From Actinomadura luteofluorescens (GTDB taxonomy: Bacteria > Actinomycetota > Actinomycetes > Streptosporangiales > Streptosporangiaceae), in the NCBI RefSeq assembly GCF_013409365.1, contig NZ_JACCBA010000001.1, positions 2,790,001-2,854,000 on the forward strand: DNA of 64,000 nt, read 5' to 3'. The notes under the pieces are model-generated. The model was not told where the DNA came from. It was given only the letters and a program-made list of their open reading frames with translations, and did no database searches. The position numbers and the translations under genes are program-made. Below, piece after piece: positions 1 through 64,000 of this stretch. The stretch's first letter is position 1, and each line of letters starts with the position of its first letter.

Positions 1-539
1 GCCGCGCCGACCGCAAGAGCTTCACCCGCGAGGCGGTCGACCTGTCCCTCGTCGCCGAAGAGGCCGCCGAGACGCTGCTCCCCCTCGCCGAGCAGCGCCG
101 GATCACGCTCGACGTCACCGGCGAGAAGGCCCAGGCCCTGGGCTCCGGGGAGCTGATCCTGCGGCTGGTGACCAACCTCGTCCAGAACGCCGTCGTCCAC
201 AACCTCCCGGACGGGGGCACGGTCACGGTCCACACCGAAGCGCTGCACGACGCGAGCGTGCTGCGGGTCGAGAACACGGGCCGGCCGGTCCCGCCCGACC
301 TGCTGCCGACCATCACCGAACCCTTCCAGCGCGGAACGCAGCGCACGCGCGCCGACGGGCACGCGGGCGTCGGCCTCGGGCTGGCGATCGTGCACAGCAT
401 CGTCCGGGCCCACGACGGGACCCTCGACCTCACCCCCCGCCCTACCGGCGGCCTCCTCGTCACGGTCCGGCTTCCTGGGGGGCACGCGGGGGCGTCCCAC
501 CAGGCGCCGTCCGCGAGCGGGGCCGGCAAGATCCGTTGA
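1..539 (+). CDS. Sensor histidine kinase, C-terminal part (5' end outside window)
   Basis: This is the last ~178 codons of a two-component sensor kinase, read in the frame starting at base 3. It covers the linker after the phospho-acceptor helix and the HATPase_c domain. Visible ATP-binding boxes are an N box (NLVQNAVVHN), a G1-like ENTG, an F box (EPFQRG) and the G2 box GVGLGLAIVHS. Together they bind ATP for autophosphorylation of a histidine encoded upstream of the window. The G1 aspartate of DxGxG is replaced by N in the stretch VENTGRPV, which occurs in some actinobacterial kinases. The frame ends eight bases before the convergent TetR gene. The cognate response regulator is presumably upstream. 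The family call is firm; the signal sensed cannot be known from this fragment. Confidence 0.9.
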   Translation, partial: RADRKSFTREAVDLSLVAEEAAETLLPLAEQRRITLDVTGEKAQALGSGELILRLVTNLVQNAVVHNLPDGGTVTVHTEALHDASVLRVENTGRPVPPDLLPTITEPFQRGTQRTRADGHAGVGLGLAIVHSIVRAHDGTLDLTPRPTGGLLVTVRLPGGHAGASHQAPSASGAGKIR

Positions 540-546
540 GGGTCGC

Positions 547-1212
547 CTAAAGGGGCCCGGTGAAGGCGCCGGCGGCGGCGGCAAGGGCGGCGGCCCTGGC
601 CGCCTGGCCGGGCAGGCGCGGGTCGGGCGGCGTGCGCAGGAGCACCAGCTCGTGGTACAGCGGCGCGGTGGCGGCGACGAGCAGGCGCCGGGCGTCGGTG
701 CCCGGTGGCAGCTCGCCGCGCCGGACGGCCCGGCCGACGACGATCTCGCAGCGGGTGTAGCGGTCCTCCCAGAGCCGCCGCTGGGCCCGGGCGGCCTTCC
801 CGGAGCGGAACGAGGCGGCGATCAGGGCCGCCATGATCGGCGGCTCCGCGGCCATGGCCGTCTGGATCTCCTCGTTCAGCGCCGCCAGGTCGCCTTCCAG
901 TGAGCCGGTGTCCGGGGGGCGCCAGTCGTCGTCGCCGGCCGCGTCGAGGACGTCGGCGAGCAGGCCGCCGACGTCGCCCCAGCGCCGGTAGACCGTGGCG
1001 CGGTGCACGCCCGCGCGGGCGGCGACGGCCTCCATGGTGAGCCCGTCATAACCGTGTTCGCCCAGTTCGGCGCGGACCGCGTCGAGCACCTGCGCGCGGG
1101 TGCGGGCGGTCCGGCCGCCGGGGCGGGCCCGCGGCACGGGCGCGGCGGCGTCTGGTGGCGCGTCTCCTGGAGTCATCGCAGGTGGTCCGGTTGCTCGGTG
1201 GGGCGACGTCAT
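547..1212 (-). CDS. TetR/AcrR-family transcriptional regulator, divergent from vat-ere
   Basis: A 221-residue one-component repressor. After a low-complexity, Pro/Ala-rich N-terminus (about 40 residues) comes the TetR helix-turn-helix at residues 58-80 (LTMEAVAARAGVHRATVYRRW). An all-helical C-terminal ligand/dimer domain of the TetR_C_11/16 kind follows. The start used is ATG at 1212 with a weak AGGA behind it; a second in-frame ATG 12 codons later is possible. The gene is divergent from the streptogramin acetyltransferase/esterase pair, with only 69 bases between starts and a 24-bp palindrome there. It therefore most likely represses itself and the resistance genes until an inducer binds. 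The inducer is unknown; a macrolide or streptogramin is a guess from the neighbours. Confidence 0.88.
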   Translation of the reverse strand: MTSPHRATGPPAMTPGDAPPDAAAPVPRARPGGRTARTRAQVLDAVRAELGEHGYDGLTMEAVAARAGVHRATVYRRWGDVGGLLADVLDAAGDDDWRPPDTGSLEGDLAALNEEIQTAMAAEPPIMAALIAASFRSGKAARAQRRLWEDRYTRCEIVVGRAVRRGELPPGTDARRLLVAATAPLYHELVLLRTPPDPRLPGQAARAAALAAAAGAFTGPL

Positions 1213-1221
1213 GACAGGATC

Positions 1222-1245
1222 CTAATGTAACACTTGTCGCATTAG
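1222..1245. promoter_or_regulatory. Palindromic operator between tetR and vat
   Basis: A 24-bp near-perfect inverted repeat with outer arms CTAATG/CATTAG and inner ACA/TGT. It sits 9 bases upstream of the tetR start and 36 bases upstream of the vat start. Its position and symmetry fit the operator of the divergent TetR protein, where binding would block both promoters. Confidence 0.7.
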
Positions 1246-1281
1246 TGGAGACAGACCTCTCCGGCAAGGAGGCGAATCGCC

Positions 1282-1929
1282 GTGCCACTCGTCCCCGCGG
1301 ACCCGACCGTGGTGCATCCGATGCCCGAGCAGCCGCGGGTGGTGCTGCTGAAACCGCTGGTCACCTCGCCGCTGATCGAGGTCGGGGACTTCTCCTACTA
1401 CGACGACCCGGACGATCCGACCGCGTTCGAGACCCGCAACGTGCTGTACCACTACGGCCCGGAACGGCTGGTGATCGGGAGGTTCTGCGCGCTGGGCGAG
1501 GGCGTCCGGTTCATCATGAACGGCGCCAACCACCGCATGGACGGGCCGTCGACCTTCCCCTTCCCGATCATGGGGGGCTCCTGGTCCGAGCACTTCGACC
1601 TCATCACCGGCCTGCCCGGACGGGGCGACACCGTGGTCGGCCACGACGTCTGGTTCGGCTACCGGGCCACGGTGATGCCCGGCGTCCGCATCGGCCATGG
1701 GGCGATCGTCGCGTCCGGCTCCGTCGTCGTCGACGACGTCCCCGACTACGGCATCGTCGGCGGCAACCCGGCCAGGCTCATCCGCCGCCGCTACGGCGAC
1801 GCCGACGTCGACCGCCTGCTGGCGCTGGCCTGGTGGGACTGGCCCCTGGACCACATCACCGAGCACGTCCGCACGATCATGTCCGGCGGCATCGACGCCC
1901 TGGAGGCGGCAGCACCCCAGATGAAATGA
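1282..1929 (+). CDS. vat: Vat-type streptogramin A O-acetyltransferase (xenobiotic acetyltransferase)
   Basis: A 215-residue left-handed beta-helix acyltransferase. It is predicted to transfer acetyl from acetyl-CoA to the hydroxyl of group A streptogramins, abolishing ribosome binding. Family hallmarks include EVGDFSYYDD near the N-terminus, the catalytic loop MNGANHRMDG (probable catalytic His84), the GDTVVGHDVWFG strand and the hexapeptide-repeat region PGVRIGHGAIVASGSVVV. The tail ALAWWDWPLDHI is also typical of Vat proteins. Length matches Vat(A-D), about 210-220 residues. The start is GTG 1282, chosen for the AAGGAGG ribosome site at 1266-1272. It is followed, with a 4-bp ATGA overlap possible, by an erythromycin esterase. 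CatB-type chloramphenicol acetyltransferases share the fold, so the substrate is likely but unproven. Confidence 0.88.
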   Translation: MPLVPADPTVVHPMPEQPRVVLLKPLVTSPLIEVGDFSYYDDPDDPTAFETRNVLYHYGPERLVIGRFCALGEGVRFIMNGANHRMDGPSTFPFPIMGGSWSEHFDLITGLPGRGDTVVGHDVWFGYRATVMPGVRIGHGAIVASGSVVVDDVPDYGIVGGNPARLIRRRYGDADVDRLLALAWWDWPLDHITEHVRTIMSGGIDALEAAAPQMK

Positions 1930-1973
1930 GCCCGCCGTCCCTCCACCTCCCGACCCGGAATCGAGCCGCCAGG

Positions 1974-3254
1974 ATGCCTGCTCCGTCCTCTCCCACCTCG
2001 TTCGCCGACTGGCTCGGCGGCGACGCCGTCCCGCTCACCCACCTCGATCCCGAGGCGCCGTTGGACGACCTGGAGCCGCTGCGCGGCATCGTCGGCGACG
2101 CGCGCGTGGTCGCGGTCGGTGAGAACTCCCACTTCATCACCGAGTTCTCGCTCATGCGCCAGCGGATCCTGCGGTTCCTCGCCGAACGCTGCGGATTCAC
2201 CGTCCTGGCCTTCGAGTACGGCTTCAGCGAAGGCTTCCCGCTGGACGACTGGGCGCAGGGGAAGGGCACGGACGATGATCTGTCCGCCCTTCTCGCCGAA
2301 GCGATCCCGGTGGGGGTGGAAGAGCCCCTGCGCTGGATGCGCCGGCACAACGCCACGGCCGAGGCGCCGGTGCGTTTCGCCGGGATCGACATCCCGGCGG
2401 CAGGCGGATCCCTGCTGCCCGCCCTGACGCCGGTCGCCGCATACCTGCGCCAGGTCGACCCCGAGATGCTCCCGGTGATCCAGGAGGCCATGCGGATCGC
2501 CGGGTCGTTCGCCGGCGCCTCGGCGGCCGCGGCCGCACCGGCCTGGACGCGCCTGGCCGCGGCCGAGCAGGACGCTCTCAGCGCGCTCCTGATGCGCGTG
2601 CTCATCCGGTTCCGTGCCGTCGCCCCGCTGTACCTGTCCCGTGGTGACCAGCACAGTTACGACGTCGCCCTGCGTCGCGTCGAGGCCGCCTGCCACGCCG
2701 ACTACGGCTTCCGCGCCATGGCCGGCCTGTACGCGGGCAGCGGCCTGACCGCCGACACCTCGGCCCGTGACGTCTACATGGCCGGGTCGGTGCGGTGGCA
2801 TCTGGAGCACTTCGGGCCCGGGACGCGCATCGTGCTGGCGGCCCACAACGCCCACATCCAGAAGACGCCGGTCTCCTTCAACGGCCAACTCACGGGCCTC
2901 CCCATGGGGCAGCATCTGCACGACGCCATGGGCGATGACTACGTCGCCCTCGCCCTGACCAGCGTCACCGGACACACCGCCGACATGCGCCCGGACGAGA
3001 ACGCCCGCTTCGGTTTCGCCGTCGACGCGACCGCGCTGCGGCCCCCCGAGCCGGGCAGCGTCGAGGCCGCCTTCGCCGAGGCCGGGCTGGGGCTGAGCAT
3101 CGCCGACCTCAGCAGGTTTCGTACGCGGGATTCCGGCGATCACGGGCCCGGCCGCGTCCGGATCCAGAGCGCCTACGTGGAGACCCCCGTCCTCGACGCG
3201 TTCGACGCCGTCATCAGCACCCCGACCTCCACAGTCGCCGACTATCTGCGTTGA
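1974..3254 (+). CDS. ere: Erythromycin esterase family protein
   Basis: A 426-residue protein of the erythromycin esterase family, whose characterised members hydrolyse the macrolactone ester of 14-membered macrolides. Conserved features are GENSHF at residues 49-54 (Glu50 and His53 in the active-site region), the EYGFSEG stretch, GIDIPAAGG, and HNAHIQK with His291 and His294. The start is set at ATG 1974 because similarity to the family begins just after it. An upstream in-frame ATG at 1926 overlaps the vat stop as ATGA and would add 16 residues by translational coupling. Expression is presumably from the vat promoter. Family membership is clear. Many actinobacterial members have untested substrates, so macrolide resistance is an inference supported by the vat neighbour. 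Confidence 0.87.
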   Translation: MPAPSSPTSFADWLGGDAVPLTHLDPEAPLDDLEPLRGIVGDARVVAVGENSHFITEFSLMRQRILRFLAERCGFTVLAFEYGFSEGFPLDDWAQGKGTDDDLSALLAEAIPVGVEEPLRWMRRHNATAEAPVRFAGIDIPAAGGSLLPALTPVAAYLRQVDPEMLPVIQEAMRIAGSFAGASAAAAAPAWTRLAAAEQDALSALLMRVLIRFRAVAPLYLSRGDQHSYDVALRRVEAACHADYGFRAMAGLYAGSGLTADTSARDVYMAGSVRWHLEHFGPGTRIVLAAHNAHIQKTPVSFNGQLTGLPMGQHLHDAMGDDYVALALTSVTGHTADMRPDENARFGFAVDATALRPPEPGSVEAAFAEAGLGLSIADLSRFRTRDSGDHGPGRVRIQSAYVETPVLDAFDAVISTPTSTVADYLR

Positions 3255-3278
3255 CGGCGGTGGTCGTCGTGGGCCGAA

Positions 3279-3344
3279 CCGCAGGAGCGGCCCCAGGGGG
3301 CCCACTCCTGCGGGGGGGGTTCCAGCCGGCCGGGGACGGCCGGC
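3279..3344. terminator. Two tandem hairpins between convergent genes
   Basis: The first hairpin pairs CCGCAGGAG (3279-3287) with CTCCTGCGG (3305-3313) and has a nested GGCCCC/GGGGCC stem. The second pairs GCCGGCCG (3325-3332) with CGGCCGGC (3337-3344) around GGGA. There is no U-tract. They lie between the ere stop and the end of the opposing small gene, so they probably terminate both. Confidence 0.6.
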
Positions 3345-3355
3345 CGTTCAGTTGA

Positions 3356-3616
3356 TCAGGCGCCGTCTCGCAGCGCCTCACGCGCCACCCGCATCTCAGG
3401 GGTGACCTTGTTACGCGGGTCGTTCAGCGACTCCACGAGCGTCTGCCCGGCCTGGCGGTTGCTCACTTTGGCCGCTTGCCAGGCGCCTGCCTCCACGACG
3501 GGGTTGGACGTACGCAGGGCCAGGAGGATGTAGTCCTCGGCCTTGTTCCCGCAGGCCCGCTGTGTCTCGGCGAGCCTCCTCTGCTCTTCTTCTGCTCGCC
3601 TTCGGCTTGATGCCAT
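3356..3616 (-). CDS. Small hypothetical protein
   Basis: An 86-residue, charged, mostly helical protein with no signal peptide, membrane segment or family I recognise. The first 20 residues are an Arg/Glu-rich helix (RRRAEEEQRRLAETQRA). The rest contains an alternating small/leucine pattern reminiscent of a single HEAT-like helical hairpin (VEAGAWQAAKVSNRQAGQTLVESL). Translation evidence is good: ATG at 3616 is preceded at a proper distance by GAAGGAGCC (complement of 3621-3629). It stands alone on the minus strand, convergent with ere and divergent from the membrane protein at 3945. No function is proposed. Confidence 0.65.
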   Translation of the reverse strand: MASSRRRAEEEQRRLAETQRACGNKAEDYILLALRTSNPVVEAGAWQAAKVSNRQAGQTLVESLNDPRNKVTPEMRVAREALRDGA

Positions 3617-3944
3617 GACAGGCTCCTTCGGATGTCTTGTTTGCAGTAGCTGGACGGCTCGTGACGACCCGTCCAGACCACTACCGTCCCGCCCTCCCGT
3701 CCATCGTCAACGCGCCGCCCGCAGGGCCGCCGGGTGGTTCCGTGGCGCGGCGGGCCGAGGGAAATCCCGCCGCCACCTGGTCGTCTGCGGCGTACAGCAC
3801 GGGCAGGCGGGGGCGGCGCTGGTAGGCTCTCGGCCGATACGTGGGCGGTAGTGAGTGACATGGTGGCCCGCCCCGGCGTGACGCCGCCGGTACCGGAGCG
3901 GCGCAGGATTCCGTCCGCCCGCACGTCCCACAGTTAGGTTCCCG
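3617..3944. other. 328-bp divergent intergenic region with an inverted repeat
   Basis: It holds the promoters for the small minus-strand gene and the plus-strand membrane protein. The only structure I see is an inverted repeat, CTGGACGG (3650-3657) and CCGTCCAG (3669-3676), 11 bases apart. It could be an operator, or a leader hairpin for the minus-strand gene. I see no supported gene in this stretch. Confidence 0.4.
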
Positions 3945-5378
3945 GTGTCGCTCTCTCTTTCGGCCGTCCGCCGCAACTGGCTGTTCTGCGCGGCGCTGCT
4001 CGTGGGCGTCGTGCTGCGGGTGCTCGCCATGGTGGGCTTCCGGAGCGTGCTGTGGTTCAACGACAGCTACGACTTCGTCCGGATCGCGGACGGGCCGTTC
4101 CCCCACCCGCTGAGGCCGTCCGGGTACGGGCTCTTCCTGTGGGCGCTGAAGCCGTTCCACAGCCTGGCGCTGGTGACGGTTCTGCAGCACGCGGCGATCC
4201 TCGGGCTGGCGGCCCTCGGGTACCGGATGCTCGTCCGCGACTTCGAGGTGCGGCGCACGTGGGCGGCGCTGGCGGTCGCGCCGGTGCTGCTCGACTCCTT
4301 CCAGGTCGAGCTCGAGCATCTGCTGCTGTCGGACACCCTGTTCACCGTCCTGGTGTTCGGCGCGATGCTGCTGCTGGCCAAGCCGGGTGAGGCCGGGTGG
4401 CGGCGGGCCGCGCTGGTCGGGGCGCTGCTCGGCGTGGCGGCCGTCACGCGGACCGTGGGGGTGCCGCTGTTCCTGATCGCCGTCCTCTACCTGCTGCTCA
4501 GGCGGACGCGGTGGCCCGTGTACGCGGCGCTCGCCGTGACTTTCGCGCTGCCCGTCGGGGCGTACGCGACGTGGTTCCAGCAGGAGCACGGCCGGTTCCA
4601 GATGACGGGCGTGGACGGCATCTTCCTGTGGGGGCGGACGGCGGCGTTCGCCGACTGCGACGCGTTCACGCCCCCTCCGGATCTGGCACGGCTGTGCCCC
4701 TACGGCGCCAAGGACGACCGGCCCGCCTCGTCCCACCAGATCTGGGAGGACAACTCGCCGACCGGCTGGTCCAACGGGCAGGCGTTCGACGAGGAGACGA
4801 ACGCGCGGGCGCAGCGGTTCGCGCTGTGGGCGATCAAGAACCAGCCGCTCGACTACCTGCGCGTGGTCTCCTACGACTTCTTCGTCCGGACGTTCTCGTG
4901 GCACCGGACGCGGTACCCGACCGTGGGCACCGAGGCCAGGTACCACTTCCCCACGCGGCCGACGGCGCGCAAGCCGGAGCTGCCCGTCTACGGGGGCGGC
5001 GACCGGGGGGCGGTCGTGGAGGAGTACTCCCACGGAACGGGCCGCACGCACGTCGTCGAGCCGTACGCCGGTGTGCTGCGCGGCTACCAGAGGCATGTGA
5101 GCGTCCCGGGGACGGTGCTCGGCGCGGTGCTGCTCGCGGGCGCGGCCGGGATCGTGTGGCGGCGGGCGCGGGCGCGGACGGCGCTGTTCTGGACGTCCGG
5201 TGTCGCCCTCCTGGCCATCCCTCCGATCACGGTCGACTTCGACTACCGCTACATGCTGCCCGCCCTGCCGTTCGCGTGTTTCGCGGCCGCGCTGGCGTGG
5301 GGCCGCCGTCCGGTCCCGGCCGCGCCGGAGGGCGAGCCGGTCGAGGCGGCGCCCGAAGTTCAGCCCGCGGACGCCTGA
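3945..5378 (+). CDS. Polytopic membrane protein, GT-C-like glycosyltransferase fold
   Basis: A 477-residue integral membrane protein with about nine predicted hydrophobic segments, beginning with LFCAALLVGVVLRVLAMVG. A long outside loop (roughly residues 205-390) precedes two last segments, and the C-terminus is charged. The WFNDSYDFVRIADG motif after the first segment puts acidic residues (ND) in the first extracytoplasmic loop. That is the place where lipid-linked GT-C glycosyltransferases (ArnT/PMT-like) carry their catalytic Asp. This suggests transfer of a sugar from a polyprenyl-phosphate donor at the outer face of the membrane, but the acceptor is unknown. The start is GTG 3945; no strong ribosome site is visible. 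A lipoprotein gene follows 60 bases downstream on the same strand. Confidence 0.75.
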   Translation: MSLSLSAVRRNWLFCAALLVGVVLRVLAMVGFRSVLWFNDSYDFVRIADGPFPHPLRPSGYGLFLWALKPFHSLALVTVLQHAAILGLAALGYRMLVRDFEVRRTWAALAVAPVLLDSFQVELEHLLLSDTLFTVLVFGAMLLLAKPGEAGWRRAALVGALLGVAAVTRTVGVPLFLIAVLYLLLRRTRWPVYAALAVTFALPVGAYATWFQQEHGRFQMTGVDGIFLWGRTAAFADCDAFTPPPDLARLCPYGAKDDRPASSHQIWEDNSPTGWSNGQAFDEETNARAQRFALWAIKNQPLDYLRVVSYDFFVRTFSWHRTRYPTVGTEARYHFPTRPTARKPELPVYGGGDRGAVVEEYSHGTGRTHVVEPYAGVLRGYQRHVSVPGTVLGAVLLAGAAGIVWRRARARTALFWTSGVALLAIPPITVDFDYRYMLPALPFACFAAALAWGRRPVPAAPEGEPVEAAPEVQPADA

Positions 5379-5438
5379 CGTGGAGATGAGTACGAGAGCG
5401 GATGTCGCCGCGCGGCGGCCGACAGGATCATTGGACGC

Positions 5439-6176
5439 ATGCGTCGCTTCGTGATCCCCCTGGTCGCCCTGCTCGCCGCCGGCTGCGGGCAGCTGGGCCA
5501 GAGTCCGGAGTCCGTGGCCGCCGACGACGCGCGCAAGGCCGCCGAGCGGGCCGGGGACCGCGCCTACGACTCCCGGGTGCGCCCCGCGCGTGACATGGGG
5601 CACCGGGCGGCGGACCTCGACGGCGTGGAGGTCATGCGGGTGACCGGCGTCTCGACTGCCGGGGACGGGGTGCGGCTCGTGCTCCGGACATCCGGGACGG
5701 CACCGGACGGCGGCTGGTTCGCGACCTCGACGATCACCGTGCGGCGCTGCTTCGAGCTGCGGTTCTCGACCAGCACCGAATGGCAGCGGTACGGGACCCG
5801 GCAGGTGGCGTGCCCGGCCGGGGGGCCGCTCGCGTTCGGGCCGTGGCCGAAGGCACCGGAGATCCCGTCCGAGCGGCTGCGCAAGGCGCTGCCCCGCGTC
5901 CCGAAGGGAGGCAGGGCGGACGAGGCGAAGGTCCGCGCGGCGGTCGGGTCGCTGCGTCTCGACCCGGCGATCCGGCGCGAGTTCGCCACCAAGGGCGACG
6001 TCGTCGGCGTGGTCCTCAGCGTGAAGCCCTACGGGTCGGACGTGTTCGACTGCGTCCTGGCCCGCGTCGCGCCCGGCCGGACCAGCGTGTGGACGCCGCC
6101 CCGCGTGCAGCGGACGGCGGGTGAGGCCGGTTGCAGCGCCGGCAACGCCATCGATCCCCTTCCGCCGCCGCACTGA
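5439..6176 (+). CDS. Putative secreted lipoprotein, unknown function
   Basis: A 245-residue protein with a short lipoprotein signal: MRRFVIPLVALLAAGCG, lipobox LAAGC with Cys16 as the lipidated residue. The mature part is soluble and has four cysteines (in RRCFELRF, VACPAG, FDCVL and AGCSAG) that could form disulfides outside the cell. I do not recognise a family domain. The gene lies 60 bases after the polytopic membrane protein, so the two may be cotranscribed. It is convergent with the MmcQ/YjbR gene, whose end is 10 bases away. Confidence 0.72.
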   Translation: MRRFVIPLVALLAAGCGQLGQSPESVAADDARKAAERAGDRAYDSRVRPARDMGHRAADLDGVEVMRVTGVSTAGDGVRLVLRTSGTAPDGGWFATSTITVRRCFELRFSTSTEWQRYGTRQVACPAGGPLAFGPWPKAPEIPSERLRKALPRVPKGGRADEAKVRAAVGSLRLDPAIRREFATKGDVVGVVLSVKPYGSDVFDCVLARVAPGRTSVWTPPRVQRTAGEAGCSAGNAIDPLPPPH

Positions 6177-6186
6177 GTCCGCGGCG

Positions 6187-6537
6187 TCACCCGTCCTGGG
6201 GGCCGAGGCGGGCGGCGGCGACCTTCTTCGGGACGACCATGCGCCACGCGTCGATGACGAGTTCCTCCATCTCGGCCTCGTCGAGCGCCGCCGTCCACGC
6301 GTGCACCCAGTTGAAACGCATGTCGGACTCACCTGGCAGGTGGAACTTGTCCGGCTCGGATTCGACGAGGGCGAGCCGCTCCTCCTTGGGGAACGCGAAG
6401 CCCATGACGGTCTCGTCGCGCGAGAAGGCGATGTAGACGATGGAGCCGACGCGGAACTTCACCCGGTCCCTGATCAGGTGCTCGGACGTGCGGGGCAGCG
6501 TCGCCGCGAGGGCCCGCACCTGCTCGACGGTGATCAT
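6187..6537 (-). CDS. MmcQ/YjbR family DNA-binding-like protein
   Basis: A 116-residue member of the MmcQ/YjbR (CyaY-like fold) family, recognised from the order of its motifs. These are an N-terminal helix (VEQVRALAATLPRTSEH), KFRVGSIVYIAFSRDETVMGFAFPKEER, the FHLPGESDMRFNWVHAW core and a terminal helix IDAWRMVVPKKV. Members are small single-domain proteins annotated as putative DNA-binding; no enzymatic role is established. The start is taken at the internal ATG 6537 rather than 6570. A clear AGGAGGA site lies just behind it, and similarity begins there. It is divergent from the conflict-system operon, so its promoter lies in the 70 bases between them. Confidence 0.82.
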   Translation of the reverse strand: MITVEQVRALAATLPRTSEHLIRDRVKFRVGSIVYIAFSRDETVMGFAFPKEERLALVESEPDKFHLPGESDMRFNWVHAWTAALDEAEMEELVIDAWRMVVPKKVAAARLGPQDG

Positions 6538-6594
6538 CCTGTCCTCCTGTGGCCGCGGTCCTCCCAGCAAAGCACCCCGGAACGGGTGATCTTG

Positions 6595-6600
6595 TTAGAT
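6595..6600 (+). promoter_or_regulatory. Probable -10 element of the Trypco/MoxR operon
   Basis: TTAGAT lies 7 bases before the GTG start of the first operon gene, with no ribosome site between. That spacing fits transcription beginning at or next to the start codon, that is, a leaderless mRNA. No convincing -35 hexamer is visible. Confidence 0.4.
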
Positions 6601-6607
6601 TTGCCGG

Positions 6608-6940
6608 GTGAACGAACTGGTGCGCTGGCAGACCGAGAACGGGACCATCGTCGTGGAGACCGACGACCTGGAGCCGGGGTTCCAGTCGGTGTCCCGCGCC
6701 GGCGATCTGATCCACGACGCGGCGGGCAAGCTGGAGGACGCGTTCCAGAACGTCCGGGACGCGGCGCAGACGGCGCTCTCGTCGCTGCGCGGAGGCGACC
6801 TGAACCCCGACGGGATCGAGCTGGAGTTCGGCGTCAAGCTCAACGCGGCGGCCGGGGCCGTCATCGCGAAGACGACCGCCGAGGCCCACCTGAAGGTCAA
6901 GATGACGTGGGGGCGGCCGCGGACCGAGGAGGAGGCGTAG
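6608..6940 (+). CDS. Trypsin-co-occurring domain 1 (Trypco1, CU044_2847 family) protein
   Basis: A 110-residue protein matching the Trypco1 pattern. It has an N-terminal strand pair (ELVRWQTENGTIVVETDD), a helical stretch (AAGKLEDAFQNVRDAAQTALSSLRGG), then the diagnostic IELEFGVKLNAAAGAVIAKTTAEAHLKVKMTW. This domain is known as a companion of trypsin-like proteases in predicted bacterial conflict systems; its biochemical role is not established. Here it is the first gene of the operon and ends 7 bases before the trypsin-VMAP gene, as the association predicts. It probably works as a sensor or adaptor that presents a signal to the protease. Start GTG 6608; the transcript may be leaderless. Confidence 0.88.
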   Translation: MNELVRWQTENGTIVVETDDLEPGFQSVSRAGDLIHDAAGKLEDAFQNVRDAAQTALSSLRGGDLNPDGIELEFGVKLNAAAGAVIAKTTAEAHLKVKMTWGRPRTEEEA

Positions 6941-6947
6941 CCGCATC

Positions 6948-8618
6948 GTGGACGACTGGCAGTGGCGCGCCTGGGTCGGCCCGCCGTCCGGCGGCAAGCT
7001 CGGCGCGGCGTTCCTCGTCACCGCCACGCGGCTGCTGACCTGCGCCCACACCGTCCACGGCCTACCGGAGGCGCGCGTCGGGTTCCCCGGCCTGCTGGAG
7101 GACCTGCCCGCCAGGGTCGTGCGGCGCGGCGACTGGGAGCAGCCGGGCGACCCCGGCGACGTCGCCGTCCTGGAACTGCGCGAGCCCGTCGCGCTGACCC
7201 CCGCCACGCTGGCCGCGCCGGACGGCCTGCACGAGGGGAGCCTCGGCGGGCGGACGTTCGGGGTGTGCGGCTTCCCCCGCCGTCCCGACCAGAACGAGCG
7301 GCACGCGTCCGTGACGACGTCCCCGCATCGCGGGATGCGGCGCGAGTGGTGGGAGCTGAAGACCGGCCAGGGCGACTGGCTGGAGGAGGGCTACAGCGGG
7401 TCCGCCGTCTACGACCCCGCGACGGGCGAGGTCATCGGCATGGTGACGAACGCCGAGCTGCGGCAGGGGGGCCGGGCCGACCTCGGCTGGATGCTGCCCG
7501 TCGGACACATCCGTACCTACTGGGAGGAACTGGACGACCTGCTGCCGCTCCGGTGGCTCACCCCCGAGGCCCGCCGCGAGCTGCGGGAACTCCTGGACGG
7601 CGTCCGCTACACCGACCCGCTCGCCGCCGACCTCGAACGGATCACCGGCCGGTGCGCGTTCGGCGGTTTCCGGTCGGCCTGGGGGTCGGTGCGCTACGTG
7701 GCCGAGGGCTGGGCGCAGGACCGGCTCGTCCAATACGTGGCGGCGCTCGGGCGGCACTTGCCCGGCCCCGCCCGCCCGCGGCTCGCCGCGTGGTCCGCGC
7801 GGCACCTGCCCGGCGCCGCGCCCGCCGCCCCGCGCCGGGGACCCGCGTCGGTGATCGTCCGGCTGGAGCGGGCCACGTTCGACAACGCCTTCGACGTGAC
7901 CGTGCACACCTGGATCGACGGCGCCGAGGGGCCCGGGCGGCCGACCGAGCGCGTCCCGGACCGGCGGGTGCGGCCTGTGGTCGAGGCGGGCGTGGCGGCG
8001 CTCGCGCCCGCGCTGTTCGGCCGCGACTGGATGATCGAGTTCGCGGTGCCGGAGGGCTGGCTCGGCAAGCCGTTCGAGCAGTGGCACGTCGACCCGCGCA
8101 ACAAGATCCCCATGCGCAGGTACCCGGTGGTGGTGCGGGACGTGGAGCGGCTGCGGCCCGACTCCTTCCGCCGCGACCAGGCCCACCACCGCTGGCGGCT
8201 GCTGAACGAGCGCGGCCGCAGCGACCCGCGTCCCATCGCGTGCGACGCGCCGCGCAAGGGCAGCGACTTCCAGGACTGGCTGGAGGCCAACATCGACTTC
8301 TGCGTCCTGGTGTACGGGTCGCGTCCGGTGAAGAGCTGGCTGACGGCCGCGCTCAACAACGGCATCCCCGTCATGATGTGGACGCGCACCCCGTGCGACG
8401 CGTCGTCGCACGGGGACTGCCGAGGGCACCGCGTCCTCGACGAGCTGACCGCGGCGGTCGGGGACCGGCACCCAGGCGACCTCCCCCAGCTGGCGCTCGC
8501 GCTGCGCAAGGCCGCGCTCGTCGCCCCCAAGGGCGCGCCGCACTGCGGGCGCGAGCTGACGCTGCTGTGGGACGATCCGTCCCGGCTCCCCGACCCCCCG
8601 CTCGCGATGGAGGTATAG
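6948..8618 (+). CDS. Trypsin-like protease fused to VMAP C-terminal domain (conflict-system protein)
   Basis: A 556-residue cytoplasmic protein with no signal peptide. Residues ~5-205 form a trypsin-like protease with an intact catalytic triad: His34 in LLTCAHTVHG, Asp71 in PGDVAVLEL and Ser150 in EGYSGSAVYD. The remainder (from about residue 300) is the vWA-MoxR-associated protein C-terminal domain. It contains the FAVPEGWLGKPFEQWHVDP motif, PVVVRDVERL and a paired-cysteine/tryptophan-rich end. In vWA-MoxR-VMAP ternary systems the VMAP protein links the MoxR ATPase and the vWA protein to an effector or protease. Start GTG 6948; the stop abuts the MoxR start with no gap. Targets of the protease are unknown; a partner protein or the host's own proteins are possible. 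Confidence 0.88.
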   Translation: MDDWQWRAWVGPPSGGKLGAAFLVTATRLLTCAHTVHGLPEARVGFPGLLEDLPARVVRRGDWEQPGDPGDVAVLELREPVALTPATLAAPDGLHEGSLGGRTFGVCGFPRRPDQNERHASVTTSPHRGMRREWWELKTGQGDWLEEGYSGSAVYDPATGEVIGMVTNAELRQGGRADLGWMLPVGHIRTYWEELDDLLPLRWLTPEARRELRELLDGVRYTDPLAADLERITGRCAFGGFRSAWGSVRYVAEGWAQDRLVQYVAALGRHLPGPARPRLAAWSARHLPGAAPAAPRRGPASVIVRLERATFDNAFDVTVHTWIDGAEGPGRPTERVPDRRVRPVVEAGVAALAPALFGRDWMIEFAVPEGWLGKPFEQWHVDPRNKIPMRRYPVVVRDVERLRPDSFRRDQAHHRWRLLNERGRSDPRPIACDAPRKGSDFQDWLEANIDFCVLVYGSRPVKSWLTAALNNGIPVMMWTRTPCDASSHGDCRGHRVLDELTAAVGDRHPGDLPQLALALRKAALVAPKGAPHCGRELTLLWDDPSRLPDPPLAMEV

Positions 8619-9594
<976 letters not shown>

Positions 9595-9605
<11 letters not shown>

Positions 9606-12600
9606 CCGGCTCCGGGACGTGCTGTCCGCGATCGGGCCGCCGCCGGACGCCCGCGAACTGAGCGAGATGCTGTGGCTCGCCTGCCACATCTCCCCGTCCG
9701 GGGAGCGGCCCCCCGCCGTTCCGCCCGTCCCGCCACCGGCCGTGGACGAACCCGTGGACGCCCCCGGCCCGCTCAAGCCGCCGGAACCCGCCGCCCCGCG
9801 CCCGCCCGAACCGCTGACCGAACTCCACCCGCGCCCGGACCCCGGAGCGGAACCGGTGGGCCGCGCGTCCGAGGTGCTCGTCCCGACCGCGCCGATGCTG
9901 GCCGACCCCCTCGGCGTCCAGCGGGCGCTGCGCCCGTTGAAGCGGCGCGTCCCGTCCCGGCACCGCGCCGAACTGGACGAGGACGCCACCGCCGCGCGCA
10001 TCGCCGACACCCGCCTGTGGGCGCCCGTCCTCGTCCCGTCGCCCGAGCGCTGGCTCGGCCTCAGCCTGGTCGTCGACACCGGCCCCACCATGCGGCTGTG
10101 GCGTCCCCTCGCCCGCGAACTGGCCGAGACGCTGCTCCGCCAGGGCGCCTTCCAGGACGTCCATCTCAGCTACCTCGGCGAGAAAGGCCACGTCGCTTCC
10201 ACACCCGACGCGCCGCCCCAGGACCCGGGGACGCTCCTGGACGCCTCCGGGCGGCGGGCCGTCCTCGTCCTCAGCGACTGCTCGGGCCCCCACTGGTGGA
10301 ACGGGCGCGCCGTGCGGGCCGTGCGCCGCTGGGCACAGGCCGGGCCGACCGCGATCGTCCAGCCGCTCGCCGAACGCCTCTGGCGCCGCACCGCCGCCCC
10401 GACCTCGCCCGGCCTCGCCGCCCTCCCCCGCCCCGGCGCCCCGAACACCGACCTGCGCTTCGCTCCCTACGACGGCGCCGCCGGGCCCGGCGTGCCCGTC
10501 CCCGTCCTGGAGATCGCGCCGCGCTGGTTCGGCGCGTGGGCCCGCCTGGTCTCCGGCTCCGACCCGCAACCCGCCGCCGTCGCGATGCTGCCGGACCGCC
10601 CGTCCGGGGCGGCGCCGGTGCGGCGCGAGCGGGAACTCCCGATCGCCGAGCGCGTCCGCCGCTTCCTCGCCACCGCGTCCCCGGACGCCGCCGAACTCGC
10701 CGCCCACGTCGCGGTGTCCGTCCCGTCGCTGCCGGTGATGCGCCTGATCCAGCACCGGATCCTCGGCGGCTCCGGCCCCGGCCAGCTCGCCGAGGTGCTG
10801 CTGAGCGGCCTGCTCCGCCCCGCCGGCGGCGTGCGCTACGAGTTCGTCCCCGGCGCCCGCGAGGCCCTCCTCGACACCCTCCCGCGCCCCGAGGCCCTGC
10901 ACACCCGGCACGTCCTGGAAGCCGTCTCAGCCGAGATCGAGCGCCGCGCCGGAACGTCCGCCGAGACGTTCCGCGCCCTCCTCCCTGCCGACGGCGGCCC
11001 CGTCGTCCTCACCGCCGAAACCGACCACTTCGCCCTCCTCACCCCCCAGGCCCGCTCCCACCTCGTCCCCGACCCCATGACCCCGCTGCCGAGCCCGGCC
11101 CGACCCCCGACCCTGCTGGACCTCGCCGACGTTCCCCTCTTCGAGCTGGCCGGCGACGGCTGGCCCCGCCATCCGCGCCCGACGGTGATCGGTGTGGACG
11201 GCGAGGACCCGGTGTCGGTCGACGTCCTGCACGGCGAGCCCGCCCTCCCGCACGGCCTGATCAACGGCCCCCGGGCGGTGCGGGGAGCGCTGCTGCGCAC
11301 CCTCGTCATGGGCCTGGCGCTCGATCACTCCCCGAGCACGCTGAACTTCGTGTTCGTCGGCTACAACGGGGGCGCGTCCTTCACCGAGCTCGGGCAACTT
11401 CCTCACGTCGCGGCGAGCGCCACCACCGAACGGACCGACTCGCCGCCGTTGGGCAGGCTTCCCGAGGCCCTGGAAGCCGAGCGGGAGCGACGCGAGTCCA
11501 TCCTCCAGAACGCCGGGGTCACCTCCTGGGACGAGTACCAGGAGGCCATCGCCAGCGGCCGTCCACTGATTCCGCTGCCCGCCCTCGTCGTGATCATCGA
11601 CGACGCCGGACCGTTGCTGCACGCCCGGCCGGAACTCCTCAACCCTCTGGCCGAGCTCTGCGACGCGGGACCGGCACAGGGGCTCAGGTTCATCTTCTGC
11701 TCCCCGAACGACGCACCCACGCCGCCGGGCCTGTCCGGCTACGCCGGCTGGAACGTCGGCTTCCCCAGTCGGATGGGCGATCACCTCGCCTTCGTTCACA
11801 TCTTCGCGCAGGAGGCCCGCCCCGCCTTCGAGCCCGCACGCATCTCACCCGACGAATGCGCCCTCCTCTCCGGGATGATGCGACAGCGCCCAGAGAGAGC
11901 AAACGAACTCACGTGGCCCGAAGGACCTGCGGAACCCGCGGATAGGGAGCCGGAGCCGCCCGCCCGGCCCGGGGCCGTCTCCAAGTTCGACGTGCTGCGG
12001 TTGAACGGCGGCGGGCCGAGCGGAATGTTCTCCGAGGCATGGGCGCAGCCGGCCGACACCCCGCGCGATCCGGCGATCGGGTACGGGCCGGGCGGCCATC
12101 CCCTCAGCCTGTATCCGCTCGACCGCTCCTCGGGCATTCCGCACGGCCTGGTCGTCGGCAGCCCGGAAGCCCGCCAGAAGGTCGTGCGCGCCGTCACCCT
12201 TGCCCTCACCGCAGGGCACTCCCCGGCAGACCTGCAATTCCTCTTCGCCGGGCTGGGCCAGCACCCCCTCGGCGACCCCATAGACCTTCCGCACGTCCTC
12301 TACTCCGAGGAAGAACTGCTGGGCTCGCCGGAGAGACTCCGGCGGTTCTTCGAGTTCCTGTCCGACGAGCTCGAAGCACGTTCCGCGGGCCCGCCGCAGG
12401 ACGTGTCGCGGCCCTGGAATATCGACGCCGACGAGTTCAATCTCGGCGAGATGTACGAGCGGTTCCGCCAGGACCCTCATTCGGTCAGCCGGGCCTGGTG
12501 GGACTTCTTCGAGGATTACCAGCCGGGCGAGCAACTCTCAGCCCTACCGACCCCGCCCGAGACGCGGCCGCGCCTGCTGGTCGTGGTCGACCTGTCGCTC

Positions 12601-14217
12601 ACGTTCCCGTCCAGCAGGCGCGAGGTGGGCGAGACGCTCCTCTCGCTGGCGCAACGAGGCAGAGCGCTCGACGTCCAACTGCTGCTCACCTCGTCCACCG
12701 TCGAGAACACCACCATCTGGGATCGCTTCCTGCCCCTCCTCGGCTGGCGCATCGCGGCGGACCACCTCCCGCCCGACCAGCTCCAGCGCGTCCTCGGCCA
12801 GGCGAACCTCCAGTTCCCGGACGGCGAACCCACGGCCTACTTCCTCGCCGGAGGCGGCTCCCCCCAACGCTTCACCGTGGCACCGGAACCCCCTCGCGCC
12901 ACCATCGCCGACTTCGTCCGACGCACACGCGCGCCCCAACAGGGCTCGTCGGCGGACAGCATCGGCGTCGAAGACATCGGCCGCATGTTCGCCGAACTGG
13001 ACGCGGCGATCGAGAACGAGCGCAGGATGATGGGGGGCGAGCCCTTCGACGGCGCGACGGTACAGGCCGCCCTGCAGGAGATTCTTTGGGGCGATGCCGA
13101 CACCCTGCGTTCAGGCAGGGGGCTCACCCTCAGGAATCTCGTCTTCCCGGCTCCGTTCAGGCCGGAGATGATCGTGACGGCGAGATTGTACGGAAAAATG
13201 CTGAACGAACTCGGGCTCCTGTCTCCGGGCACCCTCTCGATCCGCCCATTTCACGAGCTGTACAGACTGAGAGGCGATCCCCGGGACCGACCGGGCCTCC
13301 TCTCGGCTTTTCGCGGTCACATCCTCCTTGTTCGGGACGAGGCGGTGCCGACGCCGACTGGCGAGTCGGCGCGCCTGTGGCTCTCCGACACCCTTAACTC
13401 AGGGCTGGCCCAGGGGGCAGAAGGCCCCTTGGTCATTCTTTGCGGAGAACCGGAGGAGCTGAGCGCGAGGCTGGTCGGATTCGTACTCGAGTCGAGGTAT
13501 GTGCGCGCTTTCGAATCGGTCCCCCCACCGCCGCGCACTCGGCCTTCGCGGGGCCGGACCATGCGGCTCGGGAGCGATCCGGAGACGGGCGAGTCCGTCA
13601 TCCTGGATTTCGACGTCGACCGCCATCTGCTCATCAGCGGTCCGTCCCGTCCCGAGAAGGCGGCTCTAGTGGACGGCATCGTCGACAAGCTCGCTGCGAG
13701 CGGCAACGGACAAGAGCGCCTCATCTACGTCCTGGACACGGGGACGAGCCAGCGCGACCGTAAGAAGGCAAGGGCGTGGCAACGGAGGGGTGTGCGGCAC
13801 ACCGGGTCGCCGGGCGACTTCCGTACGCTACTGACGGAGGCCTCGGGGAGCCTCAGAACCCATCCCCCGAGCGATGGTGGCCCGGAGATCCACCTTGTCG
13901 TGGCGTCCCATCCGGACACGCGCAGGAACCACGACTCCCTGGCCCAGGTCGTCCCCCATCTGGGAGCGCTGCTCGATGAGGACGTCCACCTCGTGCTGGC
14001 GCTCAACGACCTCGGCGCCCCGGGGCCGTTCAGACCCGTGATCGCCAGGCTCCGGCAGCTCGACTCGCCCGTCTTGCTGACCCATTACGTCGGCGGCGCC
14101 GAAGCCTCTCTCTGGGACCTGCCCGTCTCGTCAGTGGGACCGCTGTTCGGAGACCATGCGCTGCTGGCGCGTCCCGGGCGGCAGCGGCGCGTCCGGCTCG
14201 ACGGCGTCGGCCGATGA
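9595..14217 (+). CDS. Giant vWA protein with degenerate EccC-like FtsK and EccA/CbxX-like modules
   Basis: A 1540-residue soluble protein, first half of the SAV_2336 N-terminal type. Residues 1-45 are helical and 46-105 Pro-rich. A vWA-like domain starts near 150 (MIDAS-like DTGPT, 161-165), and a helical/winged region spans ~350-460. The rest resembles type VII secretion ATPases with lost catalytic sites. FtsK-1 (~500-760) has HGLINGPRAVRGALLRTL at 553-570 where EccC has its P-loop, and GYNGG for DFKGG at 589-593. FtsK-2 (~805-1110) has GSPEARQK at 855-862. A CbxX/EccA-like AAA (~1120-1310) has PAPFRPEMIVTAR exactly in place of its Walker A, lysine to Met1192. FtsK-3 (~1315-1540) has GPSRPEKA, keeping Lys1355. 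Residues ~946-978 look like a 2-oxoglutarate dehydrogenase N-terminal motif. It overlaps moxR by 11 bases and probably serves as vWA partner and scaffold or effector. Confidence 0.85.
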
Positions 14218-14249
14218 TATTGGATCGAGCTGTCCATAACGTGTTATGG
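14218..14249. promoter_or_regulatory. Operator region of the tetR gene at 14257
   Basis: Two overlapping signals lie between the giant-gene stop and the tetR ATG. The perfect palindrome CCATAA-CGTG-TTATGG spans 14234-14249, and TATTGGATCGAGCTGTCCA spans 14218-14236. The latter matches 15 of 19 bases (on the opposite strand) of the site in front of the exporter at 14904. They are good candidates for autoregulation by the TetR protein. Confidence 0.65.
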
Positions 14250-14256
14250 TGAGCCC

Positions 14257-14832
14257 ATGGCACGGCCGAGGAAGTTCGATGAGGGGCTGGCCGTGGAGGC
14301 GGCCATGCGGGCCTTCTGGGCGGACGGGTACGAGGCGACGTCAACGCAGGAGCTGTGCGCGGCGACCGGGCTCGGGCGCAGCAGCATCTACAACACGTTC
14401 GCCAGCAAGCGCGACCTGTTCGTCAAGGCGCTGACCCACTACATGGACGTGCGGACCACCCGGCTCGTCGACCATCTGCAGGGCGGCGAGGGGACGGTGC
14501 GCGAGCGGCTCCGGGCGGTCATGGACTGGGCCGCCGAACCCGACGGGGACGACCCGTCCGGGTGCCTGGTCGTGAACGCGACGGTGGAGCTCGGCCCACA
14601 CGATCCCGACATCGCCGAGCGGCTCGAACGGGACCGGCGGCGGCGGTTCGCCACGCTCAAGGCGGCGATCGAGGACGGGATGCGCGCCGGGGAGATCGAC
14701 GCCGCGAAGGACGCGGGCGCGCTGGCGCACTTCATGATCTCGACGATCAGCGGCATCCAGGTGGCCGCGCGGGGCGGCGCCGGCCCCGACGCCCTCAGGG
14801 CCGTCGCGGACACCGCGATGCTCTCCCTCTGA
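14257..14832 (+). CDS. TetR-family regulator of the adjacent drug exporter
   Basis: A 191-residue TetR repressor. The helix-turn-helix is at residues ~28-50 (TSTQELCAATGLGRSSIYNTFASKRDL). The C-terminal ligand-binding domain has the pattern GCLVVNATVELGPHDPDIAERL seen in regulators of MFS pumps (LmrA/YxaF-like). Start ATG 14257, seven bases after a palindrome that would make it autoregulatory. The MFS exporter gene follows 71 bases after the stop on the same strand, beyond a hairpin terminator. It has its own operator-like sequence similar to the one before this gene. The protein is therefore most likely the local repressor of the pump, released by a drug substrate. Confidence 0.88.
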   Translation: MARPRKFDEGLAVEAAMRAFWADGYEATSTQELCAATGLGRSSIYNTFASKRDLFVKALTHYMDVRTTRLVDHLQGGEGTVRERLRAVMDWAAEPDGDDPSGCLVVNATVELGPHDPDIAERLERDRRRRFATLKAAIEDGMRAGEIDAAKDAGALAHFMISTISGIQVAARGGAGPDALRAVADTAMLSL

Positions 14833-14835
14833 TCC

Positions 14836-14860
14836 GGGCGGCCGGCGGGCCGCCCTTTTT
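14836..14860 (+). terminator. Hairpin with T5 tract after tetR
   Basis: GGGCGGCC (14836-14843) pairs with GGCCGCCC (14848-14855) across a 4-base loop and is followed by TTTTT, a classical intrinsic terminator. It would separate the tetR transcript from the exporter promoter. Confidence 0.75.
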
Positions 14861-14873
14861 CACGCCCCGATTT

Positions 14874-14894
14874 TGTACTGATCTATCCAATACA
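14874..14894. promoter_or_regulatory. Operator-like site in front of the MFS exporter
   Basis: A 21-bp imperfect palindrome with arms TGTAnTG (14874-14880) and CAnTACA (14888-14894). Its reverse complement shares 15 of 19 bases with the sequence at 14218-14236 before tetR. It ends at the ribosome site AGGAGGA (14894-14900) of the exporter, so bound protein would block transcription. Confidence 0.62.
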
Positions 14895-14903
14895 GGAGGA
14901 CCG

Positions 14904-16103
14904 ATGCCACTGGCCGTCTACGTGCTGGGGATGGCGATCTTCGCGCAGGGCACCTCGGAGCTGATGCTGGCGGGGCTGCTGCCGGGCATGGCGCACGACC
15001 TCGGCGTGTCCGTGCCGGCCGCCGGGTGGCTGATCTCGGCGTTCGCGATCGGGATGCTGGCCGGGGCGCCGCCGCTCGCCGTCCTGACGCTGCGCTGGCC
15101 GCACCGGCGGGCGATGCTGGCGTTCCTCGCGGTGTTCGCGCTGACGCACGTGGTCAGCGCGCTCACGCCGGGGTACTGGACGCTGTTCGCGATGCGGATC
15201 GTCGGCGCGATCGTGTACGCGGGGTTCTGGGCGGTGGCGGCGGCGACCGCCGTGAACCTCGTACCGCGCGACGCGCGCGGGAAGGCGATGGGCGTCGTCG
15301 CGGGCGGCCTCACGGTCGCGGCGATCGTGGGACTGCCCGCCGGGACGGTGGTCGGGCAGCATCTCGGCTGGCGGGCGGCGTTCTGGGCGGTGGCGGCGAT
15401 GTCGGCCGCCGCGATGGCGGGCGTGGTCGCGACGATCCCCGCCGCGCGGCCGGACGCCGCGCCGCCCCGGGTGCGGGACGAGGTGCGCGCGATGGCCGTC
15501 CCCCGCCTGTGGCTGCTGTACGGGACGACGGCCGTGGCCACGAGCGGGCTCCTCGCCGTCTTCGGCTACCTGGGCGCGTTCCTGACGGAGACGACGGGCA
15601 TCGCGGAGGCGTGGGTCCCCGGCGTGCTGGCGCTCTACGGAGCCGGCGCGCTCATCGGGATCACGCTCGGCGGGCGGACGGCCGACCGGTGGGGCGTCCA
15701 GACGCTGTACGCGGGCTTCGCCGGACTCACCGTCGTGTCCGTGCTGCTCGCCCTGACGGCGAGATCGCCCCTTCCCGTGGTGGTCCTGGTGTTCCTCCTC
15801 GGGTTCGTCGGATTCGGGACGAACCCGACCCTCAACTCGCGGGCGTTCGGGCTGGTGGACGGCGCGTCGACGCTGGTCGCGGCCGGGAACGTCGTCGCGT
15901 TCAACATCGGCATCACGGTGGGCCCGTGGCTCGGCGGGCTCGCGATCGGCGCGGGGAGGGGCTACCCGTCCACGGCCTGGATCGGGGCGGCCCTCGGTGC
16001 CGCGGCGATCGGCACCGTGGCGATCGGCGCCCGCACGCGCGGCGGGGCCCGGAGGCGCTCCGCAGGGGAGGCCGAGCCGGCCAGGTCCACGATCAGCGCG
16101 TGA
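14904..16103 (+). CDS. MFS drug exporter, Cmx/CmrA chloramphenicol-efflux-like
   Basis: A 399-residue 12-TM major facilitator transporter, a proton-driven drug exporter in the cytoplasmic membrane. The N-terminus (PLAVYVLGMAIFAQGTSELMLAGLLP) and the sequence DLGVSVPAAGWLISAFAIGMLAGAP closely follow the Cmx/CmrA chloramphenicol pump family. Other features shared with it are the RIVGAIVYAGFWAVA segment (antiporter motif region) and GGRTADRWG between TM8 and TM9. Start ATG 14904 follows AGGAGGA. The adjacent TetR gene and shared operator imply substrate-induced expression. The 3' end runs 13 bases up to the end of the convergent secreted-protein gene. Chloramphenicol is the substrate of characterised relatives; the actual substrate here is not known. 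Confidence 0.85.
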   Translation: MPLAVYVLGMAIFAQGTSELMLAGLLPGMAHDLGVSVPAAGWLISAFAIGMLAGAPPLAVLTLRWPHRRAMLAFLAVFALTHVVSALTPGYWTLFAMRIVGAIVYAGFWAVAAATAVNLVPRDARGKAMGVVAGGLTVAAIVGLPAGTVVGQHLGWRAAFWAVAAMSAAAMAGVVATIPAARPDAAPPRVRDEVRAMAVPRLWLLYGTTAVATSGLLAVFGYLGAFLTETTGIAEAWVPGVLALYGAGALIGITLGGRTADRWGVQTLYAGFAGLTVVSVLLALTARSPLPVVVLVFLLGFVGFGTNPTLNSRAFGLVDGASTLVAAGNVVAFNIGITVGPWLGGLAIGAGRGYPSTAWIGAALGAAAIGTVAIGARTRGGARRRSAGEAEPARSTISA

Positions 16104-16115
16104 GGGGGCCGGCGG

Positions 16116-17360
16116 TCAGGAGCAGGAGGCCGCGCGGAACGCCCACAGGGCGCGCCGGCCCGGGTGCTCCGCCAGGGTGAAGATGCGGTGGCGGCCCCGG
16201 TGGCAGGACAGGTCCTCCGGTCCGTAGGAGACCGTGCGGCTCCGCACGGGGGCCCAGCCGCGCCCGGTGTAGCGGGTCGAGAAGAGCCGGCCGCGCTTGC
16301 CGCTGCGGCTCTGGGTGAACCACCACTGCCCGTGCGTCCTGACGGCGCCCTGGACCCTGTCCACGGGGAGCCGCGCGCCTCCGTCGGCGCTCGCGACGCC
16401 GCCTCCGGCCAGTGACTCCAGTGGCCAGGAGACCACCCGTCCCCGCGGCCAGTTCGGGCGGCAGTACTCGCCCGCGATGAGGACGTGCGGCCACGTGGTG
16501 CGGTCGACCGCCGTCCACGACATGCGCAGCGGGCCCGAGCCCCGGCACTTGGCGCCGACCCGGCCGCGGGCGAAGTGCCAGCTGCTCGTCTGGGCCATCA
16601 CGTACCGGAATCCGTGGGCGTAGTAGGTGCCGCCGTACAGCCCGATCCGGTCGGCGTGGCGTGTCGAGCCCGCGTTGCTCGCGGTCAGGTCGAAGATCTG
16701 CCGCATGTCGAACTCGCGCAGCCCGTGCCGGGTGTCGGCGACGTACAGCTTGTCGCCGTACCAGGCGATGCCGCCCGCGTGGATGCCGACGTCGGTGTAG
16801 GTGGGCCGCCCGTCCCGCATCTCCGGCGCGACGAGCAGGACGTGCCGGTACGCGCGCCGGTCGGGGTCGACGAACGTGAGCCTGACCCGGCCGCCGTTGT
16901 GCCACGACACGAGGATCGGCCTGACTCCGCCCGCCCATCCCTCGCGCGCCGCGGCGTCCGAGACGGTCGTGACGCCCTGCGGGACCCAGTTCCTGGTGGT
17001 GCTGTCCGCCCCGTCGAAGCAGTAGACGAGCGAGCCGGCGGGCACCCCGGCCGCCCGGCCGCAGCCGCCGCCGAGCCTGGCGCGGCCGGACGAGCGGAGC
17101 AGCGCGGCGACGCCGGTCCTGCGGAGCCTGCCGCCGAGCGCCCTGACCGTCCCGCTCCGGTCGGTGCCGCGCCGCAGATCGAAGTCGCGCGGGTTCAGCG
17201 GTGCCGCCACGGTCCACGCCTGCGCCGCGGTCCCCGCCCTCGGCTCCGCCGGTGCGGGCACCGCGTGGGCGATGCCGGGGGTGGCCGCCGCCAGGACACC
17301 CGCGGCGACGGCCGCCGTCCCCGGCCACCGGACCGCCGTCACTGTGCGTTGCAAGATCAT
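16116..17360 (-). CDS. Secreted protein of unknown function
   Basis: A 414-residue exported protein. It has a signal peptide with an Arg-containing n-region, a hydrophobic core (GTAAVAAGVLAAATPGIAHA) and probable cleavage after AHA. The mature region is Trp/Tyr/Gly-rich with repeated strand-like blocks (VGIHAGGIAWYGDKLYVADTRHGLREFD and HGFRYVMAQTSSWHF). This suggests a beta-propeller or other all-beta extracellular fold, perhaps binding cell wall or carbohydrate. Six cysteines in the mature part could pair. Start ATG 17360 is preferred over 17408 because the signal peptide begins there; neither has a good ribosome site. It lies downstream of, and on the same strand as, the M6 protease, but a strong hairpin separates them. 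Confidence 0.78.
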   Translation of the reverse strand: MILQRTVTAVRWPGTAAVAAGVLAAATPGIAHAVPAPAEPRAGTAAQAWTVAAPLNPRDFDLRRGTDRSGTVRALGGRLRRTGVAALLRSSGRARLGGGCGRAAGVPAGSLVYCFDGADSTTRNWVPQGVTTVSDAAAREGWAGGVRPILVSWHNGGRVRLTFVDPDRRAYRHVLLVAPEMRDGRPTYTDVGIHAGGIAWYGDKLYVADTRHGLREFDMRQIFDLTASNAGSTRHADRIGLYGGTYYAHGFRYVMAQTSSWHFARGRVGAKCRGSGPLRMSWTAVDRTTWPHVLIAGEYCRPNWPRGRVVSWPLESLAGGGVASADGGARLPVDRVQGAVRTHGQWWFTQSRSGKRGRLFSTRYTGRGWAPVRSRTVSYGPEDLSCHRGRHRIFTLAEHPGRRALWAFRAASCS

Positions 17361-17485
17361 CACAGTTCGGCATCTACCCAGGCGGGACGCCTCGGACGAC
17401 CCCGACATGACCTAGGGAGGGACAACTTATGTTGCGCGGCCCATTACTTCGGCGGCGTCAACCCGCGCGCCGCCCCCGGCGTCGC

Positions 17486-17522
17486 GGACGGGACGGCCCC
17501 CGCCTGGGGGGCCGTCCCGTCC
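17486..17522 (-). terminator. Long perfect hairpin after the M6 protease gene
   Basis: A 16-bp perfect stem (17486-17501 with 17507-17522) around a 5-base loop, only 10 bases past the protease stop on the minus strand. There is no U-tract. This is the usual form of a strong terminator in high-GC actinobacteria. Confidence 0.75.
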
Positions 17523-17531
17523 GGGGGCCGG

Positions 17532-19598
17532 TCAGCGCAGGGCGCACGTCCCCGAGTCGGACTTCGACGGGTCGCTCTCCGAGGTCCCGGTCAGGCTGAG
17601 CCGCGCGTGGCGGGCCGCGCCCGGCTTCGCCTTCGCCCAGACCTCGACCATCGTGCGGCCGTTCGCCGGGGCGGTGGCCAGCTCGTTCGGCAGCCACGTC
17701 GTCCAGCCGTCACCGGACACGGCCGCCTTGAGGCGGAACACGTCGGAGCCCTGGCGGCCGTCGCCGCCCCGGCCCGTGTTGGTGAGCGCCATCGTGCACT
17801 TCGTCCAGCCCGCGCCGGTCGGCCGGGCGGGGCCGGAGTCGACCCGCACGCCGCGCCTCTGCGGCCCGGCACCGTCCAGCGAGCCGACCGCGACCGTGTA
17901 GGACAGGACGCCCTTGCGGTCACGCCTGAGGTTCAGGACGTAGAAATGCAGCCGGTTCGCCTGGTCGACGTACTCGTACTCGCTGCCGGAGTTCGTCCCT
18001 GCGTGGTAGAGCGCGTCCGAGAGCTGCCGGTAGTCGCCGATCGTCATCTTCTTCGGGGTGCCGTCGGGCAGGACGAAGTCGACCTTGTCGATGTCCTGCG
18101 GGTTGGCGTCCTCGACCCAGATGAACGGGGCGCGGTCCTGGTCCTTGGTCTTGGCGAGCAGGACGCCGGAGTCGGGCGTGAAGGAGTCGGTGCCCATCCG
18201 GTCGACGACTTCGAGGGTGTAGTTGTCGTAGCCGCCGCCGTCGCACAGCGGGTCGGTGCCGGTGTCGCACTTGGGGCTCTTGTCGCCGCCCTCGCCGAGC
18301 TTGACGTTGATGCCGGTGAGGCCGCCCTTGCCCGGGTCGACCGACCGGGCGGTCACGTTGGCCACGACCATCCCGGACGCGGCGAGGGCGTCCCGGCTGA
18401 GCTGGAGCACGTTGCCGCCGTCCACCATGCCGAGCTTCAGCTTGTTGCGGAGCATGTGCTGCGCGCCCATGGACCCGCCGCCCGTCGCCGGGATCGTCCA
18501 CCGGCTGTGCGGTCCGCCCGGCCCGTTGAACGTGCCGCGGCTGAGCATGTCCCACGGGCCGCTGTAGGCGCGGCGCGGCGGGTCGCCGTAGGGGTTGTTG
18601 TAGTTGTCGCCGATGCCGAGGATGTGGCTGAACTCGTGGGCGTACACCGACATGCCGGAGCTCTCGGCCTGCGTCGAGGAGACGCCCGGGATGGCGTTCG
18701 GCCAGATCGTCGAGCCGGCCTGCCAGGACGTCCAGGGGACGTACCGGGTCTTCACCCAGTTCGTCAGGCCCGGGTCGCCCGGCCCCCACTCGTCCGGCAC
18801 CTGCTCCTTCGTGCCGAACTTCATCTCGCCGAACTCCTGCCAGGTGGACGACTCGTCCTGCCCGGCGCTGAGGAAGAAGACGAAGTCGAACTTGCCCGCC
18901 GCCTCCTCGCCGACGTCGGCGACCCACGCGTCCCGCGCGTCCTTGCGCAGGTCGCGGTTGCAGGTGTCGCCGGCCGGGCATCCCGTTCCGCCCTGCATGC
19001 CGTCCACGCCGTACTCGTGGTCCTTGGCGGGCATCTGGTAGGCGCCGAACCCCGTCAGGTTCACGCCGAACCGGCCGCCGGAGTCCTCCATCCAGTACTC
19101 GTGGAGGGTGTGGCCGTGGTTCAGGTCCTGCGGCTTGTTGAGGAGGTCCTGGTAGAACTTCGCCACCTGCGCGCGCGGCACGTCGCCGACCTTGACCGGG
19201 TTGCCGAAGACCGACGAGTTGACCGGCTGCGTGACCTCGAACGGCTGGTTCGCGTAGTCGGCGAGGACGACCGCGACGTTGAAGTTGCGCACCGACCCCT
19301 TGCGGGCCGGGTCCGCCCACGAGGTGCCCGGGATCGCGGTGTAGTCGTCCCAGGTCATCGTGTCGGGAAGCTCGTAGTTCTGGGGGTCGATCGGGCGCGG
19401 GGCGCCCGCCGCGAACGCCTGGGCGGACGGCTGCGCCCGCTGCCACGGCTGCGTCTGCGGCCAGTGCCGCATCTGCCAGGGGTTCGCGGTCGGTTTCGGG
19501 ACCCGGGGCCCCGGCTGCGCGGCGGCCGGGACGGCCGCGAGTCCCACGACCAGCCCCATCACCGCCGCGGGCACCAGCAGAATCTTCTTGGCGCGCAT
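17532..19598 (-). CDS. Secreted M6-family metalloprotease (immune inhibitor A-like)
   Basis: A 688-residue secreted zinc protease. A signal peptide (MRAKKILLVPAAVMGLVVGLAAVPAAA) is followed by a propeptide-like Pro/Gln-rich stretch and the M6 catalytic domain. That domain carries the zinc motif HEFSHILGIGD, with His321, Glu322, His325 and Asp331, an HExxHxxGxxD arrangement. A downstream GPWDMLSRG segment gives the Met-turn. The C-terminal ~200 residues, with paired cysteines and a strand-rich sequence, are probably a carbohydrate- or membrane-binding module. Relatives degrade extracellular proteins, including host defence peptides in pathogens; here a role in nutrient release is more likely. 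Start ATG 19598; monocistronic with its own terminator. Confidence 0.9.
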   Translation of the reverse strand: MRAKKILLVPAAVMGLVVGLAAVPAAAQPGPRVPKPTANPWQMRHWPQTQPWQRAQPSAQAFAAGAPRPIDPQNYELPDTMTWDDYTAIPGTSWADPARKGSVRNFNVAVVLADYANQPFEVTQPVNSSVFGNPVKVGDVPRAQVAKFYQDLLNKPQDLNHGHTLHEYWMEDSGGRFGVNLTGFGAYQMPAKDHEYGVDGMQGGTGCPAGDTCNRDLRKDARDAWVADVGEEAAGKFDFVFFLSAGQDESSTWQEFGEMKFGTKEQVPDEWGPGDPGLTNWVKTRYVPWTSWQAGSTIWPNAIPGVSSTQAESSGMSVYAHEFSHILGIGDNYNNPYGDPPRRAYSGPWDMLSRGTFNGPGGPHSRWTIPATGGGSMGAQHMLRNKLKLGMVDGGNVLQLSRDALAASGMVVANVTARSVDPGKGGLTGINVKLGEGGDKSPKCDTGTDPLCDGGGYDNYTLEVVDRMGTDSFTPDSGVLLAKTKDQDRAPFIWVEDANPQDIDKVDFVLPDGTPKKMTIGDYRQLSDALYHAGTNSGSEYEYVDQANRLHFYVLNLRRDRKGVLSYTVAVGSLDGAGPQRRGVRVDSGPARPTGAGWTKCTMALTNTGRGGDGRQGSDVFRLKAAVSGDGWTTWLPNELATAPANGRTMVEVWAKAKPGAARHARLSLTGTSESDPSKSDSGTCALR

Positions 19599-19717
19599 GT
19601 CTCCCCTACCTCAGGTGGGTTGCGGAGAGACGCTATGGACGGGCGGTTCCTCCCGGCTACGGCCGAGATATACGATCTTGCGACGGACGCCCTGTCATTT
19701 CACGCCATGGGCGCAGG

Positions 19718-20200
19718 TCAGAGCGGGAGTTCGCGCTCCGCGACGACGATGCCGTCCTCGTCGCTGTAGAGCCAGTCGCCCGGACGGAACTCCACGCCGC
19801 CGAACGCCACCGGGACGTCGGTCTCGCCCGCGCCGTCCTTGGCGCTCTTGCGCGGGTTCGATCCGAGGGCCTTCACGCCGAGGTCCATCCCGCGCAGCGC
19901 CGCCACGTCCCGGACCGCGCCGTTGATCACGACCCCGGCCCAGCCGCCCGCCACCGCCGAGGCGGCGATCATGTCGCCCATCAGCGCGGACGCCAGCGAC
20001 CCGGCACCGTCCACGACCAGTACCCGGCCCTCCCCCGGGGTGCCCAGCCGCCGCTTCACCAGGCCGTTGTCGCGGTGGCAGCGGACGGTCGCGACCGGAC
20101 CGGCGAACGCCGTCCGCGCGCCGTACTGCCGGAACTGCGTCTCGCAGCTGCGCAGCTCGTCCCCGAAGTCGTCGATGAGGTCAGCGGTCGCGAAGTCCAT
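19718..20200 (-). CDS. rraA: RraA family protein (RNase E regulator / HMG-CHA aldolase fold)
   Basis: A 160-residue RraA-like protein. The signature is the [28 protein letters not shown] block, with the Arg-Asp pair that binds metal and substrate in the related 4-hydroxy-4-methyl-2-oxoglutarate aldolases. [14 protein letters not shown] and a C-terminal [13 protein letters not shown] follow. Full-length for the family. In E. coli RraA inhibits RNase E. Many actinobacterial members keep the aldolase site, so an oxaloacetate decarboxylase or aldolase activity is an alternative. It ends the minus-strand stretch before the AsnC regulator, whose stop lies 27 bases upstream of its start, so the two may be cotranscribed. 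Confidence 0.88.
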
Positions 20201-20227
20201 GGCGGCAGCCTACTGGCCGGTAATGGC

Positions 20228-20686
20228 TCAGGCCGACGGCGCGTCGGTCGGGCGGCCGATGAGCCGGGACAGCACGATCGCCGTCTTCGTCGCGGTGATG
20301 TTGTCCTCGCGGCGCAGCCGTTCGAGGGCCTGCTCCAGATGCTGGATGTCGCGGGCCCGCACGTGCACGAGCGCGCTGGCGTCCCCGCTGATCGTGTACG
20401 CCGCGACGACCTCGGGATGGCCGCGCACGCTGGAGTAGATCTGCTCGGGGGACGTCGCCCCGGTGCAGAAGATCTCGATGAACGCCTCGGTCGTCCAGCC
20501 GAGCGCGGCCGGGTCGACCACGGCCGCGAAGCCGTTGATCACACCGTCCGCGCGGAGCCGGTCGACGCGCCGCTTCACCGCGGGGGCCGACAGCCCCACC
20601 TTGTCTCCGATCTGCGCGTACGAGGCACGCCCGTCCTCCAGCAGACGCGCAACGATTCGCCGGTCGAGCTCGTCAAGACGCAACAA
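20228..20686 (-). CDS. Lrp/AsnC-family regulator, divergent from rocD
   Basis: A 152-residue feast/famine regulator. An N-terminal winged HTH (residues 1-60: LDELDRRIVARLLEDGRASYAQIGDKVGLSAPAVKRRVDRL) is followed by the RAM effector domain (VVAAYTISGDASALVHVRARDIQHLEQAL). Start is TTG 20686, with GGGGGGTG just upstream on the minus strand. The divergent neighbour is ornithine aminotransferase, and a long symmetrical sequence lies between them. This arrangement is typical of a specific activator that responds to its amino acid; ornithine or arginine is the natural candidate. rraA follows on the same strand. Confidence 0.9.
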   Translation of the reverse strand: MLRLDELDRRIVARLLEDGRASYAQIGDKVGLSAPAVKRRVDRLRADGVINGFAAVVDPAALGWTTEAFIEIFCTGATSPEQIYSSVRGHPEVVAAYTISGDASALVHVRARDIQHLEQALERLRREDNITATKTAIVLSRLIGRPTDAPSA

Positions 20687-20707
20687 ATAACACCCCCCGA
20701 GTCGGTT

Positions 20708-20736
20708 TTCGTCATTGGTCGGCAGTCAATTCCGAA
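20708..20736. promoter_or_regulatory. Candidate AsnC operator between asnC-like gene and rocD
   Basis: A 29-bp dyad: TTCG-nn-ATTG (20708-20717), nine bases, then CAAT-nn-CGAA (20727-20736). It lies 22 bases from the regulator start. The symmetric long-spaced half-sites fit Lrp/AsnC dimers, and the site could serve autoregulation and rocD control together. Confidence 0.6.
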
Positions 20737-20863
20737 CATACGCTGGGTACGGACCGGCGGCCACTCGATCCCGCCGGTCCCCTCCCCCTCGGCACCGGGC
20801 GCGCGCCCGGTGACCCCGCCATGCCCCGGCCCGACCGGCCGGGCCGAGCCGCGAAGGAGCGTC

Positions 20864-22057
20864 GTGACGCCGACCGACCAGCTGCGAGCGATGTCCGAGG
20901 ACCACAGCGCGCACAACTACCACCCTCTCCCCATCGTGGTCGCCGAGGCCGACGGCGTCTGGCTGACCGACGCGGAGGGCCGCCGCTACCTGGACATGCT
21001 GGCCGCCTACTCCGCCGTCAACTTCGGGCACCGTAACCCGCGGCTGACCGAGGCGGCGCGCCGGCAGCTCGACCGCGTCACGCTGGTGAGCCGCGCGTTC
21101 GACCACGACCAGTTCGGCCCGTTCGTCACCGAGCTGGCCGAGCTGTGCGGCAAGGACATGGTGCTGCCGATGAACAGCGGCGCCGAGGCCGTCGAGACCG
21201 CCCTGAAGACGGCCCGCAAGTGGGGCTACGAGGTCAAGGGCGTCCCCGCGGGCGAGGCGAACATCATCGCGTTCGAGGGCAACTTCCACGGCCGCACGAC
21301 CACCATCATCAGCTTCTCCACCGACCCCGACGCCCACGACTCCTACGGCCCCTACACGCCGGGCTTCCGGACCGTCCCGTACGGGGACGTCGAGGCGCTC
21401 AAGGCCGCGATGGACGCCAACACGGTCGGCGTGCTGATCGAGCCGATCCAGGGCGAGGCCGGCGTGAACGTCCCGCCGAGCGGGTTCCTGCGGGCCGTGC
21501 GCGAGCTGTGCACGGCGGGCGGCGCGCTGATGATCGCCGACGAGATCCAGTCGGGCCTCGGCCGCACCGGCACCACCTTCGCGGTCGAGCACGAGGACGT
21601 CGTGCCCGACGTCTACATCCTCGGCAAGGCCCTCGGCGGCGGCATCATGCCGGTGTCCGCGGTCGTCGCCGACCGGGACGTCCTCGGCGTGTTCAGGCCG
21701 GGCCAGCACGGCTCGACGTTCGGCGGCAACCCGCTCGCCTGCGCCATCGGCCGCGAGGTCATCGCGATCCTCAAGAGCGGCGAGTACCAGGAGCGCTCCC
21801 GGACGCTCGGCGCGCACCTGCACGACCGGCTCGGGCGGCTGCCCGGCGACCTCGTCCGCGAGGTGCGCGGCCGCGGCCTGTGGGCGGGCGTGGAGCTGCA
21901 CGGCAAGGCCCGTCCGGTCAGCGAGCGGCTGATGGAGCTCGGCGTCCTCGCCAAGGAGACCCACGAGACCACGCTGCGCCTCGCTCCCCCGCTGGTCATC
22001 GAGCGCGACGAGCTCGACTGGGCGCTCGACCAGCTGGAGATCGCCCTCAAGGGCTGA
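20864..22057 (+). CDS. rocD: Ornithine aminotransferase (ornithine-oxo-acid transaminase)
   Basis: A 397-residue class-III PLP aminotransferase. It transfers the delta-amino group of ornithine to 2-oxoglutarate, giving glutamate-5-semialdehyde, in arginine/ornithine catabolism. The N-terminal NYHPLPIVVAEADGVWLTDAEGRRYLDMLAAYSAVNFGH is characteristic of RocD rather than GabT or ArgD. PLP residues are the NSGAEAVETALK loop, DEIQSGLGRTG (Asp stacking on the pyridine) and Lys255 in ILGKALGGG, the Schiff-base lysine. Length matches the family. Start GTG 20864 is set by the AAGGAG at 20854-20859. It is divergent from an AsnC-type regulator, and a long terminator hairpin follows. Confidence 0.93.
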   Translation: MTPTDQLRAMSEDHSAHNYHPLPIVVAEADGVWLTDAEGRRYLDMLAAYSAVNFGHRNPRLTEAARRQLDRVTLVSRAFDHDQFGPFVTELAELCGKDMVLPMNSGAEAVETALKTARKWGYEVKGVPAGEANIIAFEGNFHGRTTTIISFSTDPDAHDSYGPYTPGFRTVPYGDVEALKAAMDANTVGVLIEPIQGEAGVNVPPSGFLRAVRELCTAGGALMIADEIQSGLGRTGTTFAVEHEDVVPDVYILGKALGGGIMPVSAVVADRDVLGVFRPGQHGSTFGGNPLACAIGREVIAILKSGEYQERSRTLGAHLHDRLGRLPGDLVREVRGRGLWAGVELHGKARPVSERLMELGVLAKETHETTLRLAPPLVIERDELDWALDQLEIALKG

Positions 22058-22076
22058 TCGCGGGACCCGCCTACAG

Positions 22077-22122
22077 GGCGGGGAGCACCGCCGGTCAACG
22101 GCGCCCGGCGGCGCTCCCCGCC
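22077..22122 (+). terminator. Two-tier hairpin after rocD
   Basis: The outer stem is GGCGGGGAGC/GCTCCCCGCC (22077-22086 with 22113-22122). The inner stem is CCGCCGG/CCGGCGG (22088-22094 with 22105-22111). It starts 20 bases beyond the rocD stop and has no U-tract. Confidence 0.7.
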
Positions 22123-22224
22123 GGCCCCTCGTTTCCGTCATCGCAAACCCGGGTCTCCTCCAAGCCTCGGCCAGTGCCCGCCCGGCGAGGGGCCTCCGCC
22201 GCCCTCCACCGTGAGGGTGAGGGG

Positions 22225-23193
22225 ATGCTGCGGAACAGGAGTCGGCGCCGGGTGATCATCGGATGCGGGGGGCTGGCCGTCGGCCTCGTGCTGCTGCTCG
22301 CGGGCGGTCTCTACGTCCTGCAGCGCTTCTACGACGGCGAGGTCAGGCGCGTCGCGGGCGCGCTGCCGACCGCCGGCGGGCGCCCCTCCTCCAGCGGGCG
22401 CGGCGAGAACTGGCTGCTGATCGGGTCCGACCGGCGCGCCGACATGCCCTCGATGGGCGCCCGCGCCGACACGATCATGCTGGTGCACCTGTCCGGGCGC
22501 GGCGACCGGGTGTCGGTGATCGCCATTCCCCGGGACGGCTGGGTGCCCGTCCCCGGGCACGGCCCCACCAAGATCAACGCGGCGTTCGCCTACGGCGGGC
22601 CGTCGCTGCTGATCCGGACGGTGGAGCAGCTCACCCGCGTCCGCGTAGACCACTACGCCGCCCTGGACTTCGGCGGGTTCGTGAAGATGACCGACGCCCT
22701 CGGCGGCGTGGACGTCACCGTCACCAAGACGACCCACGACCCCATGCACGACCGGACCTGGCAGGCCGGACGGCACCACCTGGACGGCGTCGAGGCGCTC
22801 GACTTCGTCCGGCAGCGCTGGAACCTGCCGGGCGGCGACCTCGACCGGATCAAGCGGCAGCAGGCGTTCCTGCACGCGCTCGCCGCCAAGGCGCTGGACA
22901 CCCGCAACCCGATCAAGATCGACCGGTTCGTGCGGGCCGCGACGCGCTCGGCCACCGTGGACGACTCGGTCACGTCCGGGACGCTGCGCGGGCTGGCGCA
23001 CCGGCTGCTCCGGACGTCGCTGATGGAGTACCTGACGGCCCCCGTCGACCGGACGGCCGAACGCGACGGGCAGAGCGTCGTCCTCCTCGACGACGAGGGC
23101 GTCAGAGAGCTGTTCACCGCGGTCCGGGAGGACCGGGTGGGCGACTACGTGTCCCGCAACGGCGCCGCCAACACCGTGGACTCCGTGCGCTGA
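22225..23193 (+). CDS. LytR-CpsA-Psr (LCP) family cell-wall glycopolymer ligase
   Basis: A 322-residue LCP protein: short cytoplasmic Arg-rich N-terminus, one membrane segment (residues ~10-31, VIIGCGGLAVGLVLLLAGGLYVL), then the extracytoplasmic LCP domain. Conserved features are NWLLIGSDRRAD, ADTIMLVHLSG, SVIAIPRDGWV with the Arg that binds the polyprenyl pyrophosphate, KINAAFAYGGP, DFGGFVKMTDALGGVDV and DFVRQRWNLPGGDLDRIKRQQ. LCP enzymes attach wall glycopolymers from lipid carriers to peptidoglycan. It lacks the LytR_C domain found in the second LCP protein of the window. Start ATG 22225 follows GTGAGGGG. It appears to be a single-gene unit. Confidence 0.9.
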   Translation: MLRNRSRRRVIIGCGGLAVGLVLLLAGGLYVLQRFYDGEVRRVAGALPTAGGRPSSSGRGENWLLIGSDRRADMPSMGARADTIMLVHLSGRGDRVSVIAIPRDGWVPVPGHGPTKINAAFAYGGPSLLIRTVEQLTRVRVDHYAALDFGGFVKMTDALGGVDVTVTKTTHDPMHDRTWQAGRHHLDGVEALDFVRQRWNLPGGDLDRIKRQQAFLHALAAKALDTRNPIKIDRFVRAATRSATVDDSVTSGTLRGLAHRLLRTSLMEYLTAPVDRTAERDGQSVVLLDDEGVRELFTAVREDRVGDYVSRNGAANTVDSVR

Positions 23194-23245
23194 CCTGCCC
23201 GGATATGCCCTTTTTCGCATAGAGATGGCGAAGACGGTCTGAGTG

Positions 23246-23267
23246 GATTAGTCTACGTGGACTAATC
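23246..23267. promoter_or_regulatory. Perfect palindrome in front of padR-efflux operon
   Basis: GATTAGTC (23246-23253), six bases, GACTAATC (23260-23267), ending 26 bases before the padR start. A perfect 8-bp inverted repeat overlapping the likely promoter is a strong candidate for the PadR autoregulatory operator. Confidence 0.72.
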
Positions 23268-23292
23268 GAGTTCGACCATAAGGGCCTCAGGT

Positions 23293-23919
23293 ATGTCCCG
23301 ACCCATCACGCCGCTCGCGCTGACCGTGCTGCGCATGCTGTGCGACGGGCCCATGCACCCCTACGAGATGCAGCAGCGCATCCGCGACCACGCCTACGAC
23401 CAGGCCGTGAAGATCACGCACGGGTCGCTCTACCACTCGGTGGAGCGGCTCGCCGCGGGCGGGCTGATCGAGCCGCTGGAGACCAGCCGGGAGGGCCGCC
23501 GGCCCGAGCGCACCGTCTACGCCGTCACCAGCGCCGGGCGCGACGCGGCGCAGTTCCGGCTCGCCGAGCTGCTCGTCCGCCCCGCGGAGGAGTTCCCGCT
23601 GTTCGGCACCGCCCTGGCGTTCATCAACCTGCTCCCCGAGGACGAGGTCGCCCGGCTCCTGCGCAACCGGGCCATCGCCCTGGAGGCGGCGGTCGCGGGG
23701 CACCAGACCGCGCACGACTCGCTCCGCAAGCAGGGCATCGAACGCTACAAGCTGATCGACCAGGAGTGGCTGATCGCGCGCCTGCGCTGCGAGCTCGACT
23801 ACGTGCGGGCGCTCGTCGGGGACCTGGAGTCCGGCCGGCTCACCTTCAACGACACCGAGCCGCGGGCCATCTGCCACCCGCGGCCTCGGCCACGACGCAC
23901 CGACGAGATGGGGGCCTGA
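23293..23919 (+). CDS. PadR-family transcriptional regulator of efflux pump
   Basis: A 208-residue PadR regulator. The N-terminal winged helix (residues 5-85) shows the family signature MLCDGPMHPYEMQQRI, ITHGSLYHSVERLAAGGLIEPL and the wing RRPERTVYAVTSAGR. A C-terminal helical dimerisation domain (PadR subfamily 1, Vir-like) follows. Its stop overlaps the start of the DHA2 transporter as TGATG, so the two are translationally coupled. PadR proteins in such pairs repress their own operon and are released by drugs. A perfect palindrome in the promoter supports that here. The ligand is unknown. Confidence 0.92.
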   Translation: MSRPITPLALTVLRMLCDGPMHPYEMQQRIRDHAYDQAVKITHGSLYHSVERLAAGGLIEPLETSREGRRPERTVYAVTSAGRDAAQFRLAELLVRPAEEFPLFGTALAFINLLPEDEVARLLRNRAIALEAAVAGHQTAHDSLRKQGIERYKLIDQEWLIARLRCELDYVRALVGDLESGRLTFNDTEPRAICHPRPRPRRTDEMGA

Positions 23920-25532
23920 TGAAGAGATGGAGCGGAAATCCCTGGGCGATCCTGCTGACGCTCTCCCTCGGATTCTTCATGACGCTGCTCGACCTGACGA
24001 TCGTGAACATCGCGATCCCGAGCATGATCGACAAGCTTGACGCCTCGCTGGACGAGGTCCTGTGGGTCGTCAACGCCTACGTCCTGGTGCTGGCGGTGCT
24101 GCTCATCACCGCCGGCCGCCTCGGCGACCTGTGGGGCAAGAAGAACCTGTTCATCGCCGGTGTCGCACTGTTCACGCTGTCCAGCCTGGTGTGCGGGATC
24201 TCCCAGGACCCGGCGCAGCTGATCGCGGCCCGCGCCGTGCAGGGGCTCGGCGCCGCGCTGCTGATGCCGCAGACCATGTCCATCATCATCAGCGTGTTCC
24301 CGCCGGAGCGGCGCGGCGCCGCGCTCGGCGTCTGGGGCGCGGTGGCGGGCGTGTCCACCATCGCCGGGCCGACCGTCGGCGGGCTGCTGGTCACCAGCCT
24401 GGACTGGCGGTGGATCTTCTTCGTGAACCTGCCGATCGGCGTCCTCGTGCTGGCCATGGCCGTGCCGATCCTGCCCGGCCACACCCGCACCGTCCGGCAC
24501 CGGTTCGACGTGGCGGGCGTGCTGCTGGCCTCCGCCGCGCTGTTCTGCCTCACGTTCGCGCTCACCGAGGGCCAGAAGTACCAGTGGAACGAGGGCATCT
24601 GGGGCCTGATCGCCGCCGGGCTCGCCCTGTTCGTGATCTTCGTGGTCTACCAGCGGGGACGCCAGGACCGCGAGCCGCTCGTGCCGTTCTCGCTGTTCAA
24701 GGACCGCAACTTCACGATCCTCAACCTCGTCGGCGCGGCCGTCTCGATCGGCATGATCGGCCTGTTCCTGCCGATGACGATCTACCTGCAGTCGGTGCTC
24801 GGCTTCAGCGCCCTCAAGGCGGGCCTCGTCATGGCGCCGTCGTCGCTGGTGTCGATGCTCCTCGCCCCGGTCGCGGGCCGGATGTCGGACCGCATCGGCG
24901 GCAAGTTCATCCTGATGGCCGGCCTGACCCTCTATGCCGTCGGCATGGCGTGGATGGTGATCCTCGCGCAGGTCGGCACGGACTGGACCGCGTTCATCGC
25001 CCCGCTCGTGGTGTCCGGGTTCGGCATCGGCGGCGTGTTCGCGCCGATGGCCACCGAGGCGACCCGGAACGTCCCACCGCGCCTCGCGGGCGCCGCGTCC
25101 GGCGTCAACAACACGATCCGGCAGGTGGGGTCGGTGCTCGGCAGCGCGGCCGTCGGCGCCGTCCTGCAGAACCGGCTCGCGTCGTCGCTGCGCGACGAGG
25201 CGGCCACCCGTTCGGCGGCCCTCCCGCCCGACGTGCGCGGCGGCTTCGTGCAGAGCTTCGCGGACGCCGCCAAGGGCGGCCTGGAGGTCGGCGCGGGGCA
25301 GAGCGGGGCCCGGCAGCAGATGCCGCCCGGCGTCACGCCGAGCGTCGCGCACCGCGTCCAGGAGCTCGCCGGCCAGGTGTTCTCGCACGGATTCGTCCAC
25401 GCGATGAAGCCGACGATGTGGCTGCCGATCGGCATCGTCCTGCTCAGCGCCGCCGCGTGCCTCACCCTCAAGGGCCACAACGCGGGCACGCCCGTCCACA
25501 AGGACGCCGAGCCCGCCTCCGTGGCGAGCTGA
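23919..25532 (+). CDS. DHA2-family (EmrB/QacA) MFS multidrug exporter
   Basis: A 537-residue 14-TM major facilitator transporter. Recognisable features are LDLTIVNIAIPSM in TM1 (motif D1), the loop GRLGDLWGKKNLF (motif A), ARAVQGLGAALLMPQTMSII (motif B) and GAVAGVSTIAGPTVGGLL (antiporter motif C). The last ~100 residues include an unusual Gln/Gly-rich extracellular loop (GGLEVGAGQSGARQQMPPGVTPS) before the final TM segment. Proton-coupled export of hydrophobic cations or antibiotics is the family activity. Start ATG 23919 overlaps the padR stop. Regulation is through the upstream PadR palindrome. Confidence 0.92.
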   Translation: MKRWSGNPWAILLTLSLGFFMTLLDLTIVNIAIPSMIDKLDASLDEVLWVVNAYVLVLAVLLITAGRLGDLWGKKNLFIAGVALFTLSSLVCGISQDPAQLIAARAVQGLGAALLMPQTMSIIISVFPPERRGAALGVWGAVAGVSTIAGPTVGGLLVTSLDWRWIFFVNLPIGVLVLAMAVPILPGHTRTVRHRFDVAGVLLASAALFCLTFALTEGQKYQWNEGIWGLIAAGLALFVIFVVYQRGRQDREPLVPFSLFKDRNFTILNLVGAAVSIGMIGLFLPMTIYLQSVLGFSALKAGLVMAPSSLVSMLLAPVAGRMSDRIGGKFILMAGLTLYAVGMAWMVILAQVGTDWTAFIAPLVVSGFGIGGVFAPMATEATRNVPPRLAGAASGVNNTIRQVGSVLGSAAVGAVLQNRLASSLRDEAATRSAALPPDVRGGFVQSFADAAKGGLEVGAGQSGARQQMPPGVTPSVAHRVQELAGQVFSHGFVHAMKPTMWLPIGIVLLSAAACLTLKGHNAGTPVHKDAEPASVAS

Positions 25533-25539
25533 GGCGCCG

Positions 25540-26127
25540 CTAACCGCGAGAGGAACGGCCCGCCCTGCCGAGCATCCATTCGCCCGGCGGGCGGGCCGGC
25601 GGCACCAGCATGATCCCGACCACCGCGGCGACCATGCCGCCGACGACGAACAGATAGCCGGGCAGCGTCGCCGAGACCACGAGATCGCCCTCGGGGCGGC
25701 GCAGCTGCAGGAAGAACACCACGACGCCCCAGACCAGCGCGGGGACGAACGCGCCGAGCCGCCCGCCCATCGCCTTCCCCGACGCCCACGCCATCAGGAA
25801 GACCAGCGCGACCAGGACGATCGACACGAGCGGGACGGGGCCGACGGACCAGTCCTGCGCGAACGCGCCGACCACGCCGAACACCCCGCCGAGGATGCCG
25901 AGCGCCGCGTAGGCGGCTCCGGAGACGAACGCGTCACCGGGCCCCTCGCCGTCTCCCGGCTCCAGGGCCGACGCGCCGGCGCCCTCCTCGGACGCGGGCT
26001 CGGCGTCGGCGGGCCGGGCGGCATCGGGCTCGGCGACGCTCGCCCGGGCCTCGGCGTCTTGCGCGCCGGCGTCCGCCGGGACGCCGTCCTTGGCGAGCCG
26101 CACCCGGGCCTGGTCGTCCTTGTCCAC
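25540..26127 (-). CDS. DUF6113-like small membrane protein next to mshB
   Basis: A 195-residue protein: an acidic, Ala/Glu-rich cytoplasmic N-terminus (~65 residues), then four hydrophobic segments. These include AYAALGILGGVFGVVGAFAQ, PLVSIVLVALVFLMAWASG, FVPALVWGVVVFFL and YLFVVGGMVAAVVGIMLV. It ends in an Arg-rich tail. A protein of this layout (DUF6113) commonly follows mshB in actinobacteria. Here the mshB stop lies 23 bases upstream, so the two are probably one operon. Start GTG 26127 is chosen because the conserved-looking sequence begins there and it clears the mshB end. No function is established; a link to mycothiol metabolism is only by neighbourhood. Confidence 0.72.
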   Translation of the reverse strand: MDKDDQARVRLAKDGVPADAGAQDAEARASVAEPDAARPADAEPASEEGAGASALEPGDGEGPGDAFVSGAAYAALGILGGVFGVVGAFAQDWSVGPVPLVSIVLVALVFLMAWASGKAMGGRLGAFVPALVWGVVVFFLQLRRPEGDLVVSATLPGYLFVVGGMVAAVVGIMLVPPARPPGEWMLGRAGRSSRG

Positions 26128-26150
26128 GGTCGCCAGCGTACCGGGGCCCG

Positions 26151-27050
26151 TCAGTCCCCCGCGCTCGCCAGACCGGCGAACAGGTCCCGCTCGCGGCGGC
26201 CGGAGCCGACCGGGCCGAGCTCGCCCGCCTGGAGGATGAAGTACTCGGTGCCGAACGCCTGCTGCCCCAGGTTGTTCGACAGCGCGAAGAACGGCCCGAC
26301 CTGCTCGGGCGCGACCGTGATCTGGGTGTGGTGGGCGCGCAGCGCGGCCAGCTTGGCGGGCAGGTGGGCGCGCGCGTCCACGACCGTGGTGACCTCCCCG
26401 TCCGGGACGCCGGAGCCGAGCTCCTCCAGCCCGGCGACGCGCGCGAACGGCAGCCGGGCCTCCCGCATCACCGCGATCGCGCGGGCGAGGACCGTGCGCG
26501 GGGCCGCGTAGGCGTAGACCTTGGCCGCCCGCCACGGCTCGGCGCCGTCCTCGTGGGCGGGGTCGGCGGCCAGCTCGAACGCCCGCCACGTGACGCGGTT
26601 CGCCTGGATGTGGTCGGGGTGGCCGTAGTTGCCGCGCTCGTCATAGGTGACGATCACCTGCGGGCGGACCTCCCGGATGACGGTCACCAGGTCCCGCGCG
26701 GCGGTCGTGACGTCCGCCTGCCAGAAGCAGCGCGGGTCGTCGTTCGTGGGGGCGCCCATCATGCCGGAGTCGCGCCAGCGACCCGGACCGCCGAGGAAGC
26801 GGTGGTCCCGGACGCCGAGCGCCTCGCAGGCCGCGGCGAGCTCGCCGATCCGGTACTCGCCGAGGGCGTCCTCCTTGTCGGAGGCCAGGTGGCGCAGATC
26901 TTCGGGGATGACCTCGCCCTCCTCGCCCAACGTGCAGGTGACGAGGCAGACGTGGGCGCCCTCGGCGGCGTATTTGGCCATGCTCGCCCCGGTCCCGATG
27001 GACTCGTCGTCCGGATGGGCGTGGACGAACAGGATCCGCGGCTCCTTCAT
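26151..27050 (-). CDS. mshB: MshB, mycothiol biosynthesis deacetylase
   Basis: A 299-residue N-acetyl-1-D-myo-inositol-2-amino-2-deoxy-alpha-D-glucopyranoside deacetylase, the second step of mycothiol synthesis. It is a LmbE-type zinc hydrolase. AHPDDE at residues 11-16 gives zinc ligands His12 and Asp15 and the general base, and YGHPDHI supplies His147. The family-specific segments [15 protein letters not shown] and [15 protein letters not shown] agree with MshB rather than the mycothiol S-conjugate amidase Mca. Length is normal. Start ATG 27050. It is probably cotranscribed with the downstream DUF6113-like gene. Mycothiol is the main low-molecular-weight thiol of actinobacteria. Confidence 0.95.
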
Positions 27051-27134
27051 AGTCCACGAGCCTACTCAGGGCCCGGCATCGCGGCGATGACCGCCCTGCC
27101 CCGCGCATCCCGGAGGACCGTCGCCGGGCCCCGG

Positions 27135-28595
27135 TCAGCCGCCGGTGCCGGTGCCGCCCGCGCCGGTGCCGCCGTCACCGCCGCCACCGTTGCCGCCGCC
27201 GCCCGTGCCGCCGCCGGTACCGCCGCCGCCCGTACCGCCGCCACCCGGCGAGGAGGGCGTGGTCGACGGCGTCTCGGTGGTCGGCGTGTCGGTCGGGGTC
27301 TCGGTGGTCGGCTGCTCCTGCGTCGGCCGGGACGTCTGGGGCGGCGGCGTGTTGCGGTGCGTCCGGGTGCGGGTCGGCGCGGGGGCCTCGGGCTCCTCGG
27401 TCGTCGGCGTCTCCGAGACCGTCCCGGAGTCGGTGACCACCGGGGTGGCCGGGTCGTTCGAGGAACCGTCGCCGCCGCCCTTGGCCGCCATGAACAGGCC
27501 CACGACCAGCGCCAGCACGGCGATCGCGGCGACCGCGCCGAAGATCGGCGCCTTGGACTTGCGCTCGGGCTCCCAGTTGTCGTACCGGGCGCGGCCGGCC
27601 CCGGTCTGGGGCCCCGCCGGCGGGAGGGTCCCGGTGTAGTCGCGGGGCGCGACGTGAGGCGCGCCGCGGCCCGGCTGGGTGGCGCCCGCCATCATCCCGG
27701 CGCCGGCGAGACCGCCCGCGGCGAGCGTCGACCCCTCCGCCAGCATCGTGGTGGCCTGGGCCGGGTCGTCCATGCGGGTCTGCCCGGCGCCGCCCGGGCC
27801 GCTGCCGATCAGCGCCATCATGATCTGCTGCGCGGTGGGCCGCCGCTCCGGTTCCTTGACCAGGCAGGCCCCGATCAGCCGGTGCAGGTCGGGGGGCACG
27901 CCGTCCAGCGACGGCGGCTCGTGCATCACCCGGTTGATCACCGCGACGACGGTGTCGTCGCCGAACGGGGGGTGCCCGGTCGCGGCGAACACGATCGTGG
28001 TGGCCCAGGCCCACACGTCCACGGCCTCGGTGAGGGTGGCGCCCGCCACCTGCTCGGGCGCCATGTAGGACGGGGTGCCGATCGCCTTGGTCGCGTTGGT
28101 CTGCCCGGTGTCCAGGGCCCGCGCGATACCGAAGTCGATCACTCGGGGGCCGTCCGGCGCCATGATCACGTTGTGCGGCTTGAAGTCGCGGTGCACGATC
28201 CCGGCCTGGTGGATCGCGACCATCGCGGTCGCGGTGCCGATCGCGAGCCGGTCCAGCGGCGCACCGCTGATCGGGCCGGTCTCGGTGACCTGCTTGTACA
28301 GCGACGGCCCCGGCACGTACTCGCTGGCGATGTAGGGCTGGTCGCCCGCGACGTCGGCCTCCAGGACCTGCGCGGTGCAGAACCGGGCCACCTGCTTGGC
28401 CGCCTGCGCCTCCCGGACGAACCGGTTGCGCGCCATCGTGTCCCCCGCCAGGTCGGCGCGCAGAAGCTTGATCGCGGCGCGGTTCCCGGAGGCGTCGACC
28501 CCGCCGTAGACGACGCCCTGGCCGCCCTCGCCGAGCCTGTCGACGATCTCGTAGGAACCGAGCCGCCGGGGGTCTCCCGGCTGCAGCTCAGGCAT
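27135..28595 (-). CDS. Transmembrane Ser/Thr protein kinase (PknB-like) with Thr/Pro- and Gly-rich ectodomain
   Basis: A 486-residue receptor-type kinase. The kinase domain covers residues ~15-275: glycine loop LGEGGQGVVYGG, ATP-binding Lys in AAIKLL, catalytic loop IVHRDFKPHN, DFG in VIDFGIA, activation loop with GTPSYMAPEQ. A juxtamembrane region and one membrane segment (~350-370, IFGAVAAIAVLALVVGLFMAA) follow. The outside part is not PASTA repeats. It is a Thr/Pro/Glu-rich stalk (TETPTDTPTTETPSTTP) and a terminal run of Gly with interspersed Thr/Asn/Asp. Such a tail may be glycosylated or wall-embedded. Start ATG 28595 is supported by AGGAG. It is divergent from the S9 peptidase gene. Confidence 0.9.
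   Translation of the reverse strand: MPELQPGDPRRLGSYEIVDRLGEGGQGVVYGGVDASGNRAAIKLLRADLAGDTMARNRFVREAQAAKQVARFCTAQVLEADVAGDQPYIASEYVPGPSLYKQVTETGPISGAPLDRLAIGTATAMVAIHQAGIVHRDFKPHNVIMAPDGPRVIDFGIARALDTGQTNATKAIGTPSYMAPEQVAGATLTEAVDVWAWATTIVFAATGHPPFGDDTVVAVINRVMHEPPSLDGVPPDLHRLIGACLVKEPERRPTAQQIMMALIGSGPGGAGQTRMDDPAQATTMLAEGSTLAAGGLAGAGMMAGATQPGRGAPHVAPRDYTGTLPPAGPQTGAGRARYDNWEPERKSKAPIFGAVAAIAVLALVVGLFMAAKGGGDGSSNDPATPVVTDSGTVSETPTTEEPEAPAPTRTRTHRNTPPPQTSRPTQEQPTTETPTDTPTTETPSTTPSSPGGGGTGGGGTGGGTGGGGNGGGGDGGTGAGGTGTGG
27136..27250. repeat. Low-complexity GGN-codon repeat at kinase 3' end
   Basis: About 38 codons are almost all glycine, forming short reiterated GGCGGC/GGCGGT units that encode the C-terminal poly-Gly tail of the kinase. 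The DNA is prone to slippage, so the tail length may vary between strains. Confidence 0.7.
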
Positions 28596-28766
28596 TGACA
28601 ACTCCTCAGCCCGCGACGACGAAAGTGCTTGGGGAAGCTTTGAGCTTACGCGAGCGCGGACACGGGCACGGGACATTCCCGTCCACCACGCGACGACCCG
28701 TGATCATAGAGGGCAGGAGGCCGCCGTGCTCCGCAGTTCCAGACCGTCCTGGCAGACTCGGCTGCC

Positions 28767-30851
28767 ATGAGCATCAGCTATCCGCGGCAGAGCGCCCGCA
28801 CGCGACGGTTCAGCCTCGGCGTCCCGCGCGCCTTCCAGATCGCGCCGGACGGGACGCGCGTCGCCTTCCTGCGCACCCGGGCGGGGGACGACCCGGTGAC
28901 CTGCCTGTGGACGCTGGACACCGCCACCGGCGAGGAGGAGTGCGTCGCCGACCCGGCCGCGCTGGACGTCCCGGGCGAGGAGGACCTGCCCGCCGAGGAG
29001 CGGGCCCGGCGCGAGCGCGCCCGCGAGCAGGCGGGCGGCATCGTCGGGTACGCGACCGACCGCGCCATGGGGCAGGCCGTCTTCACCCTGGGCGGGCGCC
29101 TGTACGCCGTCGACCTCGGCACCGCGCTCGTGCGGGAGCTGCCCGCCCGGCCGCCCGTCTTCGACCCGCGCCCCGACCCGGCGGGCCGCCGCGTCGCCTA
29201 CGTGTCGGGCCGCACGCTGCGGGTCGTCGAGCTGGAGGACGGGGAGGACCGCGCGCTCGTGGAGCCCGAGTCCGGCCAGGTCTCCTACGGTCTGGCCGAG
29301 TTCGTCGCGGCGGAGGAGATGGGCCGGATGCGCGGCCACTGGTGGTCGCCCGACGGCGGGACCCTGCTGGTCGCGCGGGTGGACGAGACCCCGGTGCAGC
29401 GCTGGCACATCGCCGACCCGGCCAACCCTGACCGGCCGCCGTCCGAGATCGCCTACCCGGCGGCCGGCACCCCGAACGCCCTGGTGTCCCTGGTGCTGCT
29501 GAAGGTGGACGGCGGGCGGATCGCGGTGGCCTGGGACCGCGGCATGTTCCCCTACCTCGTGACCGCCACCTGGGACCGGCACGGCCTGCTGATCGTCGTG
29601 CAGTCCCGCGACCAGCGCTCCCAGCGGGTGCTGCGGGTCGATCCGACCAACGGCGAGACGGCGCTGCTGCACACCGAGCACGACCCGATCTGGACCGAGG
29701 TCATCCCCGGCCTGCCCGTCCGCACGCACGGCGGCGACCTCGTCTGGGCCACCGAGGACGCCGAGACCGACACCCGCCGGCTCACCGTCGCGGGACGGCC
29801 CGTCACGCCCGGCGGCCTCCAGCTGCGCTCCGTGCTCGGCGTGGACGGCGAGTCGATCCTGTTCACCGCCTGGGAGGAGCCCACCGAGGTCCACCTCTAC
29901 TCCTACGAGGGCGGCGAGGTGACCCGGCTCAGCGAGGGGCCGGGCGTCTTCGGCGGCACCCGGTCCGGGGGCGTCACCGTGGTCTCGGGCGCGCGGCTGG
30001 ACCGCCTCGGTTCGCAGGCCGAGGTGCGCACGCCGGCCGCGGTCCACCCCGTCGCCTCGTTCGCCGAGACCCCGGTGATCACGCCGCGGGTGGAGCTGCT
30101 GCGCTCCGGCGACCGCGAGCTGCGCACCGCCGTCGTGCTGCCCACCGGCTGGGAGCGGGGCCACGGCCGCCTGCCCGTCCTGATGGACCCCTACGGCGGG
30201 CCGCACGCGCAGCGCGTCCTCGCCGTCCAGCGCTCGTACTGCGAGGCGCAGTGGCTCGCCGACCAGGGCTTCGCCGTCGTGATCGCGGACGGCCGCGGCA
30301 CCCCCGGACGCGGACCCGCCTGGGAGCGCGCCGTGCGCGGCGACTTCGTCGGGCCCGTCCTGGACGACCAGATCAGCGCGCTGATCGAGGCGGCCCGCAA
30401 GCACCCCGCGGCCCTCGACCTCGACCGCGTCGGCATCCGCGGCTGGTCGTTCGGCGGCTGGCTCGCGGCCCTGGCCGTCATGCGGCGCCCGGACGTCTTC
30501 CACGCGGCCGTCGCCGGCGCCCCGGTCACCGACTGGCGCCTGTACGACACCCACTACACCGAGCGGTACCTGGGCCACCCCGACGAGGAGCCGGAGAACT
30601 ACGCCGACAACTCCCTCCTCGGCATGGCCGCCGACCTGAAGCGGCCACTGATGATCATCCACGGCCTGGCGGACGACAACGTGGTGGCCGCCCACACCCT
30701 GCGCCTGTCCTCGGCCCTCCTGGCCGCCGGCCGCCCGCACACCGTCCTCCCCCTCTCGGGCGTCACCCACATGACCCCGCAAGAGGTGGTCGCCGAAAAC
30801 CTCCTCCACATCCAGGTCGCCTTCCTAAAGGAGTCTTTGGCGAACCAGTAG
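28767..30851 (+). CDS. S9-family peptidase (prolyl oligopeptidase / dipeptidyl peptidase IV-like)
   Basis: A 694-residue cytoplasmic serine peptidase. An N-terminal beta-propeller (~residues 15-430, DPP4_N type, with the Glu-containing helix YGLAEFVAAEEMGR that anchors the substrate N-terminus in dipeptidyl peptidases) precedes an alpha/beta-hydrolase domain. The catalytic triad is Ser561 in RGWSFGGW, Asp636/637 in HGLADDNV and His668 in GVTHMTP. LMDPYGGPH is also typical. It probably removes X-Pro/X-Ala dipeptides from peptides; no signal peptide is present. Start ATG 28767. The 3' end is convergent with the ABC exporter genes, 15 bases away. Confidence 0.92.
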   Translation: MSISYPRQSARTRRFSLGVPRAFQIAPDGTRVAFLRTRAGDDPVTCLWTLDTATGEEECVADPAALDVPGEEDLPAEERARRERAREQAGGIVGYATDRAMGQAVFTLGGRLYAVDLGTALVRELPARPPVFDPRPDPAGRRVAYVSGRTLRVVELEDGEDRALVEPESGQVSYGLAEFVAAEEMGRMRGHWWSPDGGTLLVARVDETPVQRWHIADPANPDRPPSEIAYPAAGTPNALVSLVLLKVDGGRIAVAWDRGMFPYLVTATWDRHGLLIVVQSRDQRSQRVLRVDPTNGETALLHTEHDPIWTEVIPGLPVRTHGGDLVWATEDAETDTRRLTVAGRPVTPGGLQLRSVLGVDGESILFTAWEEPTEVHLYSYEGGEVTRLSEGPGVFGGTRSGGVTVVSGARLDRLGSQAEVRTPAAVHPVASFAETPVITPRVELLRSGDRELRTAVVLPTGWERGHGRLPVLMDPYGGPHAQRVLAVQRSYCEAQWLADQGFAVVIADGRGTPGRGPAWERAVRGDFVGPVLDDQISALIEAARKHPAALDLDRVGIRGWSFGGWLAALAVMRRPDVFHAAVAGAPVTDWRLYDTHYTERYLGHPDEEPENYADNSLLGMAADLKRPLMIIHGLADDNVVAAHTLRLSSALLAAGRPHTVLPLSGVTHMTPQEVVAENLLHIQVAFLKESLANQ

Positions 30852-30866
30852 CCACGAGAAGGCGAC

Positions 30867-32591
30867 TCAGCTCCTCCAGGAGGCCCATAGGGCCGCATAT
30901 GAACCTTGGGTGGCCAGGAGCTCTTCGTGGGTGCCCAGCTCTGTGATGCGGCCGTTCTCGACTACGGCGACGCGGTCGGCGTCGTGGGCGGTGTGGAGGC
31001 GGTGGGCTATGGCGACGACGGTGCGGCCGTCCAGGACGGCGGCGAGCGAGCGTTCGAGGCGGCGGGCGGCGCGCGGGTCGAGCAGGGACGTCGCCTCGTC
31101 CAGGACGAGCGTGTGCGGGTCGGCGAGGACGAGCCGGGCCAGGGCGAGCTGCTGGGCCTGGGCGGGCGACAGGGTCTCGCCGCCCGAGCCGACGACGGTG
31201 TCGAGGTCGGGGCCGTCCCAGTCGACGGCGGCCAGGACCTGGCGGACGTCGTCGTCGGAGGCGCCCTCGCGGGCCATCACGAGGTTCTGGCGGAGGGTGC
31301 CGCGGAACACGTGGTGCTCCTGGGTGACCAGCGCGACGTGGCCGCGCAGGTCGTCCAGGGGCAGCCCGACCAGGGGGACGCCGCCGCCCGCGCCCACGGT
31401 GACCTCGCCCGCGCGCGGCCCGTCGACCCCGGCGAGCAGGCGGCCGAGCGTCGACTTGCCCGCGCCGCTGGGCCCGACCATCGCCAGGCGCTCGCCCGGC
31501 CGCAGGTCGAGGTCGACGCCGTGCAGGACGTCGTGGCCGCGGCGGTAGGAGTAGTGGACGTCGCGCGCCGAGATCTGCTCGCCGGTGGGCCGGTCCCCGT
31601 TCGGCGTGCGGTCGGGCGGGACGTTGCCGACGCCGAGCAGCCGGGCCAGGGAGGCGCCGCCGAGCTGCAGCTCGTCGAGCCACTGCATGAGCGTGTCCAC
31701 CGGCTCGATGAGCTGCTGGGCGTAGAGGGTCGCGGCGGTCACCTGCGCGAGGGTCGCCATGCCGTTGATGTAGAGCAGGCCGCCGACAAGCAGCGTCGAC
31801 ACGACCGGCAGGACGAAGCTCATCTCCATCACCGGGAACAGCACCGTGCGCAGCCGCAGCGTGTACCGCTCGATCGTGTAGGACGCCGCGATGTCGGCGT
31901 CGCCGCGCTCGTGCCGGCGCCCGGCGAGGCCCAGGGCCTCCACGGTCCGGGCGCCCTGGACGGTCTCGGTCAGCCCGTCGGCGATGCGCGCCCACGACGC
32001 GTTCTCGCGCAGGTAGCCCTTGTGGGCGCGGGGCAGGTACCAGCGCATCACCGCGACCAGCATCGGCACCGCGACCAGGGCGGGCAGCGCGACGAGCGGG
32101 CCGTTCAGCATCAGCGCGGCGACGGTGAACCCGCCGACGACGACGGCGACGAGGGTCTCCGGCATCGCGTACCGGACGGAGGTGCTCAGCGTGTCGACGT
32201 CGCGGGAGGCCCGGGTGACCAGGTCGCCGGTGCCCGCGCGCTCGACCGTGGACAGCGGCAGCGCCATGACGCGGTCGACGAACTCCTCGCGGAGTTCGGC
32301 CAGCACCCGCTCGCCCAGCTTCGCCGACGTCAGGTAGGCGTACCGGACCAGCACGCCCTGGACGATCACGAACCCGGCGATGGCCAGGCCGGTGGTGTCG
32401 ATGTCGGCGCTGCCGTCGCGGACGCCCTCCACGAGCGAGCCGAGCAGCCGCGGCGTGACGAGCCCGGTCAGGGCGGCCAGCGCGTGCAGGGCCAGCACTC
32501 CGGCGAGGTCGCGCGGGTGCCGCAGGACGAGCCGGCGCGCGTAGGCCCGCACCTGCGCGGGCGTCGCGACCGGCAGGATCTGTGCGCTCAC
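30867..32591 (-). CDS. ABC exporter half-transporter B, catalytically competent ATP site
   Basis: A 574-residue type IV ABC exporter subunit with six TM segments (~1-310) and a nucleotide-binding domain. Walker A is intact (GPSGAGKST, residues 373-381), as is Walker B with catalytic Glu (LVLDEATSLLD) and an H-loop (AIAHRLHT). The signature, however, reads LSPAQ (474-478) instead of LSGGQ. It is the complement of the partner subunit, which has an intact signature but no Walker A. The pair therefore forms one working and one dead ATP site. Start GTG 32591 overlaps the partner's stop by four bases. The exported substrate is unknown; lipids, peptides or drugs are typical. Confidence 0.9.
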   Translation of the reverse strand: MSAQILPVATPAQVRAYARRLVLRHPRDLAGVLALHALAALTGLVTPRLLGSLVEGVRDGSADIDTTGLAIAGFVIVQGVLVRYAYLTSAKLGERVLAELREEFVDRVMALPLSTVERAGTGDLVTRASRDVDTLSTSVRYAMPETLVAVVVGGFTVAALMLNGPLVALPALVAVPMLVAVMRWYLPRAHKGYLRENASWARIADGLTETVQGARTVEALGLAGRRHERGDADIAASYTIERYTLRLRTVLFPVMEMSFVLPVVSTLLVGGLLYINGMATLAQVTAATLYAQQLIEPVDTLMQWLDELQLGGASLARLLGVGNVPPDRTPNGDRPTGEQISARDVHYSYRRGHDVLHGVDLDLRPGERLAMVGPSGAGKSTLGRLLAGVDGPRAGEVTVGAGGGVPLVGLPLDDLRGHVALVTQEHHVFRGTLRQNLVMAREGASDDDVRQVLAAVDWDGPDLDTVVGSGGETLSPAQAQQLALARLVLADPHTLVLDEATSLLDPRAARRLERSLAAVLDGRTVVAIAHRLHTAHDADRVAVVENGRITELGTHEELLATQGSYAALWASWRS

Positions 32592-34342
32592 GTTCCCGCC
32601 CTTTCCGCTGCCTCGCCCCTGGTGACGGTCGCCGCGTAGCGGGGCTCGGCGTCCAGCAGTTCCCGGTGCGTCCCCTCCGCGACGACCAGGCCGTCGCACA
32701 CGAAGGCGACGCGGTCCGCACGGTCCAGCATCAGCGGGCTCGTCGTGCACACCACGGTGGTGCGGCCCGCGCGCGCTTCGCCGAGCCTTTCGGCGATGCG
32801 CGCCTCGGTGTGCGCGTCCACCGCGCTGGTCGGCTCCACGAGGACGAGGACGTCGGGGTCGGCGGCGAGCGCCCTCGCCAGGCGGAGGCGCTGCTGCTGG
32901 CCGCCGGAGAACTCCCGTCCGGCCTCGGCCACGTGCGCGTCGAGCCCGACCGAGTCGACGACGTCCTCGGCGCAGGCGGCGTGGATCGCCGCCCGCAGCG
33001 CGGGCTCGCCGGCGCCCGGCGCGAGGGACTCGGCCAGCGGGCCGGAGAACAGCCGGTCCTCGTTGACCGCGACCAGGATCCGCCCGCGGACGTCCTCGAC
33101 CGCGCGCAGCGGGACGCCGCCGAAGTCGACCTCGCCGTCCTCGTACCGGCCGAGGCGGTCGGCGACGGCCTGCGCGTCGCGCGGGTCGGCGGCGGCGATC
33201 GCGGTGAACCGGCCCGGCCGCACGACCAGCCCCGAGGCGATGTCGACCAGCTCGGCGTCCGCCGCCGGGCGGGCCGTCCCGGTGGCGGGCAGCTCCGGGT
33301 CGAGCCGCAGCAGCGCGGTGACCCGGCCCGCCGCCACCAGCCCCTTGGTGATCTTGCCCGCGGCCTCGCCGAGGGTCTTCAGCGGGACGATCAGGAACAC
33401 CGCGTACCCGTAGAAGGCGACCAGCTCGCCGACGCCGATCTGCCCCCGCGCGGCGAACCGGGCGCCGGCCCAGGTGACCAGCGCGATCAGCAGGCCGGGC
33501 AGCAGCACCTCGGCGCCGTTCATCCGCGTCTCGGCCCGCGCCACCGCCACCCCGGCCGCGCGCACCCGCTGCGACTCCGCGCGGTAGCGGCCGGAGAACA
33601 GCGCCTCGCCGCCGATGCCGCGCAGCACCCGCAGCCCCGCGACCAGGTCGGTGGCGTGCGTGGCCAGCTCGCCGACCAGCTCGCGGTGCGCCTGCTCCCG
33701 CTCGCGGTAGGGGCGCAGCAGCGGCGCCGCGGCCACCAGGATCAGCGGGACGCCGACCAGCACGATCAGGCCGAGCGGCGGCGACGTCGACAGCAGGATG
33801 CCGGCCACGACGACGATCGCGACCACGGCGCCCGAGCCGCGCGCGATGATGTCGACGGTGTCGCCGATGTGCGACACGTCGGAGAGCCCGACGCTCACCA
33901 CCTCGCCGGCGCTGAGCCGCTTCGGCAGCGTCGAGCCGAGACGGGTGGCCTGCCGGGTGACGAGCTGGACGGTCCGGTACGCGGCGGAGAGCCAGTTGAA
34001 CGCGGCGAACCGGTGCCGGAGCACGCCCGTCACGGCCTGCGCGGCGCCGAGGCCGAGCAGGACGGCGGCCCACGTCACGAGGGCGCCCTCGTCCCGCGCC
34101 GCGACGCCGTCGCCGATGGCGCGGCCGAGCGCGGCGGGCATCAGCGCCTGGCTGAGCATCCAGGCCACGCCGAAGAGGGCGCCCGCGGTCACGCTGCGCC
34201 ACTGGACGCGCAGCAGCGACAGCAGGTAGCGGGCGGGGGATCCGCCGTCTCCGCGGGCGGCGCTCCAGGGGTCGAGGTACGTCGCTCGCCCTCGCGCAGC
34301 GTGGTCGGGGCCGCCAGGATCTTTCACCGGCAACGACTTCAC
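32588..34342 (-). CDS. ABC exporter half-transporter A, degenerate nucleotide-binding site
   Basis: A 584-residue ABC exporter subunit, first gene of the pair. The membrane domain is ordinary. The nucleotide-binding domain lacks a P-loop: FTAIAAADPRDAQ at residues 379-391 replaces GxxGxGKST. Its Walker B is LVLVEPTSAVD, with Val502 in place of the Mg-binding Asp, while Glu503 remains. The signature FSGGQQQRLRLARAL (478-492) is intact and would complete the active site of the partner. This is an extreme form of the asymmetry seen in heterodimeric exporters such as TAP or BmrCD. Start GTG 34342, weak ribosome site. Probably transcribed from the 303-bp gap shared with the divergent phosphatase gene. 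Confidence 0.88.
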   Translation of the reverse strand: MKSLPVKDPGGPDHAARGRATYLDPWSAARGDGGSPARYLLSLLRVQWRSVTAGALFGVAWMLSQALMPAALGRAIGDGVAARDEGALVTWAAVLLGLGAAQAVTGVLRHRFAAFNWLSAAYRTVQLVTRQATRLGSTLPKRLSAGEVVSVGLSDVSHIGDTVDIIARGSGAVVAIVVVAGILLSTSPPLGLIVLVGVPLILVAAAPLLRPYREREQAHRELVGELATHATDLVAGLRVLRGIGGEALFSGRYRAESQRVRAAGVAVARAETRMNGAEVLLPGLLIALVTWAGARFAARGQIGVGELVAFYGYAVFLIVPLKTLGEAAGKITKGLVAAGRVTALLRLDPELPATGTARPAADAELVDIASGLVVRPGRFTAIAAADPRDAQAVADRLGRYEDGEVDFGGVPLRAVEDVRGRILVAVNEDRLFSGPLAESLAPGAGEPALRAAIHAACAEDVVDSVGLDAHVAEAGREFSGGQQQRLRLARALAADPDVLVLVEPTSAVDAHTEARIAERLGEARAGRTTVVCTTSPLMLDRADRVAFVCDGLVVAEGTHRELLDAEPRYAATVTRGEAAERAGT

Positions 34343-34645
34343 CCGACGAAGGTTATGCAGCGGAACCCTCTGTGCACGAATGGTTTTTCAGCAGCGGAAA
34401 CGAGTTTCGGTCCGTCCGGAAACGCCGACAAAGGCGGGCGCAGGGGGTGCGCCCGGACGTGGGGACACGCTAAGGTCGTCACCGTACGGAGCGACGCTTC
34501 CTCCGCTCCACGAGCCGGGACACGTGGCGGCCGAGCCCGAGCCGCCGCCCCGGCGCGGCCCGTACCGCTCCCTGCGGCCGCAGGGACGAGCGGGACGACA
34601 CAGTCGTTGCCAGTGCCGTCGCCAGCCCGACATTCCGGAAGCCCT
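34343..34645. other. 303-bp divergent intergenic region with a 16-bp palindrome
   Basis: It contains the promoters of the ABC exporter (minus) and the PP2C phosphatase (plus). CCCTGCGGCCGCAGGG at 34570-34585 is a perfect palindrome, 60 bases before the phosphatase start. A GGAAAC-type hexamer in 34390-34405 resembles ECF sigma -35 elements, but I see no convincing paired -10. No gene is supported here. Confidence 0.4.
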
Positions 34646-35878
34646 GTGAGCACCATCAGTCACCAGACGCATCCCCTCATGCCAGGTACCGAGGACAGGA
34701 TCGAGCTGCTCCTCATCGACGACGACCCCACCGACGTGCTCATGGTGGAGAAGATGCTCGCCGACAGCGGCCTGGACGCGGGGATCACGGTCGCCCACGA
34801 CCTGGACGCCGCGAGGCGCATGCTGACGCGGCGCACGCAGTGCATCATCGTCGATCTGTCCACGCCCGGCATCGACCGGCTGGAGGGGCTGCGGCGGGTG
34901 CTCGCGCTGTCCGGTCCGGCCGCCGTCGTGGTGCTGACCGGCCTGGAGGACGGCCGCCTCGGCGTGCAGGCGGTCGCCGCGGGCGCCGAGGACTACCTGG
35001 TCAAGCAGGAGGTCGACGGGCCGCTGCTGGCCCGCGCGATCCGCTATGCCATAGAGCGCAAGCGCTCGGAGGAGACCGAGCGGCGGCTCGTCGAGGCCCG
35101 CATCCTCGGCCGCGAGAACGCCCGGCTGGAGCGCGGCCTGCTGCCGGTCCCGCTGATCGAGGACCCGACGCTGCGGCACCACACCCGCTACCGGCCCGGC
35201 CGCCGGCGCGCGCTGCTCGGCGGCGACTTCTACGACACCGTGCAGACCGAGGGCGGCGCCGTCCACCTGATGATCGGGGACGTCTGCGGGCACGGCCCCG
35301 ACGAGGCGGCCCTCGGCGTCCAGCTCCGCATGGCGTGGCGGACGCTCGTCCTCGCCGGGCACACCGGCGAGCAGCTGCTCGGCACCCTCGACACCGTCCT
35401 CGGGCACGAGCGGCGCAGCGAGGAGATCTTCACCACCCTCTGCATGGTCACGATCGCGCCGTCCCGGCGGACCGCCCGGATGCACCTCGCCGGGCACCCC
35501 GCGCCGCTGCTGTTCCGCGGGGCGCCGGGCGCGGGCGGCGAGGTCGCGGCGCTGCCCGACTACGCGCACGGCCCGGCGCTCGGCCTGGTGCCCGGCGCCG
35601 AGTGGCCGACCACCGAGATCGACCTCGGCGAGTCCTGGGGCCTGATGCTCTACACCGACGGCCTGATCGAGGGCCGGGTCGGCGAGGGCTCGGACCGGCT
35701 CGGCACCGACGGCCTGGTCGGCCTGGCCCGCACCGCCCGCGCCCGGGGCGCGGCCGGACGGTCGCTGATCGACGCCCTGGTGACCGAGGTGGAGCGCCTC
35801 AACGGCGACGCCCTGACCGACGACCTCGCCGTCCTGCTGCTGTCGCGGCAGGCCGGGCCGGACGGTCCCGGGCGCTGA
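34646..35878 (+). CDS. Response regulator fused to SpoIIE-type PP2C phosphatase
   Basis: A 410-residue two-domain signalling protein. The N-terminal receiver (residues ~20-145) has the acidic pair in LLIDDDPTDVLMVEKML, the phospho-acceptor Asp70 in IIVDLSTPG, a Thr in VVVLTGLED and Lys in YLVKQE. A coiled linker (AIERKRSEETERRLVEARILG) leads to the SpoIIE/RsbU phosphatase. Its metal-binding motifs are LGGDFYD, GDVCGHGPDEA, YTDGLIEGR and DDLAVLLL. Such proteins dephosphorylate anti-anti-sigma factors in partner-switching. No anti-sigma or STAS gene is adjacent, so the partner is encoded elsewhere. Start GTG 34646; ATG 34679 is a possible alternative. Confidence 0.9.
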   Translation: MSTISHQTHPLMPGTEDRIELLLIDDDPTDVLMVEKMLADSGLDAGITVAHDLDAARRMLTRRTQCIIVDLSTPGIDRLEGLRRVLALSGPAAVVVLTGLEDGRLGVQAVAAGAEDYLVKQEVDGPLLARAIRYAIERKRSEETERRLVEARILGRENARLERGLLPVPLIEDPTLRHHTRYRPGRRRALLGGDFYDTVQTEGGAVHLMIGDVCGHGPDEAALGVQLRMAWRTLVLAGHTGEQLLGTLDTVLGHERRSEEIFTTLCMVTIAPSRRTARMHLAGHPAPLLFRGAPGAGGEVAALPDYAHGPALGLVPGAEWPTTEIDLGESWGLMLYTDGLIEGRVGEGSDRLGTDGLVGLARTARARGAAGRSLIDALVTEVERLNGDALTDDLAVLLLSRQAGPDGPGR

Positions 35879-35942
35879 ACACAGGCCCCTGACCTCCGTC
35901 AATGTCTTCTGGGTCACTCCCAGGCAGAGTTCCCGCACCCCC

Positions 35943-35958
35943 TGTGAAGTCCCTCACC
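35943..35958. promoter_or_regulatory. Crp/GlxR-like box upstream of sdhCAB
   Basis: TGTGA-AGTCCC-TCACC matches the TGTGA-N6-TCACA consensus at nine of ten defined positions. It is centred about 120 bases before the sdhC start in the 192-bp gap. In Corynebacterium the Crp-like GlxR binds such boxes before sdhCAB. A Crp-type gene lies at 43997-44689 in this window. Confidence 0.55.
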
Positions 35959-36070
35959 CACGGTGGTGTCACGGAACGGACACAAGCCGCGCCCAGCATG
36001 TGTTCATAGCCTGCGGCTATCGCCACAAGTGCGCTCATGACTTGGAACGAATCGCCGAACCGGACATAGC

Positions 36071-36769
36071 GTGCAGGCCGTGGCTATAGCGATACCTGCG
36101 ATCTACCGATCGACCGTCGGCAAGAAGGCCGTGATGGCCGTCACCGGCGGCATCCTCGTGCTGTACCTGGTCGCGCACATGATCGGGAACCTGAAGATCT
36201 TCCTCGGCGCGGAGGATTTCAACCACTACGCCGAGTGGCTGCGCACGATGGGCGAGCCCGCCGTGCCGCGGCGGACGGTGCTGACGGTCATCGAGCTGGT
36301 GCTCGGCGTCTCGGTCGTCCTGCACATGTGGTCGGCGGTGTCGCTCGGCAAGCGCGCGGCGCACGCGCGTCCCGTCAAGTACCAGTCGAAGAAGAAGTCG
36401 CACGCGCAGGGCTACGCCGTCCGGACGATGCGGTACGGCGGGATCATCATCGCCGTCTACATCATCTGGCACCTGCTCGACCTCACGTTCTTCGCCCTGA
36501 ACCCCAAGGGCGCCGACGCCACCCCCTACGAGCGGATGGTCGCCGACTTCGACCCGTCCCGCTGGTACATCACGGTCTGGTACGTCGTCGCGATCCTGCT
36601 GGTGGGCCTCCACCTCAACCACGGCATCTGGAGCGCCTTCCAGACGCTGGGACTGCGCACGCCGCGCAGCCACAACGCCCTGCGGGGCCTCGCCGCGACC
36701 ACCGCCGCGCTCGTCACGCTCGGCTTCGTCGCCGTCCCCGTCTCCATCACGTTCGGATGGGTGAGCTGA
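36071..36769 (+). CDS. sdhC: Succinate dehydrogenase cytochrome b subunit (type B SdhC)
   Basis: A 232-residue membrane anchor of the b558 type: five TM segments in a single polypeptide that bind two hemes and the quinone. Features include GKKAVMAVTGGILVLYLVAHMIGNL (first TM with a heme-ligand His), VLHMWSAVSLGKRA, YIIWHLLDLTFF and GLHLNHGIWSAFQTLG. These conserved His residues fit the axial ligands of diheme type-B enzymes. The complex oxidises succinate to fumarate and reduces menaquinone at the membrane. First gene of sdhCAB, three bases before sdhA. Start GTG 36071; a second GTG three codons later is possible. A Crp-type box lies upstream. Confidence 0.92.
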   Translation: MQAVAIAIPAIYRSTVGKKAVMAVTGGILVLYLVAHMIGNLKIFLGAEDFNHYAEWLRTMGEPAVPRRTVLTVIELVLGVSVVLHMWSAVSLGKRAAHARPVKYQSKKKSHAQGYAVRTMRYGGIIIAVYIIWHLLDLTFFALNPKGADATPYERMVADFDPSRWYITVWYVVAILLVGLHLNHGIWSAFQTLGLRTPRSHNALRGLAATTAALVTLGFVAVPVSITFGWVS

Positions 36770-36772
36770 TCC

Positions 36773-38725
<1,953 letters not shown>

Positions 38726-38727
38726 TC

Positions 38728-39480
38728 ATGAAGCTCACACTGCGCGTCTGGCGCCAGAGCGGCCCGCAGGACAAGGGCGGGATGGTCGAGTACAAGCTCG
38801 ACGACGTCTCCCCCGACGCCTCGTTCCTGGAGATGCTGGACGTCCTCAACGAGAAGCTCATCGCCTCCGGCGAGGAGCCCGTCGCGTTCGACCACGACTG
38901 CCGCGAGGGCATCTGCGGCATGTGCTCGCTGGTCATCAACGGCACCCCGCACGGCCCGGAGCGCGCCACCACCACGTGCCAGCTCCACATGCGCAAGTTC
39001 AAGGACGGCGAGGTCATCGACGTCGAGCCGTGGCGGGCCAAGGCGTTCCCGGTCGTCAAGGACCTGGTCGTCGACCGGTCGGCGTTCGACCGGATGATCC
39101 AGGCGGGCGGCTACATCACCGCGCCGACCGGCACCGCCCCCGAGGCGCACGCGACGCCCGTCCCGAAGCCCGACGCCGACCGGGCGTTCGAGGCCGCCGA
39201 GTGCATCGGCTGCGGCGCCTGCGTCGCGGCCTGCCCGAACGGCTCGGCCGCCCTGTTCCTCGGCGCCAAGGTCACCCACCTCGGCCTGATGCCGCAGGGC
39301 CAGCCCGAGCGCTGGGACCGCGTCGTGTCCATGCTGGACACCCACGACGAGGAGGGCTTCGGCGGCTGCACCAACACCGGCGAGTGCACCGTCGCGTGCC
39401 CGAAGGGCATCCCGCTGGACGTCATCGGACGGCTGAACCACGACTACCTGAAGGCGACCGCCGGAGGGAAGAAGCGGTAG
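38728..39480 (+). CDS. sdhB: Succinate dehydrogenase iron-sulfur subunit (type B SdhB)
   Basis: A 250-residue iron-sulfur subunit passing electrons from FAD to the membrane quinone site. The N-terminal ferredoxin domain has [17 protein letters not shown] plus TTCQLH for the 2Fe-2S cluster. The C-terminal domain has [14 protein letters not shown] and [20 protein letters not shown] for the 4Fe-4S and 3Fe-4S clusters. All cluster cysteines are present. Last gene of sdhCAB, starting two bases after the sdhA stop, and followed by a strong hairpin terminator. Confidence 0.94.
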
Positions 39481-39509
39481 AAGGCGCCCCGCGGCCGCCC
39501 CTTGTTCTC

Positions 39510-39537
39510 GGTCCCGCCCGGAGTACCGGGCGGGACC
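39510..39537 (+). terminator. Perfect 12-bp hairpin after sdhCAB
   Basis: GGTCCCGCCCGG (39510-39521) pairs perfectly with CCGGGCGGGACC (39526-39537) around AGTA and is followed by GTTCT. It begins 30 bases after the sdhB stop and ends 17 bases before the next gene. Confidence 0.78.
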
Positions 39538-39553
39538 GTTCTAATGTGTCCGC

Positions 39554-40300
39554 ATGACGGTCACACTCCTGCCCTACCACCAGGACGAACGCCTCCCCGG
39601 CGCGTCCTTCCCCCTCTCCGGCCTCGACGTCGTCGCCGTCACGCCGGAGCTCCCCGGCGGCGACGTGTGGCAGCGCGTCGCGGCGCTGTTCGCGCCGGTC
39701 GTCGACGAGGTCGCCCGCCAGATCGACGGCGGTTCGATGCCGCGCGTGGTGTCGGGCGACTGCCTGACCGCCGAGGCCGTCCTCGCGGGCGTGCAGAAGG
39801 CCGGGGTGGACGCCTCCGTGGTGTGGTTCGACGCGCACGGCGACGTCCACACGGTGGACAGCTCGACGTCCGGCTACATCGGCGGGATGCCGCTCCGGCA
39901 GATCCTCGGCGCCGACACCGCGCTCCTGCCCGACCGGCTGGGCCTGCGCACGCTGCCGGAGGACCGCGCCGTCCTGGTGGACGCCCGCGACCTCGACCCG
40001 GCCGAGGCGGAGTTCCTCGCGTCCTCGCAGGTGAAGCGCTGCCCGGTCGGCGACGTCGAGCTGCCCCCGGGGCCCCTGCTGCTGCACATCGACGTGGACG
40101 TCATCGACGCCGCTGAACTGCCCGGGCTGAAGTTCCCCGTCGGCGAAGGGCCGTCCCGCGACGCGGTCGTCGCGTCCGTCCACCGGATCATGGCCACCGG
40201 CCGCGTGGCCGCCCTGGACGTCGCCTGCCCCTGGCATCCGCCGCGGGACGGCGACGACGCCATCCGCGCCCGGCTGCTCAAGGATCTCCTGACCGCCTGA
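39554..40300 (+). CDS. Arginase-fold (ureohydrolase family) protein
   Basis: A 248-residue ureohydrolase-family protein. Metal-binding motifs are WFDAHGDVHT (Asp93, His95, Asp97) and LLHIDVDVIDAA (Asp180, Asp182, Asp185). The first motif, normally GGDHS, reads SGDCL here, so the usual His ligand is Cys70. Together with a shortened length (family ~300), this argues against a standard arginase or agmatinase and suggests a divergent metal site or other guanidino/formimino substrate. Start ATG 39554 lies just after the sdh terminator, so it has its own promoter or relies on readthrough. rocD in this window could use the ornithine an arginase makes, but it is 17 kb away, so no operon link exists. 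Confidence 0.8.
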   Translation: MTVTLLPYHQDERLPGASFPLSGLDVVAVTPELPGGDVWQRVAALFAPVVDEVARQIDGGSMPRVVSGDCLTAEAVLAGVQKAGVDASVVWFDAHGDVHTVDSSTSGYIGGMPLRQILGADTALLPDRLGLRTLPEDRAVLVDARDLDPAEAEFLASSQVKRCPVGDVELPPGPLLLHIDVDVIDAAELPGLKFPVGEGPSRDAVVASVHRIMATGRVAALDVACPWHPPRDGDDAIRARLLKDLLTA

Positions 40301-40385
40301 TCCGGCCGCCGGCCGGTCCGCTCAAGCGCTTCGACAGGTGCTGATCTTGCCGTAACATGCGCCGCACATGCATGAGGGGGTGCAT

Positions 40386-42173
40386 ATGCACGAGCTAATG
40401 CACTGTGCAGGCGGCGCCGGCCCGGCGGTGCACCGGACGATCCTGTGCCTGGACGTCGAGGGCTACGGGCGCCGCACGAACGGGGACCAGCTCGCCGTCC
40501 GCGCGGGCTTATACCGCGCCCTGCGGCGGGCCCTCGACGAGTCCGGCGTGCCCGCGGCCTCCTGCTACTGCGAGGACCGGGGCGACGGGGCCATGATCCT
40601 CATCCGGCCGGACGTGCCGAAGGAACTGGTGGCCGGCCGGTTCCCGGCGCGGCTGGCCGCCCTGCTGGAGCGGCACAACGGCGGCGCCCCGCCGGACGCC
40701 CGCATCAGGGTCCGCGTCGCCGTGCACGCCGGCGAGATCCACCACGACGACCACGGCGTCGCCGGAACCGCGATCAACACGGCGTTCCGGCTGCTGGCCG
40801 CCGACCCCCTCAGGGACGCGCTGCGCACCTCCCCCGGCGTCCTCGCGCTGATCACCTCCGGCTGGTTCTTCGAGGAGGTCGTGCGGCAGAACCCCGCGTG
40901 CCGCGCGGCCGCCTTCCGTCCCGCGCAGGTCGCGGTCAAGGAGCTCCGGGAGCGGGCCTGGATGCGGCCGCCGGACACCTGGCCGCAAGAGGACACCGCC
41001 CACGCCCTCCGGCTGCTCGCCCTGCACCCCGGCGCGGAGATCTCCGTCCCGGCCGCGGCCGCCCTCATGGACGTCCCCGACGCCGAGGCGCGGCTCCTGC
41101 TCGGCGACCTCGGCGTGGTGGAGCGCGCCGAGGGCCGGTACGGCGTGCCCGACCCCGGCCCCGGCTCAGGGCTCGCGCCGCAGGAGCGCTCGGCCGCCCT
41201 CCGCCGCCTCCTCGGCTGGTATCTCGGCACCGCCGACAACGCGCGCCGCCTGCTGTGCCCCGACCGCATCACCGCCCCGCCGCTGCCGGACGAACCGCGC
41301 CGCGCCCTCCGGTTCGCCACCGCCGACGAGGCCCGGCACTGGTGCGAGACCGAGCGGCTCAACCTCGTCGCCGCCGCCCGCGCCGCCGCGGCCGAAGGCC
41401 ACCACGACATCGCCTGGCGGCTCCCCCTCGCCCTGTGGGCGTTCTTCTTCCTCCGCGGCCCCCGGACCGACTGGAGCGAGGCGCTGCGCAGCGGTCTGGC
41501 GTCCGCGCGCCTCCTCGGCGACGAGCTCGGCATCGCCTACGTGCTCGGCGGCCTCGGCTACGCCAGCCAGAACCGGTGGCGTTTCGAGGAGTCCGCCGAG
41601 CTGTTCACCACGGCGTGCGAGGTGTTCTCCCGGCTCGGCGACGTCCGGGGCGAGGCGTGGGCCCTGCACGGGCTCGGCTACGCCTGCCGCCGCCTCCAGC
41701 GGTACCGCGAGGCCGTCGCCCACCACCGCCGGTCGGTGCTGCTGGCCGCGGCGGTGGGCGACCGCCGCAACACCGGGCGCGCCCTGACGGCCCTCGGCTA
41801 CGCCTATGCCGGGCTCGCCGACTTCGGCTCGTCCCTCGACCACTTCGAGCAGGCCCACGGCATCGCGCTGGAGGCCGACGGGCGGACCCTCGGCTGGACC
41901 CTGCACGGCCTCGGCTACGCCCACCACGGCCTGCGCCGCCTGCACACCGCCATCGTCCACTACGAGAAGGCGCTGGACGTCTTCCGCGAGTTCGGCGACC
42001 GCTCCGGCCAGGGCGAGACCCTCTACAACCTCGGCCGCGCCCACATGCAGATGTCCCGCCCGGACGCCGCCCGCGACTGCTGGCTGCGCGCCCTCGCCAT
42101 CTTCGAGGACCTCCAGACCCCGCACACCGCCGGCGTCCTCGCGCGCCTGCGCTCCCTCGATCCGCGATCATGA
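40386..42173 (+). CDS. Class III cyclase-homology domain fused to TPR repeats
   Basis: A 595-residue cytoplasmic protein. Residues ~15-185 resemble a nucleotide cyclase homology domain. Asp23 in ILCLDVEGYGRR and Asp67 in CEDRGDGAMIL match the metal-binding aspartates, and AVHAGEIHHDDHGVAGTAINTAFRLL matches the later core with its Asn/Arg. A winged-helix-like middle (~205-265) is followed by at least five TPR units from ~365 with the recurrent core LGYA. It looks like the large AfsR/SARP or NB-ARC-TPR regulators with the NTPase removed. Cyclase activity is uncertain; it may only sense nucleotides. Start ATG 40386 is chosen over 40368 because GAGGGGG (40374-40380) is well placed for it. The next gene starts four bases after its stop. 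Confidence 0.78.
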   Translation: MHELMHCAGGAGPAVHRTILCLDVEGYGRRTNGDQLAVRAGLYRALRRALDESGVPAASCYCEDRGDGAMILIRPDVPKELVAGRFPARLAALLERHNGGAPPDARIRVRVAVHAGEIHHDDHGVAGTAINTAFRLLAADPLRDALRTSPGVLALITSGWFFEEVVRQNPACRAAAFRPAQVAVKELRERAWMRPPDTWPQEDTAHALRLLALHPGAEISVPAAAALMDVPDAEARLLLGDLGVVERAEGRYGVPDPGPGSGLAPQERSAALRRLLGWYLGTADNARRLLCPDRITAPPLPDEPRRALRFATADEARHWCETERLNLVAAARAAAAEGHHDIAWRLPLALWAFFFLRGPRTDWSEALRSGLASARLLGDELGIAYVLGGLGYASQNRWRFEESAELFTTACEVFSRLGDVRGEAWALHGLGYACRRLQRYREAVAHHRRSVLLAAAVGDRRNTGRALTALGYAYAGLADFGSSLDHFEQAHGIALEADGRTLGWTLHGLGYAHHGLRRLHTAIVHYEKALDVFREFGDRSGQGETLYNLGRAHMQMSRPDAARDCWLRALAIFEDLQTPHTAGVLARLRSLDPRS

Positions 42174-42177
42174 AGGG

Positions 42178-42765
42178 ATGACCCTCCAGCAGCACATGCG
42201 CCGGGCCGCCGAGGACTCCCTGCACGCGTTCCCCGAGGCCCTCCGCCCCGACATCTACGTCATCTCGCTCCGGATCTCGCACGGCGAGTTCTCGACCGTC
42301 AACGAACTCTGGGACTACCCCTACGACCCGTACATGGCGATCGGCTACAACACCGAGAGCAACGTCCGGCAGAACCTCGAAGGCGCCTCCGCGGACCCGC
42401 TGGAGGTGCGGTGGAGCTACGCCTACATGCTGCTGGAGGAGTCCGCCCCGGCGGGCCACCACCCCGCCGACCCCGAAGGCGGCGCCCTCTACCTGGAGGA
42501 GGTGAAGCGCCTCGGCCTCTGGTACGAGCCCGGCGACGACGACGCGGAAGAGGAGCAGGACGAGAAGCTCTGCGCCCACTTCGACGACCTCTGCATCGAC
42601 GCCGCGCGCCACCTGCACTCCACGGGCCTCGTCCAGAAGATCCTGGGCCGCGAGGTGCCGATCGTCCTGTTCGACATGTTCCGCATCATCGAACCCGGCG
42701 CCACCCAGGCCGCCAACCCGCCCCACCTCGTCCCCGCCGACTACCTGACCCTCCAGCAGGTCTGA
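42178..42765 (+). CDS. Hypothetical acidic protein (DUF4303-like)
   Basis: A 195-residue soluble acidic protein. The N-terminal half (DIYVISLRISHGEFSTVNELWDYPYDPYMAIGYNTESN) and the helical end (FDDLCIDAARHLHSTGLVQKIL) resemble the DUF4303 group of immunity-type or housekeeping proteins, but I am not certain of the family. There is a Glu/Asp-rich loop near residues 118-130. Start ATG 42178 lies four bases after the cyclase/TPR stop, with AAGGG just before it, so the two genes form an operon and may act together. Confidence 0.65.
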   Translation: MTLQQHMRRAAEDSLHAFPEALRPDIYVISLRISHGEFSTVNELWDYPYDPYMAIGYNTESNVRQNLEGASADPLEVRWSYAYMLLEESAPAGHHPADPEGGALYLEEVKRLGLWYEPGDDDAEEEQDEKLCAHFDDLCIDAARHLHSTGLVQKILGREVPIVLFDMFRIIEPGATQAANPPHLVPADYLTLQQV

Positions 42766-42946
42766 CGGCCCGGCTGTGTTTCAACGTCCCGGCCCACTTC
42801 GCTCGCCTGGCGGCTCGCTACGTGACCGGGCCTGAGCGAACGCGGCATCGCTTCGCGATCTGCCCGGCTCCGCTCGCCTCCGGCATCGCTCCACCGGCCA
42901 GGTCACGCGTTCGCGCGCGCGGCCGAGGCCACTTCGAGACAGGCCC
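42766..42946. repeat. 181-bp intergenic region with nested inverted repeats, MITE-like
   Basis: The stretch between the DUF4303-like and lysR ends is full of symmetric words. They are GTGACC (42822) with GGTCAC (42901), GCGAACGCG (42836-42844) with CGCGTTCGC (42906-42914), and GCCCACTTCG near the left with GGCCACTTCG near the right. The outer ends also resemble inverted copies of each other. This could be a non-autonomous mobile element or a bidirectional terminator region. No gene is supported. Confidence 0.4.
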
Positions 42947-43948
42947 CTAGGCGTTAACGAGAGTCTCGACGCCGGCGGGGAGGCTGCCGGCCAGGGCGGC
43001 CTCCACGAGGAAGGTCTGCAGAGTCTCCTGGAACGCCCGGGCGGCGTGGGTGAGCTCGACGTCCTTGCGGTGCGCGAGCGCGATGGTGCGGAGCAGGCCC
43101 GGGCCGTGGCGGCCGCGGCGCGCCTCCTCGTCCGCCAGGACGAGCGGGGTCCCGCGCAGGCCGGGGCGTCCGGCCAGCACCATGCTGGGGACGACCGCGA
43201 TGCCGAGCCCGACCTCCACGAAACGCAGGACGGCGTCCATCTCGCCGCCCTCGACCGCGAACCTCGGCTCGAACCCGGCGGCCCTGCACGCGCTGATCGT
43301 CGCCTCGCGCAGGTCGTATCCAGGACGGAACATCACCAGCGGGCGGTTCTGCAGGTCCTCGATGCGCAGGTACGAGCGGCGCGGGAGCGGCGCGGCCTTC
43401 GGGGAGCGCTCCGGGGCGCCCGGCTCGGGCCCCGCCGGGGAGGCCACCACCAGGTACTCGCGCAGGATCGGCGTGGTGTCCAGGGGCGGGTCGCCGTGCA
43501 GGGGGAGGATGACCAGGGCCATGTCGAGCGAGCCGCGCGTCAGCTCCCGGACGAGGTCCCGCGAGCCGCCCTCCTCGACGAGGAGCTGGATCCCGGGATA
43601 GGTGTCGTGGAAACGGCGCAGGACGTCCGCCAGCAGGCCTGCGCACAGGGACGGCGTCGCGCCGAGCCGTACCCGCCCACGCTTGAGGCCGACCAGCTCC
43701 TGCACTTCCAGGCGGGCCGTGTCGACATCGGCCAGTATGCGCTTCGCCAGCGGGAGCAGCGCCTCACCGGCGGGAGTCAGAGTGATGTTGCCCCGCGCGC
43801 GGCTGAACAGCGACACGTTCAGCTCGTTCTCCAGCGCGCGGATCTGCTTGGACAGCGAAGGCTGCGCGACGCGCAGCAGCTCGGCGGCCTGCGTGAAGTG
43901 GCGTACCTCGGCGACCGCGACGAAGTAGGCGAGCTGCTGCAACTGCAC
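42947..43948 (-). CDS. LysR-family transcriptional regulator
   Basis: A 333-residue LTTR. The N-terminal winged HTH (residues 1-60) contains FTQAAELLRVAQPSLSKQIRALENELNVSLFSR, followed by the linker helix and a periplasmic-binding-like effector domain (from ~90). The PSMVLAGRPGLRGTPLVL end is typical of the LysR/CynR branch. Start GTG 43948. It is transcribed in the same direction as the Crp-like gene (gap 48 bp) and may be cotranscribed with it. No divergent target gene is adjacent, which is unusual for LysR proteins, so the regulated operon is not evident. Confidence 0.9.
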   Translation of the reverse strand: MQLQQLAYFVAVAEVRHFTQAAELLRVAQPSLSKQIRALENELNVSLFSRARGNITLTPAGEALLPLAKRILADVDTARLEVQELVGLKRGRVRLGATPSLCAGLLADVLRRFHDTYPGIQLLVEEGGSRDLVRELTRGSLDMALVILPLHGDPPLDTTPILREYLVVASPAGPEPGAPERSPKAAPLPRRSYLRIEDLQNRPLVMFRPGYDLREATISACRAAGFEPRFAVEGGEMDAVLRFVEVGLGIAVVPSMVLAGRPGLRGTPLVLADEEARRGRHGPGLLRTIALAHRKDVELTHAARAFQETLQTFLVEAALAGSLPAGVETLVNA

Positions 43949-43996
43949 CCTGCACAGCGTACGGGTCGCCGTTGCGCGCCCTCCGGGCGCACCGGG

Positions 43997-44689
43997 TTAG
44001 CGCGCGTGGCGGCGTAAAGCCTGGAGGTCGTGGACGATGAGGCGGCGGCGGCCCGTCTCTATCCAGCCGTGCCTGCGCAGCGTGCGCAGGGCCTTGCTGA
44101 CCGCCTCGCGGGACGCGCCCACCCAGCCCGCCAGCTCCTCCTGCGACAGGTTCAGCGTGATCTGGACGCTGTCGCTGCCCGCGGCGTCCGTCCGGCGGTC
44201 GTAGGGCACGCCGAAACGCTCCGCCAGCTCCACGAGGCGCTGCGCCACCCGTCCCGTCGCGTCGAACATGCCGAACTCGACGCGCTTGCGGTCGGCGTCG
44301 CGCCAGCGATGGCACAGCATCCGCATGATGAGGACGGAGACGCGGCCGTGGGCCTGCAGGAACATCATGAACTCGTCGGCCGTGACCGCGAGCGCCCGCA
44401 CCGGTTCGAGCGCCGTGACCGTCGCCGACCGGGGCAGCCCGTCGATCGCGCCGACCTCGCCGAGCAGCGCCCCCGGGCCGCGCACCGCCAGGACGGTCTG
44501 GCCGCCGTCCTCCCGGTAGGCGCACGCCTTGACCCGGCCCTGCAGCAGGATCGCCACCCAGCCGGGATCCTCCCCCTCGGCGAAGAGGGCCTCTCCCCGG
44601 TCGAACTCGCGGACGCGGCCGCAGGCCGCCAGCTCCTCGCGTTCCGCCGGGGTGAGATCGCCGAGGAACGAACCTTCGAGGACGCTCAT
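43997..44689 (-). CDS. Crp/Fnr-family regulator (GlxR/Crp-like)
   Basis: A 230-residue cyclic-nucleotide-type regulator. The N-terminal cNMP-binding beta-barrel (LAVRGPGALLGEVGAIDGLPRSATVTALEPV, ~65-100) has the phosphate-binding region in which the usual Arg-Ser/Thr pair is present (LPRSATV). A dimer helix and winged HTH follow, with LSQEELAGWVGASREAVSKALRTLRRHGWIE. The recognition helix SREAVSK keeps the Arg-Glu...Lys pattern of Crp/GlxR, which read TGTGA. TGTGA-type boxes lie before both sdh operons that flank this gene, so it is the obvious candidate regulator. There is no iron-sulfur cysteine cluster, so it is not an oxygen-sensing Fnr. Start ATG 44689, with GTG 44695 as alternative. Confidence 0.9.
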   Translation of the reverse strand: MSVLEGSFLGDLTPAEREELAACGRVREFDRGEALFAEGEDPGWVAILLQGRVKACAYREDGGQTVLAVRGPGALLGEVGAIDGLPRSATVTALEPVRALAVTADEFMMFLQAHGRVSVLIMRMLCHRWRDADRKRVEFGMFDATGRVAQRLVELAERFGVPYDRRTDAAGSDSVQITLNLSQEELAGWVGASREAVSKALRTLRRHGWIETGRRRLIVHDLQALRRHAR

Positions 44690-45026
44690 GCCCACAACGC
44701 TAAAGGGCCTGGAGCGTTCCCGCCTCCCGGGAAAGAATCACGGTTCAATCACGCGTTGTGTGCACTTATCCCTACTCGAACATTCGAGGGTGCGCCAGTG
44801 TTGGACGCGGCGTGTACGGCCGGTGGTCGTCCAGGCGTCCACGACGTTCACGGGGAACGGCGGAACGGCGGGCGGCGGGCCGGGGGCACGCCGCCCGCCG
44901 GGCCACGGAGCGCCGCCTGCCAGAACGGCGTCCCGTGACGGGAAGCGGCGGAAAGACGCGAACGTCCCCCGTCGCGCGGGGCGGCGGGGGACGTTCGCGA
45001 AAAGCCGGGCAGGCCGGGCGGGCAGG
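44690..45026. other. 337-bp intergenic region between the crp-like gene and sdhB2
   Basis: The region holds the promoter of the Crp-like gene and the terminator of the Sdh1 operon (annotated separately). It also contains a perfect inverted repeat CTCGAA-CA-TTCGAG at 44775-44788, about 86 bases upstream of the Crp start. I see no gene. Confidence 0.5.
44957..44999 (-). terminator. 14-bp stem terminator after the Sdh1-type operon
   Basis: CGCGAACGTCCCCC (44957-44970) pairs perfectly with GGGGGACGTTCGCG (44986-44999), loop 15 bases, about 28 bases past the sdhB stop on the minus strand. It is followed in that direction by TCTTTCC. Confidence 0.75.
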
Positions 45027-45797
45027 TCAGGCGGACGGGGTGTCCTCGCCCTTGCGCACGATGCCGAGCTTGCTGCCGAGCCACACCAGCGGGTCGTACC
45101 TGCGGCCGACGACACGCTCCTTCATCGGGATCAGCGCGTTGTCGGTGATCTTGATGTGCTCCGGGCAGACCTCGGTGCAGCATTTGGTGATGTTGCAGAA
45201 GCCGAGACCGTGGTCGTCCTGCGCGATGTTGCGGCGGTCGGCCTGGTCCGCCGGGTGCATCTCCAGCTCCGCGATCCGCATGAGGTAGCGCGGGCCCGCG
45301 TACTCGGGCTTGTTCTCCTCGTGGTCACGGATGACGTGGCAGACGTTCTGGCACAGGAAGCACTCGATGCACTTGCGGAACTCCTGCGAGCGCTCGACGT
45401 CCACCTGCTGCATGCGCAGCTCGCCCGGCTTGGCGTCCCCCGGGTCGAACGAGGGGACCTCCCGGGCCTTCTGGTAGTTGTACGACACGTCCGTGACCAG
45501 GTCGCGGATCACCGGGAACGTGCGGACCGGGGTGACGGTGATCGTCTCCTCCGGGTCGAAGGTCGACATCCGGGTCATGCACAGCAGCCGCGGCATGCCG
45601 TTGACCTCCGCGGAGCACGACCCGCACTTGCCGGCCTTGCAGTTCCACCGGACGGCGAGGTCGGGCGCCTGCGTGGCCTGCAGCCGGTGGATGATGTCGA
45701 GGACGACCTCGCCCTCGTTCACCTCGACCGTGTAGTCGGTGAGCTCGCCCGCGCCGTCGTCGCCGCGCCAGACCTTGAACTTCGCCTCGTAGCTCAT
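45027..45797 (-). CDS. sdhB: Sdh1-type succinate dehydrogenase iron-sulfur subunit
   Basis: A 256-residue iron-sulfur subunit of the second succinate:quinone oxidoreductase. It is like the mycobacterial Rv0247c lineage. The ferredoxin part has WNCKAGKCGSCSAEVNG and LLCMTRM. The C-terminal part has CIECFLCQNVCHVIRD and CNITKCCTEVCPEHIKITD, so all three Fe-S centres are predicted intact. Start ATG 45797 overlaps the sdhA stop as ATGA. It is the last gene of the operon and is followed by a strong terminator. Clearly divergent from the other SdhB at 38728-39480. Confidence 0.93.
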   Translation of the reverse strand: MSYEAKFKVWRGDDGAGELTDYTVEVNEGEVVLDIIHRLQATQAPDLAVRWNCKAGKCGSCSAEVNGMPRLLCMTRMSTFDPEETITVTPVRTFPVIRDLVTDVSYNYQKAREVPSFDPGDAKPGELRMQQVDVERSQEFRKCIECFLCQNVCHVIRDHEENKPEYAGPRYLMRIAELEMHPADQADRRNIAQDDHGLGFCNITKCCTEVCPEHIKITDNALIPMKERVVGRRYDPLVWLGSKLGIVRKGEDTPSA

Positions 45798-47797
45798 CGG
45801 CCGTCCTCCTCGTTCTCCGCGGCGTCGGCGGCGGCCGCGTCCGGCTCCGGCGCGTCCTTCTCCTCGCCGGCGGGGGCCTGCCCGGCGGGGGGCGTCGGCA
45901 GCTCCTCGGCGCTCAGGTACTTCTTCAGCTCGTCGTTGTCGAACAGTTCGAGCAGGTCCGTCCGCATCGGCGTCAGCGGCTGGCGCCTCAGCTCGACGTG
46001 CGGGGAGGACGGGTCGCCGGCCAGCGAGCAGACCAGGTTGATCTTCCGCCACTCCGCGGACATGCCCGGGTAGTCGTCGCGGGTGTGGCCGCCGCGGCTC
46101 TCCTGGCGCTCCAGCGCCGCCTTCGCGACCGCCTCGGACACCAGCAGCATGTTGCGCAGGTCCAGCGCGAGGTGCCAGCCCGGGTGGTAGCCGCGCCCGT
46201 CGCCGACCGCGACGGGGTCGACGCTGACGTTGGCGACCCGCTCGCGGAGCTTGCCGAGCGACGCGATCGCCTGCTGCAGCTCCTCCTCCTTGCGGATGAT
46301 GCCGACCAGCTCGTTCATCGTCTGCTGGAGCTCGGCGTGGACGGCGTAGGGGTTCTCGCCGCCCTCCCGCTCGAACGGGGCCATCGCCTCGGCCGTCGCC
46401 GCCTCGATCTCGGCGTCGGGGACGGCGGGACGCGCGGGAAGGGCGTCCACGTACTCCGACGCGCCGAGCCCCGCCCGGCGGCCGAACACCAGCAGGTCCG
46501 ACAGCGAGTTGCCGCCGAGCCGGTTCGAGCCGTGCATGCCGCCGGAGACCTCGCCCGCCGCGAACAGGCCGGGCACCTTGGCCGCGCCGGTGTCGGGGTC
46601 GACCTCCACCCCGCCCATCACGTAGTGGCAGGTCGGGCCGACCTCCATCGGCTCCTTGGTGATGTCGACGTCCGCCAGCTCCTTGAACTGGTGGTACATC
46701 GAGGGCAGCCGCTTGACGATCTCGGCGGCGCCGCCCGGCATCCGGTCGACGACGGTGAGGAAGACCCCGCCGTGCGGCGATCCCCGTCCCGCCTTGACCT
46801 CGGAGTTGATCGCGCGCGCCACCTCGTCGCGCGGCAGCAGCTCGGGCGGGCGCTTGTTGTTGTCGGGGTCGTCGTACCAGCGGTCGCCCTCCTCCTCGGT
46901 GGTGGCGTACTGGTTCTTGAAGACCTCGGGGATGTAGTCGAACATGAACCGCTTGCCCTCGGAGTTGCGCAGGACGCCGCGGTCGCCGCGCACCGACTCC
47001 GTCACGAGGATGCCCTTGACCGACGGCGGCCAGACCATCCCCGTGGGGTGGAACTGGACGAACTCCATGTTCAGCAGCGATCCGCCCGCGAGCAGGGCCA
47101 GCGCGTGCCCGTCCCCCGTGTACTCCCAGGAGTTGGACGTGACCTTGAACGCCTTGCCGATGCCGCCGGTCGCCAGCACCACCGCGGGCGCCTCGAACAC
47201 GACGAACTTCCCGGTCTCCCGGACGTAGCCGAACGCGCCGCAGACCTTGCCGTCGTCGTCCTTCAGCAGCCGCGTGACCGTCGTCTCGGCCCAGACCTTC
47301 AGCTTGGCCTCGTAGTCGCCGTGCTCGGCGTGGTCCTCCTGCTGGAGGGCGACGATCTTCTGCTGGGCGGTGCGGATCAGCTCCAGGCCCGTCCGGTCGC
47401 CGACGTGCGCCAGCCGCGGGTACTCGTGCCCGCCGAAGTTCCGCTGGCTGATCTTGCCGTCCTTGGTGCGGTCGAACAGCGCGCCCCACAGCTCCAGCTC
47501 CCAGATGCGCTCCGGGGCCTCCTTGGCGTGCAGCTCCGCCATCCGCCAGCTGTTCATGAACTTGCCGCCGCGCATGGTGTCGCGGAAGTGGACCATCCAG
47601 TTGTCGTTGGCGTTGACGTTGCCCATCGCCGCGGCGGCGCCACCCTCGGCCATCACCGTGTGGGCCTTGCCGAACAGCGACTTGGAGATGATCGCGGTCT
47701 TCTTGCCCTGGAGGCGCGCCTCGATCGCCGCGCGCAGCCCGGCGCCGCCCGCGCCGATCACCACGACGTCGTAGAGGTGCCTCTCGATCTCAGTCAT
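45794..47797 (-). CDS. sdhA: Sdh1-type succinate dehydrogenase flavoprotein subunit
   Basis: A 667-residue flavoprotein. The Rossmann motif DVVVIGAGGAGLRAAIEA lies at 10-27 and the FAD-linked His46 in KSLFGKAHTVMAEGG. The active-site segments FVQFHPTGM and GCCHY-like GPTCHYVMGGVEVD, plus GGMHGSNRLGGNSLSDLLVFGRRAG, follow. Its similarity is to the mycobacterial Sdh1 flavoprotein (Rv0248c), which oxidises succinate at low potential. The C-terminus is extended by ~30 acidic/Ala residues. It starts 12 bases after the anchor gene stop and overlaps sdhB by four bases. A genome holding both this and the type-B enzyme may switch between them with energy state or oxygen. Confidence 0.94.
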   Translation of the reverse strand: MTEIERHLYDVVVIGAGGAGLRAAIEARLQGKKTAIISKSLFGKAHTVMAEGGAAAAMGNVNANDNWMVHFRDTMRGGKFMNSWRMAELHAKEAPERIWELELWGALFDRTKDGKISQRNFGGHEYPRLAHVGDRTGLELIRTAQQKIVALQQEDHAEHGDYEAKLKVWAETTVTRLLKDDDGKVCGAFGYVRETGKFVVFEAPAVVLATGGIGKAFKVTSNSWEYTGDGHALALLAGGSLLNMEFVQFHPTGMVWPPSVKGILVTESVRGDRGVLRNSEGKRFMFDYIPEVFKNQYATTEEEGDRWYDDPDNNKRPPELLPRDEVARAINSEVKAGRGSPHGGVFLTVVDRMPGGAAEIVKRLPSMYHQFKELADVDITKEPMEVGPTCHYVMGGVEVDPDTGAAKVPGLFAAGEVSGGMHGSNRLGGNSLSDLLVFGRRAGLGASEYVDALPARPAVPDAEIEAATAEAMAPFEREGGENPYAVHAELQQTMNELVGIIRKEEELQQAIASLGKLRERVANVSVDPVAVGDGRGYHPGWHLALDLRNMLLVSEAVAKAALERQESRGGHTRDDYPGMSAEWRKINLVCSLAGDPSSPHVELRRQPLTPMRTDLLELFDNDELKKYLSAEELPTPPAGQAPAGEEKDAPEPDAAAADAAENEEDGR

Positions 47798-47809
47798 GAT
47801 TCCTTGGCC

Positions 47810-48640
47810 TCAGTTGAAGATGCGCAGGTCGGAGATGGTGCCGCTGGCGACCAGCGCGACGTACAGGTCCGCTGCCACCAGCGAGCCCAGGGTGATCAGG
47901 GCGTACATCCCGTGGCGCTGGTTGATCTTGGACACCCAGCCCCACATCCGGTAGCGGAAGGGGTGCTTGGAGAAGTTCTTCAGCCGGCCGCCCACGATGT
48001 GCCGGCACGAGTGGCACGACAGCGTGTACAGCCACAGCAGGACCACGTTCGCGACCAGGATGACCGTGCCGAGCCCGATGCCGAACCCGCCGTCCTTGCC
48101 GTGGAAGGCGCGGACCGCGTCCCAGGTGTTGATGAGGGAGATGGCGAAGGCGGCGAGCCAGAAGTACCGGTGCAGGTTCTGGCCGATCAGGGGGAAGCGG
48201 CGCTCACCGGTGTACTTGCCGTGCGGCTCGCGGACGGCGCACGCGGACGGCGACGCCCAGAACGAGCGGTAGTACGCCTTGCGGTAGTAGTAGCACGTCA
48301 GCCGGAACAGCAGCAGGAACGGCAGCGAGATCGCCGCGAAGGGGATCCAGCCGCGGGTGGCCGCCGGGAGGAAGGTGCCGAACTCCGCCGCGTCGCCCGT
48401 GTGGCCGTCCACCGTGACGTTGTTGCAGATCTCGTTCAGGCACGGGGAGTAGAACGGCGTCAGGTAGTGGTACTGCGGCACGTAGAAGGCCGAGCCCCAG
48501 AAGGCGCGGACGGTCGCGTACACCACCCATGCCGTGAAGATCACGAAGGTCGTGACCGGATACAGGCGCCAGTTGTCCTTGCGGAGGGTGCGTTCCTTGA
48601 TCTGGGCGCGCGACTTGGCCGGCGCCTCCACAGTGGTCAT
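47810..48640 (-). CDS. sdhC: Sdh1-type membrane anchor subunit
   Basis: A 276-residue membrane protein with five hydrophobic segments (YPVTTFVIFTAWVVYATVRAF, WIPFAAISLPFLLLFRLTCYYY, YFWLAAFAISLINTWDAVRAF, GLGTVILVANVVLLWLYTLSC, YALITLGSLVAADLYVALVAS). It has the length and position of the mycobacterial Sdh1 anchor (Rv0249c), not of type-B SdhC. An extracytoplasmic loop holds a Cys pair (CLNEICNN), and a second Cys pair CHSC lies beside the TM4 end. His residues that could bind heme are few (HSCRHI, LHRYFW), so heme content is uncertain. Start ATG 48640 is supported by AGGAGAG. First gene of the operon, with two Crp-type boxes upstream. Confidence 0.85.
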   Translation of the reverse strand: MTTVEAPAKSRAQIKERTLRKDNWRLYPVTTFVIFTAWVVYATVRAFWGSAFYVPQYHYLTPFYSPCLNEICNNVTVDGHTGDAAEFGTFLPAATRGWIPFAAISLPFLLLFRLTCYYYRKAYYRSFWASPSACAVREPHGKYTGERRFPLIGQNLHRYFWLAAFAISLINTWDAVRAFHGKDGGFGIGLGTVILVANVVLLWLYTLSCHSCRHIVGGRLKNFSKHPFRYRMWGWVSKINQRHGMYALITLGSLVAADLYVALVASGTISDLRIFN

Positions 48641-48835
48641 CGATCGCTCTCCTGAGCTCGGGTCGTCGTGTCCCCGTACCACGGTCCGCGCGCACCATGC
48701 GGCCGTCCGCGCCCTGGCCGGCGGCGGGGCGCCCCCGGCCGGGCCGCGCGCGGCGGCCGGAGACCGTGCCGCATGCGGGCGGTGACGCCTCGTGTGCGCT
48801 TCCAGTGGAGCGACCCTACGCCACCCGCCAGGAGC

Positions 48836-48879
48836 TGTGACATACATAACAGGCACACCCGCATGTGACCCTGACCACA
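48836..48879. promoter_or_regulatory. Two Crp/GlxR-like boxes upstream of the Sdh1 operon
   Basis: TGTGA-CATACA-TAACA (48836-48851) and TGTGA-CCCTGA-CCACA (48864-48879), 28 bases apart, in the 322-bp gap (48641-48962) before the Sdh1 anchor gene. The second matches the consensus at nine of ten positions. They lie 200-240 bases from the start codon, leaving room for a long leader. The rest of the gap shows nothing I can call a gene. Confidence 0.55.
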
Positions 48880-48920
48880 GACTTTAGCCCGCTCAAAGCC
48901 CTTTCGCGGCCCCCGGAAGC

Positions 48921-48937
48921 CATAACCAGTCGTTATG
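48921..48937. promoter_or_regulatory. 17-bp inverted repeat downstream of the XRE gene
   Basis: CATAAC-CAGTC-GTTATG is a perfect inverted repeat 25 bases past the XRE stop. Its half-sites match the core of the palindrome at 14234-14249, with different spacing. It may be a regulator site for the Sdh1 promoter side or a weak terminator. Confidence 0.35.
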
Positions 48938-48962
48938 ATCAAATTGAATCGAGACGAGACCG

Positions 48963-49604
48963 CTACGGCATGACCGCGCGGTCGCCTCGTCCGTCCTCCG
49001 CCGCGGGCTCCTTCAGCACGGTCCGGGCGAAGTGCGCCTCGGCCTCGCTCGTACGGCCGGCCCCGTAGACCCGCAGCACCTCGGCGAGGTCGGGGAAGCG
49101 GCCGGCGATCAGCCCGGCGGCCGCCTCGATCTCGGCAGCGGACGCCACCTCGCGCAGCAGGGCCTGGACGAGCCGCGCCGGCTCGGCCGCGGCGCGCCCG
49201 CCCGCGCGCTCCGCCGCGCCCTCGCGGCCCGCCGGCGCGGGGCCGGCGGGAACGCGCCCGGAGACCGCGCCGCGCATCCCCGACGTGGTGGCCGCCGAGT
49301 CCGCCTTGATCTCCTCCAGGCGCGCCTGGATCCCGGCGGGGCTCAGCGCGTCGAAGCCGGGCCCGGCGACGAGGTCCTCGACGGCCATCAGCCGGTGCAG
49401 GACGGCCGGATTGCTGATCTTGGCGCGCTGGCCCGACATCAGCTGGGAGAGCATCGGCGCCGACAGCCCGAGCACGCCGGCGAGCCCCGACTGCGACATC
49501 CCGAGGCGGTCGAGCAGCGGCCGGACGCGCTCGCCGAGCGGCTCGCCGTACCACTCGGTCTGCAGCGCGCGGTTCCGGACGATCGTGTCCTCGGCGACGC
49601 TCAC
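48963..49604 (-). CDS. XRE-family helix-turn-helix regulator
   Basis: A 213-residue DNA-binding protein. The N-terminal HTH_3 domain (residues ~22-72) contains VRPLLDRLGMSQSGLAGVLGLSAPMLSQLMSGQRAKISNPAVLHRL. The C-terminal half is Ala/Glu-rich and helical, with no recognised effector domain; residues ~110-140 are low complexity (GPAPAGREGAAERAGGRAAAEPA). Start GTG 49604, preceded by GGAG. It is divergent from the lipoprotein/OmpA genes with 131 bp between, and an ATGCAAA/TTTGCAT inverted pair in that gap is its likely binding site. Probably the local regulator of the lipoprotein-OmpA operon. Confidence 0.85.
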   Translation of the reverse strand: MSVAEDTIVRNRALQTEWYGEPLGERVRPLLDRLGMSQSGLAGVLGLSAPMLSQLMSGQRAKISNPAVLHRLMAVEDLVAGPGFDALSPAGIQARLEEIKADSAATTSGMRGAVSGRVPAGPAPAGREGAAERAGGRAAAEPARLVQALLREVASAAEIEAAAGLIAGRFPDLAEVLRVYGAGRTSEAEAHFARTVLKEPAAEDGRGDRAVMP

Positions 49605-49631
49605 CTCTCCGCCCCCCTTGACGATTTACAG

Positions 49632-49709
49632 ATGCAAACGCTAGATTCACGACCGCACACGGAACTGCGGCGCACGACGTCATGGTGCCACGGAAAACAG
49701 CATTTGCAT
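49632..49709. promoter_or_regulatory. Inverted half-sites in XRE/lipoprotein divergent region
   Basis: ATGCAAA (49632-49638) and TTTGCAT (49703-49709) face each other in the 131-bp gap, one near each start. An XRE dimer at each promoter, or a loop, would control both directions. Confidence 0.45.
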
Positions 49710-49735
49710 ATGTGACAGATCGAAAGGGAACGACG

Positions 49736-50317
49736 ATGGGCCTGGCACATCGCCTGACCGCCGCCACCGCGACGGCTCTGCTCCTCACCGGCGGCCTGGC
49801 CGGCTGCGACCTGCCGGGGACGGGCGGGTCCGCGTCCTCGTCCTCGCCCTCGTCCCCGTCGGGCGGCAGGAAGGCCGAGGGTTCCCTCGGCAAGGCGAGC
49901 TTCGACGACGTCTCCAAGCCGTTGGTGAAGGGCACCTTCGACAGCCCGATGGCCCAGGGCGCCAAGATCGACATCGCCCTCATGGGCCTCAAGGCCAAGG
50001 GACAGCTCGCCACCCTCACCGCCCAGCTCACCCCGCACGTCCCCGTCGGGGACACGGTCCGCCTCAACGCCTACCGCCTCAACGGGGAGCACGGCCTCGG
50101 CACCTCGCTGATCGACGCGGTCAACCTCAAGCGGTACGTCGTGGTGAAGGACTCCGCCGGCAAGGAGCTCCAGACCGACGAGATCTTCACGCACATGACC
50201 AACGGGCAGACCACCCCCTTCTACTTCACGTTCGCCGCCCCGCCCGAGAACGTGAAGACCGTCGACGTGCAGATCGGCACGTGGCCCACGTTCCGCGACG
50301 TCCCGGTCCAGCGGTGA
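49736..50317 (+). CDS. Putative lipoprotein, first gene of OmpA operon
   Basis: A 193-residue lipoprotein. The signal MGLAHRLTAATATALLLTGGLAGCD has lipobox LAGC with Cys24; a Ser/Pro/Gly linker and a compact C-terminal domain follow. The mature end (VKTVDVQIGTWPTFRDVPVQR) resembles the short remnant at 52066-52131. I do not recognise a domain family. Start ATG 49736 is preferred over 49682 because of AAAGGGA just before it and because the signal peptide begins there. Its stop overlaps the start of the first OmpA gene as GTGA, so the two are cotranslated and probably act together at the cell envelope. Confidence 0.78.
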   Translation: MGLAHRLTAATATALLLTGGLAGCDLPGTGGSASSSSPSSPSGGRKAEGSLGKASFDDVSKPLVKGTFDSPMAQGAKIDIALMGLKAKGQLATLTAQLTPHVPVGDTVRLNAYRLNGEHGLGTSLIDAVNLKRYVVVKDSAGKELQTDEIFTHMTNGQTTPFYFTFAAPPENVKTVDVQIGTWPTFRDVPVQR

Positions 50318-50880
50318 GCCGCGTGCGCCGCCCGGCCGTCCTCGCGAGCGCCCTGGCCCTCGTGCTCGCCGTCCCGGCCGTCGCCGGGGCCGACCCCGGA
50401 GTGCCGGAACCGAACCGGTCCCAGAGTGTCCTGTCCATCGACGCCGGCACCTCCGTGCACGGCATCGACCTGCGGGAGGCGGTCATCCCCCTGGAGGAGG
50501 AAGAAGGCGACGGGGGGCAGGTCACCGTCCGCATCTCGGCGGACGTCCTGTTCGACTTCGGCAAGGCGACGCTCACCGCCACCGCCCGCCGCCGCATCGC
50601 CGAGCTGGCTCCCCGCCTCCGCGGCGCCCGGGGCGCCGTCCAGGTGGCGGGGCACTCCGACTCCATCGGGGACCCCGCCTACAACCTCTCGCTGTCCGAG
50701 CAGCGCGCCGAAGCGGTCAAGGCCGAGCTCGCGAACGCCCTGACCGGGACGAGCACGCGGATCGAGGCCAAGGGCTACGGCGAGACCAAGCCCGTCGCCC
50801 CCAACGAGCAGGGCGGCAAGGACGACCCCGCCGGCCGCGCAAAGAACCGCCGAGTCGAGATCACCTACGAAAAGAGCTGA
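50314..50880 (+). CDS. Secreted OmpA-family domain protein (small)
   Basis: A 188-residue exported protein. A signal peptide (PAVLASALALVLAVPAVAGA) is followed by a linker of ~45 residues and an OmpA-like peptidoglycan-binding domain (~75-188). Domain motifs are ISADVLFDFGKATLTATARRRI, VAGHSDSIGDPAYNLSLSEQRAEAV, IEAKGYGETKPVA and GRAKNRRVEITY, with the Asp and Arg that grip diaminopimelate. No membrane anchor, so it probably sits in the cell wall. Start GTG 50314, overlapping the lipoprotein stop. The second OmpA gene starts two bases after its stop. Confidence 0.88.
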   Translation: MSRVRRPAVLASALALVLAVPAVAGADPGVPEPNRSQSVLSIDAGTSVHGIDLREAVIPLEEEEGDGGQVTVRISADVLFDFGKATLTATARRRIAELAPRLRGARGAVQVAGHSDSIGDPAYNLSLSEQRAEAVKAELANALTGTSTRIEAKGYGETKPVAPNEQGGKDDPAGRAKNRRVEITYEKS

Positions 50881-50882
50881 CG

Positions 50883-52049
50883 ATGGTCCGGAGGGACGAC
50901 ATCGGGCGGCGGGCGCCGCGAGCACTCGCCGTCACCCTGGCGGCGGGTCTGTGCCTGGCCGCGTGCGGAGGCGACGGGCGACCCGAGCGAGCCGGAGGCG
51001 GGCACGACCGGACGGGCGGCGCCCCGGCGACGCCCGCCGCGACGCCCACTCCGGAGCCGTCGAGCTGCCCCGGCGGCGGCCGGCTGATCGCAGCGGTCGA
51101 GATCCCGGCCGTGCACGGCGACCCGGTGCGGATCCCCGAGGCCGTGATCGGCGGCCAGAGGATCCCGGCCGTCACGATCCCGGGCGTGGACATCCCCGCC
51201 CAGCGGGTCCCGGCCCAGTGCGTCGAGCACAGGCCCGCCCCGGGCGGCTGCCTCGGGGCGGTCAGCATCCCCGGGACCTCGATCCCGGCCGTGACGATCC
51301 CGGCCGTGCGGATCCCCGGGGTCAAGGCCCGCGGGATCGACGCACCGGCGGTCGAGCAGGCGGCCGTGTCGAGCAAGTCGGTCAGCCAGCCCGCCGTCTC
51401 CAGCGCGGAGGTCTGCCAGAGCAAGCCGTCGAAGAAGGGCGAGTACGTCAGCTCCGTGTACCGGTCCGGGGTCTACCGCAGCGGGCTGTACCGCAGTTCG
51501 GCCTACCGCAGCGGCCTGTACCGTCCGCGTACCTGCAACGACCAGGGGGAATGCCTGCCTTCGGTGTCCGTGCCCAGCGTCACGGCCCCGGGCGTCAACA
51601 TCCCCGGCGTCAGCGTCCCCGGGGTGTCCCTCAAGTCCTACGTTGCCGGGCCCGGGCAGGTCATCAAGGGCGACGACAGCATCGCCTACAACATCGAGGC
51701 GGACGTCCTCTTCGACTTCGGCGAGGCCGAGATCAAGCCCGCCGCGGCGGCCGAGCTGGGCAAGATCGCCAAGTCGCTGGGCGAGGAGGTCCCGGACCGC
51801 GCGACCGTCCAGGTCGACGGCCACACCGACGCCAAGGGCGACACGGCGTCCAACCAGGCCCTCTCCCTGCGCCGCGCGCAGGCCATCGTCGACTGGCTGG
51901 CCTCCGAGGGCGGCATCGCCCGGTCCCGCCTCAAGGCCACCGGCTACGGCGAGACCAAGCCGGCCTCTCCCAACACCAAGCCGGACGGTTCCGACGACCC
52001 CGAGGGCCGCGCCAAGAACCGCCGCGTGGTCATCTCGGCCGCCCGGTAG
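50883..52049 (+). CDS. OmpA-domain lipoprotein with IPxV and YRSG peptide repeats
   Basis: A 388-residue lipoprotein: signal ALAVTLAAGLCLAACGG, lipobox LAAC (Cys28). Residues ~65-165 are built from short units of the type IPAVTIPGV (many repeated IP-x-V steps), suggesting a beta-solenoid or extended stalk. Residues ~192-216 repeat the unit YRSG/YRSS five times. The C-terminal ~120 residues form an OmpA peptidoglycan-binding domain (ADVLFDFGEAEIKPAAAAELGKI, VDGHTDAKGDTASNQALSLRRAQAI, GRAKNRRVVIS). Four cysteines flank the repeats. Start ATG 50883, two bases after the small OmpA gene. It is presumably anchored in the membrane by lipid and in the wall by OmpA, with the repeats between. Confidence 0.85.
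   Translation: MVRRDDIGRRAPRALAVTLAAGLCLAACGGDGRPERAGGGHDRTGGAPATPAATPTPEPSSCPGGGRLIAAVEIPAVHGDPVRIPEAVIGGQRIPAVTIPGVDIPAQRVPAQCVEHRPAPGGCLGAVSIPGTSIPAVTIPAVRIPGVKARGIDAPAVEQAAVSSKSVSQPAVSSAEVCQSKPSKKGEYVSSVYRSGVYRSGLYRSSAYRSGLYRPRTCNDQGECLPSVSVPSVTAPGVNIPGVSVPGVSLKSYVAGPGQVIKGDDSIAYNIEADVLFDFGEAEIKPAAAAELGKIAKSLGEEVPDRATVQVDGHTDAKGDTASNQALSLRRAQAIVDWLASEGGIARSRLKATGYGETKPASPNTKPDGSDDPEGRAKNRRVVISAAR
51456..51524 (+). repeat. Tandem codon repeat encoding YRSG units
   Basis: Five near-identical 12-15-base units of the form TACCGnAGCGGG-CTG/GTC encode Tyr-Arg-Ser-Gly/Ser within the OmpA lipoprotein. They are a plausible source of length variation between strains. Confidence 0.7.
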
Positions 52050-52065
52050 CGCCCGCACGCCGCCC

Positions 52066-52131
52066 AGCGTCCGAACCGTCACCTTCGACGCGGGCCCCTT
52101 CGGGCAGATCCCCGACGTCCCCGTGCGGTGA
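52066..52131 (+). pseudogene. 3' remnant of a second lipoprotein gene
   Basis: A 21-codon open stretch ending in TGA encodes SVRTVTFDAG-PFGQIPDVPVR. It matches the final residues of the lipoprotein at 49736-50317 (NVKTVDVQIG-TWPTFRDVPVQR) at ten or more aligned positions. It sits 16 bases after the OmpA lipoprotein stop. It has no start or upstream coding sequence of its own, so it looks like the end of a deleted paralogue. Confidence 0.5.
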
Positions 52132-52140
52132 ACGTCCCGC

Positions 52141-52995
52141 TCACGCGGGTGCGGGCGGCGGGCCCAGGTGGTCGAAGATCTGCAGGGGCTCGCCGTCCAG
52201 CGTGCGGACGGGGAAGCGCAGCTCCAGCCGGCACGCGGCCAGCGCCCGGCGCCCCGCGTCGGCGTGGGCGGGACGCTGCCCCGGGTCGGCCGCGCACAGA
52301 TGGGCGACCACCGCCCACAGCAGGGGCGGCACACCGGGGGGCGCCGCGCCGATCCGCTGGCGCGGCTCGGGGTCCCCGGCGCCGGTCAGCATCCGCCAGG
52401 CGACCATGCCGGCGGCGTACAGGTCCTGGCGCGGGCCGGGCCGGTCCCAGTCGAGCACCTCGGGGGCGAGGTATCCCGGCGTCCCCACGGTGAAGCCGGT
52501 GGTGGTGAAGCGCTGGTCGGCCTCCCCCAGCGCGATCCCGAAGTCGGCGAGCCGCACGTGCGGCGCCCCGACCGGACTCGGCTCCAGCAGCAGGTTGGCG
52601 GGCTTGACGTCCCGGTGGACGACCCCGGCGCCGTGGATGTGGCTCAGCGCGGCCAGCAACTGGTCGAGGACCTCGGCCGCGTACTCGGGCGGAAGCCTGC
52701 CGTAGTCACCGAGGAGCGTCTCCAGCGAGCCCCCGCGCACGAGGTCCATGGCGAGGAGGACGTCGTCGTCCGCCATGCACGAGGCGTAGGGGGTCAGCAC
52801 ATGGGGGTGCGCCATGCGCAGCGCCCGTTCCCGGACGACCCGCAGCATCGACGTCGGTCCCGGCTGCCGGACGAGCTTGGCCGCGCAGTACCGTCCCGCC
52901 GCGTGGTCGTAGGCGCGCCACACGCGGCTGGTCCCTCCCGCTCCGATCCGGTCGAGCATGGTGAACCGCCCGCCGATCACCCACCCCGAGTTCAC
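52141..52995 (-). CDS. Soluble Ser/Thr protein kinase
   Basis: A 284-residue kinase consisting of the catalytic domain only. The glycine loop is IGAGGTSRVWRAYD, with Lys in CAAKLVRQ. GVVHRDVKPANLLL, LADFGIAL and GTPGYLAPEVLD give the HRD, DFG and APE motifs, all intact, and YAAGMVAWRML lies in helix F. There is no membrane segment or extracellular sensor, so it is cytosolic and probably activated by a partner. Start GTG 52995 just ahead of the fold. It is divergent from the second LCP gene (gap 183 bp) and convergent with the OmpA operon. Confidence 0.9.
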   Translation of the reverse strand: MNSGWVIGGRFTMLDRIGAGGTSRVWRAYDHAAGRYCAAKLVRQPGPTSMLRVVRERALRMAHPHVLTPYASCMADDDVLLAMDLVRGGSLETLLGDYGRLPPEYAAEVLDQLLAALSHIHGAGVVHRDVKPANLLLEPSPVGAPHVRLADFGIALGEADQRFTTTGFTVGTPGYLAPEVLDWDRPGPRQDLYAAGMVAWRMLTGAGDPEPRQRIGAAPPGVPPLLWAVVAHLCAADPGQRPAHADAGRRALAACRLELRFPVRTLDGEPLQIFDHLGPPPAPA

Positions 52996-53178
52996 GGCAC
53001 CGATCGTACGGAAGACCACACGCCCCGGGACGCCAGATTTACGCACGCCTGTCAACAGAACGGCCGTTCTGCGCATCTAACACAGGGAGGTACGGGCTTC
53101 CCTGCCCGGTGGCCTCCTTAGACTGACGGATCACGCAGACCACGTGCCCTCCCCAGGGCCCGCCCCGAGACGGGACCG

Positions 53179-54753
53179 ATGAGCGACAAAGACCCGCGCC
53201 GCGACGACCTCGCGGGGGACGAGGCCGCCCGCCGACCACCGGCGGCTCCGGAGACGCCAGGCGACGCCGTCCCCGGCTCCCCGGAGGACGGAAAGAGCGA
53301 GGACACCGAAGAACCGACCGGCGGGACGGAGTCGGCCGCGTCCGGCGACGAGGCGGATGAATCCGCGCCCTCCGATACCGCGGCCCCGGCCCGGCGGGCC
53401 GGCCGGCGGCGGAAGGGGCTGCGGTGGGTCGCGATCGGCGCGGCCGCGCTGCTGCTCGTCGCGGGCGGCGGCGCGGCGTGGCTCTACCACGACCTCGTAG
53501 GCGGGATCGAGCAGAAGCACGTCAGCGACAAGCTCGGCGTGAACCGGCCGAAGAAGCTGAACAAGTCGCTCAACATCCTCCTGATCGGGTCCGACACCAG
53601 GGAGGGCGAGAACTCGGAGTACGCGGTGCCGGGGATGGCCGGGGCACGGTCGGACACCACGATCCTGCTGCATCTCTCGCCGAACCGGGACCAGGCGGTC
53701 GGGATCAGCTTTCCGCGCGACTCGATGGTGAAGATGCCGTCGTGCAAGAAGGAGAAGGGCGGCACCGTCCCGGCGCAGTTCGGAATGCTGAACGCGGCGT
53801 TCGCGTATGCGGGGCCGACGTGCACGTGGAAGACGCTGGAGTCGCTCACCGGCATCCACATCGACCATTTCGTGCAGGTGGACTTCGCCGGGTTCAAGCG
53901 GATGGTGGACGCTCTGGGCGGCGTCGAGATCTGCGTCGACAAGCCCGTGAGGGACCCGAGGGCCGAGCTGTACCTGAAGGCCGGGAAGCAGACCGTGAAG
54001 GGCGATGACGCGCTCGGCTACGTGCGTGCGCGCTACTCGCTCGGTGACGGCTCCGACCTGGAACGCATCGAGCGGCAGCAGAAGTTCATGGCCGCGGTCG
54101 TCGACAAGGCCACCAGCGGGTCCGTCCTCAAGGATCCGGCGAAGACGTACAAGTTCCTCAAGGCCGCGACCAAGTCGATGACGACCGACGACGACCTGGA
54201 TCTGGCGGGGATGCGGAAGCTCGCGGACGGGTTGAAGGGGATGAGCGCGGGCCAGGTGCGGTTCGTCACCGTCCCCGTGGAGGGGTACGCGCCGGACCCG
54301 AACCGCGTCCAGTGGAACGAGGAACTCGCGAAGCCGCTGTTCGAGGCGGTCCGGCACGACGACGACCTGCCCGCGGAGCCGGCCAAGCCCGCCCGGCCGG
54401 CTCCGGCGCCGCCCTCGCCCGGCAAGGTGCACGTCACCGTGGTCGACGCGGGCGCCAAGGACAAGCAGGTCGAACGGGTCGTGAACCAACTCCGGCGGCG
54501 CGGGTTCGCGGTGGCGAAGAAGGTCGAGAAGGCCGCCGCGGCACCGGAGAGCCGCCTGGTCTACGCGCCGGCGGCCGAGGCGCAGGCGTCGGCGCTCGCG
54601 CGGGACGTCCCGGACGCTCTGCTCACCTCCGAGACCACCGGACCGCCGGACGGCGTCCGGCTCGTCATCGGAGCCAAGGGGCTGCGGCTCGCGCCGCCCG
54701 CCATCAACAGGATCGGCGGGGGCGTCAAGGCCGGCCGCAAGCTCTGCGGCTGA
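53179..54753 (+). CDS. LytR-CpsA-Psr protein with C-terminal LytR_C domain
   Basis: A 524-residue LCP protein. A long disordered, acidic cytoplasmic N-terminus (~80 residues) leads to one membrane segment (82-103). The LCP ligase domain (~130-330) has LNILLIGSDTREGE, ARSDTTILLHLSPN, GISFPRDSMVKMP with the catalytic Arg, LNAAFAYAGP, DFAGFKRMVDALGGVEICVD and YVRARYSLGDGSDLERIERQQ. A Pro-rich linker and a LytR_C domain (~415-520, VHVTVVDAGAKDKQVERVVNQLRRRGF) follow. It is predicted to attach wall polymers to peptidoglycan. The N-terminal tail is rich in Ser/Thr and could be a substrate of the adjacent divergent kinase. Start ATG 53179. Confidence 0.92.
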   Translation: MSDKDPRRDDLAGDEAARRPPAAPETPGDAVPGSPEDGKSEDTEEPTGGTESAASGDEADESAPSDTAAPARRAGRRRKGLRWVAIGAAALLLVAGGGAAWLYHDLVGGIEQKHVSDKLGVNRPKKLNKSLNILLIGSDTREGENSEYAVPGMAGARSDTTILLHLSPNRDQAVGISFPRDSMVKMPSCKKEKGGTVPAQFGMLNAAFAYAGPTCTWKTLESLTGIHIDHFVQVDFAGFKRMVDALGGVEICVDKPVRDPRAELYLKAGKQTVKGDDALGYVRARYSLGDGSDLERIERQQKFMAAVVDKATSGSVLKDPAKTYKFLKAATKSMTTDDDLDLAGMRKLADGLKGMSAGQVRFVTVPVEGYAPDPNRVQWNEELAKPLFEAVRHDDDLPAEPAKPARPAPAPPSPGKVHVTVVDAGAKDKQVERVVNQLRRRGFAVAKKVEKAAAAPESRLVYAPAAEAQASALARDVPDALLTSETTGPPDGVRLVIGAKGLRLAPPAINRIGGGVKAGRKLCG

Positions 54754-54756
54754 GCC

Positions 54757-55377
54757 TCAGCCCACGGCGGACAGGATCGCCGCGAGCGCCCCGGCGAGCA
54801 TGTAGGGCCCGTACGGGAACTCGCCCTTGCGCGACCGGCGGACGATCAGGATGCCCAGGGCCACGAGGCCGCCGAGCAGGTAGGTCGCCAGGAGGCCGAT
54901 CAGCCACGCGTCCTGCCCGAACCAGCCGAGATAGAGGCCGAGCACGCCGGACAGCTTGACGTCCCCCATCCCGATCCCGGACGGGACGAGCAGCGCCTGC
55001 GCGAAGTACACCGCGAACAGCGCCGCCATCCCGATGAGCGCGTGCTCGAAGCGCCGCAGGCCGTCCTCGGTGAACGGCGCGGCCGCGGCGAGGAGCGCCG
55101 CCGCGACGCCATAGGAGGGGAGCGTGAACCGGTCGGGCAGCCGCTTGACCCCGACGTCGATGAAGCCGAGCAGGGTGCCCGCGGCGGCGAGGTACAGCAG
55201 CGCGGGCAGGACGGGCTCGTACCCGGCCCGCCAGCCGAGCAGGCCGAACAGGGCCGCCGTGACCAGGCCCATCACGATCCGGCGCCGGCGCGGGACCTCG
55301 CCCACGTACGGCGCCGCCAACGGCGCCGCGAGCACACCGATCACGAGCCCGACGGGCACCAACACGAACGCGACCAT
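54757..55377 (-). CDS. Type IV prepilin peptidase, A24 family (membrane aspartyl protease)
   Basis: A 206-residue membrane protease with about six TM segments. The two catalytic aspartates are Asp74 in GTLLGFIDVGVKRLPDRF and Asp139 in the GxGD motif GIGMGDVKLSG. It is the C-terminal half only: the cysteine-rich N-methylase domain of classical PilD is missing, as in TadV/CpaA. Such enzymes process prepilins for Tad/Flp-type pili or competence pseudopili. No prepilin or secretion gene is next to it here. Start ATG 55377; its 3' end is convergent with, and only 3 bases from, the LCP gene. Confidence 0.85.
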   Translation of the reverse strand: MVAFVLVPVGLVIGVLAAPLAAPYVGEVPRRRRIVMGLVTAALFGLLGWRAGYEPVLPALLYLAAAGTLLGFIDVGVKRLPDRFTLPSYGVAAALLAAAAPFTEDGLRRFEHALIGMAALFAVYFAQALLVPSGIGMGDVKLSGVLGLYLGWFGQDAWLIGLLATYLLGGLVALGILIVRRSRKGEFPYGPYMLAGALAAILSAVG

Positions 55378-55471
55378 CGCCCCTCGTCCCGATCCGGACT
55401 CCGCACCGCCCCCGGCACTTTAACCCCCCGGACGAGGCGCCCACCCCCGCCTCCGGAAGGCCGGGCGGCGG

Positions 55472-55969
55472 TCAGCGGCGGTAGTAGCGGCGGTCGTAAC
55501 GGCGGTCGTAACGAGGGTGATAGCGGTCGTCGTAGTCGTCATCACCGTTGATCAGAAGCCAGACGAAATAGAACAGCAGCAGCCCGGCGAGCACGCTGCC
55601 GATGTCGATCGCGCCGCCGCCGGTGAACTTCTTGTGCGTCGCGACGGCCGTGCAGACATGGCGCTTGCACTTGGCGTCCTTGTGCTCGTCCCGCCATTCT
55701 TCGGGCGGTGACTCCACGCGGACGTGCGGCTTGTCGTCGATCAGTACGGCCGTCTGCCGGACACCGTCCTCCACCGCGGTGGCGCCGGGCTCGAAGTACT
55801 TTCCCGCATGGATCTTGGGTCGGTCCTCGTAGATCGCGTTGACGGCCTTCGCCTGCAGCCAGGAACGGTTGGCCACGCAAATGATCAGCACGATGCCCAT
55901 CATCACGAGAAGCACGATGCGGGCTATCAGCCCGATACAGCCCAGCCCTGGACTCCGACGGTAGAACAC
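55472..55969 (-). CDS. Small two-TM membrane protein with YDRR-repeat tail
   Basis: A 165-residue membrane protein: N-terminal TM (IGLIARIVLLVMMGIVLIICVA), a ~75-residue soluble loop with two cysteines (CKRHVC), a second TM (IGSVLAGLLLFYFVWLLI), then a cationic/aromatic tail. The tail contains YHPRYDRRYDRRYYRR, encoded by a 9-12-base tandem repeat. Both ends may be cytoplasmic, with the loop outside. I do not recognise a family. Start GTG 55969 is tentative because no clear ribosome site is present; ATG codons within TM1 are alternatives but would truncate the membrane segment. Confidence 0.6.
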   Translation of the reverse strand: MFYRRSPGLGCIGLIARIVLLVMMGIVLIICVANRSWLQAKAVNAIYEDRPKIHAGKYFEPGATAVEDGVRQTAVLIDDKPHVRVESPPEEWRDEHKDAKCKRHVCTAVATHKKFTGGGAIDIGSVLAGLLLFYFVWLLINGDDDYDDRYHPRYDRRYDRRYYRR

Positions 55970-56122
55970 ACTGAGGACCCGTCCGGAGACGGGCCGAAGG
56001 CGCAACCGCACCTGATCGGCGCCCCCACGGGGAGTTGCCGTCCGCGCTCGCGGCCGGACGGTAGACCCCGCGAGTGGCCTTCCCGGCTCTCGCCACGCAA
56101 CCAAGACCGAAGGAGTACTTGC

Positions 56123-56605
56123 ATGACCCTCAACGGAATCATCGGCCACCGTCCGCAGCCGTTCCTCGAGTTCGAGATGGGCGTTGCCGCGCCCGCCTTC
56201 GCGGGGGACGAGCGGTGCACGTACGGGGTTCCCACGGCCGCGACGGTCGAGGCCGCCGTGCAGGGCATCTACGCCACGCTGTCCTCGCGGAAGCGGAACA
56301 CCGTGCTGGCCCTCGCGACGGACCTGATCGCCGTCACCAAGGGGCGCTGGCAGCCGGAGCCGGGGGTGTTGCGGCACCACGAGGCCGCCTACACCCTGAC
56401 CCTGGGCTGGTTCCAGGACGGAGGCTTCTGCTACCCCTTCATCACCGTGACCAGCCGGGCCCCCGAGATGCCCGCGCTGCCCGAGGCGGGTTCGATCAGG
56501 AACTGGCTCGGGCGGCTGGTCTCGCACACCGTCCGGTGCGGCGCCGTCGGCAACGGCAGCAGCGGCAAGACCTTCTGGGCCGTCGTGGACTTCCAGGAGA
56601 TCTGA
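56123..56605 (+). CDS. Hypothetical protein
   Basis: A 160-residue soluble protein with no membrane segment or signal. Strand-rich central segments (AYTLTLGWFQDGGFCYPFITVTSRAPEMPAL) surround an apolar core, and a Trp-containing end (GKTFWAVVDFQEI) closes it. I do not recognise a domain. Start ATG 56123 has a good AAGGAG site. A strong U-rich terminator lies 50 bases after the stop, so it is a single-gene transcript. It is divergent from the YDRR membrane protein. Confidence 0.68.
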   Translation: MTLNGIIGHRPQPFLEFEMGVAAPAFAGDERCTYGVPTAATVEAAVQGIYATLSSRKRNTVLALATDLIAVTKGRWQPEPGVLRHHEAAYTLTLGWFQDGGFCYPFITVTSRAPEMPALPEAGSIRNWLGRLVSHTVRCGAVGNGSSGKTFWAVVDFQEI

Positions 56606-56654
56606 TCCCGACCTGAACGACGCCCGGTATCCAGTGATCCGGGTGATGCAGTGG

Positions 56655-56696
56655 CCGGCCGCCATCCCCTCACGGGGTGGCGGCCGGTTCTTCTTC
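56655..56696 (+). terminator. Intrinsic terminator after the hypothetical gene
   Basis: CCGGCCGCCA (56655-56664) pairs perfectly with TGGCGGCCGG (56678-56687), with CCCC/GGGG stacked inside and a TCAC loop. It is followed by TTCTTCTTCT, a textbook Rho-independent terminator, which is uncommon in DNA this GC-rich. Confidence 0.82.
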
Positions 56697-56774
56697 TGGG
56701 GTGAACCGCACATTTCGCGCCCGATGCGAAGAAGCCGGCTACCGATTCGGACGAGCTCCGAACGGTGCGTCATG

Positions 56775-56808
56775 CGGGCCCTCACGGCCCGTCATTTTGT
56801 TCATTTTT
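56775..56808 (+). terminator. Hairpin with T-rich run upstream of the 41-codon gene
   Basis: CGGGCC (56775-56780) pairs with GGCCCG (56786-56791) across CTCAC, with ATG/CAT extension, followed by TCATTTTGTTCATTTTT. It could insulate the small gene from upstream transcription or act as an attenuator in its leader. Confidence 0.55.
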
Positions 56809-56851
56809 GTTGAGATTGTTCACATTTAACGCAAATGAAAGAGGCACCGAT

Positions 56852-56977
56852 ATGTCCAGCCCGGACAACAAGGTCGAAGTGACGGGCGGCGTCATCCAGC
56901 CCGAGACCGCCGACACCTACGACCTCGTCGTGGACGACGACCTCCAGGTGCAGATGAAGCCCGCCAAGAAGAAGTGA
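56852..56977 (+). CDS. 41-residue small protein, unknown
   Basis: A tiny acidic-to-basic protein: MSSPDNKVEVTGGV..., a middle rich in Asp/Val (DTYDLVVDDDLQVQM) and a lysine tail (KPAKKK). It has no signal peptide and no cysteines. AAAGAGG stands at a proper distance before ATG 56852. An unusually AT-rich stretch (56795-56850) upstream looks like a strong promoter. The gene is bounded by hairpins on both sides, so it is made as its own short mRNA. I know no family; a modified-peptide precursor is possible, but no modification enzyme is nearby. Confidence 0.6.
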   Translation: MSSPDNKVEVTGGVIQPETADTYDLVVDDDLQVQMKPAKKK

Positions 56978-56982
56978 CCGCT

Positions 56983-57062
56983 GCGGCCTCGAAGGCCGCG
57001 GAGATCTGATCGGCAGCCGCTCTCGTCCCGGACTTCCGGGGCGAGAGCGGTTCTTTCTTTTC
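56983..57062 (+). terminator. Double hairpin terminator after the 41-codon gene
   Basis: A first stem GCGGCCT/AGGCCGC (56983-56989 with 56993-56999) lies just past the stop. The second, CCGCTCTCG/CGAGAGCGG (57017-57025 with 57042-57050), is followed by TTCTTTCTTTT. The second is a strong intrinsic terminator and may also serve the convergent pucR-like gene. Confidence 0.8.
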
Positions 57063-57080
57063 GCGCGGCGGCGGCCCGGG

Positions 57081-58559
57081 TCAGTCGCGGAGACGGACGC
57101 GGCAGGCCAGGTGCAGGGCGAAGAGGGTGTCGGGGTCGGTCAGGTCGGCGCCGAGCCTCTCGACGATCTTCCTGATCCGGTAGTTGACCGCGTTGGGGTG
57201 CAGGGCCAGCCGGGACGCGGCGGCCTTCAGCGAGCCGCGCGCGTCGAGATAGGCGCACAGCGTCGCGATCGCCTCGGCCGAGCGCCCCGGCCCGAGCGCG
57301 TCGAGGGGCCGCAGCAGGTCGTCCACCACCCGGCGGCTGAGCGGCGAGGCGGCGATCTGGGCGAGCACCCGGTTGATGCCCGCGGCGTCGAAGGCGTGGA
57401 CGAGTTCGCCGGAGCGGACGGCGATGGCCGCCGCGGCGCGGGCCTCCGTGGCCGACTGGCGCAGGCCCTCCACCCCCCGCTGCGGCGTCCCGATCCCGAA
57501 GCGCAGCACCGTGCCGGGATGCTCCTCGGCCACGGCCGCGCGCACGGCCTCGATCAGCCGCAGGGCGCGCGGCGGGCGGATCTCGGCCCGGGCGGTGCCG
57601 ACCAGCACGATGTCGGCGGCGAGGCGGGCGAGGTTCCACGACTCGCCGGACGGCAGTTGGGCCTGGTGGGTGCGCAGGGTGAGGGTGTCGAACAGCCGCC
57701 GCCGTTCCGCGAGCTCGGCGGGGTCCGGGCCGGGCGGCCGGTCGGGGGTCATCCAGACCACGGTGTGCAGGTCGTCGACGGCCAGGCCGAGCAACCGGGC
57801 CCGGTCGGCCAGCGCCCCCGCCTGGGCGCGCTCGCTGACGATCAGCTCGGTGAGGATGTCGGACCGGGTCTGGCCGGGCGCGGTCGCCCGCTCCAGCGCG
57901 TGCTGCCGCAGCCGGCCGATCGCGGCGGCCACCGCCGGGAGCACCAGCCGTACGGCGTCGTCGGGCGGACCCGTCACGCCGCCCTGGCGGCGGCCCCCCA
58001 CCCAGATCGGCTCGACGCCGGCCGGTCCCGCCGCATCGGTCGTCGTCAGGGTGCGGCCGAGCACGGCCCCGACCCGTTCCAGCAGCAGGGCGGAGCGGTC
58101 CCCGCCCCCGTCGTCGCCGGACGGGTCGCCCATTTCGCGGACGATCCGCAGCGCGGCCTGCGCGCGGGCGAGCGAGTCGGCGGCGTCGCCCCGGATGACC
58201 TGGCCGAGGTAGAGCACCACTTCTGCGACGTCGCAGTCCTCCTCGGCCGCGAGCACGGCCAGGCGGGCCCGCTCGGCCAGGCGGGCCGCGGTGATCGGCA
58301 GCGTTCCGCAGCCGATGAGCACCAGCGCGGGCACGCCGCGCTCGGCGGCGGTCCGGACGGCGATGTCGAGCTCGTATCCGGCGGCCCGCGCGGCCGACCG
58401 GCCCGTCACGACGACCAGCGCCCCCTCCGGGGCCCGCTGGAGCCGCGCCAGGGCCTCGACCGCGGTCACGGAGGTGAGCGGCACGGCGTCGGCCGGGCCG
58501 GCGAGCAGGGTGAGCGGGATCCGGGAACCGGCCCCGACCAGGTCCGAGACGAAGGACAC
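57081..58559 (-). CDS. PucR/CdaR-family transcriptional regulator
   Basis: A 492-residue regulator of the PucR type. An N-terminal purine-catabolism-regulator-like domain (VTAVEALARLQRAPEGALVVVTGRSAARAAGYELDIAVRTAAERGVPALVLIG) and a central GGDEF-like domain (~300-400) precede the C-terminal HTH_30 (DARGSLKAAASRLALHPNAVNYRIRKIVERLG). Such proteins sense small metabolites and control catabolic operons. It is divergent from the DUF917/hydantoinase/ABC genes, which are its expected target. Start GTG 58559 is preferred to longer forms because a perfect palindrome lies directly upstream (58567-58583) and would otherwise be inside the gene. Confidence 0.88.
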   Translation of the reverse strand: MSFVSDLVGAGSRIPLTLLAGPADAVPLTSVTAVEALARLQRAPEGALVVVTGRSAARAAGYELDIAVRTAAERGVPALVLIGCGTLPITAARLAERARLAVLAAEEDCDVAEVVLYLGQVIRGDAADSLARAQAALRIVREMGDPSGDDGGGDRSALLLERVGAVLGRTLTTTDAAGPAGVEPIWVGGRRQGGVTGPPDDAVRLVLPAVAAAIGRLRQHALERATAPGQTRSDILTELIVSERAQAGALADRARLLGLAVDDLHTVVWMTPDRPPGPDPAELAERRRLFDTLTLRTHQAQLPSGESWNLARLAADIVLVGTARAEIRPPRALRLIEAVRAAVAEEHPGTVLRFGIGTPQRGVEGLRQSATEARAAAAIAVRSGELVHAFDAAGINRVLAQIAASPLSRRVVDDLLRPLDALGPGRSAEAIATLCAYLDARGSLKAAASRLALHPNAVNYRIRKIVERLGADLTDPDTLFALHLACRVRLRD

Positions 58560-58566
58560 GCCCGCA

Positions 58567-58583
58567 TTGTGCCATCGGCACAA
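58567..58583. promoter_or_regulatory. Perfect palindrome between pucR-like gene and catabolic operon
   Basis: TTGTGCC-ATC-GGCACAA, a 7-bp perfect inverted repeat, 7 bases before the pucR-like start. A related half-site, CTTGTGCC, occurs about 30 bases further toward the operon. This is a strong candidate operator for the divergent regulator. Confidence 0.68.
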
Positions 58584-58648
58584 ACGTTCGCGAAACCTTG
58601 TGCCCCCCACCCTTCCGCCAGGTCAGACGGTGGGACCATTCTTCCAGC

Positions 58649-59740
58649 ATGCAGATGACACCTTCGAGGACCGGTCACGTGACGCTCGACGACGTTCCGG
58701 CGCTCGCCCGCGGCTGCGCGATCCTGGGAACCGGGGGCGGCGGGGACGTCGAGACGGGCACGCTGACCGCGGTCCGGGCGATCGACGAGTACGGCGAGGT
58801 GCCGCTCATCCCGCTGTCGGAGGTGCCCGACGACAGCCTCGTGCTTCCGCTGTCGGGGATCGGAGCGCCCACCGTCGCCCACGAGATGCTGATGAGCGGC
58901 GAGGAGCCGCTGCTCATCCGGGACGAGGTCGAGCGGATCCTCGGCCGTCCCGTGGCCGCGGTGATGGCCTGCGAGATCGGCGGCTCCAACGGCGTCGGGC
59001 CGGTCGGCTGGGCGGCGCGGCTCGGCCTGCCGCTGGTCGACGCCGACGGCATGGGACGGGCCTTCCCCGAGGTCCAGATGGTCTCGATGTACGTGGCGGG
59101 ACGGCCGGTGAACCTCGTCGTCCTGGCCGACGTGCAGGGCAACGTCACCACGGTCCGCCCGATCGACGGCCTGTGGTCGGAGCGCATCTCCCGCGCGGTG
59201 TGCATCGCCAGCGGGGCGTCGGCGCTGATGGCCGACTACGTGCTGACCGGCGCGCAGGCGCGGGGCGCGGTCATCGAGGGGACGGTGAGCAAGGCCCTCG
59301 CGATCGGCCACGCCGTGCAGGAGGGCGCCGACCCGCTCGGCTCCCTGTGCGCGACGCTGGACGCCAGCGTCCTGATCACCGGGAAGGTCATCGACGTCGA
59401 GCGGCGGACCGGCGGCGGGTTCGTCCGCGGCAGCCTGGTCATCGACGGCACCGGCGACGACCGCGGCCGGCTGCTCCGGGTGGAGATCCAGAACGAGAAC
59501 CTGATTGCGCTGGAGGACGGCCGGGCGCGCGCCTGCGTCCCCGACCTGATCACGGTGGTGGACGCGCAGACCGCCGGCGCCATCTCCACCGAGTCGCTGC
59601 GCTACGGACAGCGGGTGGCGGTGCTGTCCTGGCCCTGCGACCCGATCTGGCGGACCGAGCGCGGTCTCGCCACGGCCGGCCCGCGGGCCTTCGGCTACGA
59701 CATCGACTACACGCCCGTGGAGGAGCTCAACCATGGCTGA
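58649..59740 (+). CDS. DUF917 family protein (S-methyl thiohydantoin desulfurase-like)
   Basis: A 363-residue protein of the DUF917/S-Me-THD family: GCAILGTGGGGDVETGTLTAV at the start, then IGAPTVAHEML, ACEIGGSNGVGPVGWAARLGLPLVDADGMGRAFPEVQMVS. The C-terminal half carries VLITGKVIDVERRTGGGFVRGSLVI. Members occur beside hydantoinase/oxoprolinase enzymes, and one group removes sulfur from thiohydantoins. Here it overlaps the hydantoinase gene by eight bases, so the two likely form a complex or sequential steps. Start ATG 58649, first gene of the operon. Confidence 0.87.
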   Translation: MQMTPSRTGHVTLDDVPALARGCAILGTGGGGDVETGTLTAVRAIDEYGEVPLIPLSEVPDDSLVLPLSGIGAPTVAHEMLMSGEEPLLIRDEVERILGRPVAAVMACEIGGSNGVGPVGWAARLGLPLVDADGMGRAFPEVQMVSMYVAGRPVNLVVLADVQGNVTTVRPIDGLWSERISRAVCIASGASALMADYVLTGAQARGAVIEGTVSKALAIGHAVQEGADPLGSLCATLDASVLITGKVIDVERRTGGGFVRGSLVIDGTGDDRGRLLRVEIQNENLIALEDGRARACVPDLITVVDAQTAGAISTESLRYGQRVAVLSWPCDPIWRTERGLATAGPRAFGYDIDYTPVEELNHG

Positions 59741-61307
59741 CCGTACGTCCGGCGGCACCGTCGCCCGGGACCTGCGCATCGGCGTCGACGTCGGCGGCAC
59801 CAACACCGACGCGGTCGTCCTCAGCGCCAAGGGCGAGGTCCTGGCCAGGACGAAGCAGGCGACCAGCGCCGACGTCTCCTCGGGCCTGCACACGGCGCTG
59901 ACCGCGGTGCTGGACCAGCTCGGCGACGACGTCCGGCGGGTGGGCCGCGTGATGCTCGGCACCACGCACGCCACCAACGCGATCCTGGAGCGGCGGGGGC
60001 TCGGGAAGGTCGCCGCGATCCGGCTCGGCGGCCCGGCCACCACCTCGGTCCCCCCGGCGCAGTCCTGGCCGGCGGACCTGTCTGCGGCGATCACGGCGCG
60101 CACCGCCGTGCTCCCCGGCGGCCACTACGTCGACGGCCGCCCGATCTCCAAGCTCGACCCGGGCGCGCTGCGCGCCGTGCTCGCCGACGTCGCGGGCGAG
60201 GCCGACGCGATCGCGCTGACCGGCGTGTTCAGCCCCGCCTTCGCCGACCAGGAGCTGGAGGCCGCGGAGATCGCCCGGGAGGAGCTCGGCGACGCGGTGC
60301 CCATCTCGATGAGCCACGAGATCGGCACGCTCGGGCTGCTGGAGCGCGAGAACGCCACGATCCTCAACGCCTCCCTCTACCGGGTCATCAGCGCGGTCTG
60401 GGACGGGCTGCAGCACACGCTCGCCGAGCGGGGCCTGGACGTCACCACCTACTTCGCGCAGAACGACGGCACCCTGATGGCGATCGACTACGCCGTCCGG
60501 TATCCGGTGCTGACGATCGGCTCCGGGCCGGCCAACTCCATCCGGGGCGCGGCGTTCCTGTCCGGCCTCACCGACGCGATCATCGCGGACGTGGGCGGCA
60601 CCTCGACCGACTTCGGCGTGCTGTACGCGGGCTTCCCCCGGGAGTCCTCGGCGGGCGTCGAGATCGGCGGGGTGCGGACCAACTTCCGGATGCCCGACAT
60701 CCTCGCGCTCGCGCTCGGCGGCGGCACCGTCATCGGGCCGGACGGGGCGGTCGGGCCGCAGTCGGTCGGGTACCGGATCACCGAGAAGGCGCTGACCTTC
60801 GGCGGCGACACCCCCACCATGACCGACGCGGGCGCGCTGGCCGGCCGCGGCGCGCCGACCGGCACGCCGGTCCCGGAGCGGCTGCACGGCGTGCTCGGCT
60901 CGGCGGTGCGGACGGCCGACCAGATGCTGGCCGACGCGGTCGACCGGATGACCCTCGGCAAGACCGACCAGCCGCTGATCGCGGTGGGCGGCGGGGCGTT
61001 CCTGATCCCCGACGCCCTGGACGGCGTCGCCGAGGTCATCCGTCCCGCCCACGGGGACGTCGCCAACGCCGTCGGCGCGGCGATCGCCATGGTCAGCGGC
61101 ACCATTGAGACCATCATCCCGGCAGGCGAGGGCCGCAGGGAGGCCATCGCCGAGGCGTCCGGGGTCGCCGGGCGCCGGGCCGTGCAGGCCGGAGCCGATC
61201 CGGCCGGAGTGGAGGTCGTGGAGATCACCGAAGTACCGATGAGTTATCTGCCCGAACCCGCGCTGCGGCTGCGGGTCAAGGCCGCCGGCCCGCTCGGCAA
61301 CCTCTAG
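59733..61307 (+). CDS. Hydantoinase/oxoprolinase family protein (HyuA-like)
   Basis: A 524-residue ATP-dependent hydantoinase/oxoprolinase A-subunit-like protein. The N-terminal actin-like phosphate motif GVDVGGTNTDAVV lies at ~17-29 and the hydantoinase domain core HATNAILERRGLGKVAAIRLGG near residue 80. A second phosphate-binding motif, IIADVGGTSTDFGVLYAG, lies at ~285 and a ribonuclease-H-like fold end ALGGGTVIGPDG follows. These enzymes hydrolyse cyclic amides such as 5-oxoproline or hydantoins using ATP. No B subunit is present in the window; DUF917 may replace it. Start ATG 59733 overlaps the preceding gene. It is followed by the peptide-type ABC importer. Confidence 0.9.
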   Translation: MADRTSGGTVARDLRIGVDVGGTNTDAVVLSAKGEVLARTKQATSADVSSGLHTALTAVLDQLGDDVRRVGRVMLGTTHATNAILERRGLGKVAAIRLGGPATTSVPPAQSWPADLSAAITARTAVLPGGHYVDGRPISKLDPGALRAVLADVAGEADAIALTGVFSPAFADQELEAAEIAREELGDAVPISMSHEIGTLGLLERENATILNASLYRVISAVWDGLQHTLAERGLDVTTYFAQNDGTLMAIDYAVRYPVLTIGSGPANSIRGAAFLSGLTDAIIADVGGTSTDFGVLYAGFPRESSAGVEIGGVRTNFRMPDILALALGGGTVIGPDGAVGPQSVGYRITEKALTFGGDTPTMTDAGALAGRGAPTGTPVPERLHGVLGSAVRTADQMLADAVDRMTLGKTDQPLIAVGGGAFLIPDALDGVAEVIRPAHGDVANAVGAAIAMVSGTIETIIPAGEGRREAIAEASGVAGRRAVQAGADPAGVEVVEITEVPMSYLPEPALRLRVKAAGPLGNL

Positions 61308-61354
61308 TCCGGCCCCCACTCCCCCGTCCGGTCCCCCTGCAAGGAGAACCCGTC

Positions 61355-62941
61355 ATGTCCTGGCGCATAAGATCACTGGCGCTCGCGGCGGCGGTCGCCG
61401 TGACCGTCACCGGCTGCTCGGGCGGAGCCGTCCGCAAGGCGGCCTCGACGTCCAGCACGTTCGTCTACTCGTTCAACCTCAACGTCGTCACCGACTGGGA
61501 CCCTGCGACCTCGTACTCCAACGAGATCATCGCGATGCAGAACGTCTACGAGTCGCTGACCCGGTACGACACCAAGTCGAAGAAGGTCGAGCCGCGGCTC
61601 GCGACCAAGTGGGCCTCCTCCGACGGCGGCAAGAAGTGGACGTTCACCCTGCGGGACGGCGTGAAGTTCCACACCGGGACCGCGCTCACCTCCAGCGCCG
61701 CCAAGGCCGCGATCGAGCGGACGATGAAGATGAAGGGCGGCGCCGCCTACATCTGGGACCCGGTGAAGTCGATCGAGACGCCGGACCCGCAGACGCTGGT
61801 CTTCGAGCTGAAGTACGCGGCGCCGCTCGACCTGGTCTCCTCCTCCGGCTACGCCTCCTACATCTACGACACGAAGGCGCCCGGCGGCGGCGACCTGAAG
61901 GACTACGTCGCGAAGGGCCACGACACCGGCACCGGCCCGTACACCGTCGCCTCCTGGAACAAGGGGCAGGAGGCCGAGGTCCGGCTGAGCCAGGTCAAGG
62001 ACTACTGGGACGGCTGGAAGGGCTCGCACTACACCAGCGTCGAGTTCCGCAACACCCCGCAGGTCACCACCGCGTGGCAGCAGCTGCAGGCCGGTGACGT
62101 CACCTACGTGCACAGGCTCAACCCTCAGCTGTTCGCTCAGGCGAAGGGGATGAAGGACCTCAAGACCGACTCGGTGCCGTCGTTCCAGAACCTCATGGCG
62201 TTCTTCAACACCGAGGCCGGTCCGCTGAAGGACGTCAAGCTCCGCAAGGCGGTCCAGGCGGCGATCGACTACAACGGCCTCGTGTCGACGCTGAAGGGTT
62301 CGGGAACCGCCGCCAGCGGTGTCGTCCCGACCGGGCTGACCGGCGCGACCCCGGGCCTGGCCGGGCGCCAGGACACCGCGCAGGCGACGCGGCTGCTGAA
62401 CGAGGCCGGGTACGGGCCCGGCAAGAAGTCGCTGACGCTCGACCTCACCTACGCCCAGGGCGACGACGACCAGCAGAAGTTCGTGACGCTGCTCAGCTCC
62501 GCGCTCAAGAGCCTGAACGTGAAGCTCCAGGCCAAGCCGATGCAGTGGGACGCCCAGTGGGACCGCGCCAAGAGCAAGGACGCGTCCAAGCGCCAGGACG
62601 TCTTCGTCATGTACTGGTACCCGGACTACCCGGACGCCTACAGCTGGTTCCTGAACCTGTTCCGCTCGGCCGACCCGGTGAACTTCAACCTCACCTACCT
62701 CGACGACTCCGCGGTCGACGGTGAGATCGACAAGCTGCCGGAGCTGACCGCCACGAACCGGTCCGCGGCGGAGGCGTCGTACGCGTCGCTGCAGCGCAAG
62801 CTCCTGGTCGACCAGGCGGTCGCCGCGCCGCTGTTCGTCCAGCAGTACCAGCGGGCGTACTCGGCGGACGTCGACGGCTACACCGACGACCCGGCCTACC
62901 CCAACGTCGTGTTCGCGCACGAGCTCACCCCGGCCGCGTGA
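61355..62941 (+). CDS. ABC importer substrate-binding lipoprotein, family 5 (peptide type)
   Basis: A 528-residue solute-binding protein of the DppA/OppA class. Lipoprotein signal MSWRIRSLALAAAVAVTVTGC (Cys21) with a Ser/Gly linker, then the family 5 fold. It has YESLTRYDTKSKKVEPRLATKWASSDGGKKWTFTLRDGVKFHTG (residues ~68-111) and FQNLMAFFNTEAGPLKDVKLRKAVQAAIDYNGLV. It captures a small peptide or hydantoin/cyclic dipeptide outside the cell and passes it to the permeases encoded next. AAGGAG precedes ATG 61355. Substrate inferred from the hydantoinase neighbours only. Confidence 0.93.
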   Translation: MSWRIRSLALAAAVAVTVTGCSGGAVRKAASTSSTFVYSFNLNVVTDWDPATSYSNEIIAMQNVYESLTRYDTKSKKVEPRLATKWASSDGGKKWTFTLRDGVKFHTGTALTSSAAKAAIERTMKMKGGAAYIWDPVKSIETPDPQTLVFELKYAAPLDLVSSSGYASYIYDTKAPGGGDLKDYVAKGHDTGTGPYTVASWNKGQEAEVRLSQVKDYWDGWKGSHYTSVEFRNTPQVTTAWQQLQAGDVTYVHRLNPQLFAQAKGMKDLKTDSVPSFQNLMAFFNTEAGPLKDVKLRKAVQAAIDYNGLVSTLKGSGTAASGVVPTGLTGATPGLAGRQDTAQATRLLNEAGYGPGKKSLTLDLTYAQGDDDQQKFVTLLSSALKSLNVKLQAKPMQWDAQWDRAKSKDASKRQDVFVMYWYPDYPDAYSWFLNLFRSADPVNFNLTYLDDSAVDGEIDKLPELTATNRSAAEASYASLQRKLLVDQAVAAPLFVQQYQRAYSADVDGYTDDPAYPNVVFAHELTPAA

Positions 62942-62942
62942 C

Positions 62943-63959
62943 ATGACCCGCTACCTGCTCCGACGCCTGGCACAGGCCGCGTTCGTCGTGGCCGGTGTCG
63001 TGGTGCTCACCTTCGTGGTGATGCGGCTGGTCCCCGGGGACCCGGCGGTGACCTACGCCGGGCCCCGGGCCTCCGCCGCCGAGCTCGCCCGGACCCGCGC
63101 GGAACTCGGCCTGGACGACACGCTGCCCGTCCAGCTCTGGGACTACCTCTCCTCGCTGGTCCAGGGCGACTGGGGAATCAGCCTGCACACCCGCCAGGAC
63201 GTGCTGGGCGACATCTCCACCGCCTTCCCGGCCTCGCTGGAGCTGGTCGGCACCGGCGTGATCATCGCGGTGCTGGTGGGCATCCCGCTCGGGGTGCTCG
63301 CCGCCCGGTTCCGGGGCCGGCCGGCCGACGGATCCATCCGGATCACCTCGATGGCGGGCGTGTCGGTGCCGGTCTTCCTGCTGGCGCTCTTCGCGCAGAA
63401 CGTGTTCGCCACCAAGCTGGGCTGGCTCCCCGTCGCCGGCGAGTACGACCCCTCGCTGGACGGCACCAGCCCGCTGCACCTGTACACCAACATCACGGCG
63501 GTGGACGCGCTGATCACCGGGAACTGGCCGATCCTCGGCAGCACCCTGGCGCACCTGGCGCTGCCCGCCGCCGCGATCGCGGCCTACCCGACCGGCGTCG
63601 TCGCCCAGATGACCCGCGCCGCGCTCATCGAGGAGTCGACGCAGAACCACGCGCGGCTGGAACGGGCGCTCGGCTTCACCCGATGGCAGGTGCTGACCCG
63701 GTTCTCGCTGCGGCCCGCGCTCAGCCCGGTGCTCGCGCTCCTGGCGCTCGTCTTCGCCTTCTCCCTCGTGAACGCCTTCCTGGTCGAGGCCATCTTCAAC
63801 TGGCCGGGGCTCGGCCGGTACGCCGCCGACTCGATCCGCTCCTCCGACGCCCCCGCCATCGCGGGCGTCACCATCGCGATCGCGTTCACCTACGTCGTCG
63901 TCAACCTGCTGGTGGACCTCGCGCAGGCCGCCATCGACCCGCGGGTGAGGATCAGATGA
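62943..63959 (+). CDS. ABC importer permease, DppB type
   Basis: A 338-residue membrane permease with six TM segments and the BPD_transp_1 fold. The first TM (MTRYLLRRLAQAAFVVAGVVVLTFVVMRLVPGDP) is diagnostic of DppB/OppB. The EAA coupling loop is around ARLERALGFTRWQVLTRFSLRPALSPVL, and it ends with TTP-like LLVDLAQAAIDPRVRIR. It forms the pore with the next permease. It starts one base after the binding-protein stop and overlaps the next gene as ATGA. Confidence 0.93.
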   Translation: MTRYLLRRLAQAAFVVAGVVVLTFVVMRLVPGDPAVTYAGPRASAAELARTRAELGLDDTLPVQLWDYLSSLVQGDWGISLHTRQDVLGDISTAFPASLELVGTGVIIAVLVGIPLGVLAARFRGRPADGSIRITSMAGVSVPVFLLALFAQNVFATKLGWLPVAGEYDPSLDGTSPLHLYTNITAVDALITGNWPILGSTLAHLALPAAAIAAYPTGVVAQMTRAALIEESTQNHARLERALGFTRWQVLTRFSLRPALSPVLALLALVFAFSLVNAFLVEAIFNWPGLGRYAADSIRSSDAPAIAGVTIAIAFTYVVVNLLVDLAQAAIDPRVRIR

Positions 63960-64000
63960 CCGCTCTCGACGCCCCCGCCGCGCCGCTCCGGGAACGGCCC
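63956..64000 (+). CDS. ABC importer permease, DppC type (5' end only)
   Basis: Fifteen codons (MTALDAPAAPLRERP) of the second permease, beginning with ATGA overlap of the dppB-like stop and running off the window. The identity rests on the position after DppB and on the Pro/Ala-rich N-terminus typical of DppC. Confidence 0.7.
   Translation, partial: MTALDAPAAPLRERP

Follow-up and report, generated by a model that had tools for sequence, protein, structure and literature searches.

A four-gene operon of the soil actinobacterium Actinomadura luteofluorescens, within the window analysed here (the whole stretch of 64,000 nucleotides), is on its domain content a VMAP ternary conflict system. We propose, with a probability of roughly 0.48, that its effector is a 'vWA' component carrying a polymorphic array of baits, which would sense invader proteins and fire the MoxR and trypsin components. 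The C-terminal 1,060 residues of this protein consist, by sequence and predicted fold, of three FtsK/EccC-like modules and one CbbX/EccA-like AAA module, and homologues differ from one another by the replacement of whole blocks in this region.

Gene content and architecture of the locus

The operon and the parts of the effector are as follows:

6608..6940, + strand: Trypco1 (trypsin-co-occurring domain 1) protein, 110 aa (Pfam PF19493, E 1.9e-26)
6948..8618, + strand: VMAP, 556 aa, trypsin-like peptidase + VMAP-M8 + VMAP-C (Pfam Trypsin_2 3e-10, VMAP-M8 5.9e-32, VMAP-C 5.2e-42)
8619..9605, + strand: MoxR-type AAA+ ATPase, 328 aa (Pfam AAA_5 1.5e-9)
9595..14217, + strand: vWA-effector component (SAV_2336 type), 1540 aa, with an ATG start and no internal stop
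9646..10953, + strand: conserved N-terminal part, residues 18-453, SAV_2336_NTERM (NCBIfam NF041121, E 1.2e-117)
11062..11964, + strand: module 1, residues ~490-790, EccC ATPase1-like, GPRAVRGA in place of Walker A
11965..12909, + strand: module 2, residues ~791-1105, nearest EccC ATPase1, GSPEARQK in place of Walker A
12412..12549, + strand: OdhA/KGD N-terminal docking hairpin within module 2, residues ~940-985 (Pfam stretch 952-978; PF16078, E 5e-8)
12910..13554, + strand: CbbX/EccA-like AAA module, residues ~1106-1320, with no Walker A and the highest polymorphism among the cassettes
13555..14214, + strand: module 3, residues ~1321-1540, EccC ATPase3-like, GPSRPEKA at Walker A

Pfam and NCBIfam profiles recovered the Trypco1/VMAP/MoxR/effector gene set, in agreement with the MoxR-vWA-trypsin operon described in the initial annotation, and with it all the elements of a VMAP-type MoxR-vWA ternary system, namely VMAP-C with an N-terminal signalling domain, a MoxR ATPase with a P-loop, a variable effector and a Trypco partner. 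The His, Asp and Ser positions of the VMAP trypsin are seen by eye in LLTCAHTV, DVAVLEL and GYSGSAVYD, as are Walker A (GPPGTGKST, with an intact P-loop) and Walker B (VLLVDEID) of the MoxR-type ATPase. We use the name MoxR because of the AAA_5 match, a MadB-family match below cut-off and the operon context; the bpMoxR match, at 0.012, is likewise below cut-off. The 3' end of the MoxR gene overlaps the start of the effector gene (9595 versus 9605), and the effector N-terminus bears a DTGPT motif at the presumed vWA metal site. The same neighbourhood, which had been suggested as worth seeking in other genomes, was found with the order trypsin-VMAP, MoxR, effector in 14/14 loci with sufficient upstream DNA (18 loci found). 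PADLOC yielded weak partial matches only. The operon may have a role in defence or cell death; in the published descriptions of VMAP-type systems, as far as the accessible text goes, the triggers are predictions.

Degenerate EccC-like and CbbX-like modules

The initial annotation held the similarity to EccC to be beyond chance, and profile matches of the effector bear this out (EccCa, E 3.7e-40; FtsK_SpoIIIE, E 3.9e-17), and a profile of the effector family retrieved EccC of T. curvata (6.1e-77) and EccA1 (1.5e-12). Predicted structures likewise give the C-terminal modules the RecA/AAA folds anticipated there, in agreement with EccC and CbbX/EccA homology. The claim that the three FtsK-like modules stand in EccC order did not survive comparison with 37 EccC-type hits (P0069-P0105), whose EccC domains were assigned by position: module 1 was nearest to ATPase1 in 37/37, module 2 to ATPase1 in 36/37 and module 3 to ATPase3 in 37/37. 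Because module 2 is nearest to ATPase1, the D1-D2-D3 order is rejected in favour of D1, D1-like, CbbX-like, D3. Membership of the EccC family itself was rejected on score (TIGR03924, 138.3 versus a cut-off of 509.15 bits; TIGR03925, 88.5 versus 346.55), and the genome's own EccC-like protein likewise falls under both cut-offs. The effector lacks N-terminal transmembrane helices, its top 19-residue hydropathy on a simple scale (not a predictor) being 1.62, at residue 657 within module 1.

For residues 1106-1320 the AAA fold of the CbxX clade is predicted, and the 'EccA/CbxX-like' label stands as a statement of homology, with the qualification that the module is about equally close to CbbX and EccA and no nearer to the latter. 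Membership of the EccA family was rejected, Walker A being absent from the AAA module; the genome contains 25 stretches matching the EccA profile.

The four motifs at the ATP sites lie as first reported, with GPRAVRGA at 558-565, GSPEARQK at 855-862, PAPFRPEMIVTAR with Met1192, and GPSRPEKA at 1349-1356. Walker A is lost at all four in this copy, but the assertion that all four sites are dead is not a rule of the family, because the last site is strictly intact in 19/60 homologues. Homologues with intact Walker motifs, which the initial annotation named as evidence against itself, thus occur at this site only; strict Walker A (GxxxxGK[ST]) is found in 0/64 homologues for module 1, 0/64 for module 2 and 0/59 for the CbbX-like module, where a looser pattern adds a single case (P0050; 1/59). 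These and the identity counts use 64 of the 66 aligned homologues, P0065 and P0066 being excluded. With the looser [GA]xxxx[GA]K, in which the lysine is retained, module 3 scores 41/60, and it may therefore bind nucleotide in many homologues. Module 1 retains Walker-B-like acidic residues (VVIIDDAG).

As to type VII secretion genes nearby, genome-wide searches placed within the window only the effector gene as a match to the EccC profile and no match to WXG100; EccD had no match genome-wide, the positive control being equally silent. Elsewhere the genome encodes OdhA and, near a WXG100-type match, an EccC-like protein in which a single P-loop is strict. Both were among the five matches at threshold when the whole effector was searched against its own genome, the others being the gene itself and two SAV_2336 paralogues.

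An OdhA-type docking hairpin within module 2

Module 2 also contains a PF16078 segment (32.8 bits, cut-off 27), a feature absent from the initial annotation. It matches M. smegmatis KGD (8p5r) at E 4.6e-4 and is identical to the genome's own OdhA at 79/110 nucleotides; at the protein level 18/36 insert residues agree with that OdhA in this effector and 28/36 in the homologue P0018. This hairpin of about 40 residues is present in module 2 of 25/64 aligned homologues, and all 25 carriers retain the core DPxSV-x3-W-x2-FF-x2-Y-x-PG. Across 65 genomes of the genus it occurs outside OdhA in only seven, and profile searches for the E1o/E2o catalytic domains gave no match within the effector. The N-terminal hairpin of actinobacterial OdhA/KGD is a mobile part that has been suggested to bind partner subunits (PMC10415282), and the PDH/ODH supercomplex is a candidate partner of the hairpin found here.

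These associations could also be read as those of a dominant-negative poison, of the kind proposed for effectors of such systems in PMC7159879: trypsin would release the dead EccC-like modules to join the cell's own EccC/FtsK rings, the hairpin would dock onto the PDH/ODH supercomplex, and with both blocked the infected cell would be arrested. The suggested binding role of the hairpin and the presence in this genome of candidate targets, the EccC-like protein with its strict P-loop and OdhA, favour such an action. We nevertheless regard it as unlikely, as conserved self targets predict conserved modules, and variability in the effector peaks in the CbbX-like block and is next highest in modules 1 and 3.

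Block-wise polymorphism of the effector

The CbbX-like block has a median identity between alleles of 41% and falls into 17 classes among 25 alleles. In P0011 and P0012, where this block is 44% identical, 30-residue windows show 93-100% identity at 451-1110, 97-100% after 1321 and 25-56% in between. Sixteen pairs have N-termini with at least 98% identity, and in 15 of them the CbbX-like block is about 51% identical or lower, although the pairs are drawn from 13 proteins in four groups and are not independent. P0012 and P0013, slightly below the 98% cut, run counter to this, their blocks being 94% identical. P0004 and P0020, alleles that are otherwise different, have the block in common at 89% with module 1 at 49%. 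The homologue searches comprised the best 120 of 121 and the best 120 of 733, having scored the ~8,000 candidates that shared most words; clustering of the database at 90% identity conceals alleles that share their cassettes, although the 24 insert-bearing clusters among the matches listed contain only 30 member sequences. Of the 25 insert-bearing proteins 24 entered the correlation, P0014 being excluded as it has no N-terminus.

In seven comparisons synonymous divergence was 0.78-1.40 for the CbbX-like block versus 0.14-0.49 for the N-terminus, with the reservation that dS near or above 1 at ~40% protein identity is a rough estimate; such values are expected if old alleles are swapped whole. 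These divergence estimates leave out two of eight loci (L062 and L009), which the filter did not pick up. The variable blocks (modules 1 and 3 and the CbbX-like block) have a dN/dS of 0.54-0.93, and as these values are below 1 positive selection is not proved. Diversity-generating retroelements act by targeted adenine mutagenesis. The present pattern does not look like their work, for a block of ~210 residues with conserved borders is replaced whole. Silent spare cassettes were also considered and rejected: at threshold, the whole-protein search of the genome showed module 2, the CbbX-like block and module 3 to be present once each.

Two further accounts bear on this variation. Relaxed constraint, with functionless scaffold modules drifting and recombination incidental, would fit the Walker A losses and a dN/dS that rises from the N-terminus to the variable blocks; but long frames are retained (most aligned members have 1,400-1,740 aa, some being partial or shorter), the folds are predicted with confidence, dN/dS remains under 1, the hairpin core persists in every carrier and the blocks differ whole, and we hold this to be the least probable of the explanations considered. 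Allorecognition, in which polymorphic cassettes would label kin and a mismatch between fusing or protein-exchanging neighbour hyphae would fire the system, draws on the many discrete allelic classes, the single-block replacements in close alleles and the blocks common to otherwise different alleles. We know of no delivery route or partner locus for it. As a variable vWA component is general in such systems (PMC7159879), we consider allorecognition quite improbable.

Proposed function

We favour a bait array, in which the C-terminal half of the effector would offer modular baits copied from host machines. Translocase modules of the EccC type and the CbbX/EccA-type AAA module, whose Walker A sites look dead by sequence, would make up this array together with an OdhA subunit-docking hairpin. 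Phage proteins or delivered effectors that bind such machines, or carry type VII-like signals, might be caught by the bait; MoxR would then remodel the bait-ligand complex and the VMAP trypsin would be turned on, with containment or cell death as the presumed outcome. Recombination replacing single bait cassettes could allow recognition to track changing ligands. In EccC the EsxB signal is recognised by ATPase3 (PMC6954902), and we count the variability of its counterpart, module 3, in favour of a bait array for that reason, with type VII-type signals as candidate ligands. In S. aureus substrate specificity is set by allelic EssC C-termini (PMC5994694).

The decoy or sensor idea of the initial annotation appears plausible, and the cassette polymorphism strengthens it. 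A more specific form of it, which we put forward only tentatively, is an integrated-decoy immune receptor encoded by one orthologous Actinomadura locus, in which inactive imitations of host machines, among them a docking hairpin from a TCA-cycle enzyme, would form cassettes that the population reshuffles through balancing selection, much as in plant NLR integrated decoys or other polymorphic recognition loci. Two alleles that are alike except for a single block offer a natural experiment and should differ in recognition.

Comparison with known systems

The view that no system of this composition had been described needs correction, since VMAP ternary systems with inactive FtsK effector domains were reported by Kaur et al. 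2020, eLife (PMC7159879), who proposed decoys. The systems described there likewise comprise the same genes, a Trypco-partnered trypsin and a vWA component whose C-terminal effector half varies even among close relatives. The terms 'EccC', 'T7SS', 'type VII' and 'oxoglutarate' have no occurrence in the main text of that article, and exchange of a single block inside one effector, as seen here, is not described in its available text. The OdhA hairpin in module 2, and the effector as a cassette array with single-block differences, look new.

In fold and sequence the modules resemble the type VII secretion ATPase EccC/EssC (4nh0, 4n1a), with module 3 corresponding to the signal-binding ATPase3; unlike it, the effector has no N-terminal hydrophobic helices, is devoid of a strict P-loop in both module 1 and module 2, scores far under the family cut-offs, and has gained the inserted CbbX-like module and the OdhA hairpin. 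Residues 1106-1320 share fold and sequence with the CbbX/EccA AAA+ family and differ in the absence of Walker A. The hairpin resembles that of OdhA/KGD (PF16078) in core motif and predicted structure, but it comes without a catalytic domain and is embedded in a pseudo-ATPase. In the integrated decoys of plant NLRs, too, an immune sensor carries inactive and polymorphic versions of host targets; the proteins are unrelated to the effector described here, and the likeness is one of analogy only.

Organization of the locus

The effector, the vWA component (SAV_2336 type) of the conflict operon, is encoded by a single intact gene for 1540 residues, as the initial annotation had it. The host genome is a single contig of 9.62 Mb, and the window includes:

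1245-3254, + strand, erythromycin-esterase-like protein
6608-6940, Trypco1, first in operon order
6948-8618, trypsin-VMAP-M8-VMAP-C, second in operon order
8619-9605, MoxR AAA+, third in operon order, its 3' end overlapped by the effector gene
9595-14217, + strand, effector
14257-16180, + strand, TetR regulator, then an MFS transporter scored as the Cmx/CmrA chloramphenicol-efflux type (478 bits to NF033135, cut-off 400)
17532-19598, - strand, weak M6-type peptidase match
27135-28676, - strand, Ser/Thr protein kinase
28767-30851, + strand, DPP-IV/S9 peptidase

A scan of genome contigs recovered 18 loci, all from Actinomadura, and trypsin-VMAP and MoxR stand in identical order in all 14 with enough upstream DNA. 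A gene similar to the TetR gene at 14257 lies beside the operon, on its 3' side, in 15 of 18 related loci. Among the matches listed, the closest homologues are annotated as Actinomadura luteofluorescens, other Actinomadura and Spirillospora.

ATP sites and exchange of blocks

Four ruined ATP sites had been proposed for the effector; in the window copy Walker A is indeed lost at all four, module 1 still keeping acidic residues at its Walker B position, but the proposal does not extend to module 3 of the family. The strict motif GxxxxGK[ST] is found in none of the aligned homologues in module 1 (0/64), module 2 (0/64) and the CbbX-like block (0/59), and in 19/60 in module 3; the looser [GA]xxxx[GA]K gives 0/64, 0/64, 1/59 and 41/60, respectively. 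The family rule is therefore three sites without Walker A and one that often retains it.

The effector half varies block by block despite a conserved N-terminal part, which is 73-92% identical across the 18 loci and up to 99% identical among the homologues listed (the best 120 of 733, from a clustered protein database). Among homologues, P0011 and P0012 differ solely in residues 1111-1320, and P0020 and P0021 mainly there; module 1 separates P0002 from P0016, P0018 and P0023 diverge mainly in module 3, and P0022 and P0026 differ in both the CbbX-like block and module 3. Clustering the 25 proteins that bear an OdhA-like insert in module 2, by single linkage at 75% identity, yields 17 classes for the CbbX-like block, compared with 8 each for modules 1 and 3; the first half of module 2 gives 3 classes and the second half 1. 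Pairwise identity of the N-terminus correlates with that of module 2b at a Spearman coefficient of 0.80, versus 0.22 for module 1 and 0.26 for the CbbX-like block (276 non-independent pairs from 24 proteins). Entropy averages 1.62 bits across the CbbX-like block, compared with 0.24 bits across the N-terminus. Synonymous divergence, from genomic DNA of species representatives, is 0.14-0.49 in the N-terminus and 0.78-1.40 in the CbbX-like block (seven comparisons, in which such values are rough); because it too rises in this block, it suggests that old alleles have been imported and that rapid amino-acid change is not the sole cause. For module 1, the CbbX-like block and module 3, dN/dS ratios lie between 0.54 and 0.93. 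The host genome also encodes 25 AAA stretches matching EccA/CbxX profiles, several of them arranged as pairs in tandem within frames of roughly 870-1240 residues, from which the CbbX-like cassette could have come.

Relatives' arrays hold other blocks too. P0036 has a caspase-fold domain with, as we presume from motif rules applied by eye, Ser at the expected Cys position. A protein of one species (P0133, locus L022), without module 1 and at a locus equivalent to the effector's, has a kinase-like domain whose catalytic motifs we likewise take, by eye, to be altered. P0132 is another such protein, and in P0142 a zf-HC2 zinc finger (residues 543-571), a further regulatory piece that was captured, follows the conserved N-terminus.

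The OdhA-like insert

Effector residues 952-978 match Pfam 2-oxogl_dehyd_N (PF16078) above cut-off (E 5e-8). Searched alone against PDB, the segment retrieves M. smegmatis KGD (E 4.6e-4), a match that is weak within the whole effector half (0.023). The insert shares 50% of its amino acids (18/36) and 79/110 nucleotides with the host's own OdhA; for the P0018 insert the figure is 28/36 residues. Of 64 aligned proteins, 25 have this insertion of about 40 residues and 39 have instead a short linker of different sequence, or none; PF16078 is found in 24 of the best 120 of 121 homologues. All 65 genus genomes searched hold at least one copy, mostly in an OdhA-sized frame, and seven hold a second, in frames of 1519-1652 residues; these are the window's own genome and six fetched regions, of which L063 was read as a family member, four lie on contigs matching in length those of known family members, and one is 100 bases off such a length. 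Two short helices are predicted at the insert in a structural model. As described in parts of two papers, the KGD segment is a helical hairpin with intermolecular contacts, suggested to bind partner subunits and mobile in OdhA cryo-EM (PMC10415282), and in eukaryotes E3 is bound by an N-terminal region of E1o (PMC9681731). A literature search, only partly using the enzyme's name, turned up no conflict protein described as carrying an insert of this kind; the supplementary tables of PMC7159879 could list one.

Possible bait array or poison

The locus pairs a constant firing module, made up of MoxR, trypsin, VMAP and vWA, with a polymorphic half composed of mimics, as would be expected of a recognition locus shaped by antagonistic coevolution. 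Module 3 is among the variable blocks, and its EccC counterpart is, in the relevant section of PMC6954902, the domain that reads secretion signals; in S. aureus EssC, substrate specificity is set by C-terminal variants, according to a portion of PMC5994694. Besides OdhA, the host encodes a 1,508-residue EccC-like protein that has one strict P-loop, and a WXG100-type candidate match lies close to its gene, so active counterparts of two of the mimics may be present in the same cell. The main rival is that the effector half is a putative dominant-negative poison, and passages of PMC7159879 propose decoy or dominant-negative action alike for effectors. Taken together, the constant module with its polymorphic mimics, the signal-reading counterpart of module 3, the EssC variants and the possible active counterparts lead us to favour the effector half as a candidate bait array.

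This EccC/EssC-like protein of the host, encoded at region L068 (G000:C1:5682424-5687301), stands alone, and biotin-carboxylase and Tad-type ATPase genes share its 19 kb surroundings; a genome-wide search for EccD gave no match, the control being silent as well.

Relation to described systems

The initial annotation knew of no described system of such composition, a view overtaken by the literature: Trypco1, VMAP, MoxR and effector constitute the VMAP ternary conflict system of Kaur et al. 2020 (PMC7159879). The sections of that paper on effectors already count FtsK ATPase domains, predicted inactive, among them, and note strong variation among close relatives with recombination as its suggested source, while part of a follow-up (PMC8195603) describes sister systems whose FtsK effectors include both active and inactive forms. 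Since these sources, as far as those sections go, cover inactive FtsK effectors, the decoy idea and the variability, the effector belongs to a class already known.
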